This document shows, one piece after another, positions 1-64,000 of a stretch of 64,000 nucleotides of DNA (position 1 is its first letter; each line of letters starts with the position of its first letter). Both the position numbers and the translations under genes were made by a program. The notes under the pieces are model-generated. The model did not search any database and had not been told where the DNA came from. It worked only from the letters and a program-made list of their open reading frames with translations. This DNA is from Chryseobacterium gleum (lineage in GTDB: Bacteria > Bacteroidota > Bacteroidia > Flavobacteriales_D > Sanyastnellaceae), in NCBI GenBank assembly GCA_945881835.1, contig CAMCVP010000002.1:1-64000 (forward strand), written 5' to 3'.

Positions 1-3000
1 TCGTTAACGAGCACCGATTGGCAGTGGTCCAATGCTGTAAGTGGAGGCAGTGGCACAACAGCCAAGATAAACAGCATTGCCATGCGCAACAACCACGAAG
101 GCGTGGTGGTAGGAGCGGGCGCGCATTACGTTCGTTTTTTAACCAACTATGCAGGGGTTTACTCGCAGCGTTTTTGGTACGATAAGCTGGGCCGCATTGT
201 GCTAAGTCAGAACACGAAGCAGCATGACAACGGCACGTACAGTTACAGTTTATACGATGCGCAGGGTCGCGTAGAAGAGGCAGGCGTAAAACAAGAAAAC
301 ACGAGCACGACGGGCTTGCACATGAGCGATGTTCAGGGCGCCGATGTGGGTGGGGCGTTTAATCCGCTGGCCATAGAAGTTAGTTCAAGCAGTGGAAGCA
401 GCAGTGCTTCGCCGTTTATGCAATGGATAACGCAGGGCGCAAACACCAGCACAGGTGTTAACACCACGCGCACCGAGGTAACACGTACAACCTACGATGC
501 ACCGCTGGTAAGTGGTATTCCATCTTTTACGCAAAACAACTTGCGCAAGCGCGTGAGTACTGTTGTGTATCAGAAGGTGTATCACAGCAATGCATCGCAG
601 GGGTATGCGCACGCCACGCATTACAGCTATGACATTCACGGCAATGTGAATGAACTGGTGCAAGACAACCCCGAGATGGCCGTAACGAGTAGCTTGTCCG
701 ATCAGCGTTACAAGCGCCTGGAGTACGACTATGATTTAATCTCGGGAAAGGTCAACAGGGTGAGTTACCAGCGAGGAGCGCGCGATGCGTGGCACCATTG
801 GTATGAGTATGATGCAGATAACCGCATTACGCAGGTGTACACCTCAACACATCCCGACCCAATAGCCATGGCCGGAACCACAATCACCGATCCAACGGTG
901 GTGAGTGCGCTGTGGGAGCAGGATAGCAAGTATTTTTATTACGCGCATGGTCCGCTTATGCGACAGGAGTTGGGTAGCAACCAGGTGCAAGGCGTTGACT
1001 ACGCCTATACCTTGCAGGGGTGGATAAAAGGCATCAACAGCAACGCGTTAGACGCCACAAAAGACATGGGTCACGACGGCTCAGGCACGGGACTGAACGG
1101 ACGCTTTGGTCGCGATGTGGCTAGTTTTAGTTTAAGTTATTACGAAGGCGACTTTAGCAGTGTGGCTTCTACAGGAGCGTTTAGCGGTGTGGTGGGCAGT
1201 GATTTAGAGGCCGAGAGTCGTAATTTATACAACGGCAACATCCGCATTATGCAAACAACGTTGATGGAAAACAACGGGTCGGGCGCACTTGCTGCGAGTA
1301 ATTTGGGAATGGCGTACAAGTACGATCAGTTGAACCGACTGAAGCAGGCCAAAGGGTTTACGCAATTCACGCCGTCTACCAACACGTGGGCGGCCTCGAG
1401 CGGAGCCGCATGCGAGCACAACAATTTCTTTACCTTTGATGCTAACGGCAATATTCTAACGCAGCAGCGTTATGAAGGAAGCACGTTAGTAGACAACCTC
1501 AGTTATCAGTATGCAACCAACAGCACAGGAGACTTGTTAAGCAACCGATTGTATAGCGTAGATGATGCGGTAACGGTAGCCTCGTTATCGGCTACGGATA
1601 TGGAGGACATGCCGCTGTACAACAATGCGTCGCCTAATGCGAGTAACAATTACAAGTACACGCAGATTGGTGAGTTGAAGTCAGACAACCAAGAAGAGAT
1701 CTCTGAGATACAATGGCGGGTAGACAGTAAGATATCGGAGATTACGCGCACGAGTGGCTCTTCGAAGAAGAACTTAAAGTTCGAGTACGACGCCATGGGT
1801 AACAGGGTTGCTAAGCACGTGTATGCAGGCAGTGTGCTTGAGTCGAGCACGTATTACGTTCGCGATGCGCAAGGAAATGTCATGGGGGTGTATGAGCACA
1901 AGATGGACGCCGAGAATGCGGTAATGGAGTACAAGCTCATCGAAAGAAACATTTACGGCAGTGCTCAGGTGGGTATTTGTAAGGACACGGTCGATTTAAA
2001 TATTACAAGCTCAGCCGGAGCATTAACGCAGGCGACGTATTACCACGCAAGGCAGCTCAACCACCGTCAGTACAGCCTCAGCAATCACCTGGGCAATGTG
2101 CTTACGACCATTGGCGACGGCAAGGCTGCAGCAGACAGCAACAACGACGGGGTAATCGACTACTTCACGGCATACATCATCAGCGTCAGTGACTACTCAC
2201 CGTTCGGGGTTGAGCTAGCAAGCAGAACATGGAGTATTGAAGAGTATCGGAGTGGGTTTAACACACAAGAAAAAGTTCCTGAAATAGCCCCAGGTCATAC
2301 AACAGCAATGTTCTGGGAATACGATGCAAGACTGGGAAGAAGGTGGCAGTTGGATCCTGTTGTGAAAATTTGGGAAAGTGGCTATGCCACATTAAACAAT
2401 AACCCAATTCAATTATCAGATCCAAGAGGAGATGACGCTAAAGATCCGATAAAAGTTCAGTCTGGAGATTGTTTATGGGGTATTGCAAAAAAATATAATA
2501 CAACTGTACAAGCAATAAAAAATGCAAATCCAACTATTAATTGGATGGATAGAGGTAGCACAATTTACCCTGGCGAAACTTTGAATATTCCAATGTCAAT
2601 AAACGAAATAACGCAAAACCAGCAGCAAAAGCAAAACAAGGCTTGGAATGAACAAATAATGACAAATATTCCATTTGAAGTCGGTGATTTAAATGCGAAA
2701 ATTGAAAGCAGTGAGCAAAAGGTTAAAAATCCTCAATCAAAGGAGATTAATTTGAAAAAAACGAAGAATATCGTTGGAGCATTTGATGTAGCCCATGGTG
2801 CTAAAGAAAATATGTTAAAACACGCAGCCAATTTAAGTCCAGAACTTAATGAATTGGGTTATTTTAAAATAGTTAAGAATACAGGAAAAACTGTACTTGT
2901 TTTACAGGTGGGAATTTCCACGTATGAAATTTACAAAGCTGTTAATAACGGAAATTATAGCGAGGCAGTTAAGCCAGCTGCGGATATTACTGTAGCCATT

Positions 3001-3171
3001 ATTGCAGCGGAATGTGGGCCTCCAGGTTGGGTGATAGGAGGTTGTTATTTTATCATGGATTACGCTGGAGCATTTGATAGAAATAATATTACGAATCCCG
3101 TTGTGCCAACAAACATTTTTCCGCGTGATAATACCAATGTTAAATTACCAACTTACACTTTGACAAAATGA
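1..3171 (+). CDS. RHS/YD-repeat protein with LysM and variable C-terminal tip (5' partial)
   Basis: The reading frame is open from base 1, so the gene enters from the left; the first ATG at 82 is internal. About 1056 residues are visible. Many YD-type repeats (YDxxGN, YDxLNR) are followed by an RHS core around 1850-2400 with LSNHLGN, DYSPFG and a closing ARLGRRWQLDP motif. After the core come a LysM-like domain (about 2449-2592, VQSGDCLWGIAKKYNTTV) and a tip with two hydrophobic stretches, the second about 2960-3090. Base composition drops sharply from GC-rich to AT-rich near 2250, the usual sign of an exchanged polymorphic-toxin tip. RHS proteins form a shell around a C-terminal effector; a toxin role here is inferred. 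The tip matches no nuclease or deaminase motif I know; the hydrophobic end could act on membranes. The next gene overlaps by 4 bp. Confidence 0.85.
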   Translation, partial: SLTSTDWQWSNAVSGGSGTTAKINSIAMRNNHEGVVVGAGAHYVRFLTNYAGVYSQRFWYDKLGRIVLSQNTKQHDNGTYSYSLYDAQGRVEEAGVKQENTSTTGLHMSDVQGADVGGAFNPLAIEVSSSSGSSSASPFMQWITQGANTSTGVNTTRTEVTRTTYDAPLVSGIPSFTQNNLRKRVSTVVYQKVYHSNASQGYAHATHYSYDIHGNVNELVQDNPEMAVTSSLSDQRYKRLEYDYDLISGKVNRVSYQRGARDAWHHWYEYDADNRITQVYTSTHPDPIAMAGTTITDPTVVSALWEQDSKYFYYAHGPLMRQELGSNQVQGVDYAYTLQGWIKGINSNALDATKDMGHDGSGTGLNGRFGRDVASFSLSYYEGDFSSVASTGAFSGVVGSDLEAESRNLYNGNIRIMQTTLMENNGSGALAASNLGMAYKYDQLNRLKQAKGFTQFTPSTNTWAASSGAACEHNNFFTFDANGNILTQQRYEGSTLVDNLSYQYATNSTGDLLSNRLYSVDDAVTVASLSATDMEDMPLYNNASPNASNNYKYTQIGELKSDNQEEISEIQWRVDSKISEITRTSGSSKKNLKFEYDAMGNRVAKHVYAGSVLESSTYYVRDAQGNVMGVYEHKMDAENAVMEYKLIERNIYGSAQVGICKDTVDLNITSSAGALTQATYYHARQLNHRQYSLSNHLGNVLTTIGDGKAAADSNNDGVIDYFTAYIISVSDYSPFGVELASRTWSIEEYRSGFNTQEKVPEIAPGHTTAMFWEYDARLGRRWQLDPVVKIWESGYATLNNNPIQLSDPRGDDAKDPIKVQSGDCLWGIAKKYNTTVQAIKNANPTINWMDRGSTIYPGETLNIPMSINEITQNQQQKQNKAWNEQIMTNIPFEVGDLNAKIESSEQKVKNPQSKEINLKKTKNIVGAFDVAHGAKENMLKHAANLSPELNELGYFKIVKNTGKTVLVLQVGISTYEIYKAVNNGNYSEAVKPAADITVAIIAAECGPPGWVIGGCYFIMDYAGAFDRNNITNPVVPTNIFPRDNTNVKLPTYTLTK

Positions 3172-3656
3172 TATACAAAATTATTGGCTATACGTTTTAT
3201 CGTTCGTATCGAAATTATCTAAAGAAGAATGGCACTAGTGATAGCCCATTGTACTCAGCATTTTTACGTATTACACTGCTCTTGTTTCTAAACATCACTG
3301 TGCTAATTGATTTGTTTATACTGTTTTTTATCAATAAAGAACATATGATTATTAATAGAAAAGAAAACGCAATCATTTTTTTATTACTTAGTGCTCTGGT
3401 TAATTATGTGGTATTTGTATTTGGTTCGAAATATAAAAAGCTCTTTGAGACTTTTGAAAAAGAATCTGATTTAGAAAGGAAGAGAAATGGACGTTTAATG
3501 TGGGGGTATGTTTTATTCTCGGTCGTAATTTCTTTTGCGTTTTATTTCTCGATTGGAATTGTGAATAAGGGGAAATCAGATAGCTCTCATTTGAAAAACA
3601 ATCACCCCATTCAACGTCATTTAACATCACGGGACTCTCTTTTAGATCTAAAATAG
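3168..3656 (+). CDS. Small three-helix membrane protein, candidate immunity protein of the RHS tip
   Basis: 162 residues starting in an ATGA overlap with the RHS gene stop, so the two are translationally coupled. Three hydrophobic segments are visible (about residues 25-55, 65-88 and 108-130) and the C-terminus is short and polar. I recognise no family. Position directly behind a polymorphic-toxin-like tip, matching AT-rich composition and small size all fit an immunity protein, and an integral membrane immunity protein would suit a membrane-active tip. This is inference from position only. Confidence 0.65.
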   Translation: MIYKIIGYTFYRSYRNYLKKNGTSDSPLYSAFLRITLLLFLNITVLIDLFILFFINKEHMIINRKENAIIFLLLSALVNYVVFVFGSKYKKLFETFEKESDLERKRNGRLMWGYVLFSVVISFAFYFSIGIVNKGKSDSSHLKNNHPIQRHLTSRDSLLDLK

Positions 3657-4136
3657 AGAATGTAATTATTTGTGTTGTGAACTTCTTTAATATTTTAGCT
3701 TGTTAGTTAATGAAAGAAATTATGTTATTGTTAGATCGGAAGACATTCCATAAATGAAATGAAGGATTCCTCAATAATTTTAAGAAAGGGTTATGGTTCA
3801 AGGAAATTATTTCGTTATTTTTCAAAGGCAATTTCCTCAAATTATAAGTCGGAAATTATTGCTTTTAATATGATAGCATTTGAAAATGCTTCAATAAATG
3901 ACATTAATTCAAATATTATAACTTAGAAATTGATTAACAATTTGGATTGCTTGTTTTAACCTATTTCATTTCTCGAATTTTCCTATAGCAAGGATTTGAA
4001 ATATACGTCTTTTGGCTTATTGACTATTGATAATGTATTATGGAATTTTGCTAGCATGTAAAATTATTTATGGAAATTCTTGAAAATTTCATTTGAAAGT
4101 GACAGAAGAATTTAGATAAAAAATAATGGATAACAA
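3657..4136. other. AT-rich gap with one weak 55-codon frame
   Basis: 480 bp without a convincing gene. A 55-codon frame at 3759-3926 (+) begins MKDSSIILRKGYG and ends in TAG. It has no clear ribosome site and no recognisable motif, so I do not call it a gene. The rest is very AT-rich. A degenerate copy of the window's dyad motif sits at 4004-4019. Confidence 0.4.
4004..4019 (+). promoter_or_regulatory. Degenerate dyad TACGT-N6-GCTTA upstream of the coiled-coil gene
   Basis: TACGTCTTTTGGCTTA differs at two positions from the dyad at 5668-5683 (TACGTCTTTTAGCGTA). It lies 117 bp before the ATG at 4137. Its right half-site is imperfect, so it may be a weak or chance site. Confidence 0.3.
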
Positions 4137-5327
4137 ATGGAGCAGGAAAACCAAAATCAAATGAATGAAATTCAGGAATTTCATACTAGACTATTTCAAG
4201 GAAATGAGGGGAGTAAATCTATTAAGGAGGAAATTGAGTTTTTATGGAACTTATTAGAAATTAATCAAAATGAAGAAAAGCAAAAGTTAGATAAAATAAG
4301 AGATTTCTATATTAAAATTTTCGAAGGTACGGATTCGCAAATATCCTTTAAGTCGAGAATAGAGGGCTTTCATGATGAGTTTTTGGAGAATTGTGACTCC
4401 TCAAAATCAGCCAAGACTGAAATAGATAGAATTCTTGAAAGTATCAAAAAGGAATTTGAAAAATTTATTTCTCAATCTTCAGAAGTCAGTGATTACTATA
4501 TTAGACTGTTGGTTGAAAACGAACAGGGAGAATCAATAACTAAATCAATAGATGATTTTTATAACAAATTATTCGTTGGGGATGAGAAAGATAATTCTTT
4601 AAATTCTCAGTTTGATGATTTGTTGAAATCGATGGAAGGACGATTTTCGATAGCGAATGACAAGATTCAACAACTTGAGGATTTTTACTCGAATATATTC
4701 GAGGATCAGGTAAATGAAAAAGGTAACGTGTTGAAGCAGTCTCTAATTGGCTCTATAAACAACCAAAAGCTGAGATTAGATAAGTTAATTAAGGAGGCTA
4801 CAGAGAAGCTCTTTGCTCTCACAGATAGCTCTCTCCATAGCGCGTTTGCGAAAAGAGCCGTCCAATATACTATGGAATTTGAACGACTTGAAAATTTGAC
4901 TCATAAATTAACTTGGGCTATTATAATTGATACTGTTGTGTTTGGAATAATTCAGTGCTGTCTAATTTTCTTTGACAAGGAGTTCAATTACCATATTTTG
5001 ATATATCAATTTAGTATCGCGGGAGCTTTGATTTTTGCAATTTGGATGTTTAATAGAAATCAAAAAATAGCGAAAAAATTAGCTGAAGAATATCACCATA
5101 AAGCTGCAATAGCTGAGGCTATGACAGGATATAGACAGCTTTATGAATTGGATCATGAAGACAAAGAATATATGGAGCTTTTTAACTCACTAAAAGATCA
5201 ATTGAATGTGAATCCCTCAAAATCTATTGATAAATTTCTTAATCTCAAATCACCACAGGAAGAAGTTGCGGAGTCATTGAAGAGTGCATTTAGTAGTGAA
5301 AAATTGAAGGAGTTTGCTAAATCTTAA
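4137..5327 (+). CDS. Coiled-coil protein with internal repeats and two C-terminal membrane helices
   Basis: 396 residues. The first ~230 residues are charged and helical and hold about five degenerate repeats built around a FYxxLFxG(D/N)E unit followed by a serine-rich SIKxxI(D/E)xF stretch; clear copies start near residues 13, 46, 122, 139 and 182. Two hydrophobic helices follow (about residues 260-282 and 290-308), then a basic NRNQKIAKKLAEEYHHKAA segment and a helical tail of ~80 residues. There is no signal peptide and no catalytic motif. The layout matches the proteins at 12339-13334 and 21968-22984 (helical head, two membrane helices, helical tail), suggesting one family of membrane-anchored coiled-coil proteins in accessory regions. 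Function unknown; a membrane effector or scaffold is a guess. Confidence 0.75.
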   Translation: MEQENQNQMNEIQEFHTRLFQGNEGSKSIKEEIEFLWNLLEINQNEEKQKLDKIRDFYIKIFEGTDSQISFKSRIEGFHDEFLENCDSSKSAKTEIDRILESIKKEFEKFISQSSEVSDYYIRLLVENEQGESITKSIDDFYNKLFVGDEKDNSLNSQFDDLLKSMEGRFSIANDKIQQLEDFYSNIFEDQVNEKGNVLKQSLIGSINNQKLRLDKLIKEATEKLFALTDSSLHSAFAKRAVQYTMEFERLENLTHKLTWAIIIDTVVFGIIQCCLIFFDKEFNYHILIYQFSIAGALIFAIWMFNRNQKIAKKLAEEYHHKAAIAEAMTGYRQLYELDHEDKEYMELFNSLKDQLNVNPSKSIDKFLNLKSPQEEVAESLKSAFSSEKLKEFAKS

Positions 5328-5412
5328 GACCATGTATTTTACAAGAATAACTATGCTTTGTGCGTCTGAAGAAAGCGTTTTGCAGGAAGTGAAGATAGAA
5401 TAAATTCGGAGA

Positions 5413-5661
5413 ATGAATTTATTAACCAAAGTAGGCTCTAGTCTCATCAGTTTAAACAACCTTGCTACTATTGCGCAATAAAAAGACGTTACAATTCGTA
5501 TTACCTATTTTACCAAAACCAATTCCGTGCTGGCCACGGAAGATCGAACTTTTTACGAATATTTTCCTCCAACAAGCTCTAAAAATGTACAAATGAAAGT
5601 TCCCACTTATTATAACGCCAATCGTATTGAGTTGTCAATTATTCAAGCCAAAACGGCATAA
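5413..5661 (+). pseudogene. Remnant of a small gene with an in-frame stop
   Basis: From ATG 5413 the frame reads MNLLTKVGSS... through NNLATIAQ, meets TAA at 5479-5481, and continues in the same frame for 59 codons (KDVTIRITYFTKTNSV ... EYFPPTSSKNVQMKVP) to a natural stop at 5659. The second part looks like the C-terminal half of a common Bacteroidota beta-sandwich domain (FxLYD-like: ...YKDVxIRxxYY...EDxTxYExxxPxxxxxFxxK). The TAA sits where the family usually has Tyr, so a single TAC/TAT to TAA change plus loss of the 5' part explains it. The family comparison is from memory. Confidence 0.5.
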
Positions 5662-5667
5662 TTGTCA

Positions 5668-5683
5668 TACGTCTTTTAGCGTA
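5668..5683 (+). promoter_or_regulatory. Dyad TACGT-N6-GCGTA upstream of signalling cassette 1
   Basis: TACGT at 5668-5672 and GCGTA at 5679-5683 form a near-palindrome with a 6-bp spacer. It ends 126 bp before the TATTTTAG box at 5810 and 158 bp before the ATG at 5842. The paralogous cassette 2 has the same arrangement (128 bp and about 162 bp). It is a candidate operator for a LuxR-type regulator; the binding protein is inferred. Confidence 0.5.
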
Positions 5684-5809
5684 TTCTCTTTCAATGAATA
5701 CCGCTAAATCAATAACCCTTGTTTCCTGATTTTGAAATACCTGTTAACCATTAATTCTATTTCCCGTGTCTTTTCATCAAGATAGGACCAGTTCAGTTTG
5801 GAACTTTCC

Positions 5810-5817
5810 TATTTTAG
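5810..5817 (+). promoter_or_regulatory. Likely -7 box of cassette 1 (TATTTTAG)
   Basis: Resembles the Bacteroidota -7 box TAnnTTTG, with AG replacing TG, 24 nt before the ATG at 5842. The preceding bases GAACTTTCC resemble those before the TATTTTTG box of cassette 2 (minus strand, 37535-37542). A -33 box is not obvious. Confidence 0.4.
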
Positions 5818-5841
5818 CTGAAATCAATAAAATTTAATAAT

Positions 5842-6156
5842 ATGACATTCACAGGAAACGAAGGTGCAGTGATCACACTAGCAGAAGGATCAAAAATGAC
5901 AGCCGCTTACCGCGCTAACATCTCTACTGGAGATACCATTGCGCTAGCAGTAGGAAAGAACTTGGTTAACTCAATTCTCGGACAAACAGGATGCATGGGA
6001 ATTCGTATGTATTTCGCCTTAGACAAAGATGAGAATAAACAACTGGTTTTGGTTGGAGTAGATGCAAACGGAGATGATATGACAGCGGGGGTAATTGTTG
6101 ACAAGGCATATCTTTGCCCACCGACCTGTTCTCAAAAGAACCCCCTAAATTCTTAA
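5842..6156 (+). CDS. 104-aa conserved protein with CPPxC tail, first gene of signalling cassette 1
   Basis: Starts MTFTGNEGA, contains QTGCMGIRMYFALD and VGVDANGDDM, and ends CPPTCSQKNPLNS. It is clearly homologous to the 106-residue product at 37189-37509, which heads the same gene order; the start, the QTGCMGIR and GVDANGDDM blocks and the CPPxC...NPLNS end are nearly identical. There is no signal peptide or membrane helix, so it is probably cytoplasmic. Three cysteines (one central, two in CPPxC) are shared and could bind metal or form a disulphide. I recognise it only as a Bacteroidota hypothetical family. The 7-TM protein starts 11 bp downstream, so it likely shares its messenger with the kinase and regulator. 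It could be an output, a modulator or a sensed protein. Confidence 0.85.
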   Translation: MTFTGNEGAVITLAEGSKMTAAYRANISTGDTIALAVGKNLVNSILGQTGCMGIRMYFALDKDENKQLVLVGVDANGDDMTAGVIVDKAYLCPPTCSQKNPLNS

Positions 6157-6167
6157 AGTTTACCTAA

Positions 6168-6842
6168 ATGAATATTGAGTTTTTTATTTCCCTCATTTCT
6201 GGAATTATTTCAATCTCAATATTTGCTTTTAAGATTTCTAAGCAAAACTATTTTACTTATTTTATTGTAGCATTTGTGATAGTTTCAGTTTCAGTAGATT
6301 CATACAATCTATATTGTTACTTGAACAATAGGAACAATCTTTTTGTGGTAAACATTTACGATTACATTTCAATTTTATTGGAATTATTTTTTCTCATCAC
6401 TGTTACTAATTTAAAAAAGATTTATTGGTTTGTTACAGCTATAGTATTATTTACGTTTTGGTTAATGCATGCTGTTTTCAATTGGCAAAATGGCTTTGAA
6501 GTTTATTCCACCACATTGTCATTTATTATGTCAATGATTGTCTGTGTGTATTCAATTATCGCGACCCTAAACATTTTGTGGTTAGAATCAGAGTATTTCA
6601 ATAGATTCAAGTACCGATTAATTGCGGTACTTGGATTTTTTGTTTTCGAAACTTCGTGTTTAATTCCTATTTCTACAATTAACTTGGAATTGAGTTCCGA
6701 AGAAAAAAGGTACTTATCGGAATTTTACAATCATGTTATTGTCGTTGGAAGCATAGTAAGAAATGTTCTTTTCTCTTTGTATTTCATATTGGATAATAGG
6801 ATTCATAAAAAGGAACGAGTTTCAAATAGTTTAGTAATTTGA
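6168..6842 (+). CDS. Seven-helix membrane protein of signalling cassette 1
   Basis: 224 residues, nearly all hydrophobic, with about seven predicted membrane helices and short loops; the C-terminus is basic (NRIHKKERVSN). No family motif is recognised. Its counterpart in cassette 2 (36527-37189, 220 aa) has the same size, helix number and position between the 104/106-aa protein and the kinase, though sequence conservation looks low. Position suggests a membrane input module for the neighbouring kinase, which itself has only one N-terminal helix. The kinase begins 7 bp after this stop. Confidence 0.8.
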   Translation: MNIEFFISLISGIISISIFAFKISKQNYFTYFIVAFVIVSVSVDSYNLYCYLNNRNNLFVVNIYDYISILLELFFLITVTNLKKIYWFVTAIVLFTFWLMHAVFNWQNGFEVYSTTLSFIMSMIVCVYSIIATLNILWLESEYFNRFKYRLIAVLGFFVFETSCLIPISTINLELSSEEKRYLSEFYNHVIVVGSIVRNVLFSLYFILDNRIHKKERVSNSLVI

Positions 6843-6849
6843 GAATTAA

Positions 6850-7626
6850 TTGAGCAGCACAAGCATTGTAGTTACATATTCTATTATTGCCCTTGGTGTT
6901 TTTACGCTATTTGTTGTGGTGCTAACATTTCTGTTGGTAAGAAAAGTAGCGAAATCGATAAAGGAGAAAGAGCTACACAAGCAAATGATTCGAGAAACCA
7001 TAATTCAAACACAGGAATCCGAGCGAGAAGCACTAGCAGACAATCTTCATGACGATTTCGGACCACAATTAGGTATGCTGTATCGTCATTTACAAAAGGA
7101 AGTCGATAGTAGTTCTTCCATTATGCTCTCAGCTTCGGATAGGGAAAATATATACAAGAAGTTAGATTTATTAATTGCTGATGTTCGGAATTATTCGTCA
7201 CAAATTTTCCCCAAACAATTAGCTGAATTAGGCCTAATCAATGCAATCGAACAAAACCTTATCGAATTAGGATTTAACATTCGAATTAACTTTTTCAATC
7301 GATTGATCTATGATTTGAATTTTGATAAATCCAAACAACTGGCTATCTATAGAATTACCAACGAAATCTTGAATAATATTATTCGGCATGGAAAACCCAC
7401 ATTCATTGAGTGCGAGCTAAACAACGATGAAGATAAATTTCAAGTGGTCTTTACCCACGACGGTGCGCCATTTAGTCAAATAGAATTCTTAGAAACAGCC
7501 CGAAACAATGAAGGTAGGGGTTGCTCTTCCATTTTAAATAGAACCCTTCAATTGGAAGGGACTATAGAATTTTATCGTATCTTAGATCAGTACGCATGCA
7601 CTAAACTTCAACTTCCTTTAAAATGA
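6850..7626 (+). CDS. Sensor histidine kinase, HisKA_3/NarL-type, cassette 1
   Basis: 258 residues from a TTG start placed right after an in-frame TAA; this start keeps the single N-terminal membrane helix (about residues 5-30), whereas the first ATG would delete it. The phosphoacceptor box is ESEREALADNLHDDFGPQLG (histidine in NLHDD), as in two-domain NarX/DesK-like kinases. The ATPase domain has an N-box NEILNNIIRHG and a glycine-rich GRGCSSILNRT segment. No periplasmic sensor domain is present, so input probably comes from the 7-TM neighbour. It should phosphorylate the response regulator encoded next, with which it overlaps (ATGA at 7623-7626). The cassette 2 kinase is a close paralog. Confidence 0.9.
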   Translation: MSSTSIVVTYSIIALGVFTLFVVVLTFLLVRKVAKSIKEKELHKQMIRETIIQTQESEREALADNLHDDFGPQLGMLYRHLQKEVDSSSSIMLSASDRENIYKKLDLLIADVRNYSSQIFPKQLAELGLINAIEQNLIELGFNIRINFFNRLIYDLNFDKSKQLAIYRITNEILNNIIRHGKPTFIECELNNDEDKFQVVFTHDGAPFSQIEFLETARNNEGRGCSSILNRTLQLEGTIEFYRILDQYACTKLQLPLK

Positions 7627-8285
7627 TAGTTCCAATTAAAGTTGCGCTGGTCGATGATCACACCATAACTCGCGAAGGCATAAAGAGAATTTTAAACCAA
7701 GACAGGGCTGAACGCTTTCATGTGGTGGGTGATTTTCCAGACGGACAATCGTTTTTAGATTTTTTGAAAGAAGAAACCTGCGACGTGGTCCTTATGGACA
7801 TAAATATGCCCGGTAAATCTGGAGACAGCACCATTGAAGTAATTAAACAAAAGTACCCCAAAGTTTCGGCGATTGTCCTGAGCATGATTACAAATGATTA
7901 CATGATAGACAGAGCCATATCTGTTGGGGCATTGGGTTACCTGCCCAAAGAAGCCGACTCTGGTCAGATAATAAAGGCTTTGATCAGCGCTCATGAGAAA
8001 AAGATATTCTTCAATTCGCTGGTTACTGCACAGAAGTTAAACTACTTCAAAGAGAAAAAGAGAATGCCCAGTGAACTTTCAATCCAGGAAAAGATTATTA
8101 TTGACTTAATTATTCATGGATTTAGCAACAAAGAAATTTCCGCCAAATTGAATATTGCAAGTGGCACCGTTAAAAAACATCGCGAGAATATTCTAAGAAA
8201 AACCAATTGCAAGCGTTCAGCACATCTCCTCACATATTCACTCGAAATGGGAATTTTTAATTATCAGGGATTGGTGAAATCGTAG
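7623..8285 (+). CDS. LuxR/NarL-type response regulator, cassette 1
   Basis: 220 residues. The receiver domain opens VALVDDHTITREG (acidic pocket DD), has the phosphoacceptor Asp in VVLMDINMPG and the conserved Lys in GYLPKEAD. The C-terminal LuxR-type helix-turn-helix lies in about residues 148-205 (IIHGFSNKEISAKLN, then ASGTVKKHRENILRKT). All receiver residues needed for phosphorylation are present. Its start overlaps the kinase stop. It is paralogous to the regulator at 35109-35762, with very similar receiver and DNA-binding helices, so both could read the same operator. The TACGn-N6-nCGTA dyads near both cassettes are the obvious candidate target. Confidence 0.92.
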   Translation: MIVPIKVALVDDHTITREGIKRILNQDRAERFHVVGDFPDGQSFLDFLKEETCDVVLMDINMPGKSGDSTIEVIKQKYPKVSAIVLSMITNDYMIDRAISVGALGYLPKEADSGQIIKALISAHEKKIFFNSLVTAQKLNYFKEKKRMPSELSIQEKIIIDLIIHGFSNKEISAKLNIASGTVKKHRENILRKTNCKRSAHLLTYSLEMGIFNYQGLVKS

Positions 8286-8424
8286 CAGAGTATTTCTTTT
8301 TTACTTTTTAAAATTTGTATTACCTTCGTCTTAATTGAAAATGAAAAGACGAGCGTAATCGGAGCGTCAGGGATTAAGGGTCTTCTGAAACACTTGAAAA
8401 CAAAGGGTTTTTAGTAATGGTTCG

Positions 8425-8443
8425 AATCCCTCTCTCTCCGCTG
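8425..8443 (+). repeat. tRNA 3'-end fragment, direct repeat copy 1 (att-like)
   Basis: GGTTCGAATCCC at 8419-8430 followed by TCTCTCTCCGC is the T-loop and acceptor 3' strand of a serine-type tRNA, but no matching D-arm or anticodon arm precedes it. The 19-bp core AATCCCTCTCTCTCCGCTG recurs exactly at 19080-19098. Such tails are what tRNA-targeting integrases leave. A second small repeat is present: CTGAAACACTTG at about 8386 and again at 8441. Confidence 0.55.
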
Positions 8444-8480
8444 AAACACTTGCGAACAAAATCGCAACGAAATGCAAAAG

Positions 8481-8512
8481 CCCGTCGAACAATTGTCTGA
8501 CGGGTTTTTTGT
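8481..8512 (+). terminator. Intrinsic terminator behind the tRNA fragment
   Basis: Stem CCCGTC (8481-8486) pairs with GACGGG (8499-8504), followed by a T run. It probably terminated the original tRNA transcript; it now separates cassette 1 from the AbiE operon. Confidence 0.75.
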
Positions 8513-8542
8513 TTTGAAGCACTTCATTTTCCGACTTAACGT

Positions 8543-8572
8543 CGTAACAATTTATATAGTATATTTGTTACG
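8543..8572 (+). promoter_or_regulatory. AbiE promoter overlapped by an inverted repeat
   Basis: CGTAACAA (8543-8550) and TTGTTACG (8565-8572) are perfect inverted repeats around an AT-rich centre. A TATATTTG -7 box (8560-8567) lies within, 23 bp before the GTG start of the AbiEi gene. AbiEi antitoxins are known to repress their own promoters by binding inverted repeats; that this dyad is the operator is inferred. Confidence 0.6.
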
Positions 8573-8590
8573 AGAAATTCAAAAAAAAAC

Positions 8591-9196
8591 GTGGAAATAT
8601 CAGAAAAACAGCTTATTGCAAGAATAAGAGCGCGTGGTAAAGGTTTTGTATTTAGTGCAAAGCTATTTACCTCGTTAACCGATGATTCTCGAAGTGTACG
8701 TACGGCGTTGACGAGGCTCGTACAAAAAGGTGCTATTCGCAGATTGGCTCATGGTCTTTATGATTTACCTGTTGTACATCCGAAGTTAGGAAAAGTAATG
8801 CCCAGTGTTGAAAGTGTCATAGAAGCCATTAAGACGGCTGAGGCGATCGAGGTTCAGCCAACGGGTGCCTATGCTGCCAATTTATTGGGGCTGTCTACAC
8901 AAATACCTATGCGCATAGAATTGTATACCAACGGGCCAAAGAAGGTTGTGCGATTTGGGAAGCAGGAAATACTTTTGAAGCCAACGACTCCCAAGAACAT
9001 GGTTGGAGCTGGAACTAAAGCCGGATTAATTTTACATGCACTCAGACAAATTGGAAAAGAGAATGTATCGGAAGAGATGAAGATGCATATTAGAAAGCAG
9101 TTAGAAGAAAAAGATTTGAAGCAAATTAAGAAGCAAGCACTATATGCCCCGGCATGGATTGCAAAGATTTTAAGAGAGCTAATCAATGAAGAGTAA
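8591..9196 (+). CDS. AbiEi-family antitoxin (type IV toxin-antitoxin system, DUF6088-like)
   Basis: 201 residues from a GTG start; the next in-frame ATG is far inside the conserved part. The N-terminus is a winged-helix domain (VFSAKLFTSLTDDSRSVRTA then LVQKGAIRRLAHGLYDLP), followed by the C-terminal antitoxin domain with QPTGAYAANLLGLSTQIP. In the AbiE family this protein represses the operon and counteracts the nucleotidyltransferase toxin without a stable complex. The toxin gene starts 11 bp before this stop. Length and order are normal for the family. The phage-defence role is family knowledge, not shown here. Confidence 0.85.
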   Translation: MEISEKQLIARIRARGKGFVFSAKLFTSLTDDSRSVRTALTRLVQKGAIRRLAHGLYDLPVVHPKLGKVMPSVESVIEAIKTAEAIEVQPTGAYAANLLGLSTQIPMRIELYTNGPKKVVRFGKQEILLKPTTPKNMVGAGTKAGLILHALRQIGKENVSEEMKMHIRKQLEEKDLKQIKKQALYAPAWIAKILRELINEE

Positions 9197-10223
9197 CACG
9201 ATGAATGAATTTCTAGAATTAACACCAGAGGATCGTAATCTCTATTGCAGACAGGCATCGGAAAGGTTAGACATTTCTTTGCCAGCTGCCGTCATTGAAA
9301 AAGATTTTTGGGTGTGTTGGACTCTTCAGATACTCAATGAGATTCCAGAATTAAACGGAAGTATAACATTCAAGGGAGGAACTTCATTGTCTAAAGCATG
9401 GGGTTTAATTGAAAGATTCTCGGAAGACATTGATATAGCAATAAGCCGAAAAGTATTCGGGCAGGAACCGCCTTTTGGTCCAGAAGATGCACCAACCAAT
9501 CGTCAGCGAAAAATACGTTTGGAAGAATTAGAAGAAAAAAGCGCTTCGTTCATTCGTGAGGTTATACTGCCTAAACTCGAAAAGAAAATATCGGAACACC
9601 TTACAGAGCCTTTCACACTTAAACCCATTCAAAAGGGAAATGAAGTTAACATTGAATTTGAGTATCCAGGAACATTGAAAAACGAATTGGGCGCATTGTT
9701 GCCGGTTGTATTAATTGAGTTAGTTCCTAGAGCAGATGAAGTTCCTAATGAAGAGCGAGAAATTACCCCGATTATTTATGAGGTGTTTCCAGATATTTTA
9801 GGGAAGGGGTCCTTCACTATTTCTACCCTAGCTCCAGAGCGTACGTTTTTGGAAAAACTACTATTCATTCATGAAACGTTGGAAGGATTTAACAAGGGAA
9901 GTGAGCGGAAGAGCAGACACTATTATGATTTATTCAAGCTTTATCATGCAGGTGTTTTTGAGAACATTAAGACCAATCCTAATTTGCTGAAAATTGTCGT
10001 TGAACACCGTCAAATATTTTTCAGATACAATGCTATGAATTACGGATCAATTTTAACTAATGGTGTTCGAACAATACCAACGGCTGATGAACAAATAGAT
10101 TGGCGCTCTGATTATAGCAGAACTGCAATAATGATTTACAACGGCATTCCATCGTTCGATGAATTGATGTTGTTTGCTGAAAAGTTCGAAGGAGAATTTA
10201 ACGAATGGATTTCGAAGGGGTAA
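9186..10223 (+). CDS. AbiEii-family nucleotidyltransferase toxin
   Basis: 345 residues. The nucleotidyltransferase signature is clear: FKGGTSLSKAWGLI, then RFSEDIDIAI with the paired aspartates, near residues 60-90. A later E(R)TFLEKLLFIH motif and KSRHYYDLFKL match the conserved C-terminal half of AbiEii/AbiGii toxins. Family members transfer nucleotides to tRNA acceptor ends and stop growth when unbalanced. The start could be ATG 9186 or ATG 9201; both overlap or abut the antitoxin gene. The stop is followed 15 bp later by the 237-bp repeat that also follows the toxin triple at 19360-20767. Confidence 0.88.
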   Translation: MKSNTMNEFLELTPEDRNLYCRQASERLDISLPAAVIEKDFWVCWTLQILNEIPELNGSITFKGGTSLSKAWGLIERFSEDIDIAISRKVFGQEPPFGPEDAPTNRQRKIRLEELEEKSASFIREVILPKLEKKISEHLTEPFTLKPIQKGNEVNIEFEYPGTLKNELGALLPVVLIELVPRADEVPNEEREITPIIYEVFPDILGKGSFTISTLAPERTFLEKLLFIHETLEGFNKGSERKSRHYYDLFKLYHAGVFENIKTNPNLLKIVVEHRQIFFRYNAMNYGSILTNGVRTIPTADEQIDWRSDYSRTAIMIYNGIPSFDELMLFAEKFEGEFNEWISKG

Positions 10224-10238
10224 CCACAAAAGTCACTT

Positions 10239-10475
10239 GAAATCTTTCCACCAACTCGCTCAGCCACTCTCATTGCAACGCGCATTATTCTACTACGTAT
10301 AAATACGTATTTACTGTTGGAAAATCAAGTGAATGAATTTCTAGTCTCCATACCTACAACCCTTTTTGCGCTTGAATTTCAAGTCGCTTTGAACAATTAA
10401 ATTGGAGCATTTCAACGCTCACCGGTGCTTGTGTAGGGTATCATAAATTTCTAAATAAGGATTATCTTGGGTATT
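10239..10475 (+). repeat. 237-bp intergenic repeat, copy 1
   Basis: Matches 20766-21002 in the same orientation with equal length and about 20 mismatches counted by eye (~92% identity, no gaps). It begins 15 bp after the AbiEii stop and ends 132 bp before the protease gene. It has no long frame, contains the dyad at 10294-10309 and has no recognisable insertion-sequence ends. Confidence 0.85.
10294..10309 (+). promoter_or_regulatory. Dyad TACGT-N6-ACGTA inside the 237-bp repeat (copy 1)
   Basis: TACGTATAAATACGTA is perfectly dyadic in its outer 5+5 bp with a 6-bp spacer. It is unchanged in the second repeat copy (20821-20836) despite divergence around it. It lies about 298 bp before the protease ATG. 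Confidence 0.5.
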
Positions 10476-10607
10476 GGATTTATAACAAGTGAAATAAACG
10501 TAAAGAACTTTCGCTTTGATTCCCATTGTGCTGGACTTTGTTATGCTAGGTATAGCATGACTAAAAGCTATATCCTAAAGACAGACCCTTAGAAACGATA
10601 ATATATT

Positions 10608-11297
10608 ATGACAGGACTTGTACTTAAACTTTCTTACAATTATATTGGTGAAACACCAGTAGGTGGGATTTGCGGAAGCTTTTTTTTCATCAGAGAAAAT
10701 TTAGCTGCGACCGCGCACCATGTATTAAACACCAACGATTTTAAACCTAATGATGGTTATTTAAACTGCCAATATTGGTTGATTGTAGAACCTGACATAG
10801 CGATTGAATTAAACAGGCAAGATCTAATAGAATTTCCTGAAATTGATTCAACGGCAATTAAATTTGATCGAAAATTCAATATCTCCATTAGGAAAATTGC
10901 AACTACTTTAAGTCAAGCAGGACAACCTTGCCTTAGCGAGGGATTCAGTGGTGGTCAAATGCCAGAGGTAATTGCAAGTTGGGGTTCAAAAGGACTAATT
11001 ATTAAGGGTTGTAACTATAACAACACCAGCGCAAATGGTATTGGTTATATTAAATCAATTAAGACATTAAACGTAAACTCGGCAGACCTGAAAATGCAGA
11101 ATATTCATGCTTTTGAAACATCTTATGGTGGAATACAGGGTATGTCTGGCGGACCGCTCATTGACAAAGAGTCAAACGAAATTATTGGACTTATGTCAAT
11201 GGGCCTACCCGCGGACAATCAAATAAAACAAACTCTCTTTGCTGTTGACATAGGATATATAATGGCTAAGTTGAATAATTTGAAGTATTTAAGTTGA
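10608..11297 (+). CDS. Trypsin-like serine protease, stand-alone
   Basis: 229 residues with the chymotrypsin-fold pattern: catalytic His in AATAHHVL (about residue 37), a likely Asp in EIDSTAIKFD and the nucleophile Ser in QGMSGGPLID (about residue 180). There is no signal peptide and no PDZ domain, so it is a small cytoplasmic enzyme rather than a DegP-type protease. Small trypsin-like proteases occur in defence islands as effectors or activators. A 16-bp inverted repeat (ATGCTA/TAGCAT, 10543-10558) lies just upstream and could be an operator. It follows the AbiE operon and the 237-bp repeat and precedes two membrane-protein modules. Confidence 0.75.
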   Translation: MTGLVLKLSYNYIGETPVGGICGSFFFIRENLAATAHHVLNTNDFKPNDGYLNCQYWLIVEPDIAIELNRQDLIEFPEIDSTAIKFDRKFNISIRKIATTLSQAGQPCLSEGFSGGQMPEVIASWGSKGLIIKGCNYNNTSANGIGYIKSIKTLNVNSADLKMQNIHAFETSYGGIQGMSGGPLIDKESNEIIGLMSMGLPADNQIKQTLFAVDIGYIMAKLNNLKYLS

Positions 11298-11497
11298 ACT
11301 GAGATGCAAGTAAAAAAACTCTAATGGCTGAGTGGCACCTTTCCCAAAGTTGCAGTTTAAAGGTTGAAATAACCTATGTGGTTCTATTAAGTCCAGCGGT
11401 GGCCGACAGTTCTGCGCTCCGATCAAGCAAACTTCTTGCGGCTACAAAACGATATACTCTATTTAAACAAAATAAAAACACAACAAACAGACAATAA

Positions 11498-11794
11498 ATG
11501 AAACTGAATAAACAACAGCAGGATAAACTAATTGCGAAGCTTAACCAAGTTTGGAAAAAAAATACTTGTGAAGTTTGTGAACATCAGAATTGGATGATTG
11601 ATGACACCCTCTTTGAGTTAAGAGAATTTCATGGTGGTCGGACAGTTTTAGGCAGTGGTGCAATAAAGCCATTAATAACGATCTCCTGCACCTCATGCGG
11701 AAATACTAAAATGATGAATGCTATTCAGATGGAACTTGTAGACCCGAAAAATCCAGAAGGGGTGATGCCAGAGGAAGGAGACAGCAATGAGTGA
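11498..11794 (+). CDS. Small zinc-ribbon-like protein
   Basis: 98 residues. Two CxxC pairs, CEVCEHQNW near residue 24 and CTSCGNTKMM near residue 67, would form one zinc ribbon, separated by a GGRTVLGSGAIKP segment. The C-terminus is acidic. No enzyme motif is present. The next gene starts 8 bp before this stop, so the pair is coupled with a two-helix membrane protein. Similar small zinc-ribbon plus membrane-protein pairs turn up as hypothetical genes in mobile regions; their role is not known to me. Confidence 0.75.
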   Translation: MKLNKQQQDKLIAKLNQVWKKNTCEVCEHQNWMIDDTLFELREFHGGRTVLGSGAIKPLITISCTSCGNTKMMNAIQMELVDPKNPEGVMPEEGDSNE

Positions 11795-12182
11795 TTTTAA
11801 GTTTAGCCAGGAATATGTAGTCTATAAAGCAAAAAAGGAAGGAGTTTATCCAATTAAGGAAACGGATTGGACCAGACTCAAAAGACTTGTAAAAGGAATA
11901 ATACCAAATAAAAGACTTTTTCAAATTCTATCATCGATCTCCTTTGGTATTTTCGCTTCTGCAATTTTTGCATTGATTGGTTTTCAAACAGCAGAAAAGT
12001 TAGACTCCTGGGTTATGCCTGCAACTTGGGTGATTTTTTTCGTTTCATTTATAGCTGGTTCCGGACTTTTAATTCTTGATGTTAAGCAAAAAGAAATGAT
12101 AACTTATTCGACTAATGACGTCCTAACAGAAATGACAGAAATAGAAAAATCATTTGACAAACCAGACGAAGAACAAAAATAA
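11787..12182 (+). CDS. Two-helix membrane protein paired with the zinc-ribbon protein
   Basis: 131 residues. A soluble ~45-residue N-terminus is followed by two hydrophobic helices (about residues 47-68 and 75-95) and a charged ~35-residue tail. No family is recognised. The 8-bp overlap with the zinc-ribbon gene indicates coupled expression. It resembles the coiled-coil membrane proteins of this window only in having a central helix pair. Confidence 0.7.
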   Translation: MSDFKFSQEYVVYKAKKEGVYPIKETDWTRLKRLVKGIIPNKRLFQILSSISFGIFASAIFALIGFQTAEKLDSWVMPATWVIFFVSFIAGSGLLILDVKQKEMITYSTNDVLTEMTEIEKSFDKPDEEQK

Positions 12183-12338
12183 CTCGGCATAGTACGGTTT
12201 TTTTGTCATTCTGATCGACAGCCAAGCATGGAACCATTTGCATCTAAAAAAGTAAGGTGCGGGTAAACAGTATACAGCTTCAAAAGGTCATCAATACAAA
12301 GCACGAAAACGTTATGGGATCAGTAAAACATCACGAAA

Positions 12339-13334
12339 ATGGAAGACGAAGAAAAAGAACTTAAAAAAGGACACAAGGCATATTTGCAAAGAGTTGTCAA
12401 TCAATTTAAGGAAGATGCTGAAAATGCGTTGAATTCCATTGAAGAATTGAGAGCAAATTTAATAGCTGGCAAAGAAGGTGAGCCATCCTTAATTGAGAAA
12501 TTTAGAACAACTGAAACGGAATTAGCAAGTATTAAAGAAAGCATTCAAACCATTCACGCAGCTATCTTCGAAGAAGATGCAAACGGACAAACGCTTAACG
12601 ATGCAATTAAAGAATTTAAGGAGAGTTTTGAAAAAAGGAAGAGTGAAATAATCGGAATTCAAAACGACATACTTGGCTTTTATAACAATTTGTTAGGAGT
12701 TAAAAATGAAGATGGCACTCAGACACTTGGCGTAAAACAAAAAGTTGAAGAAACTGTAAAAAATCTTAACACGTTATATGCATCAAATCAAGAAAGACAA
12801 GAACAACTTTTTGAAAAGATTGAAGGATTGCTTAAGGGTGCAAGTACGGTAGCTTTGGCGGAAGCTTTTAATAAACACAAAGAATCTTTCAACCGTTCAA
12901 ACATTCTATGGGTTTTCACATTTATTATTTCAATTGCTTCAATGATGACTTTGTCTATTATTGCATTTGTAAGTTCAAAATACGACCTTTCTGAAATGTG
13001 GAAATACACATTAGGTAATTTACCGTTCTTAGGTGGAGCAATTTGGCTAGCTATTTATGCTAGTCGACAAAGAAGTCAAAACGTAAGACTCCAACAAGAA
13101 TATGCGTTTAAAGAGGACGTAGCAAAAATTTATTACGGTCTGAAACAAGAAATAGAAGAATTAAGAGATTCCGAATTGGGACAAAAACTCAATGAACAGA
13201 TTCTTTCAATTGTTGTGCAAACTGTTTCTTACAATCCAAGCGATACCCTGGAGAGCAAAAATCATGGAGATAAGGGGCCGATTTTAGAAGCTTTAAATAG
13301 TGTTCTCGAAATGGTAAAGGACTTAAAAAAATAA
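12339..13334 (+). CDS. Coiled-coil protein with two membrane helices (family of 4137-5327)
   Basis: 331 residues. A long charged helical head (residues 1-175) contains IFEEDANGQTLNDAIKEF and FYNNLLGVKNEDGTQTLG, the same FYxxLxG(x)ED unit repeated in the protein at 4137-5327. Two hydrophobic helices follow (about 187-210 and 222-242), then an RQRSQNVRLQQEYAFKEDVAKIYYGL helix and a tail. The order head, two helices, basic linker with a helical A(F/H)KE/K-A motif, tail is the same in both proteins. No enzymatic motif. It lies alone with ~156 bp before it and may belong with the upstream protease module. Confidence 0.75.
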   Translation: MEDEEKELKKGHKAYLQRVVNQFKEDAENALNSIEELRANLIAGKEGEPSLIEKFRTTETELASIKESIQTIHAAIFEEDANGQTLNDAIKEFKESFEKRKSEIIGIQNDILGFYNNLLGVKNEDGTQTLGVKQKVEETVKNLNTLYASNQERQEQLFEKIEGLLKGASTVALAEAFNKHKESFNRSNILWVFTFIISIASMMTLSIIAFVSSKYDLSEMWKYTLGNLPFLGGAIWLAIYASRQRSQNVRLQQEYAFKEDVAKIYYGLKQEIEELRDSELGQKLNEQILSIVVQTVSYNPSDTLESKNHGDKGPILEALNSVLEMVKDLKK

Positions 13335-13520
13335 TCTCATACAAATCGAAAAGCACACAAGTGGCAACCGAGAATTTAATTGAGGTCTGTCCTTAAAAAA
13401 ATGTGTTTGTTAGACAGAACAGTTCACTCACAAACCAACCTCGGTTATTTGGACAACGCATAAGCGAATACCTAAGCCGCAAACAGAGCCCAATAAAAAC
13501 GAAGTTCCATGTATGTAGTA

Positions 13521-13542
13521 GGAATAAAATCTCCGATTTTCC
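13521..13542 (-). terminator. Hairpin behind the 525-aa T9SS gene
   Basis: GATTTTCC pairs imperfectly with GGAATAAAATC, just downstream (minus strand) of the stop at 13556. The surrounding ~60 bp (AACT-CGTTATTGGAAAA... TGGAACTTCGTT on the minus strand) resemble the stretch behind the T9SS gene ending at 43943, so this is a recurring 3' hairpin element. Confidence 0.45.
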
Positions 13543-13555
13543 AATAACGCAGTTC

Positions 13556-15133
13556 CTACTCCTTCACCACCACCTCCGTATAAACCTTCCCATTATCATT
13601 CATGGCCTGAACGGTGTATAAACCAGATGTGAAATTTTGAAGATTCAGATCAAGGCGATTGTTACCGTTTATTTTTTCTGTTGAAACCAATTGTCCATTC
13701 ATGTTGTAAAGTCGAACGGTCCAGTTGTCGTTGGTTGGAAGTTGAATGGTGAGGTTGGAAGAAGTTGGGTTGGGGTATACCAAAAGGTCAACCAAATCCT
13801 CGAACTCTGTGACACCTATAGAACAACCCGGAATTAAACACCCGAGACTATCCACTCGAATCATATAACTGTCTTGGATGTATCCACCCTGTGGACCGGC
13901 TCCTGTGTACATATAAACCATACCAAGCGCTGTGATGGAGCCATCGGCATTTTCAACGAAATCATTCAATCGACAAACTGCTGCCGACATATCCAATTCA
14001 TCGTAGCCCTCAGGAACATAAATTCGTTTCCATAACAGATTGAAATTTTCATCTAACTTCATAATAAAGGCAGCATTGTCCAGAGGCCCCATGGCAGAAT
14101 CAGGCATGATGTCGTGTCTGCATTCTCCAACACCAATGTAACCGCCTGATTCTAATTTTTTAAAGCCATGGAGTCTATTTTGAGAATTGTAGTTAACAAG
14201 ATTATTTGGGTCATAACCAAGATAAGGATCGAAGTAAAGTCTTGTCCAAAGTGTATCACCCGTTGTAGCATCTAATTCACCAATTAAAGGTTGAATGCTT
14301 GTTGTGGGATAGTTACAATATTTATTACTGGCAAAGATAAAATTCCCATTAGCCAACTTGGATAAGGACACTACACCCAAACTAGGCTGTTCAGTGACAA
14401 AGTATTCGTTAGTCCAAATTAAATTTCCATCATAATCGAATTTAGATATGTATCTAAGACTTTCACCTGAGTTTGACGGATCATTTTTTTTTGCCCCTAC
14501 AATTAACCCATTCCCACTATCCATTATACATTGCGGTGTAATCGTCCATGATGTAAGGAATGACCTGTGCCACATATATTGCCCATTTGAATTACTCTTT
14601 ATAATTGTGAAAAATTTGAGTGAATTCGATACGAATTGACCAATTAAATAAACACCCTCATTGGCATACACTCCGCTATAAACACTTGGGTTAGATAAAT
14701 TAGGAATGACTTGATAGAGTGTATCGAATAATGTAATTTGGACTACATCATTAGGAGGGGTAAACTTTAAAAGAAATGGGGACCTTGTATCGTTCAAACT
14801 GTTATTGCAATTGCCGAGCACCCATTTTTCATTTTCGTTGAGTGTGTTTACAGCATTAATATAAGGGCCAGCTACCGAAAACTCTTTTTGTGAATTTGTT
14901 AACGACGTGTCCCAAAGTAATTCACCAACATTATTAAAACTAGCTAATAGAACGGTGAATTTCCCGTTTGTCAAATCAATCCCTGAATGTGTTGTGAAAA
15001 AGTTATTATTAAAGTCAAGTATGCTCCCTCCTTCATTCGCGAAATCATCAAAGTCGTATAGCCTTTGAAATTCTTGGGCTTTTGGAGACAAAATAAAAGC
15101 TAAAAAAATTAATATTAAAAATTTTTGTTGCAT
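13556..15133 (-). CDS. Secreted T9SS protein with C-terminal sorting domain
   Basis: 525 residues. A signal peptide (MQQKFLILIFLAFILSPKAQ) is followed by ~420 residues of repeated beta strands that look like a propeller (several GN(x)IF/GG(x)I and LDENFNLLWKRIY-type blades) and a C-terminal sorting domain of ~75 residues (VYPNPTSSNLTIQLP ... GLYTVQAMNDNGKVYTEVVVKE). Type A sorting domains direct export through T9SS and are cleaved at the surface. It starts 10 bp after the 1210-aa gene, so both form one operon. It may be a partner or adhesin for the metallopeptidase. Confidence 0.85.
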   Translation of the reverse strand: MQQKFLILIFLAFILSPKAQEFQRLYDFDDFANEGGSILDFNNNFFTTHSGIDLTNGKFTVLLASFNNVGELLWDTSLTNSQKEFSVAGPYINAVNTLNENEKWVLGNCNNSLNDTRSPFLLKFTPPNDVVQITLFDTLYQVIPNLSNPSVYSGVYANEGVYLIGQFVSNSLKFFTIIKSNSNGQYMWHRSFLTSWTITPQCIMDSGNGLIVGAKKNDPSNSGESLRYISKFDYDGNLIWTNEYFVTEQPSLGVVSLSKLANGNFIFASNKYCNYPTTSIQPLIGELDATTGDTLWTRLYFDPYLGYDPNNLVNYNSQNRLHGFKKLESGGYIGVGECRHDIMPDSAMGPLDNAAFIMKLDENFNLLWKRIYVPEGYDELDMSAAVCRLNDFVENADGSITALGMVYMYTGAGPQGGYIQDSYMIRVDSLGCLIPGCSIGVTEFEDLVDLLVYPNPTSSNLTIQLPTNDNWTVRLYNMNGQLVSTEKINGNNRLDLNLQNFTSGLYTVQAMNDNGKVYTEVVVKE

Positions 15134-15143
15134 TTAAATTATT

Positions 15144-18100
15144 TTAATGAAATATGGCAATAGTACTTGTGCCCAATTTGATTCCATTCACACTAAGTTC
15201 CGCAATATAAAATCCTGAAGGCCAGTTATTAGTTTTTAGTTCAATATACTTAAATCCATCATTCAAATTTCGCGATTCTATTATTTTTCCTTCAGAATTG
15301 AAAATAGCAATTGATACATTTTTTGCGTCTTTGGGCAAACTGCTACTTAATTTGATGTAGTTATTTGCCGGATTTGGAAAGACCGAAATGAGACTAACCT
15401 GAGGGGCATCTAGATTATTAGTCATGCTTTTGGCCTTCGTTTGTCCGCCTTCTGGAAGTGCCAAGAATTCTTGGTATATCGGACCGCCCCAGTATTCTAA
15501 CATAAGTGTAGCAGTGGCGCTCAGAAGATTCGATGAATTTGTGGATATGCTAATTAGATTTGAATGCTGTGAAGGAGAAAGGCCATTTGCAACCAAGCCA
15601 TTTTGTTGGATGTCAAGGGCTATTTTCAATAATTCGCAACGTGCTGGATCTTTGCTTGTCTCATTCAAAGTCGTATTGGTTGAAGCGTAATCTCCTTTTT
15701 CCAAGAACACAGCCGCTTTTTCCCATGGGTCTATGCAATAAGAAAATTCGTTAAGTTGCTCAATTAATTCTAACCACGGCTTGTCGTTTTCAAAATCACC
15801 GGAAAAGCATCGTATCAAATCAGATTTAGCATTGTCCTGCTCAGATTTGTAGTGGGTTGCATCCATTGCCATAAGTGTGCGAGGGGAAAACCCATTTGGC
15901 TGGTTGTTTGAAACAAGTGCTTTATAAAAATCTAGATAACTCGAATTTTCTAATTCTGCCATAACGGCTTCTTTCAGTGGTGAATTTGCAAGAAGCCCCT
16001 CAGCCATATGCCAACCATCGAGTTGAGGAGTTCTATTAAGCGCAGCAATGAGTAATTCGTCAGACACGCTTGGTGAGGCATCTATGAGGGCATTGCGTAC
16101 TTCAACACTTGTTGTATTTGGATTATTTATCAAGTTTTTAAGTTGAGAGCCTGAACCATTGTTTGCATAACCATCGTAAGTTAATTTAAGTTGATTGTAT
16201 ATTTCATTATTGAATGAAACGAGATTTTGATGATAGATTGGCAACTTTTCTGTGCTAATTGATTTAATACAAGTTTGTAATCCGAAGTTCAAAGGGTTTT
16301 GATTAGTATTTAATAGCCCAACACCAAAAGTTCTGCAAAGAGGTTCGGCTTGTTCATTATTGTTGTGTATATAGTCGTAATAAGAAGGAGTCTCCTGTTC
16401 CATAAGTTTTAATTCGCGTTCTGATGAATAACCAGCGCTCATTGGTGCACAATCAGGGTAAAATAAATTTCCAGCTGCGCCTATTTCAGTTAATACTCCT
16501 TGATAGCTTGAATGAGAAGCATTGTTCCACAGTCCAATGCCGTAATAGTTCATGTTGGAATCGTCTCCTTCTTCTCCGTAGATATTGCAACTCCATTCAA
16601 GTCCGGGATGGTCATCTTCATTACCTTCCAAAATTCTATTCAGACCATATACCATTGAAGCCGCTTTGCATCTATGAAATATATTACGATATATCAATGT
16701 TGCATATTCCCCGGAATTATTAACAGCAATGCCGTAAGTTTCTTCACCATCATGCGCATCGAAGAAGTTTTCTTCAACTTCGTATCCATTACATTCTTGT
16801 AAATAAACCCCGAAAGTCTGCTCTTGATCCAATTCTACAATTTCATTCCAATCAAAATCGTTTCTAATAATTTGTGATTGACCAAAACCGGATAAGAAAA
16901 CACCTCCTTTGTTGTTAAAAAATTGCGCATGCTCAACCGACAGAAGGAACGACTTCATTAAGCCTGCCGAGCGGATGGCATAATTTAAATTTTCAAATCT
17001 ACTTCTAACTATTTCATTCGTCGGACAATCGACACCGTATGGAATATTTGAATTGCAGTAATCACCAACCTTGTAGGTCGACCAAATTGTAAACAGTCCA
17101 TTTCCCCTCTGAGTTAGCGAAATACCTGGGGCTGAATTTTTAAAGTCACAACCATAAATTTTAACGCCATTTACATCCCACATTGAAATGAAACATTCGT
17201 GCGATTGGTTTTTAAATCGAGAAACATCGGTAATTTCAAAGTGTGTGTTTCTGAATGAGGATCTGTTTGCAATTTGGCCCGTAGAATTAAAATTATGGTA
17301 TGCCATGAAAGAAACAGATTTTGAATTATTAATGAAATTCGCATCGCGGCAGAATATCATACCACCTGTTTTTGACCAATCGTAAGAACCATCTGGCAAA
17401 ACACGTATCGTATTTATTCCAATTTTTGCCCACTCAATTGTTCCGTTGTTTATAATCTCAACCACACCTTGGTTGGCTTCAGCAGACTGATTCAAATTAT
17501 GATTTCCCCAAACTTCTATCCCTTGCCACAGACCGGAACATCTATGTGTAATTGTGCCACCATCAAGTATTAATTTACCGCCTGGTTTTACTATAAATTT
17601 CGCTCCTTCTGGCATGTAAACTGTGCATGTAATGCGAACTGTACTCTGCGGTTCAATAATTACATCTCCTTTAAAAATTCGAACTTGATTCCACAGTAAA
17701 TTTTGTCCACTAGCAACCGTTGTAGTCAAGTTGGGATTGTAGGTGCAATAATCTTCATAGACATAGTTGATTTTATTGTTGAGAAGTGTTTTGAATATCC
17801 GCCCCAATTGTTCCGGAGTGAGCGCATAGCCGCAATTATAATCCATCAGATTGTTGGTGCACCCAACTGCTGGGTCGCAGGTTGTAGGCCAATTCGAATA
17901 GCAACACGGGTTTTGAATGTTATAAATATTAACCAATTCAGTATACGAAGGTGTATCCGTGCATAAGTCATTAGTATCACCGCAATAAGGTGAGCCACCA
18001 ATATTAGAATTTATCGTGTGACCCAATGAGAGGCAGTGACCAATTTCATGCAGTAACAGGCGACCATTTGACCAATAAGAATCTGCCAAAGCGGTATTTG

Positions 18101-18776
18101 GGAAATTACTTAACATGACATTGTATGCTTGCCAAGCTCCTTTAATTATTACATGTGCACCGGCAGCACCTCCAGCACCGCAATCGTTACCTGCTGCACC
18201 TGTTGCGCAAAAAAAGACATTTATTTCATTCGAAGTATTAACACCATGAGTATTTAATAAACTTGGCAATTCGTAATTGCATGCATTATAAAGACCATTA
18301 TCTTCATGAAAATACACACCCATTAGATTTAATCGAAAGTTATAAGGTAAAACAGAGGTAGCGTTATTTGGAGGCAGATTCATTTGTTGATTGTTGTTCA
18401 GCTGAACGTTATTCATCATGTTAACCAACCCTTCTGCCCACTGTTGACCATTCAACGAATTGTCATTGTCAATGCCGTCCCATGTCTCGGTAAAATTATT
18501 TGGGTTGAACATATCCTCTTTTAACATGAAGTGAAAGTTCACTTTTACATAGAGAATGGGTGAATAAGAATCTGGCTTATAGTTCAAGTAATTCTGACAA
18601 TCCGAAATGCCAAGACCACCACCGCCGCCGCCCATCATTAATATCTGCGGTTCATTTGGGGTGCCACAGAATTGCGCCGAAGCAATGTTGATATAGGAAA
18701 AGAATATTGTAATTACTAAGATTAACGTTTTCGTTTTTAAGTCGAAAATGATGTTGTCTGGCATTTTTTTATTCAT
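15144..18776 (-). CDS. Giant secreted metallopeptidase with beta-helix and T9SS sorting domain
   Basis: 1210 residues. After a signal-like N-terminus, an M43-like zincin domain (about residues 50-330) carries HEIGHCLSLGH (residues 243-253) and a Met-turn candidate NLMDYNCG. A right-handed beta-helix follows (about 350-800; VIIEPQSTVRITCTVY, PGGKLILDGGTITH, many N-rich turns), then a helical stretch with ALIDASPSVSDELL and a C-terminal sorting domain (VFPNPANNYIKLSS ... GFYIAELSVNG). The beta-helix and helical stretch are homologous to those in the 1715- and 1730-aa proteins, whose heads are propellers. It is probably exported to the surface by T9SS. First gene of the operon with 13556-15133. 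Confidence 0.85.
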   Translation of the reverse strand: MNKKMPDNIIFDLKTKTLILVITIFFSYINIASAQFCGTPNEPQILMMGGGGGGLGISDCQNYLNYKPDSYSPILYVKVNFHFMLKEDMFNPNNFTETWDGIDNDNSLNGQQWAEGLVNMMNNVQLNNNQQMNLPPNNATSVLPYNFRLNLMGVYFHEDNGLYNACNYELPSLLNTHGVNTSNEINVFFCATGAAGNDCGAGGAAGAHVIIKGAWQAYNVMLSNFPNTALADSYWSNGRLLLHEIGHCLSLGHTINSNIGGSPYCGDTNDLCTDTPSYTELVNIYNIQNPCCYSNWPTTCDPAVGCTNNLMDYNCGYALTPEQLGRIFKTLLNNKINYVYEDYCTYNPNLTTTVASGQNLLWNQVRIFKGDVIIEPQSTVRITCTVYMPEGAKFIVKPGGKLILDGGTITHRCSGLWQGIEVWGNHNLNQSAEANQGVVEIINNGTIEWAKIGINTIRVLPDGSYDWSKTGGMIFCRDANFINNSKSVSFMAYHNFNSTGQIANRSSFRNTHFEITDVSRFKNQSHECFISMWDVNGVKIYGCDFKNSAPGISLTQRGNGLFTIWSTYKVGDYCNSNIPYGVDCPTNEIVRSRFENLNYAIRSAGLMKSFLLSVEHAQFFNNKGGVFLSGFGQSQIIRNDFDWNEIVELDQEQTFGVYLQECNGYEVEENFFDAHDGEETYGIAVNNSGEYATLIYRNIFHRCKAASMVYGLNRILEGNEDDHPGLEWSCNIYGEEGDDSNMNYYGIGLWNNASHSSYQGVLTEIGAAGNLFYPDCAPMSAGYSSERELKLMEQETPSYYDYIHNNNEQAEPLCRTFGVGLLNTNQNPLNFGLQTCIKSISTEKLPIYHQNLVSFNNEIYNQLKLTYDGYANNGSGSQLKNLINNPNTTSVEVRNALIDASPSVSDELLIAALNRTPQLDGWHMAEGLLANSPLKEAVMAELENSSYLDFYKALVSNNQPNGFSPRTLMAMDATHYKSEQDNAKSDLIRCFSGDFENDKPWLELIEQLNEFSYCIDPWEKAAVFLEKGDYASTNTTLNETSKDPARCELLKIALDIQQNGLVANGLSPSQHSNLISISTNSSNLLSATATLMLEYWGGPIYQEFLALPEGGQTKAKSMTNNLDAPQVSLISVFPNPANNYIKLSSSLPKDAKNVSIAIFNSEGKIIESRNLNDGFKYIELKTNNWPSGFYIAELSVNGIKLGTSTIAIFH

Positions 18777-18893
18777 GACTAGATTATTTTGATTCGGTTT
18801 TTTCTCTGATTTTTTTAGTAGAAAGCGAGTACTATTTTAGAGTTATCTACTTCAAACTCATATTAGCAAAATTGTTTTGGATAATCAATTTGT

Positions 18894-19010
18894 ACAATAC
18901 GCACTTCCTCGTACTTTTCGAATGATCTGTTCAAAGAAAAAGTGCCAAAGAACTTTAAAAATCGAGTGTAGTAAAAAGAAAAATCTGAACTTGAATACTG
19001 AACTTTACCG
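18894..19010 (+). repeat. 117-bp repeat, copy A, with dyad TACGC-N6-TCGTA
   Basis: Similar over its whole length to 34997-35114 (from ACAATACGCACTTCCTCGTA through CTGAACTTGAA to ACCG), roughly 90% identical by eye. It contains the dyad TACGCACTTCCTCGTA at 18898-18913, 122 bp upstream of the metallopeptidase start at 18776 (minus strand). The repeat ends exactly where a tRNA 3' fragment begins. Confidence 0.8.
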
Positions 19011-19011
19011 A

Positions 19012-19098
19012 GGGTTCGAATCCCGCCCCTTCCGCAAATTTGTTAGCAGATGAATTTTATTGGCGGGAACAGCGAAGCTAATCCCTCTCTCTCCGCTG
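19012..19098 (+). repeat. Two tRNA 3'-end fragments; direct repeat copy 2 (att-like)
   Basis: GGTTCGAATCCCG at 19013-19025 with CCCCTTCCGC to 19035 is one tRNA T-loop/acceptor tail without its 5' part. A second tail, AATCCCTCTCTCTCCGCTG at 19080-19098, is identical to 8425-8443. Two stacked tRNA tails suggest repeated integration events. No integrase gene is present in the window between the two 19-bp copies. Confidence 0.55.
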
Positions 19099-19103
19099 GA
19101 ATT

Positions 19104-19135
19104 AAGACCAACAAGTAAGACAGTTGGTCTTTTTT
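19104..19135 (+). terminator. Intrinsic terminator behind the tRNA tails
   Basis: AAGACCAAC (19104-19112) pairs with GTTGGTCTT (19123-19131), followed by a T run. It is a strong hairpin that likely ended the original tRNA transcript. Confidence 0.8.
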
Positions 19136-19359
19136 ATTGTCTTAGACTGTTATCAATATCAGCAGGTTTATCGGTAAGTGAACGCCCCCTCTTCCAGATG
19201 GCATAAAGGCGCATAACAGAAACAGAAATTATTTTCTATCGTTTCTAACTTTGACTGCTTGAAGTAAGCTTCATGTGCAGATTCAAACTTAAAAGACCAT
19301 TGCTCAATAAAAGAAAAACACAAAGGAAAGAGGTGAAAATAAACCTATAAGTTGATTTT

Positions 19360-19869
19360 ATGAATATAGTTCCTATCTTTGCAGACCAATTATTCGCTTT
19401 TCATTACGATGGAGAAGTGGATAATGAGTATGACAGATTAATGGAATTATGGACGGACGTTGCCGCTTTAAAAGCTTATGCTGATGAAAACAAAATTACC
19501 GATGTCATAAAATTTGTCGGCGAGATATTGGAGAATGCAGAGCAAATTCAAGACTTTTTGGGGGATATCAATCAGAGTAAAGAACCGTTTGGAATTTATT
19601 TTGAACCTTTACAAAACTCGGAGAGAACTAAAATACTGGCTTTTCAAAAGGGGAAAATTAAGAGAAACAGATTGCGCTACTATGCAATTAAGATAGATGA
19701 CAATTGTTTTGCAATAACCGGAGGTGCCATAAAGATGAGTCAAACAATGCAAGAACATCCCGACACAGCTTACGAGTTAACGAAATTGGGAAATGCAAGA
19801 GCTTATTTAAATGCAAACGGTGTATTAAATGAAGATTCTTTTTTTGAACTATTAATTGAACTACAATGA
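19360..19869 (+). CDS. Putative toxin of a toxin-antitoxin-chaperone-like operon
   Basis: 169 residues. The C-terminal half (KILAFQKGKIKRNRLRYYAI, then CFAITGGAIKMSQTMQEHP and a TAYELTKLGNARAYL helix) resembles RelE/HigB-like toxins of Bacteroidota, where basic residues on the strand contact RNA. The acidic N-terminal ~90 residues are extra. The antitoxin-like gene overlaps the stop by 4 bp, and a SecB-like gene overlaps in turn. Toxin activity is inferred from order and similarity. Confidence 0.65.
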   Translation: MNIVPIFADQLFAFHYDGEVDNEYDRLMELWTDVAALKAYADENKITDVIKFVGEILENAEQIQDFLGDINQSKEPFGIYFEPLQNSERTKILAFQKGKIKRNRLRYYAIKIDDNCFAITGGAIKMSQTMQEHPDTAYELTKLGNARAYLNANGVLNEDSFFELLIELQ

Positions 19870-20330
19870 CGAACAAAGAAAAATTCTTAGCGCTCGTTTC
19901 TGAGAAAGATTCAGGAACTTTGGAGCGCAATAGAGATCGAATCCGAAACCGATCAATGTTGCGCGAGTCGCAGCAAATTGCACTGAAAGTGTTAATGAAA
20001 TTGGACGAATTGGGCTGGTCGCAAAAGGACCTTGCCAAATCAATGGCAGTTACGCCGCAACAAATTACCAAAATTGTAAGTGGGAAAGAGAACTTAACTA
20101 TTGAAACCCAGATTAAATTACAGAACATCTTGGATATTCCGGTATTGGCAAGTTATTACGAAAACAAAATGACTGAAAAGAATCAATGGGTTTTTACCAT
20201 TGAAAAAAGTGTTGAGAAAATAGAGCCTCAAGTATTGGAGAACAGTAATAATTTCCAAGCAACAAAAGTCTTGAAACTTGTAAGAGCCGATTATTCACTT
20301 GAAAATTATCAAGCAGAAGCAATACAATGA
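19866..20330 (+). CDS. XRE-type helix-turn-helix antitoxin
   Basis: 154 residues. An XRE helix-turn-helix occupies about residues 45-100 (KLDELGWSQKDLAKSMAVTP, QQITKIVSGKENLTIET). The C-terminal ~50 residues after NQWVFTIEKSVEK are not part of the domain and could be the extension that a dedicated chaperone recognises, as in HigA antitoxins of TAC systems. Both ends overlap neighbours by 4 bp. HigA-like proteins bind the toxin and repress the operon. Confidence 0.8.
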   Translation: MTNKEKFLALVSEKDSGTLERNRDRIRNRSMLRESQQIALKVLMKLDELGWSQKDLAKSMAVTPQQITKIVSGKENLTIETQIKLQNILDIPVLASYYENKMTEKNQWVFTIEKSVEKIEPQVLENSNNFQATKVLKLVRADYSLENYQAEAIQ

Positions 20331-20767
20331 AAAAACAAAACACAAAAGTTGGTTTTACACTCAAAGGAATTAAAACCGAGCAGTTTGCCATTTTTGAGGA
20401 GAATTATGTTTCAAAGAAGGAAACTGGTTTAGGTTCTGAATTGCAATTCAAACTAGACCAAACGAACAAACTCATTGCTGTTTTTCTTGGCTTTGAATTT
20501 ATGCAAGGAAAGAAAATATTTCTCAAAATTCAAGTCAGTTGTCATTTCAAGATAGACGAAGCTTCTTGGAATACATTTATTAAAAAGAAGAGTGTAACAA
20601 TCCCCAAAGCGTTTTTGGCTCACTTGGCAATGCTAACGACAGGCACATCGAGAGGAGTATTGTTTGCAAAAACCGAATCAACGCAATTTTCAAAATTTAT
20701 CGTTCCTGCATTGAATGTGACTGAAATGATAAAGGAAGATGCTTCGTTTGTTCTTATAGAGGAATGA
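20327..20767 (+). CDS. SecB-like small protein, putative chaperone of the toxin-antitoxin operon
   Basis: 146 residues. The central beta segment (FLGFEFMQGKKIFLKIQVSC) and the end (TIPKAFLAHLAMLTTGTSRG, then FIVPALNVTEMIKED) resemble SecB and SecB-like TAC chaperones: a strand-rich core, a helix with LA-L--GTxRGxL and a short proline strand near the C-terminus. If right, it would stabilise the XRE antitoxin. The 4-bp overlaps across three genes support one co-regulated unit. The SecB assignment rests on pattern, not alignment. The 237-bp repeat begins within this gene's stop codon. Confidence 0.55.
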   Translation: MKKQNTKVGFTLKGIKTEQFAIFEENYVSKKETGLGSELQFKLDQTNKLIAVFLGFEFMQGKKIFLKIQVSCHFKIDEASWNTFIKKKSVTIPKAFLAHLAMLTTGTSRGVLFAKTESTQFSKFIVPALNVTEMIKEDASFVLIEE

Positions 20768-21002
20768 AGTCTTTCCGCCAACTCGCTCAGCCACTCTCAT
20801 TGCAACGCGCAATAATCTACTACGTATAAATACGTATTTACTGTTGGAAAATCAATTGAATGAATTTCTAATCTCCATACCTACAACCTTTGTTGTGCTT
20901 GAATAGCAAGTCGGTTTGAACAATTCAATTGAAGCATTCCACCGCTCACCGGCACTTGTGTAGGGTCTCATAAATTTCTGAATAAGGATTATCTTGGGTA
21001 TT
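20766..21002 (+). repeat. 237-bp intergenic repeat, copy 2
   Basis: Second copy of 10239-10475, same orientation and length. It starts inside the stop codon of the SecB-like gene and ends about 120 bp before the Ntn-hydrolase gene. The dyad TACGTATAAATACGTA is at 20821-20836. Confidence 0.85.
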
Positions 21003-21122
21003 CGTTTTATTATTTTCTGATTAAGACAAAAGTTTTTGTGCCAAAGCTTCTATTTCTTAAGATCGATAAGAATTTGCGTCTAATTAGTCAGCAATGAATT
21101 GGAGCGAATAAAAAACAAAATG

Positions 21123-21827
21123 ATGTCAGTAATTATCGCAGTTTACACACCTACAGGAATCGTAATTTCCGGTGATAGTAGGACGACAGGAGCATTGAAT
21201 GGGACTATTCCTAATCCACAAAACCCTCAACAACAAATTAATGTTCAGACAATGATAACAATGTCTGATGCAACTTTGAAAGTTTTTAAACTCTTTGATA
21301 AATATGGAGTGGGCACTTTTGGAGATGCGCAAATTGATAACTTGCCAATCGCTCATTATATAGAACAATTTGAAATAAATAATCTAGCAAGCCCACCTCA
21401 AACAACTAATGACTTTGTAACCGAGTTATTAAATTATTTCAGGAAATTTAGTCCAATACCACAAACAGGTTTTATTGTTGCTGGGTATGACGAAAATGAA
21501 CCATTTGTATTCGGAGTTGATATCCTAAATAATGCAATACAAAGGTCTAATTTTATTCAAACCCAGGCTAGATTGGATTATGGAATAGTGCGTGGTGGGG
21601 ACACTGACGTAATAGACAGACTTCTATACAACCCTCAAAGATTGCCAATTTTTCAAGCAATGAATTTACAAGACGGGATTGATTTTTCAAGACATTTAAT
21701 TAGAACAACAATCGACCAAATGAGATTTGAACCAGCTGTACCAACTGTTGGTGGTGAAATAGACACTCTTATTGTTACAAATGAAAAAATCGAATTCTTG
21801 TATAAGAAAAAGTTAACATGCAGATAA
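21123..21827 (+). CDS. Proteasome/HslV-like Ntn hydrolase
   Basis: About 234 residues. The N-terminus MSVIIAVYTPTGIVISGDSR parallels HslV and proteasome beta subunits, where the residue after Met is the catalytic nucleophile and GxDxR/Q follows ~15 residues later. Starting at ATG 21123 leaves Ser at position 1 after Met removal. ATG 21120 and TTG 21099 are alternative starts but would bury it. Later blocks (YGVGTFGDAQID, FIVAGYDENEPFVFGVD, YGIVRGGDTDVIDRLL) fit the fold's sheets. No HslU/Clp ATPase is adjacent. Such lone proteasome-like enzymes occur in accessory regions; substrate unknown. It follows the 237-bp repeat and precedes a coiled-coil membrane protein. Confidence 0.65.
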   Translation: MSVIIAVYTPTGIVISGDSRTTGALNGTIPNPQNPQQQINVQTMITMSDATLKVFKLFDKYGVGTFGDAQIDNLPIAHYIEQFEINNLASPPQTTNDFVTELLNYFRKFSPIPQTGFIVAGYDENEPFVFGVDILNNAIQRSNFIQTQARLDYGIVRGGDTDVIDRLLYNPQRLPIFQAMNLQDGIDFSRHLIRTTIDQMRFEPAVPTVGGEIDTLIVTNEKIEFLYKKKLTCR

Positions 21828-21967
21828 AAAATACGGGCACTAAATACGTGGTTTTCTATAGGCTTTTGCTTCTATATAACTTCAATACGGGTTAACAATT
21901 TTGCACTCCGAACCCCGACCTAAACAAAAAGAGACAATGCGACACGAACAATAATAAAAAAGACAAC

Positions 21968-22984
21968 ATGGCAACAATAGAACAACAAAATCAACTCGTA
22001 GAGCAGGTAAAGAACAAACTTCAACAGTGTTTATCCATACCAGTTGAACAACTTACAAGAGAGCCTCAACTTGGACAACAGTTAAGCTTTAAAGATGCAG
22101 AAGAGTTGTTTGTCAAAATTATTGGACTGTTCAAAAGAGTTGATGGAATTGAGCTTTTAGATGTCCCTTACAACATTATAAATGGTTTTAACGGCCAACT
22201 TGATCATGCAATAAGTGTCTTTGATCAAGTAAAATCTTTTAATCCCGCAATAAACAACCCCTTGGATCAGCGGAACAGCTTAATTGCACAACTTGAAAAC
22301 CAGTATGAATCATATTACTCTACTGCAATTCCAATATTGACAACAGGTTTATTAAACTCAAATGACCTTTCAATAGAACGAACAAAACTTAATGCGGCAT
22401 TAGCGGAATTGGAGTTAGAAAAAGATAGAACCAAGAGAGAATCAGAGAAATATTTATCAGAGATAAAAGATATTCTTGAAAATGCTAGACAAGCTGCTGT
22501 GGAAGTGGGTGTAGCCCAACACAACATGATTTTTAGAGATGAGGCAAATGAACACAAGAAACTTTCTGAAAATTGGCTCAGATGGACTATTCGGGTTCTA
22601 GTTGCTATATCATTAGTCGGAATAGGGTTGCTCTTCATTAAACCTTCTGAAGAAGGGACTCACTTTCTGATTCATTTTACAATAACCAAAATAGTTATAT
22701 TGACTGTTATGTTTTATGCGCTTGCAATCTGCACAAGAAATTACAAAGCTCACAAACACAATTCAATATTGAATAGGCATAGACAGAATGCACTAAATAC
22801 TTTTGAAACATTTTCAAAAGCTGCAGGAACAGACACACAAACAAAGAACGCTGTATTACTTGAGGCCACCCATACAATTTTTTCAAATCAGCAAACAGGT
22901 TATTTGAACCATGACGGAGAAAGTGACTCGCCAAATAGGATCATTGAAATTATTAAAAGCTCAACAGCAAAAGCACAAGAATAA
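21968..22984 (+). CDS. Coiled-coil protein with two membrane helices, next to the Ntn hydrolase
   Basis: 338 residues. The helical N-terminal part includes a long coiled coil (about 135-185, LNAALAELELEKDRTKRESE). Two hydrophobic helices follow (about 205-225 and 235-258), then a basic linker (RNYKAHKHNSILNRHRQNAL) and a tail with a KAAGTDTQTKNAVLLEATHT stretch. The layout is shared with 4137-5327 and 12339-13334, but the FYxxL repeats are absent. No catalytic motif is seen. Its neighbour is a hydrolase, as in the 10608-13334 module. It could be a membrane-located effector or substrate of that enzyme; that is conjecture. Confidence 0.7.
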   Translation: MATIEQQNQLVEQVKNKLQQCLSIPVEQLTREPQLGQQLSFKDAEELFVKIIGLFKRVDGIELLDVPYNIINGFNGQLDHAISVFDQVKSFNPAINNPLDQRNSLIAQLENQYESYYSTAIPILTTGLLNSNDLSIERTKLNAALAELELEKDRTKRESEKYLSEIKDILENARQAAVEVGVAQHNMIFRDEANEHKKLSENWLRWTIRVLVAISLVGIGLLFIKPSEEGTHFLIHFTITKIVILTVMFYALAICTRNYKAHKHNSILNRHRQNALNTFETFSKAAGTDTQTKNAVLLEATHTIFSNQQTGYLNHDGESDSPNRIIEIIKSSTAKAQE

Positions 22985-23157
22985 AAGTTAATTTTCTCAA
23001 TACAGAGTTGGCGGCTAGCAGGATAAATTCATTGCGTAGAACTTTGCTGTTCTTTTGAAGCTCAGGCGCGCAGTTCTGCACTTTTATATCTCCCCTCCAT
23101 CCTCTACAAGCCAATAGAAATAATTAAAGCAGCAGACGTAGAAGAAACTATAATAAT

Positions 23158-23853
23158 ATGAGTAGAAAAGCCGACATCGAAGCATTATTAAAAAGAGCTG
23201 AGGCGACATTACAAAGAATTAGTAGTGAATACGAGAAGTCGATTGAAAGAAAAACAGTATCGGCAGATCTGCGTATTGACATAAAGGACTATTTTGGTAA
23301 TCTTCGCTCAGCGCTTGACTACATTGCTAAGGATATTGTTGACAAATATTGTCCGCGAGCAAATCCGAAAAACAAACTGTACTTCCCAATTCGAACAGAC
23401 CTCAACGCATTTGCTAAAGAAATGGCTCTGTCATACCCAGACTTAATTACAAATTGCAAAAGAGTTTACGACATCTTGGAAAGTATACAACCCTTTAAAT
23501 CGGAAGAGAACAAATGGTTGTCACACTTCAACAAGCTCAACAATGAAAACAAACATGACAGGCTTGTAGTGCAGAAAAGAATGGAAACACAAAGAGTTAA
23601 TGTGAATATTCATGAAGGCGGCTCAGTGAATTGGGATCCTTCTGCCGTGACTTTTGGACCGGGAGTATTCATCGGAGGAGTTCCCGTTAATCCTAATACA
23701 CAACTCCCTAATCCTTCAAACACACAAACAGTAAAAATTGAAACTTGGGTTGATTTTCAGTTTGAGGATATAAATGTTTCTGCTCTTTGGTTGACAAAAG
23801 AAAGCTTCGACCAAATCAATAGAATTTATAATGATCTAAAATCCGAAATTTAA
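23158..23853 (+). CDS. Hypothetical soluble protein with a LRSALDYI/NENKHD pattern
   Basis: 231 residues. A helical N-terminal domain has FGNLRSALDYIAKDIVDKYC (about residues 45-64) and HFNKLNNENKHDRLVVQKR near residue 125; the paired R...N...KH arrangement recalls a widespread hypothetical family with a four-helix core. The C-terminal part is beta-rich with a glycine/proline segment (GPGVFIGGVPVNPNTQLPNP). No signal peptide. I cannot assign a function; a HEPN-type nuclease was considered, but the RxxxxH motif is not evident. Confidence 0.65.
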   Translation: MSRKADIEALLKRAEATLQRISSEYEKSIERKTVSADLRIDIKDYFGNLRSALDYIAKDIVDKYCPRANPKNKLYFPIRTDLNAFAKEMALSYPDLITNCKRVYDILESIQPFKSEENKWLSHFNKLNNENKHDRLVVQKRMETQRVNVNIHEGGSVNWDPSAVTFGPGVFIGGVPVNPNTQLPNPSNTQTVKIETWVDFQFEDINVSALWLTKESFDQINRIYNDLKSEI

Positions 23854-23883
23854 TTTTAAGTATTACTAAATAACAAGCTACTT

Positions 23884-24135
23884 ATGACTGTGCACATTTT
23901 TACTTGTTCAACGCGTCAAACACGCGCAGGGCTCACACCAGACAGATCGGGTGGTAATTTACCCGCTACTTCTTGTCAAGGCGGAAATTGGAAGTTTTTC
24001 AAAACAATTGAAGTTAATCCAGAAGACCCAGGAAGAATTGGTGCTCTGCCAGGGGTTGAAATATTAGCCACCATCGGAAGAGATGGTTATGCTATTAATG
24101 ATTTTACTATAGAATTTAGGGAGTCTCAATCATAG
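23884..24135 (+). CDS. Small hypothetical protein
   Basis: 83 residues, 30 bp behind the preceding gene. The N-terminus has HIFTCSTRQTRAGLTPDRSG and the C-terminus predicts short strands (GVEILATIGRDGYAINDFTI). Two cysteines are present. No family recognised. Spacing suggests cotranscription with 23158-23853. Confidence 0.5.
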   Translation: MTVHIFTCSTRQTRAGLTPDRSGGNLPATSCQGGNWKFFKTIEVNPEDPGRIGALPGVEILATIGRDGYAINDFTIEFRESQS

Positions 24136-24332
24136 CTCTAATATAAAAACCAACGAAAAACGAGGTTTCCATCAGTTTAGGCTAGTTCTCCGGAGACAGT
24201 TTTAAGGTGGTTGGAAGTTGTTACTTCAGCTGAACATTAGTAGAAAAATGTCCGTCTTAACTCAAAACGGTAAAGCGTTAGCTAGCTCCCATCAGCACAG
24301 TAAAATAGATTAATTAAGATTGAATATGTGAA

Positions 24333-25184
24333 ATGACAACAACTGCAGAGAAAAAAAACGGAAAAAAGATTATTAAGAAAACGCAGTTACCTGTTTTTTC
24401 AGCCGGCGCTTTGCTGCCCAAACCCCAATTTCTTTCGCAGCTTAAAATAAAACGAGCAGACTTTGAAAAGACTGGATTGGTGTGGGACGATTTAGTAAAA
24501 ATTTACAATCATTATTCTTCTATTAAATCAAAATTGCAGCACTCTGCAAAAGCTATAGTTGAAATTCTGTTCTCAGAGGAAGCTCGAGAAATAGGCATTC
24601 ATTCAGTTAGGTATCGCGTTAAAGATTCTAACGGCCTCATAGAAAAAATTATTCGAAAAAAGCTACAGAATCCAAAAAGGAAAATTACACTTCAGAATTA
24701 TCGTAGTGAAATAACTGACTTAATTGGCATTCGAGCGTTGCACATTTTCAAAACAGACATTTATGGCATACACAACTTCGTAATAAACACTTTTACTTTA
24801 AAAGAAGGAGAAACTCCAGTTCATTACTACAGAGAAGGAGACGAAGAAACATTTATTACCCTTTGCAAAGGAATTGGGTATAAACAGGAAAAACATAAGA
24901 AGGGATATAGATCAATTCATTACATTATTGCCACTAGCCTGACAAAAGAGAATTATTATGCTGAAATTCAAGTACGAACGATTTTTGAAGAAGGCTGGAG
25001 CGAGATTGATCATAAAATACGGTATACGTATAAAAATTACTCAGCAACTCCTTTTGACGATTCATTAACGAGCTTGAATAGAATTGCAGGGACAGCTGAC
25101 GAAATTGGTTCCACAATAAAAAAATTAGAACAAAAGGAGCAAGAGATAATTTTGAAATCTGCTCCTAAAAAGAGAAATAAATAA
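24333..25184 (+). CDS. RelA/SpoT-type nucleotide synthetase, candidate toxSAS
   Basis: 283 residues. A synthetase domain spans about residues 90-235 with the DxxGxR motif DLIGIRAL (129-136), GYRSIHYII (191-199) and EIQVRTIFEEGWSEIDHKI (211-229). There is no HD hydrolase domain and no TGS/ACT region, so it is a small alarmone-synthetase-like enzyme. Stand-alone members in toxin-antitoxin pairs either make pyrophosphorylated nucleotides or pyrophosphorylate tRNA. An ~80-residue basic N-terminal extension (KKNGKKIIKK) is unusual. The next gene starts 1 bp after this stop, the arrangement expected of a toxSAS and its antitoxin. Confidence 0.8.
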   Translation: MTTTAEKKNGKKIIKKTQLPVFSAGALLPKPQFLSQLKIKRADFEKTGLVWDDLVKIYNHYSSIKSKLQHSAKAIVEILFSEEAREIGIHSVRYRVKDSNGLIEKIIRKKLQNPKRKITLQNYRSEITDLIGIRALHIFKTDIYGIHNFVINTFTLKEGETPVHYYREGDEETFITLCKGIGYKQEKHKKGYRSIHYIIATSLTKENYYAEIQVRTIFEEGWSEIDHKIRYTYKNYSATPFDDSLTSLNRIAGTADEIGSTIKKLEQKEQEIILKSAPKKRNK

Positions 25185-25185
25185 T

Positions 25186-25428
25186 ATGTTAGACACAGCT
25201 ATTGGTCCATTAATAAATGTTTTTGATGGTGAAACATTCCAGATGAGTGTTACCCATATCGGAATATATAATAAATTTCGATACAACACTTTCGAGACTG
25301 TCTCTGTTGCTACAAACAATTCGGGTTATAGTTTAAACCAATTAAGGAAATTTGGTTTTAGAGTAAGTTGCCACGTGCGACACAGAGACATTTATAACAG
25401 ACTTGTTGCCGATGTTTACCTAGAATAA
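25186..25428 (+). CDS. 80-aa partner of the RelA/SpoT-type synthetase, candidate antitoxin
   Basis: 80 residues beginning MLDTAIGPLINVFDGETF and ending RHRDIYNRLVADVYLE. No signal, membrane helix or DNA-binding motif. It starts one base after the synthetase stop, so the two are almost surely cotranslated. Size and position fit the small antitoxins of toxSAS pairs; no known antitoxin family is recognised, which makes this pairing worth testing. It could also be an accessory binding protein. Confidence 0.6.
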   Translation: MLDTAIGPLINVFDGETFQMSVTHIGIYNKFRYNTFETVSVATNNSGYSLNQLRKFGFRVSCHVRHRDIYNRLVADVYLE

Positions 25429-25657
25429 CAATGAGCTATAACTAAGTGGTCTTTTTATTAGTATTTAGAATGCATGAACAATATTTGATCGGTTTATAAA
25501 CCTTGTCTCAACATCTTGAGAAAAATCAATCTAGACATTATTTGTAAGGCTGAAAATATCGTGTTGACGTTTGTTGTTGTGTGAGATTTTAGAGTACAAA
25601 GCTCCAAGTTTGCACGCCATCCCGCCTGACGCAAAACCTGTTTTATCAGAAGTGTTT

Positions 25658-26854
25658 TTAGAAAGGTAAATCATTGGCTAATATATCAGTTTTAGGTATT
25701 GGTGGTTTTTCGTAATTTTTATTCAATTCCTGAATTACAGTATTTGTTAGAACATTCTTGTCTTCTTCAGTCAACGAATTATATATCGTGTAAAGTTCAA
25801 ATAGGGTCTTGTAGGGAATTTCAAAATGCCAACGGTTAAATTTAGTCAATGGATAACCTTTAAATACCGTTTCGCAGTGTATTGATTTTGACCACTTAAA
25901 ACTTTGTGTCAGCAATTGTAAGGAGTCAAGCCAGGATTTTGCTGTTTCACTAGTAAAACGCTTGTCAAAATAAACCCTTTGACCGACAGCATTATCACCT
26001 CCATCAGTCCAAAAGTCATATTTGATTACGTCGTAAAGGAGTTGATTTATCTTGTTTTGAAGAGATTCTAAATTATCGAGATTATTTTCTCTTGACAAAG
26101 TTTTCAGGTCAAAACTCAATTTGTTTTCGTTGTCAACGGTCTTGCTATCTATTAGCTTTGAAAGGCTTTTTTCAATTTTGTCAATTTTCACATCTAATGG
26201 TTGAATTACTGACGAAACATTTTTATCTCTTCTCGTTAGTGATTCATACATGAACCCTGCCCATTGTTTACGTAGCGAATCTTTCACATCAATGAATGTT
26301 TCAAAAGTATTTATTGCGTTGTTTTCTTTTAGCTCATAAACTATTTCTAAAAAGTAAAAGATATACTTGTAAGATTCAAAAGGGAAAAAGAATGTTTTAT
26401 CAAAGTCCTTTTTAATTTGAGCCTTAACTTCTCCTGTTTTATCGTCAGGTACATTATTTTGGCGAAAGTGTATTAAAGTTTCTTTATCTAATGCTCGCTT
26501 GTAGTTTTTGTAGTCATAGTCTACATACTTATTTACAAAAATGTGCTTAGGTATTTTTGTTTCTAATGCTTTTCTAAATTCTCTTAAAGTTACACTGTCA
26601 GGAATTTTTGCTTCTTGTTTTTCTTGATGATAGAAACTGCCGTAGTTGTTTCCAATTACAAGTACGAATAATTGGCACTTGCTTATTTCGTCTAAACAGG
26701 AATCTTGAACATGTTTATCATACCCGTAAAAAATGTCATCAAATTCACTCATTACTGCATCATAACCGAAATCGCTAATAAAGTTTCGTAATTGAAAACG
26801 AATTTCTTGAAGGTCGTAACAAGTTGAACTTACAAATATTCTTGGTGTCGCCAT
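25658..26854 (-). CDS. DUF4062-domain protein
   Basis: 398 residues. The N-terminal ~115 residues (RIFVSSTCYDLQEIRFQLRN ... CQLFVLVIGNNYGSFY ... VTLREFRKAL) match the DUF4062 pattern, a Rossmann-like/TIR-related fold often fused to STAND NTPases in conflict systems. Here the remainder is mostly helical with no P-loop and ends in a region with FKWSKSIHCETVFKGYPLTKF. It is therefore a two-domain protein without its own NTPase. A role in stress or phage sensing is plausible by family. It stands alone, 173 bp after the small membrane gene 27028-27321. Confidence 0.75.
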   Translation of the reverse strand: MATPRIFVSSTCYDLQEIRFQLRNFISDFGYDAVMSEFDDIFYGYDKHVQDSCLDEISKCQLFVLVIGNNYGSFYHQEKQEAKIPDSVTLREFRKALETKIPKHIFVNKYVDYDYKNYKRALDKETLIHFRQNNVPDDKTGEVKAQIKKDFDKTFFFPFESYKYIFYFLEIVYELKENNAINTFETFIDVKDSLRKQWAGFMYESLTRRDKNVSSVIQPLDVKIDKIEKSLSKLIDSKTVDNENKLSFDLKTLSRENNLDNLESLQNKINQLLYDVIKYDFWTDGGDNAVGQRVYFDKRFTSETAKSWLDSLQLLTQSFKWSKSIHCETVFKGYPLTKFNRWHFEIPYKTLFELYTIYNSLTEEDKNVLTNTVIQELNKNYEKPPIPKTDILANDLPF

Positions 26855-27027
26855 AATTTGTTTTTGTTATCCAGATTGTCTGTTAATGCTGCTAACGTTT
26901 TCGAGCTTTGTGTTGTTGGGTTTTTGAAACCGTAACTTGTCTTTCAGCACCAAAGTTTATTAATTGCTCGAATGTTTCTAGTACCACTGTCTGCCCACTA
27001 AAGTAAAACCCGTTTTGGGCGTCTGAT

Positions 27028-27321
27028 TTAATTGTCGCTGCTGTCTTTGAAATAGAAACCGATAATAAAACCAAGTGGTCCAGATAATATTCCCGAAATA
27101 GAAATCATCATGTCCTTATAGTCTTTGATTTCAAAATTTCTACACCAACCTATAATTAGTCCGAGTACAATTATTAAGAAAAAACCAACAATGTAATAAA
27201 GGGCGATTTGACTTCTTACCGATTCTCTTTTACCTGCTCGTTGTTCTTTTGTTGTTAGCAGTCCAGTCTGTTGGAATAGCGTACTAGATGGATTATTGTG
27301 TCCTGATAGTGTTGTTTCCAT
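27028..27321 (-). CDS. Small two-helix membrane protein
   Basis: 97 residues. A polar ~38-residue N-terminus (NNPSSTLFQQTGLLTTKEQR) precedes two hydrophobic helices (about 40-60 and 72-92). Its start overlaps the stop of the 71-aa gene by 1 bp (TAATG), so both are coupled. No family recognised. Similar small membrane proteins accompany defence genes, but nothing in the sequence defines a role. Confidence 0.65.
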   Translation of the reverse strand: METTLSGHNNPSSTLFQQTGLLTTKEQRAGKRESVRSQIALYYIVGFFLIIVLGLIIGWCRNFEIKDYKDMMISISGILSGPLGFIIGFYFKDSSDN

Positions 27322-27536
27322 TACGCTGGTTTTTTATATTCAATACCTGAGTTTGGGTATTTGTGTTTTAGTTTATTTGCAACTTGTTCTCGGATTCCCT
27401 CAATTTCCTGTTGAGTAATACCTGTCAGGGTAGGGTTTTTTTGCATTAACAAGTCAAAGACGGTTTCTAAAACACCAATTCTGAATTCATTTTCAAGTAT
27501 TTGACTTATGTCAATTTCTCCAAATTTCGCTCCCAT
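27321..27536 (-). CDS. Small hypothetical protein coupled to the membrane gene
   Basis: 71 residues with a helical, acidic profile (DISQILENEFRIGVLETVFD ... QEIEGIREQVANKLKHKYP). It is the first gene of the minus-strand pair and overlaps 27028-27321 at TAATG. No motif recognised. Confidence 0.6.
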   Translation of the reverse strand: MGAKFGEIDISQILENEFRIGVLETVFDLLMQKNPTLTGITQQEIEGIREQVANKLKHKYPNSGIEYKKPA

Positions 27537-27961
27537 ATTTTCTATTTTTCAATGATATTGTTTTCAATTGTCTTTCAAGACTTGCGCCCAAGTTCTGAAT
27601 ATAGGTTTTGATTATTCGTTAATTATGTTAAAACAAAGTCGGTAGGTGTAAAATCATTTTTATGATAGCCACTTGAAATTAATCAAAACAATAGAATAAT
27701 TATTTCGATTGATATTAAAGCACAACAATCAACTACTCTCCCTCTCAACACCTCTCCCGAATCTTGTCCCTTCAATAGACAAGAGTTTTGAACCAAACAA
27801 TAGAAATCAGCAACGCCAGTTCAACCGATCTTTTGAATGTATGCCCTTGTAGAGTAACTAACTTGACAAATCTCAAAAATCTATAAACGGACACTCATTA
27901 ATATTTCCAGTTTCATTTTAGGTCAATTGTCATCATTAATTTTAAATCTATCACTTCTGAT
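27537..27961. other. AT-rich gap between accessory genes and the T9SS operon
   Basis: 425 bp. I see no gene, long repeat or dyad. A weak hairpin (CTTGTC/GACAAG, 27763-27783) is followed by AGTTTTG on the plus strand. The right edge is the 3' end of the 302-aa gene; the left edge is the promoter side of 27321-27536. Confidence 0.5.
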
Positions 27962-28870
27962 TTACTCCACCACCAGCTTCTCACACACCTCTTCTCCATT
28001 TTCAAATGATGCACGAACAGTGTAAATACCCGTAGCAAAATCGAAGACATTCACTTGCATTTGCATTCTACCTATAATTTTTTCGGTGTGCATCAGCTGT
28101 CCGGTTACGTTGAATATTTGAATGGAATGCGGAATGTGAGCGGCCTCGAATTGCAGATTCACTTGTTCACACGCTGGGGATGGATATAGCCGAATGCTCA
28201 AAGTTTCTTGTTCCTCAATTCCGACGTAATTACAACAATCATAAACACCTAATTCGGTGTAGTCTTGATGATAAATCTCAAGTCCATTTTCGTCGTAGAA
28301 GCAAGTTAAAATATTAAGATCCTCATGGTACCATGTTTCCAAACCAAAAACCGTTGCACCAATTCCCTCAATAAAATAAAATTCAACGCCAAAAAAAACA
28401 GGTACGTAAGGTTGAGATTGAGAAGAACCAATTACCAACAAATGATACGTCCTTCTTTGAATATTATCGAGTGTAACAATGGTATCTATATTATTCACCA
28501 AATAATCTCCACCCATATTTGGAAAAGGAAAGTAAATGGTATCACCTTCTTGCATGTCCCAATTCACGTATTCTTCAGAATTCAAATACCAACTATTTCC
28601 TATTTGTGTCAACCATTTATCACCCAACCACATATCCAAGGCTAAATCCATTCCCGGACAGACCGATGGTAATCCAACGAAGTGAAATGAATCAACGCTA
28701 TCATTTAATAATGGTTGAGCATCTGGAAACTCATCCTTCCAAAAACTTCCAAGTGTAACAGTATGGTATACCCATTTACCGTTGTAAGGTAGTGGTAACG
28801 ATGGTTTAAATTGACCAAAGATGGGTAAATAACAAATTAAGACTAACACTTTAATTAAGAAGTATTTCAT
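27962..28870 (-). CDS. Secreted T9SS sorting-domain protein, copy 1 (302 aa)
   Basis: 302 residues: signal peptide (MKYFLIKVLVLICYLPIFG), a ~200-residue beta-rich domain with W/Y-rich strands and an acidic CYDENGLEIYHQDY segment, and a C-terminal sorting domain (LYPSPACEQVNLQFE ... GIYTVRASFENGEEV). It is a paralog of 43056-43943; the last ~70 residues are about three-quarters identical by eye. It starts 11 bp after the 1715-aa gene and so shares its operon. Probably surface-exposed; function unknown. Confidence 0.85.
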   Translation of the reverse strand: MKYFLIKVLVLICYLPIFGQFKPSLPLPYNGKWVYHTVTLGSFWKDEFPDAQPLLNDSVDSFHFVGLPSVCPGMDLALDMWLGDKWLTQIGNSWYLNSEEYVNWDMQEGDTIYFPFPNMGGDYLVNNIDTIVTLDNIQRRTYHLLVIGSSQSQPYVPVFFGVEFYFIEGIGATVFGLETWYHEDLNILTCFYDENGLEIYHQDYTELGVYDCCNYVGIEEQETLSIRLYPSPACEQVNLQFEAAHIPHSIQIFNVTGQLMHTEKIIGRMQMQVNVFDFATGIYTVRASFENGEEVCEKLVVE

Positions 28871-28881
28871 TACAATCTAAT

Positions 28882-31800
28882 TTAATGTTTAACAATAATT
28901 TTCTTGGATTCTGCAATACCACCATTAACGGATAGCTCGACAACATACAGTCCATTTGACCAAGATGTTGCATTTACATATTGCACCCCATTGGACTTGG
29001 AGATATCTATTCGCATTACCAAGCTTCCAGTTTCATTGTAAACATTAAGGTAGGACTGGTTATTTTCAGAAGGCAAAATAAATCCAACTGAAAATTCATC
29101 TTTTACTGGATTCGGAAACACATGCAATAATTGAATCTTTTTTGGCTCTGAATTTTCTGTTTCGCGAGTACTTCGGAGCAAATTTGGATATTGTAATACA
29201 GGCTCTTGTGCTGAATCTCCAAGTAATTCAAGTAATGATTTTGCGTAATCCCCTATATTACCGCCAAGAGCTACATAATTTTGAATTTCTGACTTATAAG
29301 TTGAATCAGCTCGACTAAAACCTCCATTGGAATTAATTTCAAGAATAAGTAAATTCAGTTGGTTTTCATTAATGTCGTAGTAATTTGTCAAGAAATTCGT
29401 GTACTGTGTTTGAGCGGCGACATAGTTATGTTCTGCTAAATAAATATCGTAAAGCATTCTAGATTCCACAAAATCAGAATTGTCGGCTAGTAAGTTTTTG
29501 ACAGGTGTAAAATCACGAAGTAAAGAATCAGCATCCACCGTCACTTCGATTAACTTGGCTAGACCTCTTAATTTATTGGTTGTTGCACTCTTCATTCTGA
29601 ATTCTTGAAGTAATTTGGTATTCTCACCTGTCTGATAGGCACTTACAAGATCAAACATGTACGAGGGCAAAATATCCAAACACTTCATGATTATTGGATC
29701 TAAAGGTGAACAAGCAATTAAAATTTCAGTTAAATGCCATGGATTTAATGTTGAGGACCGGTCTATAAGAGTATCGAGTATGACGTCGCTCAAGTATGGG
29801 GATATTGGTATTAAAGCATTTCGAATTTCTGAAGATGAAATATTCAAATTGGAAACAAAAGATAGCAGTTCTTCAGGATACCCTCCATCCATCAATTGAA
29901 GATACTGCACCTTTTCAACGTCAATAATTAATTGATTAATATTCACTGTCTGGACTAACCCTAAACTATTTAAATTTAAATCGTGGTCAATCGGACAATT
30001 GGTCCACCTATCAACAAAGCTAACGGTACTTTGAATAGTACTGATGTTGTTTGAAATATACAAAGGTTTGAGAGTATTAGGCGGGGAAGGGTGTCTGAAA
30101 TATTTAATTGGGGTGCAGCTTGAACAATTGTAAAAGTCAGACTCCAGAGAATAGGTAGCATCTTGACCAAAAAAATTATCAGCTCCATTATTAGGATCAT
30201 TCAAAGAAATACCCACAGGAACACCCTGTGATTTCGCGATTTCACTCATATTGCCAAGTGCAGGAGCTAAAACTGCAATATTAAATTTCGATTTGTAGAA
30301 GGCATCACATAAAATTTGTAAACCACCATTTATGCCCACGTTATCTGCTTGATCACCTTCTGCAGCAATTCCGACATCTAACATATTAAAATCATTTAAG
30401 TATATTTCATTGGCGACAGGCGCACTGCGTTTAACATATATCCCATATGAACCAACCAAAGCGTCTTCATTTCCCTGAAAATAATTACGTTCTACTTTAT
30501 ACTGATTGCAACGATCGAGATACAATCCTACCCTCTGGTAATAAGAATCATGAGGATAAATAAACTTATTGCGATAGATCAATGTACTTGATTGGTTTTC
30601 TATTGATATGCCAAACTTGTTTTCAATGAAAACAGAATTTTTCACTTGAGCATTGAAAAGACTTCCATCGCCAAGCATTCGTATCCCATATTTAAAATTC
30701 TTAAACGTACTTGGATCAGCTAATTCACTAACGGATGTATACAATGTACTTGCAGTAATATCATCAGGGTTAGGCTCAGTAGTCTCATTTGACCATGAGC
30801 TTTTGATTATTGGACTAGATAACATAGAAAGAATGCCGCATCCTGCTGACAAAGCCTCATAATTTGAGGTTGGTAAAATTTCAAAATGACAATCAATGAA
30901 TTCAACACCGGATATTTCGTAAAGTGAAACACGGGAGCTCAATGATGCTTCTGTAGGCAAATATTCGTCAACCAAAAAACGACAATTGATAAACTGTGAT
31001 AGACTGGGATGAGAGGTGTAGGACATAAATTCGATATCTTTTCTATTATTTAAAAATAATGAGTTGGTCGCCTTTACTATCCCACCCGAGGAGGAAAAAT
31101 TATAGACCCAAGGATCCATTGATATCATTCCGCAAATGCGAATTCCGCAACGGGCATTTGAAATTACAGCGTTATTGAAGAGTTCCACAGTGCCTTGTAC
31201 AATCGATGATTGAATTTCAGTTGACTGTCCTTGAACCTCAACGCCCTGCCAGAATGAATTTTCACAAGCGTTCGTTAGGGTTCCTCCGTTTACTACTAAT
31301 TTACCTCCAGGCCTCACTATCAATTTGGCATTTTCAACGAATGAGAGTGTTGAAGTCACGGTAAGAGTAGCACCTGGATCGACAATTAATGTTTGTGTTG
31401 CAACGGAAGGTATGTTTACTAAATTGCTAGAACCGCTTATGTGCTGCTCACCAAAGGCTTCGCAACTCATAGGCGATTTCCAATAACCTCTACCGAAGGT
31501 GGAAAGGAATATTTCATTATGAAACGGATCAAATTCAATATCAGAGACCACGCAAATCGGTAAATTGTTAGTGACATTGGCCCATTGTGGACTGCTTGCG
31601 TTCATATCACAGTAAAATACCCCGATGTCAGTTGCGGCAATCAAATCCTTACCTGTGGTTGGTGCAAATTGCATATCGTTCACGGGAAGACGAGGAAAGC
31701 CCTGTGATCTGTTAATTACTTGCATTGAATTCAATATGCCAAATATTGGTAGACTTAAATCCAACTGAATTTCTACAACTCTTAAATGCTCTTGTGTTGA

Positions 31801-34029
31801 ATTTTCTGACCCATTGAACCCAATATAGATATGTCCTGGGTTTTGAGGGTCGATTTCAATTGAATTAATACCATAATAGAGCATATATCCGTCAATAACA
31901 GGATTTAAATTAATAGAAGTTGTCAAATCTATCCATGTTGCGCCGCCGTCTTTTGTTATAAAAAGTTTTTTAATGAAGTTTCCATTCCAACAGGCACTTT
32001 CATAAGCCACTACCATGACTTGAGGATTGGATTTTGATACTTTTAAAGCTCGGATGCGGGTGCCCGGATTCGCGGTGACTTGTAGTTGACTAAAACTAGG
32101 TGTAGGTGTGAAATCGACCTTTCCGATACTGCTTGTACCGCCTATAAAGGCGAAATCAGGGTTCTGCCAATTTCTATCAAAGGGTGCATTCCATCGTGAT
32201 TGAAAACTACTTAAACCATTAACAGAAATTTGAGTTGAAAAAACATTAGTATTTATTAAATTCAATGGAAACACGCCACTTCCCGTATAGGAATTTAATG
32301 GACCCTGGTATTTCGTAAAGTAATAATCAGTGGGATTAGAATGCTTCAATATCCCGTCATATCTATCACCAGGTAAATCGACAGAGAACTCATTGTTTTT
32401 TGAAAATATTTCCCAATTATCTTGAGCACCACCTGTAAAGAAATTATAATTTTCAGCATAAACATCCATTCCATAAATTTGCGTTACGTCCAAACCCTGT
32501 CCATTAAAATTGTAAGGAGTAAAGTTATTTCCTGCGCGAACGAGTTTTGTTATGCCGCCATCTTCACAAACGAAGACGTGTTCATTACTATTTTGACCAA
32601 CTTGATACACTGAAATATCACGAATATCATCGTGAATTTGAAAAGTTGTATTGTAGAAACTGCCGTATGATAAATCGTCGATTTTTAAAATCTTCATTGT
32701 TCTACCACCATAATACAATATATTATCATCTGAATTAGAGCATGTAAATTCCTCTTTCCATTCATTTAATATAGGGTTTGAAATATTACTAGACACAAGT
32801 TGCCAACCTATCTCATCTTTAAATAAAAAAGCAGTGGAATTAAATTTTGCCCCTAGTGCAAAGAGTTCGTGGGTACCTAAATTGGAAAAAGAAGTATTAA
32901 TAATGCGCGGCAGATTAGATAAAACTGAAGGTGTGTTACTCGTTAATTGCGATTGAAATATCCATTGTACATTATTTGGATTAAGGTTGCTTGCATTTGT
33001 GCTTCGCCAAACTTCGGCAGGGTGATAGAGATACTGATTGTAGCATCCATTGGATGGATCAAATGAATATGCAGATGCACCATTCGAGCAAATTATTACA
33101 TCATTCCAATTAACGGGGTTTACATCTAGATCTATCAGTACCTTTTTTTTATAGCAGCATGATTGAGTTATATGCGCGTTTGCCGCCAATTGAGGAGTCA
33201 AAGAAATGGCTTGATCGGTTTCAATGCCTACTGGTGCAACTCCGAAAATCACCTCATAAGTTTGCCAGCCATTATCTGTGCGTAGCACTTGAAAATTTGT
33301 GATAGCATACTGTTTCAAGGGACTTGTTTGATTTACAACAATTTTCCAAACATTGTCATGCCAAGTGTAGCCATCAAAATTCACCCCCGTTGGATTCCAG
33401 GTTGCACCTGCATCATGTGTTACATAAATACCTAGGCCATAGTACTCGAGTCCATGAATATTCTCTAAACTAGTACTTAGTCCAATGGAAGCGTATAGGG
33501 TGTTCTCATCTAAAGGGTCCATTACTATTTCTTGGCAGCCTACTGCCATAGGAATTTGCCCATCAGAAATGTTCGTCCAATGCGCACCGCTGTCTGTCGT
33601 TTTCCAAATTCCGCTAGTAGGTGCCCCCGCGTAGCATACAACACCCGGATTAACTTGTGATGTTGCAAAACACTCTATCCTGCCTTGAAAATGAGTGTCT
33701 TTCACTAAGCTCGTTGGTCCAAGAAAATTCCAATTGAAATTCGTATTCATGCTGTGAAAGGCCGGGATAGCCTCACTTTCCTGCTTAAGCACTTTAAAAT
33801 ACTGTAATGCATCCAATCCGTGATTTGAATGCATTCTGTCGAATAAATATTCTTCAGAATTTGCTGCCTGACTTAATTCGCTTTCACCGATAGCACCCTC
33901 AGGTTCCTGTGAAAAATAAGTTTCTAGATTTGAACGATAGTTTAAATAGTAATTGGTGAAATCAAGTTCTTGGGCACTTGAAGTAATTAGCACCGAACAT
34001 GCTAGCATTGTCAAAAAATGTTTAGTCAT
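28882..34029 (-). CDS. Giant secreted propeller/beta-helix protein, copy 1 (1715 aa)
   Basis: After a signal peptide (MTKHFLTMLACSVLITSSAQ) the first ~850 residues form a sortilin/BNR-type beta-propeller with repeated SGIWKTTDSGAHWTNI, TKDGGATWIDL and STFGRGYWKSP elements. A right-handed beta-helix follows (about 870-1260: TLIVDPGATLTVTSTLSF, then PGGKLVVNGGTLTN), then a helical region (about 1350-1620; ALIPISPYLSDVILDTLIDR, PWHLTEILIACSPL) and a T9SS sorting domain (VFPNPVKDEFSVGF ... GLYVVELSVNGG). It is paralogous over its full length to the 1730-aa protein at 37851-43043, and in its second half to the 1210-aa metallopeptidase. Probably a surface-attached adhesin or glycan/protein binder. 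Confidence 0.85.
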   Translation of the reverse strand: MTKHFLTMLACSVLITSSAQELDFTNYYLNYRSNLETYFSQEPEGAIGESELSQAANSEEYLFDRMHSNHGLDALQYFKVLKQESEAIPAFHSMNTNFNWNFLGPTSLVKDTHFQGRIECFATSQVNPGVVCYAGAPTSGIWKTTDSGAHWTNISDGQIPMAVGCQEIVMDPLDENTLYASIGLSTSLENIHGLEYYGLGIYVTHDAGATWNPTGVNFDGYTWHDNVWKIVVNQTSPLKQYAITNFQVLRTDNGWQTYEVIFGVAPVGIETDQAISLTPQLAANAHITQSCCYKKKVLIDLDVNPVNWNDVIICSNGASAYSFDPSNGCYNQYLYHPAEVWRSTNASNLNPNNVQWIFQSQLTSNTPSVLSNLPRIINTSFSNLGTHELFALGAKFNSTAFLFKDEIGWQLVSSNISNPILNEWKEEFTCSNSDDNILYYGGRTMKILKIDDLSYGSFYNTTFQIHDDIRDISVYQVGQNSNEHVFVCEDGGITKLVRAGNNFTPYNFNGQGLDVTQIYGMDVYAENYNFFTGGAQDNWEIFSKNNEFSVDLPGDRYDGILKHSNPTDYYFTKYQGPLNSYTGSGVFPLNLINTNVFSTQISVNGLSSFQSRWNAPFDRNWQNPDFAFIGGTSSIGKVDFTPTPSFSQLQVTANPGTRIRALKVSKSNPQVMVVAYESACWNGNFIKKLFITKDGGATWIDLTTSINLNPVIDGYMLYYGINSIEIDPQNPGHIYIGFNGSENSTQEHLRVVEIQLDLSLPIFGILNSMQVINRSQGFPRLPVNDMQFAPTTGKDLIAATDIGVFYCDMNASSPQWANVTNNLPICVVSDIEFDPFHNEIFLSTFGRGYWKSPMSCEAFGEQHISGSSNLVNIPSVATQTLIVDPGATLTVTSTLSFVENAKLIVRPGGKLVVNGGTLTNACENSFWQGVEVQGQSTEIQSSIVQGTVELFNNAVISNARCGIRICGMISMDPWVYNFSSSGGIVKATNSLFLNNRKDIEFMSYTSHPSLSQFINCRFLVDEYLPTEASLSSRVSLYEISGVEFIDCHFEILPTSNYEALSAGCGILSMLSSPIIKSSWSNETTEPNPDDITASTLYTSVSELADPSTFKNFKYGIRMLGDGSLFNAQVKNSVFIENKFGISIENQSSTLIYRNKFIYPHDSYYQRVGLYLDRCNQYKVERNYFQGNEDALVGSYGIYVKRSAPVANEIYLNDFNMLDVGIAAEGDQADNVGINGGLQILCDAFYKSKFNIAVLAPALGNMSEIAKSQGVPVGISLNDPNNGADNFFGQDATYSLESDFYNCSSCTPIKYFRHPSPPNTLKPLYISNNISTIQSTVSFVDRWTNCPIDHDLNLNSLGLVQTVNINQLIIDVEKVQYLQLMDGGYPEELLSFVSNLNISSSEIRNALIPISPYLSDVILDTLIDRSSTLNPWHLTEILIACSPLDPIIMKCLDILPSYMFDLVSAYQTGENTKLLQEFRMKSATTNKLRGLAKLIEVTVDADSLLRDFTPVKNLLADNSDFVESRMLYDIYLAEHNYVAAQTQYTNFLTNYYDINENQLNLLILEINSNGGFSRADSTYKSEIQNYVALGGNIGDYAKSLLELLGDSAQEPVLQYPNLLRSTRETENSEPKKIQLLHVFPNPVKDEFSVGFILPSENNQSYLNVYNETGSLVMRIDISKSNGVQYVNATSWSNGLYVVELSVNGGIAESKKIIVKH

Positions 34030-34472
34030 ACACCTCTTTAAGTTATTTCTTTAAATTAAAATCCAGGATTAGGTGTAGAAAAACACTTTAACTTTATGTT
34101 CAGGTAAGTGCGAAATAGCTCAAGAAGCATTCAATCAATACCATTATGTTCTAAACGAAATTCAACGAAATCCTTTGAGTCAAAGAAAACAATTAATCTT
34201 GTCACGAACGATAAGTATATATGCGTATTCTTTGGATTGCGAAGACGAAAAATTCCTGAGAGCTTGAAGGATATTCTATTTGATTTTACATGTTGAAATT
34301 ATCTTTAACCGAGTTCTTCAAATAGAATGGAATAATAGGGAATATCTGCAATAAAGAACTACCAGCACTGAACACCATTTCGAACTCAAACTGTCTATAA
34401 TCTTACCTATTCAGGATGCAAGAACCTTTTCTATTGTATTAAATGCCCTTAGCACTATATCTAATTCAAATA
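34030..34472. other. Upstream region of the 1715-aa gene with a degenerate dyad
   Basis: 443 bp between the start of the 1715-aa gene and the end of the zinc-ribbon gene. It holds TAAGT-N6-GCGTA at 34212-34227, about 183 bp before the 1715-aa start, a one-mismatch form of the dyad seen before the paralogous operon. No gene is supported; a 62-codon plus-strand frame at 34108 has no features. Confidence 0.45.
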
Positions 34473-34778
34473 TTAATCTTCTTCTTCTCGGGTGTCATGA
34501 AAGTCATAGAAATAGCGAAGTATCTCAGTGCCTCGTTTAATTTCAACCCGGTCATTGTTAAATGCACCAACAGGATATTCCCAAACTTCATAAACTATTT
34601 CTATTTCATAGGCACAGACGTCACAATTGAATGTATGTTCCCAAGTGTAACCGTGTTCAGGTCCCATTTGTCTTTCGACAACCGAAGTAATGTCGAAATC
34701 GGCATCGTCTGCTGTAAAGTCGTGTTGCTTACAGCATTTGTTGCAAGTGAGCGAGAAAGTTTTAATTGCAATACTCAT
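34473..34778 (-). CDS. Small protein with two CxxC pairs
   Basis: 101 residues. CNKCCKQHDF near residue 12 and CDVCAYEIEIVYEVWEYP near residue 52 form a zinc-ribbon-like pattern separated by an acidic segment with ERQMGPEHGYTWEHTF; the C-terminus is highly acidic. It lies between the 1715-aa operon and signalling cassette 2, on the same strand as both, with wide gaps on either side. No family recognised. It could be a passenger gene. Confidence 0.65.
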   Translation of the reverse strand: MSIAIKTFSLTCNKCCKQHDFTADDADFDITSVVERQMGPEHGYTWEHTFNCDVCAYEIEIVYEVWEYPVGAFNNDRVEIKRGTEILRYFYDFHDTREEED

Positions 34779-34996
34779 ATTTTCTGTTGTTCTTATTTCT
34801 TGTGTTTTACGGTTGGCTTTTAAAACATTTTCTTAGTGATGTCAAACATATCTTTCGTCCGGATTTTTAAGTGTTTCGCCATTGAGTACACTCGAAAAGT
34901 TATTAAAACTCAACACTGGATATGACTATTTAAATCTGTAAGAATTTTACGAATTAATATTTTTTCTTTCAAAGAAACTCCGTTGTTACTTCTTGG

Positions 34997-35114
34997 ACAA
35001 TACGCACTTCCTCGTACTTTTCGAATGATTCGCTCAAAGAAAAAAGTGCCGAAGCACTTTAAAAATCGCGTGTAGTAAAAAGAAAAATCTGAACTTGAAA
35101 ACTGAAACTCACCG
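34997..35114 (+). repeat. 117-bp repeat, copy B, with dyad TACGC-N6-TCGTA
   Basis: Second copy of 18894-19010. It covers the 3' flank and last codons of the cassette 2 regulator gene. The dyad is at 35001-35016, about 222 bp upstream of 34473-34778 (minus strand). A hairpin AACTCACC/GGTGAGTT (35106-35125) at the end of the regulator gene may act as a weak terminator. Confidence 0.75.
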
Positions 35115-35762
35115 CGGGGTGAGTTCAAGAATTTGATGCTGATACGCGAAGGTGACGAGCTCGGCAATGTTAGAACATTGCGTTTTCTTCATAATGTTCT
35201 CTCTGTGCTTACTTACTGTGGCCGGACTAAGGTTTATTTTTTCAGCGATTTCAGCTGTATTTAAACCTGATGCGACAAGACTTGTAATAAACTGCTCACG
35301 AAGCGTAAGCCCAGAGGGTTCTTTTCTTCCGTTTTTAATGAGTTTATATTTTTCAGCCGTTAGTAGCCTATTGAAAAACATTTTTTTATCGCGCGCAGAC
35401 AAAACGGCATTCTTAATTTCTTCTGATCCCGATTCTTTTGGCAAGTAGGCATAGACACCAAGCTTCACCATAAATTCCATCATGTAGTTTCGCGTATTCA
35501 TGGTTAAAATCACTACAGAAACATCCGGAAATTTTTTATGAATCAATTCAACCGTAGACTCACCCCCGCGAATGGGCATGTGAATGTCCATGACCACGAC
35601 AGCGCACGATTTTTTTTTCAGGTAGTCTAAAAAATCAGATCCATTTCCGAAGTCACCAATCAGTTCGAATCGTTTTTTCGGATCTTCGACAAAAAGTTTG
35701 CGCAATCCTTCGCGAAGAACAGTGTGGTCGTCTACAATGGCAACTTCAATGGGTTTCGACAT
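35109..35762 (-). CDS. LuxR/NarL-type response regulator, cassette 2
   Basis: 217 residues. Receiver: VAIVDDHTVLREGLRKLF, phosphoacceptor Asp in VVVMDIHMPIRGG, switch and Lys regions in VVILTMNTRN and YAYLPKESG. The C-terminal LuxR helix-turn-helix carries LVASGLNTAEIAEKINLSPA and TVSKHRENIMKKTQC. All phosphorylation residues are intact. It overlaps the kinase gene by 17 bp. It is a paralog of the regulator at 7623-8285. Likely targets are the dyads in the 37.5-37.85 kb gap and before the secreted-protein operons (inferred). Confidence 0.92.
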   Translation of the reverse strand: MSKPIEVAIVDDHTVLREGLRKLFVEDPKKRFELIGDFGNGSDFLDYLKKKSCAVVVMDIHMPIRGGESTVELIHKKFPDVSVVILTMNTRNYMMEFMVKLGVYAYLPKESGSEEIKNAVLSARDKKMFFNRLLTAEKYKLIKNGRKEPSGLTLREQFITSLVASGLNTAEIAEKINLSPATVSKHRENIMKKTQCSNIAELVTFAYQHQILELTPR

Positions 35763-36543
35763 GGCGCGGTAGGGGTATTATAAATTCTATATAAGTTAAT
35801 TCATTGAATACTCTCTCAATGGTAACAGTGCCCCCAAGCATGAGCGTTCGGTTCAGTATGGAAGAACAGCCTTTGCCTGCACCATTTTGCGCTTCTTCCA
35901 TAAATTCGGCCTGACTAAAATGTAGTCCGTTGTGTGTAAGACCAATGCTTAATTTATGTTTTACAATTTCAATGATACATTCTAACGCGGTCGGACGTGA
36001 ATGTTTCGTGATGTTAGAAACCGCTTCATTTACGGTGCGGTATAGGGCCAGCTCATCGATAAGGCTGAAGTGAAGTTTTTGTTGAACGTCGCATCGAAAT
36101 TCTATGATTTTATTTTCCGATTCCAAATCGAAGAAATTATTCTCGAGTGATTGGATTAAACCTAATTTTTTGAATTGGGTAGGAAAGATTTCACTGGAGT
36201 ATTTCCGAATGTCTTCAGCGAGCTCTTCAATTTTGAGTGTTATTTTTTCCAATTGATTTCGTGAGAAGGAATAAGACTCCTCGCGCTTTTCTGCAGTCTC
36301 CAGTTGTTTCAACAAAATTCCCAATTGCGGACCGAAATCGTCATGTAGATTGTCAGAAAGCACCTCGCGCTCTTTTTCTTGCGATTCAACTATGGCGCGT
36401 TGCATAGTTGCTTGAAATTCGTTTTGCATTTTAATTTTGGAAATATACAATTTCGCGAGTATCCAAATAACAGCAACTAGAAGGATGCTTATCAAAAATG
36501 AAAAAATAGAAGCAAAGACGTAAATTTCATTTACCTGTATCAT
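35746..36543 (-). CDS. Sensor histidine kinase, HisKA_3/NarL-type, cassette 2
   Basis: About 265 residues from ATG 36543 (MIQVNEIYVF), which puts the membrane helix at the N-terminus as in the paralog and gives a 17-bp overlap with the 7-TM gene; an upstream in-frame ATG at 36609 would add 22 residues and overlap far more. Phosphoacceptor box ESQEKEREVLSDNLHDDFGP, N-box NEAVSNITKHSRP, glycine-rich GKGCSSILNRT. The kinase is close to the cassette 1 kinase through the whole catalytic part. It has no extracellular sensor domain. Confidence 0.9.
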   Translation of the reverse strand: MIQVNEIYVFASIFSFLISILLVAVIWILAKLYISKIKMQNEFQATMQRAIVESQEKEREVLSDNLHDDFGPQLGILLKQLETAEKREESYSFSRNQLEKITLKIEELAEDIRKYSSEIFPTQFKKLGLIQSLENNFFDLESENKIIEFRCDVQQKLHFSLIDELALYRTVNEAVSNITKHSRPTALECIIEIVKHKLSIGLTHNGLHFSQAEFMEEAQNGAGKGCSSILNRTLMLGGTVTIERVFNELTYIEFIIPLPRHVETH

Positions 36544-37189
36544 AATCCATTTGTTTTGCTTGGAAAAAGAAGAAGGCGAATAGAGAGTCGCGAATGAAAT
36601 TGCTGCCAAGTGTCACTCCGAGTCGGATTTTATGAAAGCACTCGGGAAACTCTATCGAATCATCAATGTTAGTGATCATCTGTGGTACCAACATAGATGT
36701 TGTATAAAAAAATATCGCAATTATTGGCCATGCATTAATGTTTATTTTCGGTGAGTTATAAGGAGACTTGTAAATTAAAAAGAAAAGAGTATGCAAGGCT
36801 AGAAAGCAAATAAACAGACCTGACAGTAGTTTAATATAGTCATTTTGTAATTGAAAATGACTTTTAAAGCAGTAAACAAATTGAAGAATTGAAATAAACA
36901 AGCTAATTCCTCTCAGAAACAGCTTAGATTTTTGAGAGATTGGGTAGACAGAAGTCAGAATGAATGTACAAATTGTTCGTTCAATAATTTGGTAGATATT
37001 TGATACAGGAGCTGTGGGCAATCTCGAATTAGCTAGGGAGAGTCCAATGAAATCTCCAAGAAATGATGAAATAACAATTGCAGCAATTAATAAACAAACT
37101 TTATTGAATTTTAAAATTCTTAGATAAAAAAGAAAGATTGAAAAAGGAAACAAGCGGTAAGCTACAACTGAATAAACGACAACCTGCAT
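36527..37189 (-). CDS. Seven-helix membrane protein, cassette 2
   Basis: 220 residues with about seven hydrophobic helices, matching the protein at 6168-6842 in length and position but with weaker sequence similarity. Its start overlaps the stop of the 106-aa gene at TAATG (37187-37191), and its end overlaps the kinase. Strict overlaps across cassette 2 point to fixed subunit ratios. Likely the membrane sensor or ligand channel of the cassette. Confidence 0.8.
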   Translation of the reverse strand: MQVVVYSVVAYRLFPFSIFLFYLRILKFNKVCLLIAAIVISSFLGDFIGLSLANSRLPTAPVSNIYQIIERTICTFILTSVYPISQKSKLFLRGISLFISILQFVYCFKSHFQLQNDYIKLLSGLFICFLALHTLFFLIYKSPYNSPKININAWPIIAIFFYTTSMLVPQMITNIDDSIEFPECFHKIRLGVTLGSNFIRDSLFAFFFFQAKQMDYDTGK

Positions 37190-37509
37190 TAATAATTAGA
37201 GTTTAAGGGATTATGTTTGCCGCAAATTGGCGGACAATTCGCCGTTTCGTCAACGATAACCCCTTGGTACATATCGTCTCCATTAGCATCTACTCCCACA
37301 GCAACCATTTGATTTTCCCCTTTGTTGTTGATGGCATAGTACAATCGAATCCCCATGCAACCAGTTTGATTTAATATTGCGTTCACTAAATTCTTCCCAA
37401 TGGCGTGCCCAATGGTTTCACCGATGTTAATGGTTTCACGATAATTCGCGGTCATTTCAGATCCTTCGGCAAGTGTAATGATAGCTCCTTCGTTTCCAGT
37501 GAATGTCAT
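37189..37509 (-). CDS. 106-aa conserved protein with CPPxC tail, first gene of cassette 2
   Basis: Starts MTFTGNEGAIITLAEGSEMT, contains QTGCMGIRLYYAI and VGVDANGDDMYQGVIVD, ends CPPICGKHNPLNSNY. It is the paralog of 5842-6156 and far better conserved between cassettes than the 7-TM protein, which suggests it, not the membrane part, defines the system. It shares the three cysteines. The gene is headed by a TATTTTTG box and a dyad about 162 bp upstream. Confidence 0.85.
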   Translation of the reverse strand: MTFTGNEGAIITLAEGSEMTANYRETINIGETIGHAIGKNLVNAILNQTGCMGIRLYYAINNKGENQMVAVGVDANGDDMYQGVIVDETANCPPICGKHNPLNSNY

Positions 37510-37534
37510 GGTAGTTTTGTTTTAATGGTTTTCT

Positions 37535-37542
37535 CAAAAATA
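37535..37542 (-). promoter_or_regulatory. Likely -7 box of cassette 2 (TATTTTTG on minus strand)
   Basis: An exact TAnnTTTG box 25 nt upstream of the ATG at 37509. Preceding minus-strand bases (GAACTCCTTCCC) resemble those before the cassette 1 box. Confidence 0.5.
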
Positions 37543-37670
37543 GGGAAGGAGTTCAACAATAAAAGTTTTCTTGAGATTATTTCACGTTAACATGCGAATT
37601 GCAATTTCGATTAGCACACTGAAAAACAGCGATTTGTTCTACGAACAGGTTTTCTAACACTTCCGAAAAA

Positions 37671-37686
37671 TACGTATAAGTACGTA
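37671..37686 (+). promoter_or_regulatory. Central dyad TACGT-N6-ACGTA between cassette 2 and the 1730-aa gene
   Basis: TACGTATAAGTACGTA is perfectly dyadic in the outer half-sites. It lies about 162 bp from the cassette 2 start (37509) and about 164 bp from the 1730-aa start (37851), so it could serve both divergent units. Confidence 0.55.
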
Positions 37687-37759
37687 TGTGAAAAATTCAA
37701 AACACCTGATTTTTTTGGGAAATACTGATTTCGATTCGTGAAATGGGACTGAGATAAAG

Positions 37760-37775
37760 TACGTGGTATTGCGTA
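37760..37775 (+). promoter_or_regulatory. Second dyad TACGT-N6-GCGTA before the 1730-aa gene
   Basis: TACGTGGTATTGCGTA, with the same half-sites and spacing as the dyad before cassette 1 (5668-5683). It ends 75 bp before the ATG at 37851. Confidence 0.5.
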
Positions 37776-37850
37776 TTGCTAGCTTTTATCTAAAGGTTTT
37801 GTTTAGCTGAAAATTATTCTCCAATTATTTCTAATCAAATTAACTTTCTG

Positions 37851-40800
37851 ATGAAACTTTTTTTATCCAATCTAATTGCCATTTTATTTGTTGCCACAAC
37901 GAACGGACAACAATTGGATTTCACCAATTATTATTTGAACTATGGTAAGCACATTCACGATTTTTCTTCTTCCGAGCAAGAAGGCGAGACTGGTGAAAGT
38001 GAAAGTGGACAGGCGGGGAAATCCTACGAGTACATGTTTGACCGCATGCACACGAATCACGGTTTAGATCCTGTGCAATATTTCAAAGTGTTGAAAGAAG
38101 AAAGTGAAAGCATTCACCCTTACCGTTCGCTAAACACCAATTTCGATTGGGAATTTTTAGGCCCAACGAATTTAACTAGTGGCTATACGCATCACCAAGG
38201 CCGGATTGATTGTTTTGCTACGACTTCTTCTAACCCTGGGGTAATTTGCTATGCAGGTTCTCCTACTTCGGGTATATGGAGAACAACAGATTCGGGAGCA
38301 AATTGGAATAACGTTACAGATGGACAAATCCCTATGGCGGTAGGTTGTCAAGACATAGTTGTAGATCCTACCAATGACAACATCATTTATGCATCGATAG
38401 GTTTGAACGGTGGCATGGAAAATATTCACGACATTGCTTATTACGGATTAGGTATTTATAAAAGTACTGATGGTGGGAGTTCTTGGCAACCCACTGGCTT
38501 AAATTTTGGGACCCAGGTTTGGAACGACAACATATGGAAAATTGAAATAAACCCCAACAACTCGAATCAACAATATGCTATTTCGAATTTTCAGGTTTTC
38601 CGAACAAATGATGCTTGGAATACATACGAAATAATTTTTGGGGTGAATGCCCTTTCCACTATCGACGCTTTAGACCAGTCTGTGAACACCTCTACCCAAA
38701 GTGCGCTCACTTCCCATTTAACCCAATCGTGTGCCTACAAGAAAAAGATTTTGGTAGACTTAGATGTGAACTTAAACAATTGGAACGAAGTGATTATTTG
38801 TTCCGCGGGTCAGCAATCTTACTCTTTACCCAGCAATAATGGTTTGAATCTTTATAAATATCATCCGGCCGAAGTTTGGCACAGTTCTAATGCACATGCG
38901 TCCAATTCCAACACGGTCAATTGGGATTTTGTCTCGCAACTTGCAGACTCAAGTCCTTCGAACAGTTCAGTGAGCGAAATTGTGAATGTTAGTTTTTCAA
39001 TATTTAACGAAGGAGTCTTTTATTCAGTGGAAAAAAAATTCGATAGTACACTAACTAAAATCCACAAAAAAGAAGGAAACACCTGGAATTTACTTTCGAA
39101 CTTGATTTCTGGAGCAGATGTTAGTCAATGGAAATTAGAATTTGAATGTTCGCCCAACATTGGAAATTATATTTACTTAGGTGGTACCTATTTAAAAAGA
39201 TATAACATTCAAACTAATCAGTATGCAGGTTTTCCTGCCACCGCTGGTTATCAGCTTCATGTGGATATAAGAAACATCCAAGTCTTACCAAATGAAGACC
39301 TTTCGGAGGACTTAGTTTTCGCATGTGAAGATGGTGGAGTCTCTAAAATAATCAGTTCAAGCCAAAACATTGCTGTTTATAATTTTAATGGCGCTGGTTT
39401 AGATATTACACAAATCTATGGTTTTGACATTTATCAGCCTAACATACCTTTTCTTACAGGGGGTACTCAAGACAATAACGTGGTTTACCTTAAGAGCAAT
39501 AACTTTCATAACGCTCTTACAGGGGACAGATACGACGGTGTTTTGCACTATACAATTAATCCGGATTTTTTATTTACGAAAGATCAAGGAAGTAACAGCC
39601 AATACAGTTTGGATGTTAATCAAGTGGACCTGAATATCTCCAATTCAATTGCCTATGCAAGTAATCCTGCTTTAATGGACACATTCAAAGCCCGCTGGAA
39701 CGCACCCTTCGATCGCAATTGGCAAGACCCCAATTTTGCTTTTGTGGGTGGTGAAGGAAAAGTGGGAAAACTACAGTTTACGCCTATCCCATTATTTTCG
39801 GAATTGTTAGTTGATTCGTTAGCCTCTTCACCCATTCGGGCCTTAAAGGTGTCGAAATCGAATCCGAACGTCATGGTTGTGGCCAACGAAGGGGCATATT
39901 GGAACAGTCCCTCAGAGAAAAAATTATATATTACGCGCAACGGCGGTTTAACATGGCTAGACATTACTGCAGCATTTAACAGTTCATCAGCAGTTGATTC
40001 ACTCTTGCAATACTACGGCATTAACGCTTTAGAAATTGACCCTCAAAATCCCGGTAAAATATACATTGGACTCAACGGCACCGAGGACACTTCGGTGAAT
40101 ACAATCAAACGATTTTTCGAGTTGAATTTAAATCTTAGTTTGAATGATCAGGACATGATAGACAACGCGATTGTAATCAATTTATCATCGGGTTTGCCGC
40201 GTTTACCGATTAACGATTTGCAATTTGCCCCTACTTTGGGAAAAGATCTATTGGCCGCAACTGATATAGGCTTATTCTATTGTGACCTCACAGGTTCAAC
40301 CCCTGTTTGGGTGAATGTTAATCCAGGCCTTCCAACATGCGTAATCACCGACATTGAATTCGACGTTTTTCACAACGAAATTTATATTTCAACTTTCGGT
40401 CGAGGATACTGGAAATCTGCCATGTCTTGCGAACCAATGGTCGATTTACATATTACAGAAGATTCACAAATTTCGATTCCAACATTGGCCAACCATTCTA
40501 TTGTTGTGGAGCCCGGAGTTGTTTTTACTGTAACCTCTACGCTTTCCTTTGTTGAAAATGCGAGGTTAATCGTAGAGCCCGGAGGGAAATTGGTTGTGAA
40601 CGGCGGAACATTAACCAACGGTTGTTCCAACGCTTTTTGGGAAGGTGTAGAAGTGCGTGGGCACTCCAATTTAAGCCAAACACCAGCGAACCAAGGAGTA
40701 GTGGAACTGAAGAACAATGCGCGAATCAATCACGCGAAATGTGGCATTCGAACCGCTGAAGTACTAATTGGTGAAGATTCTTGGGAATACAATTGGAATT

Positions 40801-43043
40801 CAACTGGAGGCATAATAAAATGCGACAATTCCATGTTTCTCAACAACATTAAGGATGTGGAGTTTCTATCCTATAACAATATTCACAACAACAACGTTTC
40901 AAAATTTTCAGGTTGTCGCTTTTTAGTAGATGAGGAACTTGCGGGCATTTCAAGTTTGAACTGCAGAGTTTCTTTATTTGAAGTTGATGGCGTGCATTTC
41001 ACGAACAGTGAATTTGAAATTGCACAAACCTCACCCTATTCACAGAACATTGCAGGAAGTGGAATTTATTCGTTGGCATCAAGTCCTATAGTAAGCAGTA
41101 CATGCAACTGTCCTCTTAATGCATTTAATGAAGGAAACCCATCAGACATTACGGCCCAAACTTTATTTACAACAAGCAGCGATTACTCGCACCCTTCGCT
41201 GTTTCGTAATTTTAAATACGGTATTCGTCTCTCTGGTGATGGGGGCATTCAAAATCCTGTTATTCGAAACTCGGTATTTCAAGACAACCAATATGGCATT
41301 TGGGTGGGTTCACAAAATGCGACTACCATTTACAGAAACAAATTTATTATTCCTGAAATCCAAAATCACGATCATTGCGCAGGTGTATTTCTGGGGAAAT
41401 GCAACCATTACAATGTGTCTCGAAATGCTTTTGCGGGTGAAGCAAATTTGCAATACAATTCAGTGGGTGTTTACGTGAAAGACAGTCCAGAAAATGCCAA
41501 CGAAATTTATTTGAACGACTTCGACCATCTGAAGTACGGCATAATTGCGGAAGGCGATCAAGCGGAAAACACACCCGTCCTTGGTGGTTTGCAGCTTTTG
41601 TGCGGAAAATACAGCAATGTAACTTGGAGCAACTCTGTCGTGCCTCATTCTGGCGAATCATTTGCTGAAATTGCGGTAGATCAAGGCCATCAGACTTACC
41701 CGCAAATTACCGCAAGTTCCGATTTAGCTGGAAACTTGTTTGCGAATGCATCAACTTCAGCAAGCCCTTTTTCAGATTACTTCAATTGCATGGGGTGCAC
41801 AATTATAAAGTATCACGCACACGATTCTAATTCCAATAGTGCTGTGGTACCCGATAACATCACAAGCAATGTACTGGTAGATGAAAACAATATTCCCTTT
41901 ACTTCCAGATGGAATGCTTGTCCGGTTGAACACGCTTTGTTACCTGAGAAATCGCTTTTGGTAGAGTTGGTAGAATTGAATGATTCAATAATTAATGTAG
42001 AGAAAGCGCAATACTACCAATTGATAGATGGTGGTCAAACTGGAGCTGTTGTTTCGTTTATTTCGAATCTCGCTAATTCAAGTGCACTAATTCGGGAGAA
42101 CTTACTTCCGTTGTGTCCTTATTTAAGCGTAACTGCATTGGATACATTATTGGATCGAACAGCCTCCATGAATCCATGGCATTTATCGGAATTGCTCATT
42201 GCATGTTCTCCTTTGGATCCAGTTTTATTGAAACGAATTAACAACGAGATTGCTTTACCGAGTTATTTTCTTGGTTTAATTAACGAGTATCAAGATGGAG
42301 GTAATGAACGATTGCAAAAAGAAACTGCAATTAAGGCTGCGAACATTAACAAAAACAGAGCATTTAGTAAGTTATTGGAGTTAGAACTTTCGAATGACAC
42401 CTTGGTTAGAAACTATTCTGAAATGGAGGCACTTTTTGAAGCGAACAATGATTTGTCTGAATCTGCCATGCTCTACGAAATATACCGCGCGCAAGGAAAA
42501 TTTGAAGAAGCTTCTACGGTCTATGAAGGTTATTTACGAGACACCCTTTCTGCTGAAGAGAATGCATTGAATGACATTATTTTCGAGATCTCGAATAACG
42601 GGGGTTATGCCTTTGCCGATTCAAGTCAACTACAAGCGCTTCAATCTTTATTGAATTCGGAGGAATCAATTCGAATGCAAGTAAAATCGGCGTTAGAATT
42701 AATTACCAAGGAACCGTTTGAATGTGAATTTGTTTACCCAGAAATTCCTAAATCGAAAGTAAATCGAATGGATGAAGAACCCAACCGTATTTCACTGTTA
42801 GAAGTATATCCAAATCCGGTAAGTGAAGACTTCACGGTGGGTTTTGTCCTTCCAAGCGATCAACAAAATTCAGCCTTAAGCATTTACAACAGTCAAGGTC
42901 AGTTAATCAATCAAATAGACTTATCGAAAGACAATGGCATTCATTACCTAAACGCTCGTAATTGGCAATCGGGTTTGTATATCCTAGATTTGATTGTGAA
43001 CGGTAAAGTGGTGGAGTCTAAATCAATTGTTGTAAAGCATTAA
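37851..43043 (+). CDS. Giant secreted propeller/beta-helix protein, copy 2 (1730 aa)
   Basis: Full-length paralog of the 1715-aa protein. Signal peptide (MKLFLSNLIAILFVATTNG), sortilin/BNR-type propeller (SGIWRTTDSGANWNNV, TRNGGLTWLDI, STFGRGYWKSA), beta-helix (SIVVEPGVVFTVTSTLSF, then PGGKLVVNGGTLTN), helical region (PWHLSELLIACSPL) and T9SS sorting domain (VYPNPVSEDFTVGF ... GLYILDLIVNG). It is transcribed away from cassette 2 and has two dyads upstream. Divergence is spread along the length, with the best conservation in the propeller end and the beta-helix start. Likely a surface protein; ligand unknown. Confidence 0.85.
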   Translation: MKLFLSNLIAILFVATTNGQQLDFTNYYLNYGKHIHDFSSSEQEGETGESESGQAGKSYEYMFDRMHTNHGLDPVQYFKVLKEESESIHPYRSLNTNFDWEFLGPTNLTSGYTHHQGRIDCFATTSSNPGVICYAGSPTSGIWRTTDSGANWNNVTDGQIPMAVGCQDIVVDPTNDNIIYASIGLNGGMENIHDIAYYGLGIYKSTDGGSSWQPTGLNFGTQVWNDNIWKIEINPNNSNQQYAISNFQVFRTNDAWNTYEIIFGVNALSTIDALDQSVNTSTQSALTSHLTQSCAYKKKILVDLDVNLNNWNEVIICSAGQQSYSLPSNNGLNLYKYHPAEVWHSSNAHASNSNTVNWDFVSQLADSSPSNSSVSEIVNVSFSIFNEGVFYSVEKKFDSTLTKIHKKEGNTWNLLSNLISGADVSQWKLEFECSPNIGNYIYLGGTYLKRYNIQTNQYAGFPATAGYQLHVDIRNIQVLPNEDLSEDLVFACEDGGVSKIISSSQNIAVYNFNGAGLDITQIYGFDIYQPNIPFLTGGTQDNNVVYLKSNNFHNALTGDRYDGVLHYTINPDFLFTKDQGSNSQYSLDVNQVDLNISNSIAYASNPALMDTFKARWNAPFDRNWQDPNFAFVGGEGKVGKLQFTPIPLFSELLVDSLASSPIRALKVSKSNPNVMVVANEGAYWNSPSEKKLYITRNGGLTWLDITAAFNSSSAVDSLLQYYGINALEIDPQNPGKIYIGLNGTEDTSVNTIKRFFELNLNLSLNDQDMIDNAIVINLSSGLPRLPINDLQFAPTLGKDLLAATDIGLFYCDLTGSTPVWVNVNPGLPTCVITDIEFDVFHNEIYISTFGRGYWKSAMSCEPMVDLHITEDSQISIPTLANHSIVVEPGVVFTVTSTLSFVENARLIVEPGGKLVVNGGTLTNGCSNAFWEGVEVRGHSNLSQTPANQGVVELKNNARINHAKCGIRTAEVLIGEDSWEYNWNSTGGIIKCDNSMFLNNIKDVEFLSYNNIHNNNVSKFSGCRFLVDEELAGISSLNCRVSLFEVDGVHFTNSEFEIAQTSPYSQNIAGSGIYSLASSPIVSSTCNCPLNAFNEGNPSDITAQTLFTTSSDYSHPSLFRNFKYGIRLSGDGGIQNPVIRNSVFQDNQYGIWVGSQNATTIYRNKFIIPEIQNHDHCAGVFLGKCNHYNVSRNAFAGEANLQYNSVGVYVKDSPENANEIYLNDFDHLKYGIIAEGDQAENTPVLGGLQLLCGKYSNVTWSNSVVPHSGESFAEIAVDQGHQTYPQITASSDLAGNLFANASTSASPFSDYFNCMGCTIIKYHAHDSNSNSAVVPDNITSNVLVDENNIPFTSRWNACPVEHALLPEKSLLVELVELNDSIINVEKAQYYQLIDGGQTGAVVSFISNLANSSALIRENLLPLCPYLSVTALDTLLDRTASMNPWHLSELLIACSPLDPVLLKRINNEIALPSYFLGLINEYQDGGNERLQKETAIKAANINKNRAFSKLLELELSNDTLVRNYSEMEALFEANNDLSESAMLYEIYRAQGKFEEASTVYEGYLRDTLSAEENALNDIIFEISNNGGYAFADSSQLQALQSLLNSEESIRMQVKSALELITKEPFECEFVYPEIPKSKVNRMDEEPNRISLLEVYPNPVSEDFTVGFVLPSDQQNSALSIYNSQGQLINQIDLSKDNGIHYLNARNWQSGLYILDLIVNGKVVESKSIVVKH

Positions 43044-43055
43044 TAATTTAGCGAA

Positions 43056-43943
43056 ATGAGAGTATACTTGATGATTTTTTTTCTGGGCTGTTACCAGATA
43101 ATGAACGCCCAAACAACACCAGCTTTGCCGCTACCAACTGATGGAAGCGTTTGGGTTGCGTATAATTTATATTCACCTTGGAGCACAAATTGGGCATACA
43201 AACTGAATCAAACGATTGAGCCAGATGGCGATTTGTCATGGGAAAATTCAGTTTGTCAGATTCCCAGTTGTGATAATGCTTTGACTTATTACTCATCGAA
43301 CTTTCTATTTTATGAAAGCGATAATAAATGGTATCGGGATGGTTTTTTATTTTTCGATTGGGATTTAATGGTAGGAGATTCTATTTTTTTTGCTTGGTGG
43401 GATGATTATATGTCGGTTGCAGCAATTGATACTGTTGAATACTCCGATTTTGTTCCAAGAAGGTTATATCATATGGCTTATAACGGAAATCCTATGCTTT
43501 GGCACGGTGAAGAAATGAATTACATTGAAGGAATTGGCTCAAGTATTTGGGGGCTTGAAATGGCGCATTCAGAGAATAAGCCTCTTTTTCAATGTTTTTA
43601 TGATAAAAACGGATTACTTATTTATCACAACGACTGGTCTAGTGAATTCTCAGGGGTGACGAATAGTTGCTGCCCAATTATTTCTGTTGAGGAAACAACC
43701 TCTAAATCCTTCAAACTTTTCCCCAGCCCCGCCAACAATCAAACCTCATTACAATTCGAATCCACTCACATTCCACAAACCATTCAAATCTTGAACGCAA
43801 CCGGACAGCTCATGCACACCGAAAAAGTTTTAGGTAGAATGCAAATGCAAATGAATGTCTCCGAATACGCGAAAGGCATTTATACGGTACGAGCAAGATT
43901 CGAGAATGGAGAAGAGGTGAGTGAGAAGCTGGTGGTTGAATGA
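43056..43943 (+). CDS. Secreted T9SS sorting-domain protein, copy 2 (295 aa)
   Basis: 295 residues, 12 bp after the 1730-aa gene. Signal peptide (MRVYLMIFFLGCYQIMNAQ), beta-rich domain with CFYDKNGLLIYHNDW, sorting domain (LFPSPANNQTSLQFE ... GIYTVRARFENGEEV). It is the paralog of 27962-28870, in the same order behind a giant paralog. Conserved pairing implies a joint function at the surface. Confidence 0.85.
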   Translation: MRVYLMIFFLGCYQIMNAQTTPALPLPTDGSVWVAYNLYSPWSTNWAYKLNQTIEPDGDLSWENSVCQIPSCDNALTYYSSNFLFYESDNKWYRDGFLFFDWDLMVGDSIFFAWWDDYMSVAAIDTVEYSDFVPRRLYHMAYNGNPMLWHGEEMNYIEGIGSSIWGLEMAHSENKPLFQCFYDKNGLLIYHNDWSSEFSGVTNSCCPIISVEETTSKSFKLFPSPANNQTSLQFESTHIPQTIQILNATGQLMHTEKVLGRMQMQMNVSEYAKGIYTVRARFENGEEVSEKLVVE

Positions 43944-43964
43944 GGAACAAGGAACTACGTTATT

Positions 43965-43986
43965 GGAAAACCGAAGGTTTTATTCC
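43965..43986 (+). terminator. Hairpin behind the 1730/295-aa operon
   Basis: AAAACC (43967-43972) pairs with GGTTTT (43976-43981) across a GAA loop, extended imperfectly by GG/CC. The flanks AACTACGTTATTGG and TGGAACTTCGTT resemble the 3' element at 13499-13556 (minus strand). Confidence 0.5.
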
Positions 43987-44104
43987 TATTGCATAATTCC
44001 TATTTCATAAGTGGAACTTCGTTACTAAATCGTCGAAGACACTCGTTCGCAGAACCCTCGTCAAAGACCCTAGCAACAAAGTTGCCCTCGTCCTTCGGAC
44101 ACTC

Positions 44105-44170
44105 GTTACTTCGTAACATTAGTTGCTCCGCAACATTAGTTGCTCCGCAACATTCGCGCGTCGCGCATTC
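44105..44170 (+). repeat. Run of short hairpins
   Basis: GTTACTTCGTAAC (44105-44117) and two copies of GTTGCTCCGCAAC (44122-44134, 44139-44151) are spaced by ATTA, then GCGCGTCGCGC follows. Each can fold into a 5-bp stem with a 3-nt loop. Related wording occurs in the 45838-46186 gap. The rest of the 43944-44388 gap is AT-rich and holds no gene I can support. Confidence 0.6.
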
Positions 44171-44388
44171 TTACCTTATTTACAATTGGAATTGGTATAG
44201 AACTAAATTTCAAAAAGGATATTCTTACAATTAATACCTTCAGGTCATGAGTGAAACCGGAGGTATCTGAAAAACATAAAGAGGCAGCTTTGAGAAATTC
44301 AACTAAAAATTCAAAGAACCATTACAATTGGAATAATCTAAATGTTTAATCATAAACAACATAGACCAAAATACACGAAATTTACAAA

Positions 44389-45837
44389 ATGAATCAATGG
44401 GAAGAAACTGCTATACAATTACTAACCAAAAGCCTGCATCCAGTTCCTCTAGAACTAAATGAATTAGATTGGAAAAGCGATTTGTCACCGAAAAAAGAAC
44501 GTTTGGCGCAACATCTTTCTGCGTTTGCTAATCAAGCCAATGGCGGGTATTTAGCTTTTGGATTTGATAATAATGGCAAATCAAAACCAATAGAAAAAAC
44601 TGAAATGGATGCAATCGTTCAAAAATTGGGAAACATTGCAAGAAATAATCTATCTCAGCCAATTGGAATTAGTCATGCCGTGGTCAATTACAGCGGGAAT
44701 CCTGTTTTGTTGGTGCATATTCCTGAACATTCCGATAAGCCTATTCACATGAGAGGAAGCGAGGTTTTTGAAAGTTACACCCGCAGTGCGGGACAGACTG
44801 TAAAATTATCACGACACGAAGTAAAACAGCTAATTGCTATTTCATCTGGATTCGATTTTGAAGCTCAAACAGCGATGCATGAAGTTAGTGATGATGATGT
44901 AATGAAATTCCTAGATTTCGACAGTTACTTCACCTTACAAGAAAAGCGCCTACCAGATACCAAACAGAGTATTTTGCAGACCTTGGCAATCGATGATTTA
45001 ATAAGACAAACTCAAAATGGCTGGGACATTTTGAATCTTGGTGCAATACTTTTTTCAAAAAACATCAAAGATTTCAAAAATCTCAAACGCAAGGCAATTC
45101 GCGTGATTGTGTATAAAGAAACGAGCCGCATCAATGCCTTGAAGGAACAAGAAGGCGGCAGAGGTTATGCCTCCGGTTTTGAAGGATTGGTTAATTACAT
45201 AATGGATCAATTAACATCAAACGAAATAATTGAAAGTGCTTTACGTAAAAAAGTAAAAGTATACCCCGAAATAGCTATTCGCGAGTTTGTTGCAAATGCA
45301 CTAATCCATCAAGACTTGTCTGTTTCTGGGGCTGGCGTAATGATTGAAATCTTTACAGATCGAATCGAAATAACAAATCCTGGTGTCCCTCTAGTTGATA
45401 CGAACCGTTTCATAGATACTGCTCCAAAATCAAGAAACGAAAATTTAGCTTCGCTAATGAGAAGATTGAATATTTGTGAAGAACGAGGTAGCGGAATAGA
45501 TCGGGCTATTGAATCGATTGAAGTACATCAATTACCTGCACCTAAATTCATCAGAGGTGATGATTATACAAGAGTAATTATGTTCGCTCCTGCACCTTTG
45601 ACCCGAATGAACATTGACGATAGAATTCGAGCTTGCTATCAACACACTTGTTTGCAATATGTAAACAATCAGCCCGTAAATAATCAATCGGTTCGAAAGC
45701 GTTTTAACATTGCCAAAAACAACGTGTCGTTTGCTTCAAAAATAATTTCCGACACGCTTGAGGCGGGTTTAATAAAAGCATCAGACCCTGAAAGCTCATC
45801 AAAAAAGTTTGCTTCATACGTGCCATTTTGGACCTGA
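44389..45837 (+). CDS. AlbA_2/Schlafen-type DNA-binding protein with HATPase_c_4 domain
   Basis: 482 residues. The N-terminal AlbA_2 domain has LSPKKERLAQHLSAFANQAN and GGYLAFGFDNNGKSKPI; the second half has the regulator-type ATPase signature EIAIREFVANALIHQDLS, IEIFTDRIEITNPGVPL and ICEERGSGIDRAI. A C-terminal winged-helix-like stretch follows (RFNIAKNNVSFASKIISDTL). Such proteins are annotated as transcriptional regulators or RecG-like ATP-binding proteins and are common in accessory regions. It stands alone between repeat-bearing gaps. Target unknown. Confidence 0.85.
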   Translation: MNQWEETAIQLLTKSLHPVPLELNELDWKSDLSPKKERLAQHLSAFANQANGGYLAFGFDNNGKSKPIEKTEMDAIVQKLGNIARNNLSQPIGISHAVVNYSGNPVLLVHIPEHSDKPIHMRGSEVFESYTRSAGQTVKLSRHEVKQLIAISSGFDFEAQTAMHEVSDDDVMKFLDFDSYFTLQEKRLPDTKQSILQTLAIDDLIRQTQNGWDILNLGAILFSKNIKDFKNLKRKAIRVIVYKETSRINALKEQEGGRGYASGFEGLVNYIMDQLTSNEIIESALRKKVKVYPEIAIREFVANALIHQDLSVSGAGVMIEIFTDRIEITNPGVPLVDTNRFIDTAPKSRNENLASLMRRLNICEERGSGIDRAIESIEVHQLPAPKFIRGDDYTRVIMFAPAPLTRMNIDDRIRACYQHTCLQYVNNQPVNNQSVRKRFNIAKNNVSFASKIISDTLEAGLIKASDPESSSKKFASYVPFWT

Positions 45838-46186
45838 TACTTATTTGTTTGCAAAATCCAACTTCCGCCTAAGGCAAACGTAACCAACTCTATTGCAACA
45901 CTTTGTTTATTTCATTGGAAAATCCCTGTGAGACAAATGAGCCTATTAGATTCGATGATAAACTTCGTTGTTTGAACTACGTTGTTTGAACTACGTTGTT
46001 CCTACTGCGTAATTGGACCTTCGTTGTTAAACCCTCATCCGAAGGACTCTCGCGATGAAATCGCCCTCGCAAAGCCAGTTGCCCTCACAATTCATACGCA
46101 ACGGTATTTAGCGCCCGTAATCCACGGGGAAGTAAAACATCATTTTGGATGGACGGTTGGCTATTGGTAGATTTCATTGCTTCAAA
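45838..46186. other. Gap with short repeated phrases
   Basis: 349 bp. GAACTACGTTGTTT occurs twice in tandem near 45975-46005, and CCTCATCCGAAGGACTCTCG resembles wording in the 44030-44100 gap. No gene is supported. Confidence 0.5.
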
Positions 46187-48205
46187 CTACCTCGCCTTCG
46201 CTATAATTTCCTGCACCACACTCGTATCAAGTAATGTAGTCGTATCCCCAATCGCATCGAATTCTCCTTCCGCAATCTTTCTCAAAATGCGACGCATAAT
46301 CTTTCCACTTCTTGTTTTCGGTAAGCCACTCACAAGAACGATTTTATCCGGCTTTGCTATCGCTCCAATTTGCTCACTCACGGTTTTAGTAATGGAATAA
46401 ATCATCTCCTGCTCAAACCCTTTCGAAGAACCTTCCGCAGGACCTTGCATCGCACCTTTTTCACCACCTTCCGCAGGACCTTGCATCGCACCTTGTTCAC
46501 CACCTTCCGCAGGACCTTGCATCGCACCTTGTTCACCACCTTGCTCTGCACAAATAACAAACGCAAAAATCCCTTGCCCTTTGATGTCATGCGGATACCC
46601 CACCACCGCGCTTTCAATAACTCCGTGCGTATGATTAATGGCATTCTCTACTTCCGCAGTTCCTATTCGATGTCCGCTTACATTCAACACATCGTCAACC
46701 CTTCCTGCTAAACGATACATTCCGTTCTCGTCGCGGTATGCGCCGTCACCGGTGAAGTAATAACTTTTATACGTGCTGAAGTAATTCAAAATGCAACGTT
46801 CGTGATCGCCATACGTGGTGCGAATCATAGATGGCCACGACTGCTTGAAACAAAGGTTTCCGGTTAAATCGTTTTCAAGAATTTCATTGCCTTTATCGTC
46901 TAACAAAACGGGGAGAACTCCTGGCATAGGCAAGGTTGCAAACACGGGTTTTGAAGGTGTTACTCCAGCTAAGCTTGAAATCATTACCCCGCCTGTTTCC
47001 GTTTGCCAGAACGTATCGACAATCGGACAATTTCCTTTGCCAATTTTTTCGTTGTACCAATTCCAAGCTTCTTCGTTAATGGGTTCGCCAACGCTTCCGA
47101 GTATGCGCAACGAAGACAAATCCTTTCCTTCTAAAAATTCATCTCCGGCCGACATTAAACTGCGAATGGCTGTAGGTGCGGTGTAAAAAATATTCACTTT
47201 GTGTTTCGCTACAATGTCCCAAAATCTTCCGGCATCCGGATAAGTAGGTATGCCTTCAAACATCAATGAAGTCGCGCCATTCAAGAGTGGTCCGTAAATT
47301 AAATAGCTGTGTCCGGTTATCCAACCAATATCGGCTGTGCAGAAATGAACGTCTCCTTCTTGGTACTGAAACACATTTAAAAAAGTATAGGCTGTCCACA
47401 CCATGTATCCCGCGGTGCTGTGCACAACGCCTTTCGGTTTACCTGTGGAACCGCTCGTGTACAGGATGAACAACGGATCTTCGGACTGAAGCGTCTCTCC
47501 GGGCTTCATGTAATTATTGGTGGAAAGAACACGTCCTTTCAATTCATTCCAATCGATATCAATTTCTTTTTTTTCGGTTGGAAGGTTGAGGTAGTTGAAG
47601 ACCAAAACATTTTTTATTTTTCTTGTTGAAGTCAATGCTTCGTCAACTACCGATTTCAATGGAATGGTCTTGTTACCGCGAAGTCCACCGTCCATGGTTA
47701 TCACGAAGTCTGCTTCGGCATCGTCTACGCGATCTGCAATGCTCTTTGCACTGAAGCCTCCGAAGATAACAGAGTGCACCGCGCCAATGCGCGCACAGGC
47801 CAAAACGCTGAACACCAATTCAGGCACCATGCTCATGTAGATGCAAACGCGATCTCCTTTGTTTACACCCATCGCGCGAAGCATTTCAGCGGCAATACAA
47901 ACCTCGTTGTGAAGTTCGGTGTACGTGAATTTCCTGTACTGAACCGAATGATCATTCGGTTCCCAAATAAGTGCTACCTGATTGCCTCGTTCAGCCAAAT
48001 GTCTGTCGAGTAAGTTTTCAGTAATGTTCAATTCACCACCGTCGAACCAATGGTTTTTGGCATCGGCAAAAGTTCCCGAAAGCACCGTGTCCCATTTCTT
48101 TTTCCAAGCAAAAGATTCAGCTACTTCACCCCAGAATTTATCTGGATTAGCAATGCTTTCGGCGTACACCGATTTATATTCTTCAAACGATTCAATTCGT
48201 TTCAT
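46187..48205 (-). CDS. acs: Acetate--CoA ligase (acetyl-CoA synthetase)
   Basis: 672 residues, near the ~650 usual for the family. It activates acetate to acetyl-AMP and then acetyl-CoA in the cytoplasm. Motifs: P-loop LYTSGSTGKPKGVVHSTAGY, VDTFWQTETGG, and the C-terminal acetylation-controlled lysine motif PKTRSGKIMRRILRK. The excess length comes from a ~40-residue low-complexity insert (GGEQGAMQGPAE units) near residue 560, between FAFVICAE and the SEQIGAIAKPDKIVLV helix/strand. The insert replaces a surface loop that is short in E. coli Acs. It is encoded by a minisatellite described separately. Divergent from 48262-49410. Confidence 0.95.
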   Translation of the reverse strand: MKRIESFEEYKSVYAESIANPDKFWGEVAESFAWKKKWDTVLSGTFADAKNHWFDGGELNITENLLDRHLAERGNQVALIWEPNDHSVQYRKFTYTELHNEVCIAAEMLRAMGVNKGDRVCIYMSMVPELVFSVLACARIGAVHSVIFGGFSAKSIADRVDDAEADFVITMDGGLRGNKTIPLKSVVDEALTSTRKIKNVLVFNYLNLPTEKKEIDIDWNELKGRVLSTNNYMKPGETLQSEDPLFILYTSGSTGKPKGVVHSTAGYMVWTAYTFLNVFQYQEGDVHFCTADIGWITGHSYLIYGPLLNGATSLMFEGIPTYPDAGRFWDIVAKHKVNIFYTAPTAIRSLMSAGDEFLEGKDLSSLRILGSVGEPINEEAWNWYNEKIGKGNCPIVDTFWQTETGGVMISSLAGVTPSKPVFATLPMPGVLPVLLDDKGNEILENDLTGNLCFKQSWPSMIRTTYGDHERCILNYFSTYKSYYFTGDGAYRDENGMYRLAGRVDDVLNVSGHRIGTAEVENAINHTHGVIESAVVGYPHDIKGQGIFAFVICAEQGGEQGAMQGPAEGGEQGAMQGPAEGGEKGAMQGPAEGSSKGFEQEMIYSITKTVSEQIGAIAKPDKIVLVSGLPKTRSGKIMRRILRKIAEGEFDAIGDTTTLLDTSVVQEIIAKAR
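46431..46538 (-). repeat. 36-bp minisatellite inside acs (three units)
   Basis: Three tandem 36-bp units at 46431-46466, 46467-46502 and 46503-46538, identical except one T/G difference. Each encodes 12 residues (GGEQGAMQGPAE frame). The length is a multiple of three, so copy changes keep the frame. Confidence 0.95.
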
Positions 48206-48261
48206 GGCTGTCTGATTTGAAGTTACAAGTTACATCATTGCTTTTAACTTAACTTTGATTT

Positions 48262-49410
48262 ATGAAGTCTCTCGCAAGAATTTTTGTTATCTTTTTTTTG
48301 CAAAGTATTTGTGAGGCAGCTATCGCCCAACCCAACCTTCCAACTGTAACATTGGCGCCGGTGTATTCTGTGCAGTTGCCAGCTGAACTGCTCGAAACCT
48401 CTGGTATCACTCGTTTTCAGCAAGGACTTGTTACACACAACGACAATTCAGATGAGCAGCTCTATGTGATAGACACGTTGAATGGAGCCATTCTTCAGAC
48501 TTTTTCATTGAACGGAACTTCCAATTTCGATTGGGAAGAAATTACCCAAGACAGCTTGTATCTCTATGTCGGAGATTTTGGAAACAACGCCGGAAACAGA
48601 ACAGACCTGCATATTCTTCGAATTGAAAAATCTTCTCTTCTTGAAGGCACGCCTGCAATAGATACCATTGCTTTTGGTTACGAAGATCAAATAGATTTCA
48701 CTCCTTCCAACCAAAATACAGCCTTCGATTGCGAGGCGTTTATTGCGGGAACAGACAGCTTGTTTCTTTTCACCAAGAATTGGAATGACCTTTCTACCGT
48801 GTGTTACAGTGTGCCGAAAGTTCCAGGCAATTATTTAGCGCAACGAAAGGATTCTTCAGATGTAAACGGACTCATTACAGGAGCAACCTATCTTCCAAAC
48901 AAAAGACTCGTTATCCTTTCCGGATATTCTTCGTTGCTGCAACCGTTCATGTATCTCTTATTCGATTTTGAAGGAACCGATTTCTTCTCTTCCTTCCAAC
49001 AGAAAATAAATCCCACACTGAATTTTCACCAGGTGGAAGGGGTGTCTACCACCAACGGAATAGATGTCTATCTGACCAATGAGTACTTCAGTCAGAGCAT
49101 TATTACCACCCAACAGAAATTGCACAAATTCGATTTGACTCCGGTACTCGGAGACTACCTTTCTGGAAATAACGTGTTCTCTGAATCTGCCGATATCCGA
49201 ATTTTTCCGAACCCAGCGAAAGACATCGTTCACATTCAAGTTCCAAAAAAGTCGCTATGCCTAGAAGTCAGGAACAGCGAGGGAAAACTCGTAAAGAAGG
49301 CAAGAATTCGACACGAAACAGACCTCGACATTTCAGACTTGCCAAACGGAAGATATTTCATTTCCATTACGGATTATCCACGGGTCTTTTCCCTGATAAT
49401 CAGCAGTTAG
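48262..49410 (+). CDS. Secreted T9SS protein, propeller-like
   Basis: 382 residues: signal peptide (MKSLARIFVIFFLQSICEAAIAQ), a propeller-like body with TSGITRFQQGLVTHNDNSDE, SNFDWEEITQDSLYLYVGDF and LHILRIEKSSLLEG repeats, and a C-terminal sorting domain (IRIFPNPAKDIVHIQVP ... GRYFISITD). A TAACTTTG -7 box at 48250-48257 lies only 4 bp before the ATG, so the leader is very short. Function unknown. Confidence 0.8.
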   Translation: MKSLARIFVIFFLQSICEAAIAQPNLPTVTLAPVYSVQLPAELLETSGITRFQQGLVTHNDNSDEQLYVIDTLNGAILQTFSLNGTSNFDWEEITQDSLYLYVGDFGNNAGNRTDLHILRIEKSSLLEGTPAIDTIAFGYEDQIDFTPSNQNTAFDCEAFIAGTDSLFLFTKNWNDLSTVCYSVPKVPGNYLAQRKDSSDVNGLITGATYLPNKRLVILSGYSSLLQPFMYLLFDFEGTDFFSSFQQKINPTLNFHQVEGVSTTNGIDVYLTNEYFSQSIITTQQKLHKFDLTPVLGDYLSGNNVFSESADIRIFPNPAKDIVHIQVPKKSLCLEVRNSEGKLVKKARIRHETDLDISDLPNGRYFISITDYPRVFSLIISS

Positions 49411-49505
49411 ATGTCCGTGAACCGAGCTGTGTTAGTAAGTCAATTCGACTTAACACAGGCTTCATATTCACCTTTGTAACTTCCTTTTACCAAAAACAAC
49501 ATCCT

Positions 49506-49661
49506 ATGGAATCGAACGAATACCTATTTTTAAAAGCACGCATTAAGGCCGTAAACCCTACCTGGTCTGAAGCAGATGTAGAAAACGAAGTGAAGCGCCT
49601 GGTGCACGGATCAGGAGAAATGGAAGACGCAGACGAAGGCTGTCTTTACTGCGGATCTTAA
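49506..49661 (+). CDS. 51-aa acidic protein with a C-terminal CxxC
   Basis: MESNEYLFLKARIKAVNPTW ... then EMEDADEGCLYCGS. An in-frame extension upstream is a shadow of the T9SS gene; this ATG follows CAAAAACAACATCCT. It overlaps the photolyase stop region by 4 bp in convergent orientation. Small proteins of this type are seen in flavobacteria but I know no role. Confidence 0.55.
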   Translation: MESNEYLFLKARIKAVNPTWSEADVENEVKRLVHGSGEMEDADEGCLYCGS

Positions 49662-51112
49662 TTCTCTTTATTCAGAAAAGATTGAGCAAGGGCCAGGTGC
49701 CCTTGTTTTTTTTGCCCTTCCATTTTGTTCAGCAAAGCCACCATCATACTCAACCGATAATTCCGCGCAAGGAAAGGGGTATTGCGTTCAATGAAATTCC
49801 AAAACAGCGCGTCCCAAATCTTCTCCCACGGCTCGCCCTTTTTGTAGTTGCTCATTTTATAAATGTAATTTGAACCGCTCATGTAAGGCTTCGTGCTCAT
49901 GAGCCCGCCGTCTGCAAACTGCGACATACCGTATACATTCGGAACCATAACCCAGTCGTAAGCGTCTATGTAATACGTCATGAACCATTCATACACTTCA
50001 TGCGGATGAACTTCGCTCAACAACATGAAATTGCCCAACAACATCAATCGCTCAATGTGATGCGAATACGCGTTTTCGCGCAAGCCTTTCAAGCAGTCGT
50101 CAATGGGACGAATACCGGTTTCTCCTTCCCAAAATCCATTCGGTAATTTTCGATCGTGTTGAAAGAAATTCGAAGTACGTTCTTCCACACCCTTCAACAC
50201 ATAAACCGCACGAATGAACTCGCGCCAACCCAAGATCTGACGCACGAATCCTTCCACATTATTCATCCCGGCATTCGAATCTAACGCCGCTTGAACGCAC
50301 TCTTGCGGAGTGAGCAAGCCAATATTCAAATACGGAGAAATGACAGAATGAAACAGCCACGATTCTTGCGGAACTATCGCATCTTGGTACGTGCCGTATT
50401 CATTTATTTTATGTTGAATGAAATAGCGCAAAGCCGCTTTCGCTTCGTCTCTTGTAACGGCGTAAATGAAATTTTCGGAAGTACCCACATGCTTTGCGAA
50501 ATGCGCTTCTACGTAAGTTGTTGCTTCAACTACAAATTCATTTTGTGTTGAAGAGAATGGCTCTGGAAACTGCATGCCCTTCGGGGCTTTCGCGCGGTTC
50601 TCGGTATCAAAAGTCCACTTGCCACCAACGGGTTCTTCGTTCGCTTCCAACAGAATTTTTCGCTTCTTTCTTTCGTGAATGTAAAAGTCATTCAAGAAGA
50701 ATTTTTTCTTGTTGAAGTACGCCTTCAACTCTTCTTCTGTGTTGTAAAAATTCGGCGAATCGAATCGCTTCGTCGCAAGACTTAATCGTTGCGCCCACTT
50801 GTTTATTTTTTTTTCTAGGTTGAAATCAACCGTGTCGATCCACAACAATTCCTTTGCCCCCATAGTCTTCAATTCATTTTCAATTTGAAGGGAAGAGGCT
50901 TCGTCGTGTGAAAGATATTTCCAGTTAGAAGAAGTTTTGGATTGCTCTTCCAGAAAGGCTTTCATGCTTGCGCGATGCAAGATTATTTTTTTCTTGTGGA
51001 AGGGGTATTGGGAAAAGAACAGGGGTTCTTCAATGAGCAAAAGACAATCGCACGAACGGAAGAGTTCGTGCTCTTCGAACAGTTGGTGCGGAAAGACCAA
51101 GCCTATCTTCAT
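49658..51112 (-). CDS. Cryptochrome/photolyase-family protein (FeS-BCP/PhrB-like) lacking the Fe-S cysteines
   Basis: 484 residues. N-terminal photolyase-related domain (MKIGLVFPHQLFEEHELFRS), flavin-binding C-terminal domain with QILGWREFIRAVYVL, HPHEVYEWFMTYYIDAYDWV, MVPNVYGMSQFADGG and TKPYMSGSNYIYKMSNY. Members repair (6-4) photoproducts or act as photoreceptors. In PhrB the region after KMSDY holds a cysteine cluster for a 4Fe-4S centre; here it reads KKGEPWEKIWDALFW, without cysteines. The comparison to PhrB is from memory. Overlaps the TIGR03643 gene by 4 bp. Confidence 0.85.
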   Translation of the reverse strand: MKIGLVFPHQLFEEHELFRSCDCLLLIEEPLFFSQYPFHKKKIILHRASMKAFLEEQSKTSSNWKYLSHDEASSLQIENELKTMGAKELLWIDTVDFNLEKKINKWAQRLSLATKRFDSPNFYNTEEELKAYFNKKKFFLNDFYIHERKKRKILLEANEEPVGGKWTFDTENRAKAPKGMQFPEPFSSTQNEFVVEATTYVEAHFAKHVGTSENFIYAVTRDEAKAALRYFIQHKINEYGTYQDAIVPQESWLFHSVISPYLNIGLLTPQECVQAALDSNAGMNNVEGFVRQILGWREFIRAVYVLKGVEERTSNFFQHDRKLPNGFWEGETGIRPIDDCLKGLRENAYSHHIERLMLLGNFMLLSEVHPHEVYEWFMTYYIDAYDWVMVPNVYGMSQFADGGLMSTKPYMSGSNYIYKMSNYKKGEPWEKIWDALFWNFIERNTPFLARNYRLSMMVALLNKMEGQKKQGHLALAQSFLNKEN

Positions 51113-51390
51113 TTCCTTTTGGAAATTTTATTGTTGGAAACGCTTCGCTGACGGGTGCACTTAAAGCGACTGTCGTCGTTCAGCGACTCTGTGCGAAGCA
51201 TCACATGCTTCGTGGCTCTTCCTTGCACACGGGCGCGCCACATGCGGAAAGAGGTGGCCTTCATTTCTTTGCGCATGAGCGCAATTACTTCAGCTTCGCT
51301 AACGCCGAACTGTGCGGTAATAGCGTCGAATGGCGTGCGGTCTTCCCACGCCATTTCAATGATTCGATCAATGTCTGTTTCAGATAACAT
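51109..51390 (-). CDS. TIGR03643/DUF2805 family protein
   Basis: 93 residues with the family's helix-turn-helix-like core (IDRIIEMAWEDRTPFDAI, FGVSEAEVIALMRKEM, SFRMWRARVQGRATKH). The family is usually encoded next to this type of photolyase; here the stop overlaps the photolyase start by 4 bp. Role unproven; DNA or RNA binding is likely from the fold and basic tail. Confidence 0.85.
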   Translation of the reverse strand: MLSETDIDRIIEMAWEDRTPFDAITAQFGVSEAEVIALMRKEMKATSFRMWRARVQGRATKHVMLRTESLNDDSRFKCTRQRSVSNNKISKRK

Positions 51391-51422
51391 GACTTAGAAA
51401 CAAGCCACGCGTTCGTTTGTTT

Positions 51423-51752
51423 TTACAAACTGCTTAAAATGCTCACTAATTCAGAACGAACGCGAATTAAACGCGCTTGAATAGCGGCGCCATCGGTCTC
51501 GTTTACTTTCTGACGAAGCGCGTTCTTCGCGCCTTCCAGCGTGAATCCTTGCACACGCACCAACTCGTGAATCTTCTTGAACAACTCAATGTCTTTCTTC
51601 GAATACATGCGATTGCCCTTGCTGTTCTTGCGCGGTTGCAATTGCGGAAATTCCTTTTCCCAAAAACGTAGAAGAGAAGCGTTCACATCAAACATCTCGG
51701 CAACTTCAGAAATGCTGAAGTAAATCTTTTCTATTTCGAAGGTCTTAGACAT
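51423..51752 (-). CDS. MerR-family transcriptional regulator
   Basis: 109 residues. N-terminal MerR winged helix (YFSISEVAEMFDVNASLLRF, WEKEFPQLQPRKNSKGNRMY) and a short dimerisation helix. No effector domain or metal-binding cysteines. It starts 2 bp after the M23 peptidase gene and lies upstream of TIGR03643 and photolyase, so it may belong to a light/DNA-repair or envelope operon. Confidence 0.88.
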   Translation of the reverse strand: MSKTFEIEKIYFSISEVAEMFDVNASLLRFWEKEFPQLQPRKNSKGNRMYSKKDIELFKKIHELVRVQGFTLEGAKNALRQKVNETDGAAIQARLIRVRSELVSILSSL

Positions 51753-51754
51753 AA

Positions 51755-52714
51755 TTAGTCGAAACTTTGGTTGGCATTGGCAGCACGCTGCAATACCTCT
51801 TCGTACTGCTCTGGCGTAATGTCGTTGTAAAAGTAAAACGCCGGATCTACTTTTTCACCGTTTCTAATAACTTCATAATGCAAGTGCGGACCCGTAGATG
51901 CCCCCGTATTGCCTACAAGCCCTATCAATTGGCCTCTTTTGACTTTTTCGCCCTGACGAACGAGAATTTTGCTCATGTGAGCATAAAGTGTCTGATACCC
52001 GTATCCATGCTGGATTACAGCGTTATTTCCATACCCCGTATAGATACTTTCGATTTTTTCAACAACGCCGTCTCCGGTGGCATAAATTTCAGTCCCAATG
52101 TCGGCTGTGAAATCCAATCCAGTGTGAAGTTTAGCCACCTTGTAAATCGGATGTATGCGATATCCGAATCCGGAAGAAATTCGCTCCAAGTCTTTGTTCG
52201 AAATAGGTTGAATGGCAGGAATACTTTGCAACATGGCGTCTTGTCCGCGCGCCAACGAATAAATCTCTTCGTACGATTTGCTCTGACTCACAAACATCTC
52301 TTGCAATTTGCGAATGCGGAACAACGTTTCTTCAACGTCTTTGTCGGTCGCAAAGTCATTGTGTGTTTTCGATGAAAGTCCAGAAAACTTTCGCGCGTAT
52401 GGCTCTGCTCCGAAGATAGAGCGGTACACGTTTTCATCTCTACGCTCAAGGTCTGTTGCAAACAATTCCAACGTATCAATCTTACGATTGAATGTTTCGA
52501 TCTGCGTTTCCAGATAATTAATCTTCTTTTCCAATTGCTCGGTCTCGGGATCCTTGAAGAAAGACGCGTAAAGCACAATACCAATTCCACCTAAAACAAC
52601 CCCCGCAAGCACATAACGCGTCACGATCCATGCGTAGTCGCGAATGGTGTACGTTATAGCCTCGTAATTGAGGGTATTCGGATTGAAGATGTATTTGTAC
52701 TTAAATTTCTTCAT
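51755..52714 (-). CDS. M23-family membrane-anchored peptidase
   Basis: About 319 residues from ATG 52714 (MKKFKYKYIFNPNTLNYEAI); an upstream in-frame ATG at 52780 would run into the alaS start. One membrane helix (about residues 30-52) is followed by a coiled coil and a LytM domain with SGFGYRIHPIYKVAKLHTGLD, then LYAHMSKILVRQGEKVKRGQ and STGPHLHYEVI, holding the zinc ligands H, D and HxH. It likely trims or regulates peptidoglycan cross-links in the periplasm. All metal ligands are present. Confidence 0.9.
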   Translation of the reverse strand: MKKFKYKYIFNPNTLNYEAITYTIRDYAWIVTRYVLAGVVLGGIGIVLYASFFKDPETEQLEKKINYLETQIETFNRKIDTLELFATDLERRDENVYRSIFGAEPYARKFSGLSSKTHNDFATDKDVEETLFRIRKLQEMFVSQSKSYEEIYSLARGQDAMLQSIPAIQPISNKDLERISSGFGYRIHPIYKVAKLHTGLDFTADIGTEIYATGDGVVEKIESIYTGYGNNAVIQHGYGYQTLYAHMSKILVRQGEKVKRGQLIGLVGNTGASTGPHLHYEVIRNGEKVDPAFYFYNDITPEQYEEVLQRAANANQSFD

Positions 52715-52765
52715 GCCTTGCGAATTTACGTCACTTTTTTTAATCGCTTCTTCCCTTGTGAGATG

Positions 52766-52773
52766 TAAATTTG
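52766..52773 (+). promoter_or_regulatory. Likely -7 box of alaS (TAAATTTG)
   Basis: A TAnnTTTG box ending 5 bp before the ATG at 52779. If used, the transcript would be leaderless or nearly so. Confidence 0.45.
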
Positions 52774-52778
52774 CGCGC

Positions 52779-55388
52779 ATGATGACAGCTCAAGAGATTC
52801 GCCAAACTTTTTTAGACTTTTTCAAATCGAAAGGTCACCACATTGTTTCGTCGGCACCCATTGTGGTGAAGGGAGATCCAACACTCATGTTCACCAACGC
52901 GGGAATGAATCAGTTCAAAGATTTATTTCTTGGCCACGGCACCATAGAGCACAAGCGCATTGCGAACTCTCAGAAGTGTCTTCGCGTGAGCGGAAAGCAC
53001 AACGACTTGGAAGAAGTGGGCGTAGATACCTACCACCACACCATGTTTGAAATGTTGGGCAACTGGTCGTTCGGCGATTACTTCAAGGAAGAGGCCATCA
53101 CGTGGGCATGGGAGTTATTGACTGAAGTGTACAAACTTCCAAAAGACAGATTGTACGTAACCGTTTTTGAAGGCGATGAAAAGGAAGGATTGGAATTCGA
53201 TCAAGAGGCTTTCGACATCTGGAAACGCTGCATTGCGGAAGACAGAATTTTAAAAGGAAATAAAAAAGACAATTTTTGGGAAATGGGCGAAACGGGTCCT
53301 TGCGGTCCGTGTAGCGAAATTCACATTGACATTCGTACCGGCGAAGAGCGTGCGAAAGTCGATGGAAAAATATTGGTGAACGATAGCCATCCGCAAGTGA
53401 TTGAAATTTGGAACAACGTGTTCATGCAATTCAATCGCAAATCAAGCGGAGAGTTAGAGCCCCTTCCAAACAAACACGTAGATACCGGAATGGGCTTCGA
53501 ACGTTTGTGTGTTGCCCTTCAAGGCAAACAATCGAACTACGACACCGATGTGTTCTCGCCGTTGATTGAGCGCATTTCGAAAATATCTGGAGTGGCTTAT
53601 ACACGCACCGATTCGAAGCAAGACATTGCCATTCGCGTCATTGCAGACCACGTTCGCGCGGTGTCGTTTACCATTGCAGACGGACAACTTCCTGCAAGCG
53701 GTGGAGCGGGATATGTGATTCGAAGAATCTTGCGTAGAGCCATTCGTTACGGATACAGTTTCTTGAACAGAAAAGATCCATTCATTTTTGAATTGGTAGA
53801 TGTCCTTGCAGCAGAGATGGGTGCATTCTTCCCAGAGATTGTTTCCAACAAAGATTTGGTGAAGCGAGTGATTCGTGAGGAAGAAGAAAGCTTCTTGCGC
53901 ACACTCGACAAAGGCATTCAATTGTTAGACGATCACTTGAGCAAAGGCGCTTCAGTGTTAGATGGAAAGACTGTATTCGAATTGTATGACACCTTCGGAT
54001 TTCCTTTCGACTTAACGTCGTTAATTGCTTCTGAAAAGGGCGTGGGCGTGGATGCTGCAGGATTCGAAGAAGAATTGGCGAAGCAAAAAGAACGCAGTCG
54101 AAGTGCTACGAAATTAGAGACCGACGACTGGGTTGAATTGCAAGCAGGAGATCCAACATTTGTTGGATACGATTCGTTGGTATGCGAAACGAAAATTCTG
54201 AAATACAGAAAGATTAAAGCGAAAGGAAAAGAGAGTTTTCAATTGGTGTTGAGCAACACGCCTTTCTATGCGGAAGGTGGCGGACAGGTTGGAGATACCG
54301 GTGTTTTGAAAACCATTAACGAGAGCATTGCTGTCATAGACACCAAGAAAGAAAACAACTTGAGTGTTCACTTTGTAGAACAACTTCCAGAGAATGTGAA
54401 CGCAACTTTTACTGCGGTTGTAGATCGCACGAAGCGTGAAAGCTCACAACGCAATCACAGCGTAACGCACTTGTTGCACGAGGCATTGCGTGAAGTGTTG
54501 GGAACGCACGTAGAGCAAAAAGGATCGTTGGTGAATGCAGATTATTTGCGTTTCGACTTTTCGCATTTCGCGAAAATGACCGACGAAGAATTGAAGCAAG
54601 TAGAGCAATTGGTGAACAGCCGCATTCGCGCAGCTTTCCCATTGAATGAAAATAGAAACGCAACCATGGACGAAGCGAAAGCTCAAGGTGCCATGATGTT
54701 GTTTGGTGAAAAATACGGATCAACGGTTCGTGTAATTCAATTCGGAAACAGCGTTGAATTGTGCGGAGGAACGCACGTTCAAAAGACCAGCGATATTCGT
54801 TCATTCCAGATAACATCGGAAGCGGCGGTTGCTGCAGGTATTCGAAGAATTGAAGCCATTACAGCCGATGCGGTAGATGCGTTGTTGGAAGAAGAGCGCA
54901 ACGAATTGGAAGCGGTTCGTTCGTTGGTGAAAAACAAAAACGCGAGCAAAGCAGTGGAAGATTTGCTAAGCAAATTTTCTTTGTTGGAAAAAGAATTGGA
55001 CGCTTTGAAGCACGAGAAAGCCATGCAAATGAAAGGCGTGTTGAAAGAGAAGTTCGAAGAGAAAAATGGAATGAGTGTCTTGATTGATCAAGTAGATTTA
55101 GACGCGAATGCGATCAAGGATATTTGTTTCCAATTGAAATCAGAAATTCCAAATGCATTTATTTTATTGGCGAATGTGCAAGGCGGAAAGCCAACTATAT
55201 CATTGGCATTAAGCGATTCGTTGGTTAACGATAAGAAATGGAATGCCGGTCAGCTTGTGCGTGAATGGGCGAAAGCCATTAAAGGCGGCGGGGGCGGACA
55301 GCCGTTCTTCGCAACTGCCGGAGGAAGCGATGAGTCAGGATTGCCGACGGCTTTGCAATTGGCAAATGATTTTATTTCTGCTTCTTAA
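52779..55388 (+). CDS. alaS: Alanine--tRNA ligase
   Basis: 869 residues from ATG 52779 ([20 protein letters not shown]); an upstream frame extension overlaps the M23 gene and lacks homology. It charges tRNA-Ala. Class II catalytic core ([29 protein letters not shown]), editing site [12 protein letters not shown] and ELCGGTHV with its H/H/C/H zinc ligands, and a C-terminal DHHA1-type glycine-rich end ([14 protein letters not shown]). Normal length. The last 17 bp overlap the convergent tdk gene. Confidence 0.97.
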
Positions 55389-55947
55389 CAAACGCTTCTC
55401 GTGAAAGCGGAACATACGATTCCTTTTCACCCAATTGAACTTGTTTATCGCCTTCAATTATTCTGTGCGAGTAATGCGCTAACTGTCCTGTTTCAACGCA
55501 GATGGCGTGAACCTTAGTCACGTATTCAGCAATGGCTAACAAATGCGGCATAGGTCCGAAAGGCTTCCCCGTGTAGTCCATGTCTAATCCCGCAACAATA
55601 ACGCGAACACCCATGTTTGCCAACTGATTGCAAACTTCTGGAAGTCCATCGTCGAAGAATTGCGCTTCATCAATGCCAATCACTTCTGCTGTCGAAGCAA
55701 GCAATAATATTTGAGAGGAATGTTCAACAGGAGTAGAGCGAATGCTCGTCCCCACATGACTCACTACTTCTTCTTCACTGTAGCGAATATCGAATTTCGG
55801 TTTGAAAATTTCAACGTTCATCTTTGCGAATTCCGCGCGCTTTAAACGTCGAATCAACTCTTCCGTTTTTCCAGAAAACATAGATCCGCACACGACTTCA
55901 ATCCAGCCGGCGCTTCTTCCTCTATTTACTGTGTTTTCTAGGAACAT
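55372..55947 (-). CDS. tdk: Thymidine kinase
   Basis: 191 residues from ATG 55947 ([14 protein letters not shown]). P-loop [22 protein letters not shown] with the catalytic Glu, and the thymidine-binding [19 protein letters not shown] loop are intact. Most bacterial enzymes have four zinc-binding cysteines in the lasso; here the first pair is reduced to AICVETGQ and the second to YVPLSREAF, a loss that I believe is common in flavobacterial homologues. Phosphorylates deoxythymidine in salvage. Confidence 0.95.
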
Positions 55948-55972
55948 GGGATTCAAAGATACTGTTCTGCGA

Positions 55973-56149
55973 AAGATGTTTCACAAGATACTTTGTAAGA
56001 TTTTTCAAAAGATGTTTTACAAGATGTTACACAAGATGCAAGCAAGATTTTTCAAAAGACGCCTTCAGCAAGATATACTCTAGCGAAGCTTCTTTCGCAG
56101 AATCTTACGAAGTATCTTGTCCCACATCTTGCCATCGGTATCTTGTGAA
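55973..56149. repeat. CAAGAT-rich array between tdk and the TonB receptor gene
   Basis: CAAGAT occurs five times on the plus strand between 55983 and 56074 (with AAGAT variants between), and ATCTTG three times from 56113 to 56145, so the two halves can pair. No frame spans the array. Confidence 0.7.
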
Positions 56150-56160
56150 GCATCTAACGC

Positions 56161-58473
56161 TTAAGTGCGAATCTCAGATTTAGACTTCTTCCTATTAATC
56201 GTTAAAGCGTATTGAATCATAAACCCTCTCGGCGCCTCTGGCTTAGCCGGACGAATGGTGACAAAGGCATTTGTGATATTGGTAATTTGAAGGGTAAAGC
56301 GATGACCGTTCTTTATGTATCCACCACGAATATCAATGATCGCTGAAGGTCCGCTGAAGTCTTTTCTGAATTGCGCTAAACCGGGAACAAACAATTCGAA
56401 AATGGAATCTACTTTTTCCATGTAACTATAAACTCGAATTCCTGCTCCAATGGTGAATCCTTCCGGCGATTGCCCATCAATGTTGAACTTACCCATGTGG
56501 CGGTAACGATACTTCAAGATTGGCGTTCCTGCGCCGCGTTCGTCGGTTGCGAAAGATTGAATGGCGTATTTAACATAAGGTGCGAATGATTTTAATTCCG
56601 GAAAAGTGTTCATGTCAATCGGACAGATATACGTGTATCCTCCGTTCAAATTCACCTTCCAATCTCCAATGTAACTGTCACCATTCAATGCAAGTTCAAC
56701 CCCACCAATTTGTGCATCGGTAATGTTTATGCTCTTGAATCCAAATCCGAAAAGCGGATCAGAAGGAGCGCCCCACTGATCAAACGAAAACTCCAATAAG
56801 TTTTTATATCGAGTGAGGAAGAAAGCAGCGTCGGCAGATGCATCCCATTCACCAATTTTTATTTTTTGCTTCACGCCAATTTCAGCGCCCCAGCCTTGTT
56901 CTGGACGAAGATCTGGATTTGGATAAATGCGAATGATATCGAGGTTGGTGTTTACAAAACGCTCAGCTGGCGAAGGGAAACGGAATCCTTGTCCAATGGA
57001 AGCACGAAGAAAAGTGTTCTTTCCAGCTTCGTAGTTAACACCCGCTCTTCCTACAGGAATCGAGCGGACAACCATTTGATCCAAACGGAACATTTCCATA
57101 CGAGCACCTGCACTGAATTGAAACTTCTTCCAAGGTTGATCGAACTGGACATAAGTTCCTGCGAAATTTCCCGCATGTCTTCCACCTAAACCGCCATCGT
57201 CGAAAAAGAATTGCGTGCCACTTAATCCGGCAACCAAAGTCCCTTTCGACTTCGTGCTGTGTTGAAATTGGTATTCGCTGCTGATGAGATTGGTGGCGGG
57301 ATACCAATCTTTTCCTCCCACTTGTAAGGTGTAATAATACCTTCCCCGAACGGTGTGCTTATTTGCGTTTTTATCGAAGGCCGTGAACCACGGATCAATG
57401 TTCGCCCACAGGTCGTTTAAGTTCAATAAAGTTGTTGTGCTGTAAGGCAAGTAAGAATCACCACCGGTTCCTTTCCACATAAAAAAGAATCCTTGTTTTT
57501 GATGCATGATGTTTCCATCTATTCCCGCACTTCTTCTTCCGTTTTTCCAAATTTTTCTTGTCCGAAAAGAGATACGCTCACGGTCTTCGTATTCGCCATT
57601 CAACCAACCCACGCTGCGCAATACATTTCCACCTAAAACGAAATCAATTCCGTTCTTTAAACGCTCTTTGTGACGGAATTGAAGACCACTCTGATAAGGA
57701 ATGCGATTGCCGGTCCACCAAGCCATAGATGCATCGCGCGGTTTATCGTAGGTGGTTCCAAACGTTGAAACAAAAGTCTCGGGTTCTTTACCCGGATAAG
57801 CAGTGCGGACATGAATAACTCCGTTCAATGCCGCACTTCCGTATTGCACAGACGACGCGCCTTTCACGACTTCAATTTGCTCTGCCAATTCTAGCGGAAC
57901 ATAGTTCCATTTAATATCGTTGCGATCTGCAGTAATTAATGGCTGATTGTCTACGATAAGCAACACACGCGTTCCCGCTCCGAAAGCATATCCGCTTCCC
58001 CCGCGAATACTCGCTTGTCCATCTATAATCGTAAGACCAGGAAGTCGCTCTGCGGCTTTCGCCAGATCGGGAGTAATGCGTTGAATAAGTTCGGTGGCTT
58101 TAATAACATCGATACTCAACGTTTGCAATTCGAGCGCTTGCAAATATTTCGAAGAGCCAATAACAACAGTTCCTGTAGAAGAGCTTTGTACTTTCAAAAA
58201 GATACTTAATCCCTTTTCAAACATATCATTTGAAATGGCCATGGTGCTGTCGGCATGTCCAAGGTGACGAATGGTTATTGAATCGAGGATATCTTTTTTA
58301 TTCAATTTGGAAGTTCCCGATAAATCTGTGACACCAATGGTCACACCTTTCGAGAAGAGCATTGCACCGGGCAAAGGCTCGCGAGAAGTTTCATCGAAAA
58401 TGCGAACTTTTAAGGTCTGCGCTGAAAGCGAAGTCGCAAGAATTGTTAAGAGAATGATAAGGCGGAAACGCAT
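56161..58473 (-). CDS. TonB-dependent outer-membrane receptor
   Basis: 770 residues. Signal peptide (MRFRLIILLTILATSLSAQ), a carboxypeptidase-regulatory-like domain (VRIFDETSREPLPGAMLFSK), a plug with LPGLTIIDGQASIRGGSGYA and LLIVDNQPLITADRNDI, then a 22-strand-type barrel with aromatic-rich strands to the C-terminus. No TonB-box substrate signature or SusD neighbour is present, so the ligand (metal chelate or other) cannot be named. No obvious partner genes; the flanks are repeat arrays. Confidence 0.9.
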   Translation of the reverse strand: MRFRLIILLTILATSLSAQTLKVRIFDETSREPLPGAMLFSKGVTIGVTDLSGTSKLNKKDILDSITIRHLGHADSTMAISNDMFEKGLSIFLKVQSSSTGTVVIGSSKYLQALELQTLSIDVIKATELIQRITPDLAKAAERLPGLTIIDGQASIRGGSGYAFGAGTRVLLIVDNQPLITADRNDIKWNYVPLELAEQIEVVKGASSVQYGSAALNGVIHVRTAYPGKEPETFVSTFGTTYDKPRDASMAWWTGNRIPYQSGLQFRHKERLKNGIDFVLGGNVLRSVGWLNGEYEDRERISFRTRKIWKNGRRSAGIDGNIMHQKQGFFFMWKGTGGDSYLPYSTTTLLNLNDLWANIDPWFTAFDKNANKHTVRGRYYYTLQVGGKDWYPATNLISSEYQFQHSTKSKGTLVAGLSGTQFFFDDGGLGGRHAGNFAGTYVQFDQPWKKFQFSAGARMEMFRLDQMVVRSIPVGRAGVNYEAGKNTFLRASIGQGFRFPSPAERFVNTNLDIIRIYPNPDLRPEQGWGAEIGVKQKIKIGEWDASADAAFFLTRYKNLLEFSFDQWGAPSDPLFGFGFKSINITDAQIGGVELALNGDSYIGDWKVNLNGGYTYICPIDMNTFPELKSFAPYVKYAIQSFATDERGAGTPILKYRYRHMGKFNIDGQSPEGFTIGAGIRVYSYMEKVDSIFELFVPGLAQFRKDFSGPSAIIDIRGGYIKNGHRFTLQITNITNAFVTIRPAKPEAPRGFMIQYALTINRKKSKSEIRT

Positions 58474-58570
58474 TTTTCAAAGATAATCAAAACGGCGGAG
58501 CCGATGACACAACACGTTGTGATGACAACTTCGTTGATGACGATTTTCAATCGATGACGCTCCGCGAAGC

Positions 58571-58673
58571 GGTCATCCGGAACGGTCATCCCGCAGGGTC
58601 ATCCCGCAGGGTCATCCACGCAGTGGTCATCCGGAACGGTCATCCACGCAGTGGTCATCCGGAACGGTCATCC
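58571..58673. repeat. GGTCATCC tandem array
   Basis: Eight copies of GGTCATCC at 13- or 15-bp intervals (58571, 58584, 58597, 58610, 58625, 58638, 58653, 58666), with alternating spacers GGAAC, CGCAG and ACGCAGT. Flanked by CCGCGAAGCGG hairpins at both ends. Non-coding. Confidence 0.85.
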
Positions 58674-58689
58674 GCGAAGCGGTTATGGG

Positions 58690-59493
58690 TTATCGCGAAG
58701 CGTTGAGGAACTCTATACAAATCTCATTAAACTCCACCGGCTTCTCAATATTCACCACGTGTCCGCTGTCGGGAACTACAATGAGTTCAGAGGAAGAGAA
58801 ACGCATAGCGAGCTTTTTTATGGAAGGAAGAAACATGTGATCTTCTGCGCCCATGACGTAGAGTGTCTTTGCGGTGGTTTCTTTTTTGCGGAAGGAAGAG
58901 AGCAGCGGATTCACTTGAGTGACCAAGCCAAACCACTTTTTGAATTCGGTTTGCTCGAGTTTTTTCGCTTCTTGAATGAATAGGTTTCGCGCTTCCGAAT
59001 TACTTTTCTTAGGCATAATGATGAACGCGAAAAGTCTGTAAAGAATGAGATACGGAATCAGTGACTTAAAGGTTTGCCCAAATCTCATGAGGAATTGTCC
59101 GCGCACATTCAGCTTCATTGTGGCACCCGCTAGGACCATTGATTTCACCAATGAAGAAGCGCGTTCGCTAATGTCTCGAATGACAATGGTTCCCATGGAA
59201 ATGCCAACGAAGTGGGTGCATTTGATTTTCAAATGTTCCAATACTTCAATGACTTCGTTGCCTATTTCTTCGAAGTTGTATTTCTCTTTTTTAAGCGGAC
59301 GAACATTTTTCGATTGACCGTGTCCGCGCAAATCAATGAGCAAGACATTGAAGTGTTTTTGAAACGCACGAATCTGTTTGAACCAAATGGCACTGCTACC
59401 ACCAGCCCCGTGAATAAAGGTTACCCATTCATTCGAACTGTCGTGATTGAAAATGGAATAGTGAAGAATTTGTCCGTTAGCAGAATTTATCAC
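58690..59493 (-). CDS. Alpha/beta-hydrolase
   Basis: 267 residues from a GTG start that overlaps the dxs stop (GTGA). Oxyanion region [14 protein letters not shown], nucleophile elbow VGISMGTI, acid in [13 protein letters not shown] and catalytic His in [13 protein letters not shown] lid insert with basic and hydrophobic helices lies in the middle. Substrate not predictable. Translational coupling to dxs suggests shared expression but not necessarily a shared pathway. Confidence 0.9.
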
Positions 59494-61427
59494 GCGCCTA
59501 AAGATTGTGCAGCTTGCTTTCCAACCATTTCAACTGCTGTGCGTACCATGCCCGCAACGTCGTATCCACATTCAGCATACAACTGGTCTTGTGTTCCGTG
59601 CTCAATGTATTGGTCTGGAATTCCCAAACGCTTCACTTGAGCCGTGTAACCGTTGTCTGCCATGAATTCAATCACAGCACTTCCCATTCCACCTTGAACA
59701 CATCCGTCTTCCACCGTAATCACATGCTTGAATTTACCGAATACTTCATGAAGCATTAATTCATCAATCGGTTTCGCAAAACGCATGTCGTAATGTGCAG
59801 CAGAAATGCTTTGCTCTGCTAGTGCTTCGCATGCCTTCACGGCGTAATTTCCAATTGGACCAATGGTTAAAATAGCCACGTCATCTCCAGATTTAATCTT
59901 CCTTCCAGTACCTACTTTAATTTCTTTCATAGGTGTTTTCCAGTCTGTCATAACTCCGTTACCTCTTGGATAGCGAATGCTGAACGGACCTTGATCTGGA
60001 AGCTGTCCGGTGTACATTAAGTCGCGCAATTCACTTTCATTCATTGGGCTTGAAACAACCATGTGAGGAATGCAGCGCATGTAGGCTAAGTCATATGAAC
60101 CGTGGTGTGTAGGACCGTCGGCACCAACTAATCCGCCGCGATCTAAACAGAAAACGACATTTAATTTTTGAATGGCAACGTCGTGAATGACTTGGTCATA
60201 AGCGCGCTGCATGAAGCTCGAGTATATGTTACAGAAAGGCACCAATCCTTGTGTTGCCATTCCAGCAGAAAATGTAACCGCGTGTTGTTCAGCAATTCCA
60301 ACGTCGAAGGCGCGCTTAGGCATAGCCTCCATCATCAATTTCAATGAACATCCGCTAGGCATTGCCGGAGTAACACCCACAATCTTTTCGTTCTTCTCTG
60401 CTAATTCAATAATGGTATGTCCGAATACATCTTGATACAACGGCGGTTGTGGATTTTTCGGAACCACTTTTACAATTTCTCCGGTCTCTTTGTTGAAGAG
60501 TCCTGGCGCATGCCACTTTGTTGGAGAGCCCGCCTCAGCTGGAGCGTAGCCTTTTCCTTTCTTTGTAACGCAGTGCAAAATTTTCGGGCCAGGGATGTCT
60601 TTCAAATCGCGCATCACCTTCACCATATAATCCACATCGTGCCCGTCAATAGGACCGAAGTATCTCCACTTCAACGATTCGAAATAATTACTTTCTTTGA
60701 TTAACGTGCCTTTGAGCGCTTCAGAAATTTTGTGTGCAATGTGTTGGGCGTTCGGTCCGAATTTCGAAACCTTTCCAAGCAATTGCCACACATCGTCTTT
60801 CACTTTGTTGTAGGTGTGTGAAGTGGTAATATCAGTTAAGTATTCCTTCAACGCACCCACATTCGGATCAATGCTCATGCAATTGTCGTTCAACACAACA
60901 AGTACGTTGCAATCTGCTGTAGACCCGTGATTCAAGCCTTCGAAAGCCAAACCTGCGGTCATGGCACCATCTCCAATGACAGCAATAACTTGACGGTCTT
61001 TTTCTTCTTTTACTTTGCTCGCAACGGCCATTCCGATGGCAGCAGAAATTGAAGTAGAACTGTGTCCAACACCGAAGGTATCGTATTCGCTTTCGCTTCT
61101 TTTTGGGAAGCCAGAAATGCCTTTGTAAATTCTATTTGTGTGGAAAACGTCGCGTCTTCCAGATAAGATTTTATGTCCGTAAGCTTGGTGTCCAACGTCC
61201 CAAATCAATTGATCGTAGGGCGTTTCGAAAACGTAGTGAAGGGCAACGGTCAATTCAACCACACCCAAGCTAGCGCCGAAGTGCCCACCTTTTTCAGAAA
61301 CAATGTCAACAATGTACTGGCGCAGCTCGGTGCACAATTGTTTTAACTGATCTTCTTTTAATCCGTTGCGAAGGGCAATTGGATTATCGAATTGAGCGAG
61401 TAAAGGGCCTGGAATGAATGTCGACAT
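59490..61427 (-). CDS. dxs: 1-deoxy-D-xylulose-5-phosphate synthase
   Basis: 645 residues from ATG 61427 ([19 protein letters not shown]); an upstream in-frame ATG adds six residues without homology. First enzyme of the MEP isoprenoid pathway, condensing pyruvate and glyceraldehyde 3-phosphate with thiamine diphosphate. Motifs: [16 protein letters not shown], thiamine-binding [16 protein letters not shown] with a later NDNCMSI, catalytic transketolase-like [16 protein letters not shown], and a C-terminal [14 protein letters not shown]. Normal length. Confidence 0.97.
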
Positions 61428-61472
61428 ATTAAACAAAGTTAACAACTACAAGCCAAGTTTGTTCAAGGAAAC

Positions 61473-63554
61473 TTACTCGAATACAAGTTTTCGATGCGTC
61501 ACTACATTTCCACTTTGAATTTGAACAATGTAGAATCCAGCTGCTTGCTTTGAAATTCCGAAAGTATGTGTTCCAACACTTAGGTTTCCGTTGTAAATCT
61601 GCTCCACAATTTCTCCTGCACTGTTGAACAAAACAACGCTTGTTTTCTTGTGAGCAGCGCTGCCAAGCACGAGGGTTGCCGCGTCGTTGGTTGGATTCGG
61701 ATAAAGTGAAATTTCCAATGGTGATTCGGTGATTTCAATGAAGTTTCCGAGTGTGTCTACTACGGTAATATTTATGTCGTCGAGGTACAAATTATTTCCA
61801 CCATAACTAATGAATTCATATTTCAGTTGGAAATGATCCGTCATGTAACTCGAATTGGTAAGCGTCAAGGTTTCTCCACTCCATTGCGCAGTAGAACTTG
61901 GAGTGAATGCCAAATTAGTGGCATTTCCTGTTGGAAGATTTGTTGTTCCTTTTCGAATGCGTGCAAGTGTCCAAGCTGCGCCACAGTCGCCTGATGCGCT
62001 AATTCTCAATCGGTCGTCGGTTGTTGTTACTCTGTTGGCGTATGCCCACTTGTAACTTACAAAAATCGTATCTACCGCACTCATGTCGAATGTGTTCGAA
62101 ATGAATTCATCTACGTGCCCAGATTCGCTGGTGAAATTGGAAAGCTTTAATCCTTTTGCACCGCTATAATTCGCGTTAACGACTTGCCAAGTTTCATCGA
62201 GGTCTGGGTTGTTCACAAACCAATTGGTTCCGGGCCATGTACCTTCGAATCCTTCCATTACCGGCGTATTCATGCTAGCGCCGCCAAGAACAGTGATAAC
62301 GTTTGAATAGGTTTTTGAAAGTTCATCAGCGCCGTTACTAACGGTAAGAGTTACTGTGAATGTACCCGGAGTGCTGTATGTGTGCGTTGGATTCTGATGT
62401 ACTGCGGGGTCGCTACCCACAAGCGTTATTCCGTCACCGAAATTCCAATTCCAAGATGTAATTCCATGGTAGGAAATGTCTGAGAAAGCGACACTGTCTC
62501 CGGCACACAAGATGTTTTTGTTGAATTCGAAATCGGCTACGCAAAGGGCAGGATTTGTTACGCCAGTGGCTAAGAGATTTGACGCGGTGATCAGACTGCT
62601 GCGTGAAGCCACACTGCTTGTGATTGCAGCGCGCATGCGTGTGCGTTGTCCTTGCGTAAACATGCGTGAACAGTAGGAATATTCCATGTAGTTCTGAACG
62701 TTGTCTACCGTATTTCCGCAAGAACTTCCTGTAAGCGAGCAGCTCGTCCAACCAATTGTGTTTGGCGTATCAGTTACGTTGTCGTCTTGATTGCAATTCG
62801 AAGCAACTCCTGGAGAATTTCCGGGTCCCCAGGTGTGGTAGAGATTGAGCCAGTGTCCAACTTCGTGTGTTAATGTTCTGCTGCGTTGATTGGTGCTGGT
62901 TCCAATTGCTCCAACATAATCTGAACGAACAACAATTCCGTCAGAGTTTGCACCCCAGTTACCCGCAACGTCAGCCGGTAAATTTGTATAACCCGCAGCA
63001 CCCGCAGCATCTAAGCAAATCCAAATATTTAAATATTTGTTACGCGGCCACATGATTAGGTCTTTCATGCTTTGGTCACCTGCTGATGTAAGTGTAGAGA
63101 CAACACGATTAATCCCTCTGGTACAGTTTCCATTTGGATCTTTCGTTGCTAATGCGAATTCAATTCCAATATCTGCAGTAATGGTTTCAAATGCTGAAAC
63201 GACAAGGCTTATATCCGTGTTTAGCATGGCGAAATCACGATTCAAAATCGATAGCCCATTCAAAATTTGCTCGTCTGAAATGTTTTCGGAACCGTTGTTG
63301 TGAATCACGTGAAAGACAACCGGAATGGTGTAAATGGTTTGTGAGCCACGCTCTGGCGCATTGTCAACGAAATTTTCGGTGTAGGATTCGAGGGCTTCGC
63401 CAGCGCGACGAGCTATGCCTTCGGCTTCTGGATGCATCCCGAACATGCGCACGCGGTTTTCGCGCTCACCGCAATACAAATGCTCGCCTTGCGCGAAAAC
63501 GCCTGTTGCAACAAGTCCAAGTATTGCAATAAAAATGGATTTCAAAATTTTCAT
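61473..63554 (-). CDS. Secreted M43-type metallopeptidase with PKD and T9SS sorting domains
   Basis: 693 residues from ATG 63554 (MKILKSIFIAILGLVATG), which gives a signal peptide; the longer in-frame extension lies across lepA and is not used. Pappalysin-like zincin with HEVGHWLNLYH at residues 230-240 and a YMEYSYC Met-turn, a PKD domain (WNWNFGDGITLVGSDPAVHQ ... FTVTLTVSNGA), a MAM-like beta domain (DRLRISASGDCGAAWTLA), and a C-terminal sorting domain (LYPNPTNDAATLVLG ... GFYIVQIQSGN). It probably degrades extracellular protein. Transcribed away from lepA. Confidence 0.92.
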   Translation of the reverse strand: MKILKSIFIAILGLVATGVFAQGEHLYCGERENRVRMFGMHPEAEGIARRAGEALESYTENFVDNAPERGSQTIYTIPVVFHVIHNNGSENISDEQILNGLSILNRDFAMLNTDISLVVSAFETITADIGIEFALATKDPNGNCTRGINRVVSTLTSAGDQSMKDLIMWPRNKYLNIWICLDAAGAAGYTNLPADVAGNWGANSDGIVVRSDYVGAIGTSTNQRSRTLTHEVGHWLNLYHTWGPGNSPGVASNCNQDDNVTDTPNTIGWTSCSLTGSSCGNTVDNVQNYMEYSYCSRMFTQGQRTRMRAAITSSVASRSSLITASNLLATGVTNPALCVADFEFNKNILCAGDSVAFSDISYHGITSWNWNFGDGITLVGSDPAVHQNPTHTYSTPGTFTVTLTVSNGADELSKTYSNVITVLGGASMNTPVMEGFEGTWPGTNWFVNNPDLDETWQVVNANYSGAKGLKLSNFTSESGHVDEFISNTFDMSAVDTIFVSYKWAYANRVTTTDDRLRISASGDCGAAWTLARIRKGTTNLPTGNATNLAFTPSSTAQWSGETLTLTNSSYMTDHFQLKYEFISYGGNNLYLDDINITVVDTLGNFIEITESPLEISLYPNPTNDAATLVLGSAAHKKTSVVLFNSAGEIVEQIYNGNLSVGTHTFGISKQAAGFYIVQIQSGNVVTHRKLVFE

Positions 63555-63616
63555 GGTGAACAAAAATAATGGAATGTGGGCTATAACAATTTTTGTTTTT
63601 GAGTAATTTCTTTTCA

Positions 63617-63648
63617 TTGTTTTGTTCTTAGCTTTAGACGTACCTTTG
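63617..63648 (+). promoter_or_regulatory. Likely lepA promoter
   Basis: TACCTTTG -7 box at 63641-63648, with TTG at 63617-63619 giving 21 bp spacing, 17 bp before the ATG at 63666. Fits the Bacteroidota pattern TTG-N19-21-TAnnTTTG. Confidence 0.55.
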
Positions 63649-63665
63649 CACCGCTTAAAAAGAAC

Positions 63666-64000
63666 ATGAAAAACATAAGGAATTTTTGCATCATTGCACA
63701 CATCGATCACGGGAAATCTACCCTTGCAGACAGAATGTTGCAAATAACCAAAACCATTGAAGATCGCAAGATGGTTGCGCAAGCGCTCGACGATATGGAT
63801 CTTGAGCGCGAGAAGGGAATTACCATTAAGGCGCACGCGATTCAAATGTTGCACAAAGTGGGTAACGAGCAATTCGTTTTGAATTTGATCGACACTCCTG
63901 GTCACGTTGACTTTTCTTATGAAGTTTCTCGCGCCATTGCTTCGTGCGAAGGCGCCATTCTTATCGTAGACGCTTCACAAGGAATTCAAGCGCAAACGAT
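63666..64000 (+). CDS. lepA: Elongation factor 4 (3' partial)
   Basis: The first ~111 codons: [20 protein letters not shown] (P-loop), [13 protein letters not shown] (G2), [12 protein letters not shown] (G3). The start matches LepA rather than EF-G or TypA. The gene runs off the right edge. It is a ribosome-associated GTPase. Confidence 0.95.

Follow-up and report, generated by a model that had tools for sequence, protein, structure and literature searches.

The window, the whole 64,000-nt stretch of DNA analysed here, carries the same four-gene signalling cassette twice (5842-8285 and 35109-37509), which raises the question of what a small protein (A) and a seven-helix membrane protein (B) contribute in front of a histidine kinase (HK) and a response regulator (RR). 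A sequence-only reading had proposed a two-component module in which B supplies the input and A is a signature component. Our comparisons support B, together with A, as the input, and indicate that the obligatory unit is the A-B pair.

Two cassettes in one window

The coordinates confirmed the proposed gene order in both copies, with overlaps or tiny gaps between the genes. In copy 1, on the plus strand, A (5842..6156) is a 104-aa protein with a conserved core (residues 1-85) and a variable, Cys-bracketed C-terminal tail (residues 86-104). It is followed by B (6168..6842), a 224-aa seven-helix membrane protein predicted to be N-out/C-in by the loop charges of its family, by HK (6850..7626; 258 aa, TTG start), a HisKA_3/HATPase-like protein with one transmembrane helix and no sensor domain, and by RR (7623..8285; 220 aa), which joins a receiver to a LuxR/GerE helix-turn-helix domain. 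The gaps are 11, 7 and -4 nt. In copy 2 all four genes lie on the minus strand and each overlaps its neighbour: A (37189..37509; 106 aa), B (36527..37189; 220 aa, seven helices), HK (35746..36609, earliest TTG start used) and RR (35109..35762; 217 aa). The copy 2 HK likely starts at 36543, as suggested by a 265-aa orthologue in locus L016. Both A proteins carry the expected motifs QTGCMGIR and CPPxC...NPLNS. Neither contains Trp, and no signal peptide was seen in the A of copy 1. Scans of the genome itself found no further strict A (E<=0.01) and no further B (B profile, E<=1e-5) beyond these two sites, although very divergent copies could escape such scans.

The two copies share 67% identity in A, 27% in B (E 1e-4), 40% in HK and 44% in RR. 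The ranking of A as the best and B as the least conserved member therefore holds between the window copies; in comparisons of sister species conservation is highest in HK and RR, and B is again the least conserved. Copy 1 is flanked by a 396-aa protein upstream and by DUF6088/AbiEii downstream, and copy 2 by T9SS proteins. One of the latter, a 1730-aa T9SS-secreted protein (37851..43043, plus strand) with a Por_Secre_tail and a sub-threshold Sortilin-Vps10 match, is divergently transcribed from copy 2. Its position beside the orthologous cassette is kept in the sister species G006, where the protein itself is mosaic. Judged by position alone, it may be a target or partner of copy 2.

Both RRs match Response_reg (2.7e-23 and 1.6e-18) and GerE (7.8e-13 and 2.8e-14). 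The window HKs stay below all cut-offs, with HATPase_c scores of 21-22 (gathering 26.4), a HisKA_3 score of 20.4 (gathering 24) in copy 2 only, and matches to the UhpB/MctS models at 2e-15 to 1.5e-21 (UhpB 3e-16 and 2.2e-15). The HKs of L133, L138 and L102 pass both the HisKA_3 and HATPase cut-offs. The statement that the kinases lack sensor domains is correct for the window and does not extend to the family, in which the kinase behind A-B may be HisKA_3, PAS-HisKA_3, or PAS-HisKA with or without a receiver.

Properties of the small protein and the seven-helix protein

No Pfam or NCBIfam family matched A or B above its cut-off. At E<=0.01, PADLOC models matched none of A, B and HK; RR gave only weak matches. 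The match of A to DUF4730 reached 17.7 bits against a gathering score of 27, and one of 76 family members matched at E<=0.01. The structural model of A is confident over the whole protein, tail included. No recognisable PDB fold was found for it by Foldseek (best E 0.41) or VIA (Z at most 3.5, to CopG over 51 residues); the best hit in a viral structure library had an E of 0.032, and that of the A profile against PDB sequences an E of 0.029. Several weak PAS-domain rows in the fold search were taken as chance. The absent fold match does not prove a new fold.

The picture of A as the best-conserved member needs a correction, since its tail varies strongly. The very C-terminal pattern is xx-CPxxC-xxx-N-x-LNS, in which columns of up to 3.8 bits lie between near-invariant Cys, Pro, Leu and Asn at 0.1-0.4 bits. 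Mean column entropy is 1.58 in the core and 1.88 in the tail; the core positions V10 and K18, at 3.4 bits, are as variable as the tail. Cys51, Cys92 and Cys96 are conserved in 75, 74 and 70 of the 76 strict A's and are also kept in four secreted relatives, as would be expected if A were an environmental (metal or redox) sensor reporting to B/HK and the swapping of B described below were an adaptation to other ligands that had nothing to do with A. We consider this improbable, since a loose pattern failed to find the tail Cys pair in 12 of 107 strict pairs and the variability of the tail tracks B.

Export signals were absent from 126 of the 146 A's of A-B pairs, and from 23 of the 37 A-like proteins found upstream of separately chosen B genes (see below). 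Twenty A's were called exported, two of which (L063 and L166) were judged false by eye; the other 18 resemble lipoproteins or signal-anchored proteins. Because the localisation of A varies although B keeps one topology, a single A-B contact geometry cannot hold for all members. A was also considered as altering the orientation of B, and this was rejected because the loop charges are alike in the exported and unexported classes. Among 981 ORFs with profile hits there was no A-B or A-HK fusion and one A-A fusion (L138).

B gave no hit at E<=1 when its profile was compared with PDB sequences. Its AF2 model is a confident seven-helix bundle with a GPCR/rhodopsin-like helix arrangement. Foldseek returned a probability of 1.00 (best E 1.2e-2), and VIA a Z of 14.3 to 5-HT2A (rmsd 4.4 over 213 residues, a range that unrelated helical bundles reach) and of 12.8 to SRII (2ksy). 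By this model B resembles GPCRs and rhodopsins in the shared helix arrangement only, with no sequence match. Loop charges across the family support the N-out topology, as in sensory rhodopsin II-HtrII and the GPCRs. A rhodopsin function was rejected because B has no conserved helix 7 Lys: any Lys at 180-200 occurs in only 48 of 145 B's, and the single helix 7 Lys of the copy 1 B sits at the very start of the helix, outside this range. B is generally fast-evolving, and its outer and inner halves showed no clear difference in conservation (mean entropy 3.07 and 2.99).

Linkage of A and B among relatives

If homologues of A usually lay away from seven-helix, kinase and regulator genes, the cassette would not be a unit. 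The neighbour tabulation gave the opposite result for B, which lies directly downstream of A for 79/81 A genes in named records, 30/31 in a phylum sample and 80/80 in an order sample. The three A genes without B all sit at contig ends, so B follows A wherever the contig continues; one order-sample B is a 98-aa fragment. The distance is at most 20 nt in 72 of the 79 named and 16 of the 30 phylum-sample genes. These three samples overlap: 80 of 209 named relatives were kept, most of them metagenome-assembled genomes (MAGs), and 80 of 117 matches made up the order sample, many of whose records are common to the named set (179 cassettes, 154 unique). L015-L021 duplicate named records (e.g. L027) and were excluded from the pair counts. 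The B calls lean on neighbourhood because the linkage counts relied on a B profile that had been retrained with the same loci; hydropathy helix counts agree with them. Of 399 genomes of the order 86 carry a strict A, and of 395 genomes sampled from the phylum 82 carry B. Order and phylum were named from record titles; the titles of the MAGs that hold L092 and L102, two of the named loci, read Calditrichota and Marinimicrobia.

The same neighbourhood was seen from the side of B. Among 40 B regions, hand-picked and mostly high-scoring among the matches listed without a nearby strict A, 37 are immediately preceded by a small gene on the same strand and 38 have an HK next. The A profile matched 16 of these 37 upstream genes with E<1e-3 and another four with E<0.05, and left 17 unmatched. 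Position and short motifs are what tie most of the 17 to A, joined in some by profile comparison. Profile-profile comparison tied part of this wider set to A at 99.1% and 98.1% (A versus B as a control, 0.06%), and the direct comparison of strict A with lipoprotein-type A gave only 60.8%. The window cassettes are members of a widespread family that has no name yet.

The kinase is less constant. HK and RR both follow A-B in 67/81 named and 24/31 phylum-sample loci. No kinase was recognised behind A-B despite room in L065, L079, L086, L088, L091, L096 and L154; the kinase is reduced to a 91-aa fragment in L061 and is of another type in L092, L136, L142 and L148. Two A-B pairs precede one kinase in L018/L030 and in L133, and extra B genes accompany a single A in L141, L142 and L065. 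The four-gene module is thus obligatory only in its A-B part, the kinase varying or going unrecognised in some loci. As A-B is separable from the kinase, lineages would be able to swap input alleles.

CpxP is an output and feedback protein of CpxAR, and A could likewise be merely the first product of an autoregulated operon. Its place at the head of the operon would fit, and its variable localisation would be easier to explain. However, A is paired with B even where HK and RR differ or were not found, and it is co-inherited with B, not with RR; we regard a feedback role as very improbable.

Exchange of B and the A tail before a constant HK-RR pair

Close relatives were found to carry divergent B proteins between near-identical HK-RR pairs (in the clearest pairs, B 26-48% identity versus 97-99%). 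Silent sites approach saturation in B and in some or all of A, and not in HK-RR. Between copy 2 of the window and G006, B has 48% amino acid identity (pS 0.71, dS 2.25), whereas HK (96.6%) and RR (96.8%) each have a pS of 0.18 and a dS of 0.21. Four other genes shared by the window and G006 have a dS of 0.02-0.16, and two T9SS genes flanking the cassette also have a high dS (0.69 and 1.34). Between L052 and L069, B is 26% identical, HK 99% and RR 98%, and DNA identity falls to ~50% over B. Among swap-lineage pairs, which were pre-selected by an RR identity of at least 80%, pS(B) was at least 0.5 with pS(HK) and pS(RR) below 0.4 in 9 of 11 independent swapped lineages, copy 2 of the window included. 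Where a close pair is highly divergent throughout (e.g. L067/L071 and L139/L140), no B-HK contrast was visible.

Could these swaps be artefacts of chimeric assemblies, of comparing paralogues or of a rapidly evolving membrane protein being under relaxed constraint? The named records are mostly MAGs, B does evolve fast, and the upstream DNA of L052/L073 and L035/L039 does not align. Against this, the silent saturation lies in B and in some or all of A, whereas HK-RR and, in the window/L028, L052/L069 and L046/L048 comparisons, the upstream DNA as well are 81-100% identical per 90-nt segment. The pattern recurs in nine separate lineages, and L052 and L054 share a common B type although their HK-RR pairs are more diverged than those of L052 and L069. 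Relaxed constraint cannot raise dS, which counts against fast evolution as the cause. We therefore think an artefact highly improbable.

The tail of A changes with B. Across pairs, the identity of B correlated with that of the A tail (Spearman 0.83) and the A core (0.60) and hardly with that of HK (0.09). Of the two parts of A, the tail was the less conserved in 10 of 11 swapped lineages and in 1 of 6 without a swap (Fisher p=0.005); L070/L262 is a pair in which it was not, and the core of A also changed in L070/L262, L033/L223 and L274/L280. Tail pS, computed from 20 codons only, is noisy, with some values above 1. Since the tail lies <60 nt from B, it could merely ride along in the recombination tract. 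Comparison of the genes shows, at the level of sequence, a cassette with a unit structure and linked A and B, in which the putative input part is swapped as a block between close relatives, tail and B being inherited together. This block exchange between conserved HK-RR pairs supports the claim that B, with A, supplies the input.

The swapping of tail and receptor together would also suit a reading in which A is the signal: its C-terminal tail, free or protein-borne after release or export, would be the self-made ligand of B, and alleles would define communication or kin groups, in the manner of ComX/ComP or AgrD/AgrC. The variable columns flanked by near-invariant residues at the extreme C-terminus fit this, as do the 12 pairs with B at least 75% identical, in which the last 18 residues of A are identical in 6 and differ at 1-3 positions in 6. 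In the tandem A-B-A-B locus L030, DNA identity between the A genes is 93-100% across codons 16-90 but only 62% in the last 15 codons and 38% in the first 15. However, signal peptides are absent from most A's, those that are exported look tethered, A is confidently modelled as folded throughout with a conserved core, unlike short pheromone precursors, and the cassette holds no exporter or modifying enzyme. We rate this reading as a possible but rather unlikely one.

On balance, and with modest confidence, we favour A-B as a co-adapted, exchangeable recognition module that drives a sensor-less HK and a LuxR-type RR. B would sit in the inner membrane as a seven-helix receptor with its N-terminus outside, and A would be its small folded partner, with a generic conserved core and a C-terminal tail that sets pairing specificity with B. 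Ligand recognition by A-B would be passed through B to the single transmembrane helix of the HK and by phosphotransfer to the RR, which would control the transcription of a small regulon; for copy 2 this may include the flanking surface proteins. Recombination would replace the whole of B and the A tail, sometimes all of A, by very divergent alleles, so that recognition changes and output is kept. In this scheme we infer physical A-B and B-HK contacts, the direction of signalling, a ligand and a regulon.

Several known systems have parallels. In Agr (AgrB-AgrD-AgrC-AgrA), genes for a small and a membrane protein also lie beside kinase and regulator genes, but A and B gave no AgrB-type Pfam match and the cassette RR is LuxR-type. 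In UhpABC a separate membrane receptor, the transporter-type UhpC, feeds a HisKA_3 kinase and a LuxR-type RR; the cassette likewise has a separate membrane protein and HKs with sub-threshold UhpB matches, but B has seven helices and A is a fourth gene. The cassette also recalls LiaFSR, which has an accessory protein beside its kinase and regulator (PMC3543457). Gene order and the class of kinase and RR in LiaFSR are further parallels, and VraTSR is another system with such an accessory protein. B, however, has seven helices and no Pfam match, and Lia is not known to have a protein like A. ComA of ComQXPA is, like the cassette RR, a LuxR-type regulator. The ComQXPA operon of Bacillus, too, has four genes, the last two encoding a HisKA_3-type kinase and a response regulator, and joins a polymorphic membrane input and a small protein to a conserved kinase and regulator. 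ComP has a variable transmembrane half and a conserved kinase part, which would again suit the tail as signal, with ComA least variable and a C-terminal Trp of ComX used as a criterion (PMC4008528), and specificity types within a species (PMC4008528, PMC4408185). Unlike in ComQXPA, no ComQ isoprenyl transferase gene adjoins either window copy, A is a folded 104-aa protein without Trp, and receptor and HK are separate genes. We read A-B as probably driving HK/RR in the way that ComX/ComP-N drives ComP-C/ComA, but with unrelated parts.

Among open-licence papers, judged by titles and abstract openings, we found no description of the A-B-HK-RR cassette and, in one search, no pherotype-like peptide system for the phylum. 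The analysis defines two protein families outside Pfam and NCBIfam: the seven-helix B, and A, which had B beside it at every locus with room for one. Polymorphism of this kind usually marks recognition of variables between individuals, such as partners, kin, rivals, phages or ligands, and the module recalls recognition systems whose specificity differs from strain to strain. The block-exchanged input leads to a testable prediction on the identity of the ligand, and its alleles are a ready-made natural collection of receptors that can be swapped before a constant output. More speculatively, and we hold it unlikely though worth stating, the cassettes may form a self-recognition or cell-cell signalling family throughout the phylum, the Bacteroidota to judge from the named relatives. 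In each lineage the variable A tail would then be the ligand recognised by that lineage's GPCR-fold B, and both would be swapped as one allele block before a constant HK-RR pair. If the tail is indeed the ligand, cell-cell signalling in these bacteria would be open to direct test, and the Bacteroidota would have a pherotype-like system.

The A-B-kinase-regulator cassette

The sequence-only reading claimed two copies of a four-gene signalling cassette, and both are present, at 5842-8285 on the plus strand (copy 1) and 35109-37509 on the minus strand (copy 2). Each encodes, with matching order and strand, a small protein A (104 or 106 aa), a seven-transmembrane (7TM) protein B, a histidine kinase (HK) and a LuxR-type regulator (RR), with identities between the copies of 67, 27, 40 and 44%, respectively. 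No Pfam or NCBIfam family scored above cut-off for A or B. The RRs carry receiver and GerE domains; HisKA_3/HATPase matches of the window HKs are sub-threshold, with likeness to UhpB and MctS. Scans of the organism's own genome (2.53 Mb, 99.3% complete) revealed A and B genes only inside the window, two of each. A DUF6088 (AbiEi-like) and AbiEii pair of toxin-antitoxin type lies directly downstream of copy 1 (8591-10223), and the sister species G006 has a divergent DUF6088/AbiEii pair (31-33% identity) on the opposite strand, some 4 kb downstream of its copy-2 orthologue (L016:14646-16269; L numbers denote loci of relatives).

The cassette had also been proposed to be a unit. A lying mostly away from 7TM, HK and RR genes is not what three overlapping samples revealed: B follows nearly every A. 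In the named records (80 records, 81 A genes) B is next in 79 cases, and the contig breaks off 8 and 212 nt after the two A genes without it. The strict A family, that of the window proteins, was detected in 25 of 395 genomes of a phylum sample; across 29 regions, comprising every match outside the sets already in use, B follows 30 of 31 A genes, the one exception being an A gene with a contig end 52 nt away. An order sample gave 117 matches in 86 of 399 genomes, and B stands behind A in all 80 matches examined, once as a 98-aa fragment. Both HK and RR follow A in 67/81 (named), 24/31 (phylum sample) and 8/8 cases (nearest relatives, which repeat named records); in the order set HK follows 74 and RR 69 of 80 A genes, some misses being contig ends. 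These counts make A-B obligatory and HK-RR usual.

Deviating kinases behind A-B can be of the PAS-HisKA_3 type, or PAS-HisKA with or without a receiver; L092, L136, L142 and L148 have other-type kinases, and L061 only a 91-aa kinase fragment. No kinase was recognised behind seven A-B pairs despite room (L065, L079, L086, L088, L091, L096, L154). The Pontibacter RR consists of a receiver alone, about 140 aa long and apparently without HTH, as judged by domain scan for L081 and by length for L076, L082, L084 and L105; its output must therefore differ. Behind the kinase-less A-B of L088 lies a ceramidase-like gene (PF04734; L088:8030-9373), with an HK-RR pair upstream instead. An A-A fusion (250 aa) at L138:7381-8133 precedes B and a PAS-HisKA_3 kinase. 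L018/L030 (G035:C3) is a tandem A-B-A-B array in which a third A, apparently a truncated fragment, precedes the kinase (L018, about 9593-9790), possibly an array generating new A-B alleles. Cassettes close to those of the window (A 88% in L026), or kinship to its genus or order, occur in L026 (CANMVX010000129.1), L029 and L048; these MAG records bear the title Haliscomenobacteraceae or Chryseobacterium gleum, and their titles or binning may be doubtful.

Predicted structures, topology and wider families

The AF2 model of A (pLDDT 94.7, pTM 0.82) is alpha/beta with a well-ordered tail, the Cys-bracketed C-terminal end (residues 86-104 in copy 1, the core being residues 1-85), and had no match in the PDB (best Foldseek E 0.41; best VIA Z 3.5). 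B was modelled with seven helices (pLDDT 90.3, pTM 0.86), and among PDB structures GPCRs and microbial rhodopsins match it best (Foldseek probability 1.00, E 1.2e-2; VIA Z 14.3, rmsd 4.4, 213 residues). Because helical bundles can reach VIA Z 13-14 through arrangement alone, we claim for B only a predicted GPCR-like arrangement. Its best-conserved columns, common to all three A classes, include N56 and N57 (outer loop), Y64 and E68 (outer helix 3), 151-152 (Phe-Trp in most, window copy 1 excepted) and Y160 (helix 6).

By simple rules, a signal sequence is absent from 126 of 146 A proteins, and 18 have a signal anchor or lipobox, two further calls having been removed as false. Among the 37 upstream proteins of the B-selected sample, 14 were flagged as exported (13 after removal of false calls). 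Loop charges predict an N-out/C-in topology of B, alike for both A groups (127 and 18 sequences). Either A may act on different B faces in different lineages, or A proteins without such a signal may exit the cell by another route; neither fits all.

The B profile alone matched 82 of 395 phylum genomes. From these matches we took 40 B genes without strict A nearby: 37 have a small same-strand gene (98-310 aa; gap -107 to +116 nt) directly upstream, L175, L178 and L193 having no A there, and 38 have HK downstream. Against the A profile, 16 of the 37 upstream genes matched at E<1e-3, four more at <0.05 and 17 did not. Profile-profile comparison linked strict A with part of this wider set (99.1%), the linked part with a lipoprotein-rich group (98.1%; only 60.8% directly with strict A), and strict A with stand-alone proteins of about 200 aa with signal-like N-termini (97.3%); the negative control, A against B, gave 0.06%. 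The stand-alone proteins (L022:7656-8243, L023:4551-5168, L024:7969-8556, L025:8900-9520) contain an A-like domain (C.GIR.Y ... CPxxCG) and have no B or kinase directly adjoining within the stretches read.

Probable exchange of B alleles and variation of the A tail

Between copy 2 and its G006 orthologue, HK and RR are 96.6 and 96.8% identical (silent-site divergence dS 0.21 for both), A 82% (dS 1.31) and B 48% (dS 2.25); dS is 0.02-0.16 in four other shared genes but, as in A and B, raised in the T9SS genes adjoining copy 2 (0.69 and 1.34). Sliding DNA identity is 88-98% over the 600 nt upstream, declines through A, and is 48-70% in B and 84-98% in HK and RR. Divergent B recurs in L052/L069 (B 26%, HK 99%, RR 98%), L046/L048 (B 38%), L045/L047 (B 47%) and L035/L039 (B 28%, here including the first ~45 residues of HK). 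L052 and L054 have a B type in common (94%), with silent divergence pS of 0.39 and 0.34 in HK and RR; L052 and L069, whose B types differ, are closer (0.07 and 0.06). Among 154 unique cassettes, 24 close-background pairs from different loci (mean pS of HK and RR <0.5; 15 clusters) include 15 with B <75%, and nine of the 11 independent swapped lineages combine a pS of at least 0.5 in B with values <0.4 in HK and RR. With RR at least 90% and HK at least 85%, B is <60% in 11 of 26 pairs, two of the 11 being A-B pairs within one operon with HK and RR in common. Some pairs, L067/L071 and L139/L140 among them, are uniformly diverged, without B-HK contrast. Since relaxed constraint cannot produce silent divergence, we infer from these sequence comparisons that the A-B region was exchanged as blocks between backgrounds.

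Differences in A concentrate at residues 81-104 (64 of 138 counted in eleven pairs, not all independent and one a same-B control). Tail conservation is below that of the core in 10/11 swapped versus 1/6 unswapped lineages (Fisher p=0.005), and the Spearman correlation with B identity is 0.83 for tail, 0.60 for core and 0.09 for HK, the pairs again not all independent. The core changed too in three lineages (L033/L223, L070/L262, L274/L280). In 12 pairs with B at least 75%, the last 18 residues of A are identical in six and show 1-3 differences in six. DNA identity of the two A genes in the L030 tandem is 93-100% over codons 16-90, 62% over codons 91-105 and 38% over the first 15. Family-wide, columns 88, 90, 95, 98 and 99 reach 3.1-3.8 bits of entropy, with C92, P93, C96, L102 and N103 near-invariant alongside; a few core columns are equally variable (V10 and K18, 3.4 bits), and mean entropy is 1.58 for core and 1.88 for tail. 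Because the tail adjoins B, it may simply ride along with it.

Genomic neighbours, known systems and proposed role

Copy 2 is flanked in mirror image by paralogous pairs of T9SS-exported proteins, at 27962-34029 and, right-hand, 37851-43943 (1715/1730 aa with a Sortilin-like part, and 302/295 aa). In G006 the right-hand pair occupies the same place next to the orthologous cassette and is mosaic (1730-aa protein, 53-99% along its length; 295-aa protein, 64%, dS 1.34); it is a second polymorphic locus. Partly related large proteins lie near A in L029, L035, L049 and L073 (23-29% identity over part of the length). The T9SS neighbours are candidate targets of the cassette.

In the polymorphic ComQXPA system (PMC4408185), variation lies in the small protein and in the membrane half of ComP, with conservation of ComA and of the ComP kinase half (PMC4008528). 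The cassette would work similarly, with variable small protein and membrane input and conserved kinase and regulator. It lacks ComQ and the ComX Trp, and its receptor is split from the kinase, so it is not a ComQXPA member. The cassette also bears a likeness to the accessory-protein systems LiaFSR and UhpABC. Literature searches at the level of titles and abstract openings yielded no account of an A-B-HK-RR cassette.

A bolder version of our proposal, in which the tail of A itself is the ligand, seems unlikely given the absence of export signals from A and the conservation of its folded core. Building on the unit and its linkage, the duplication of A with B, block exchange and tail-B co-inheritance, together with predicted membrane topology, we lean towards a reading in which A and B are co-adapted and serve the sensor-less kinase as its recognition module; this would involve A-B contact, a ligand, phosphotransfer and a regulon.
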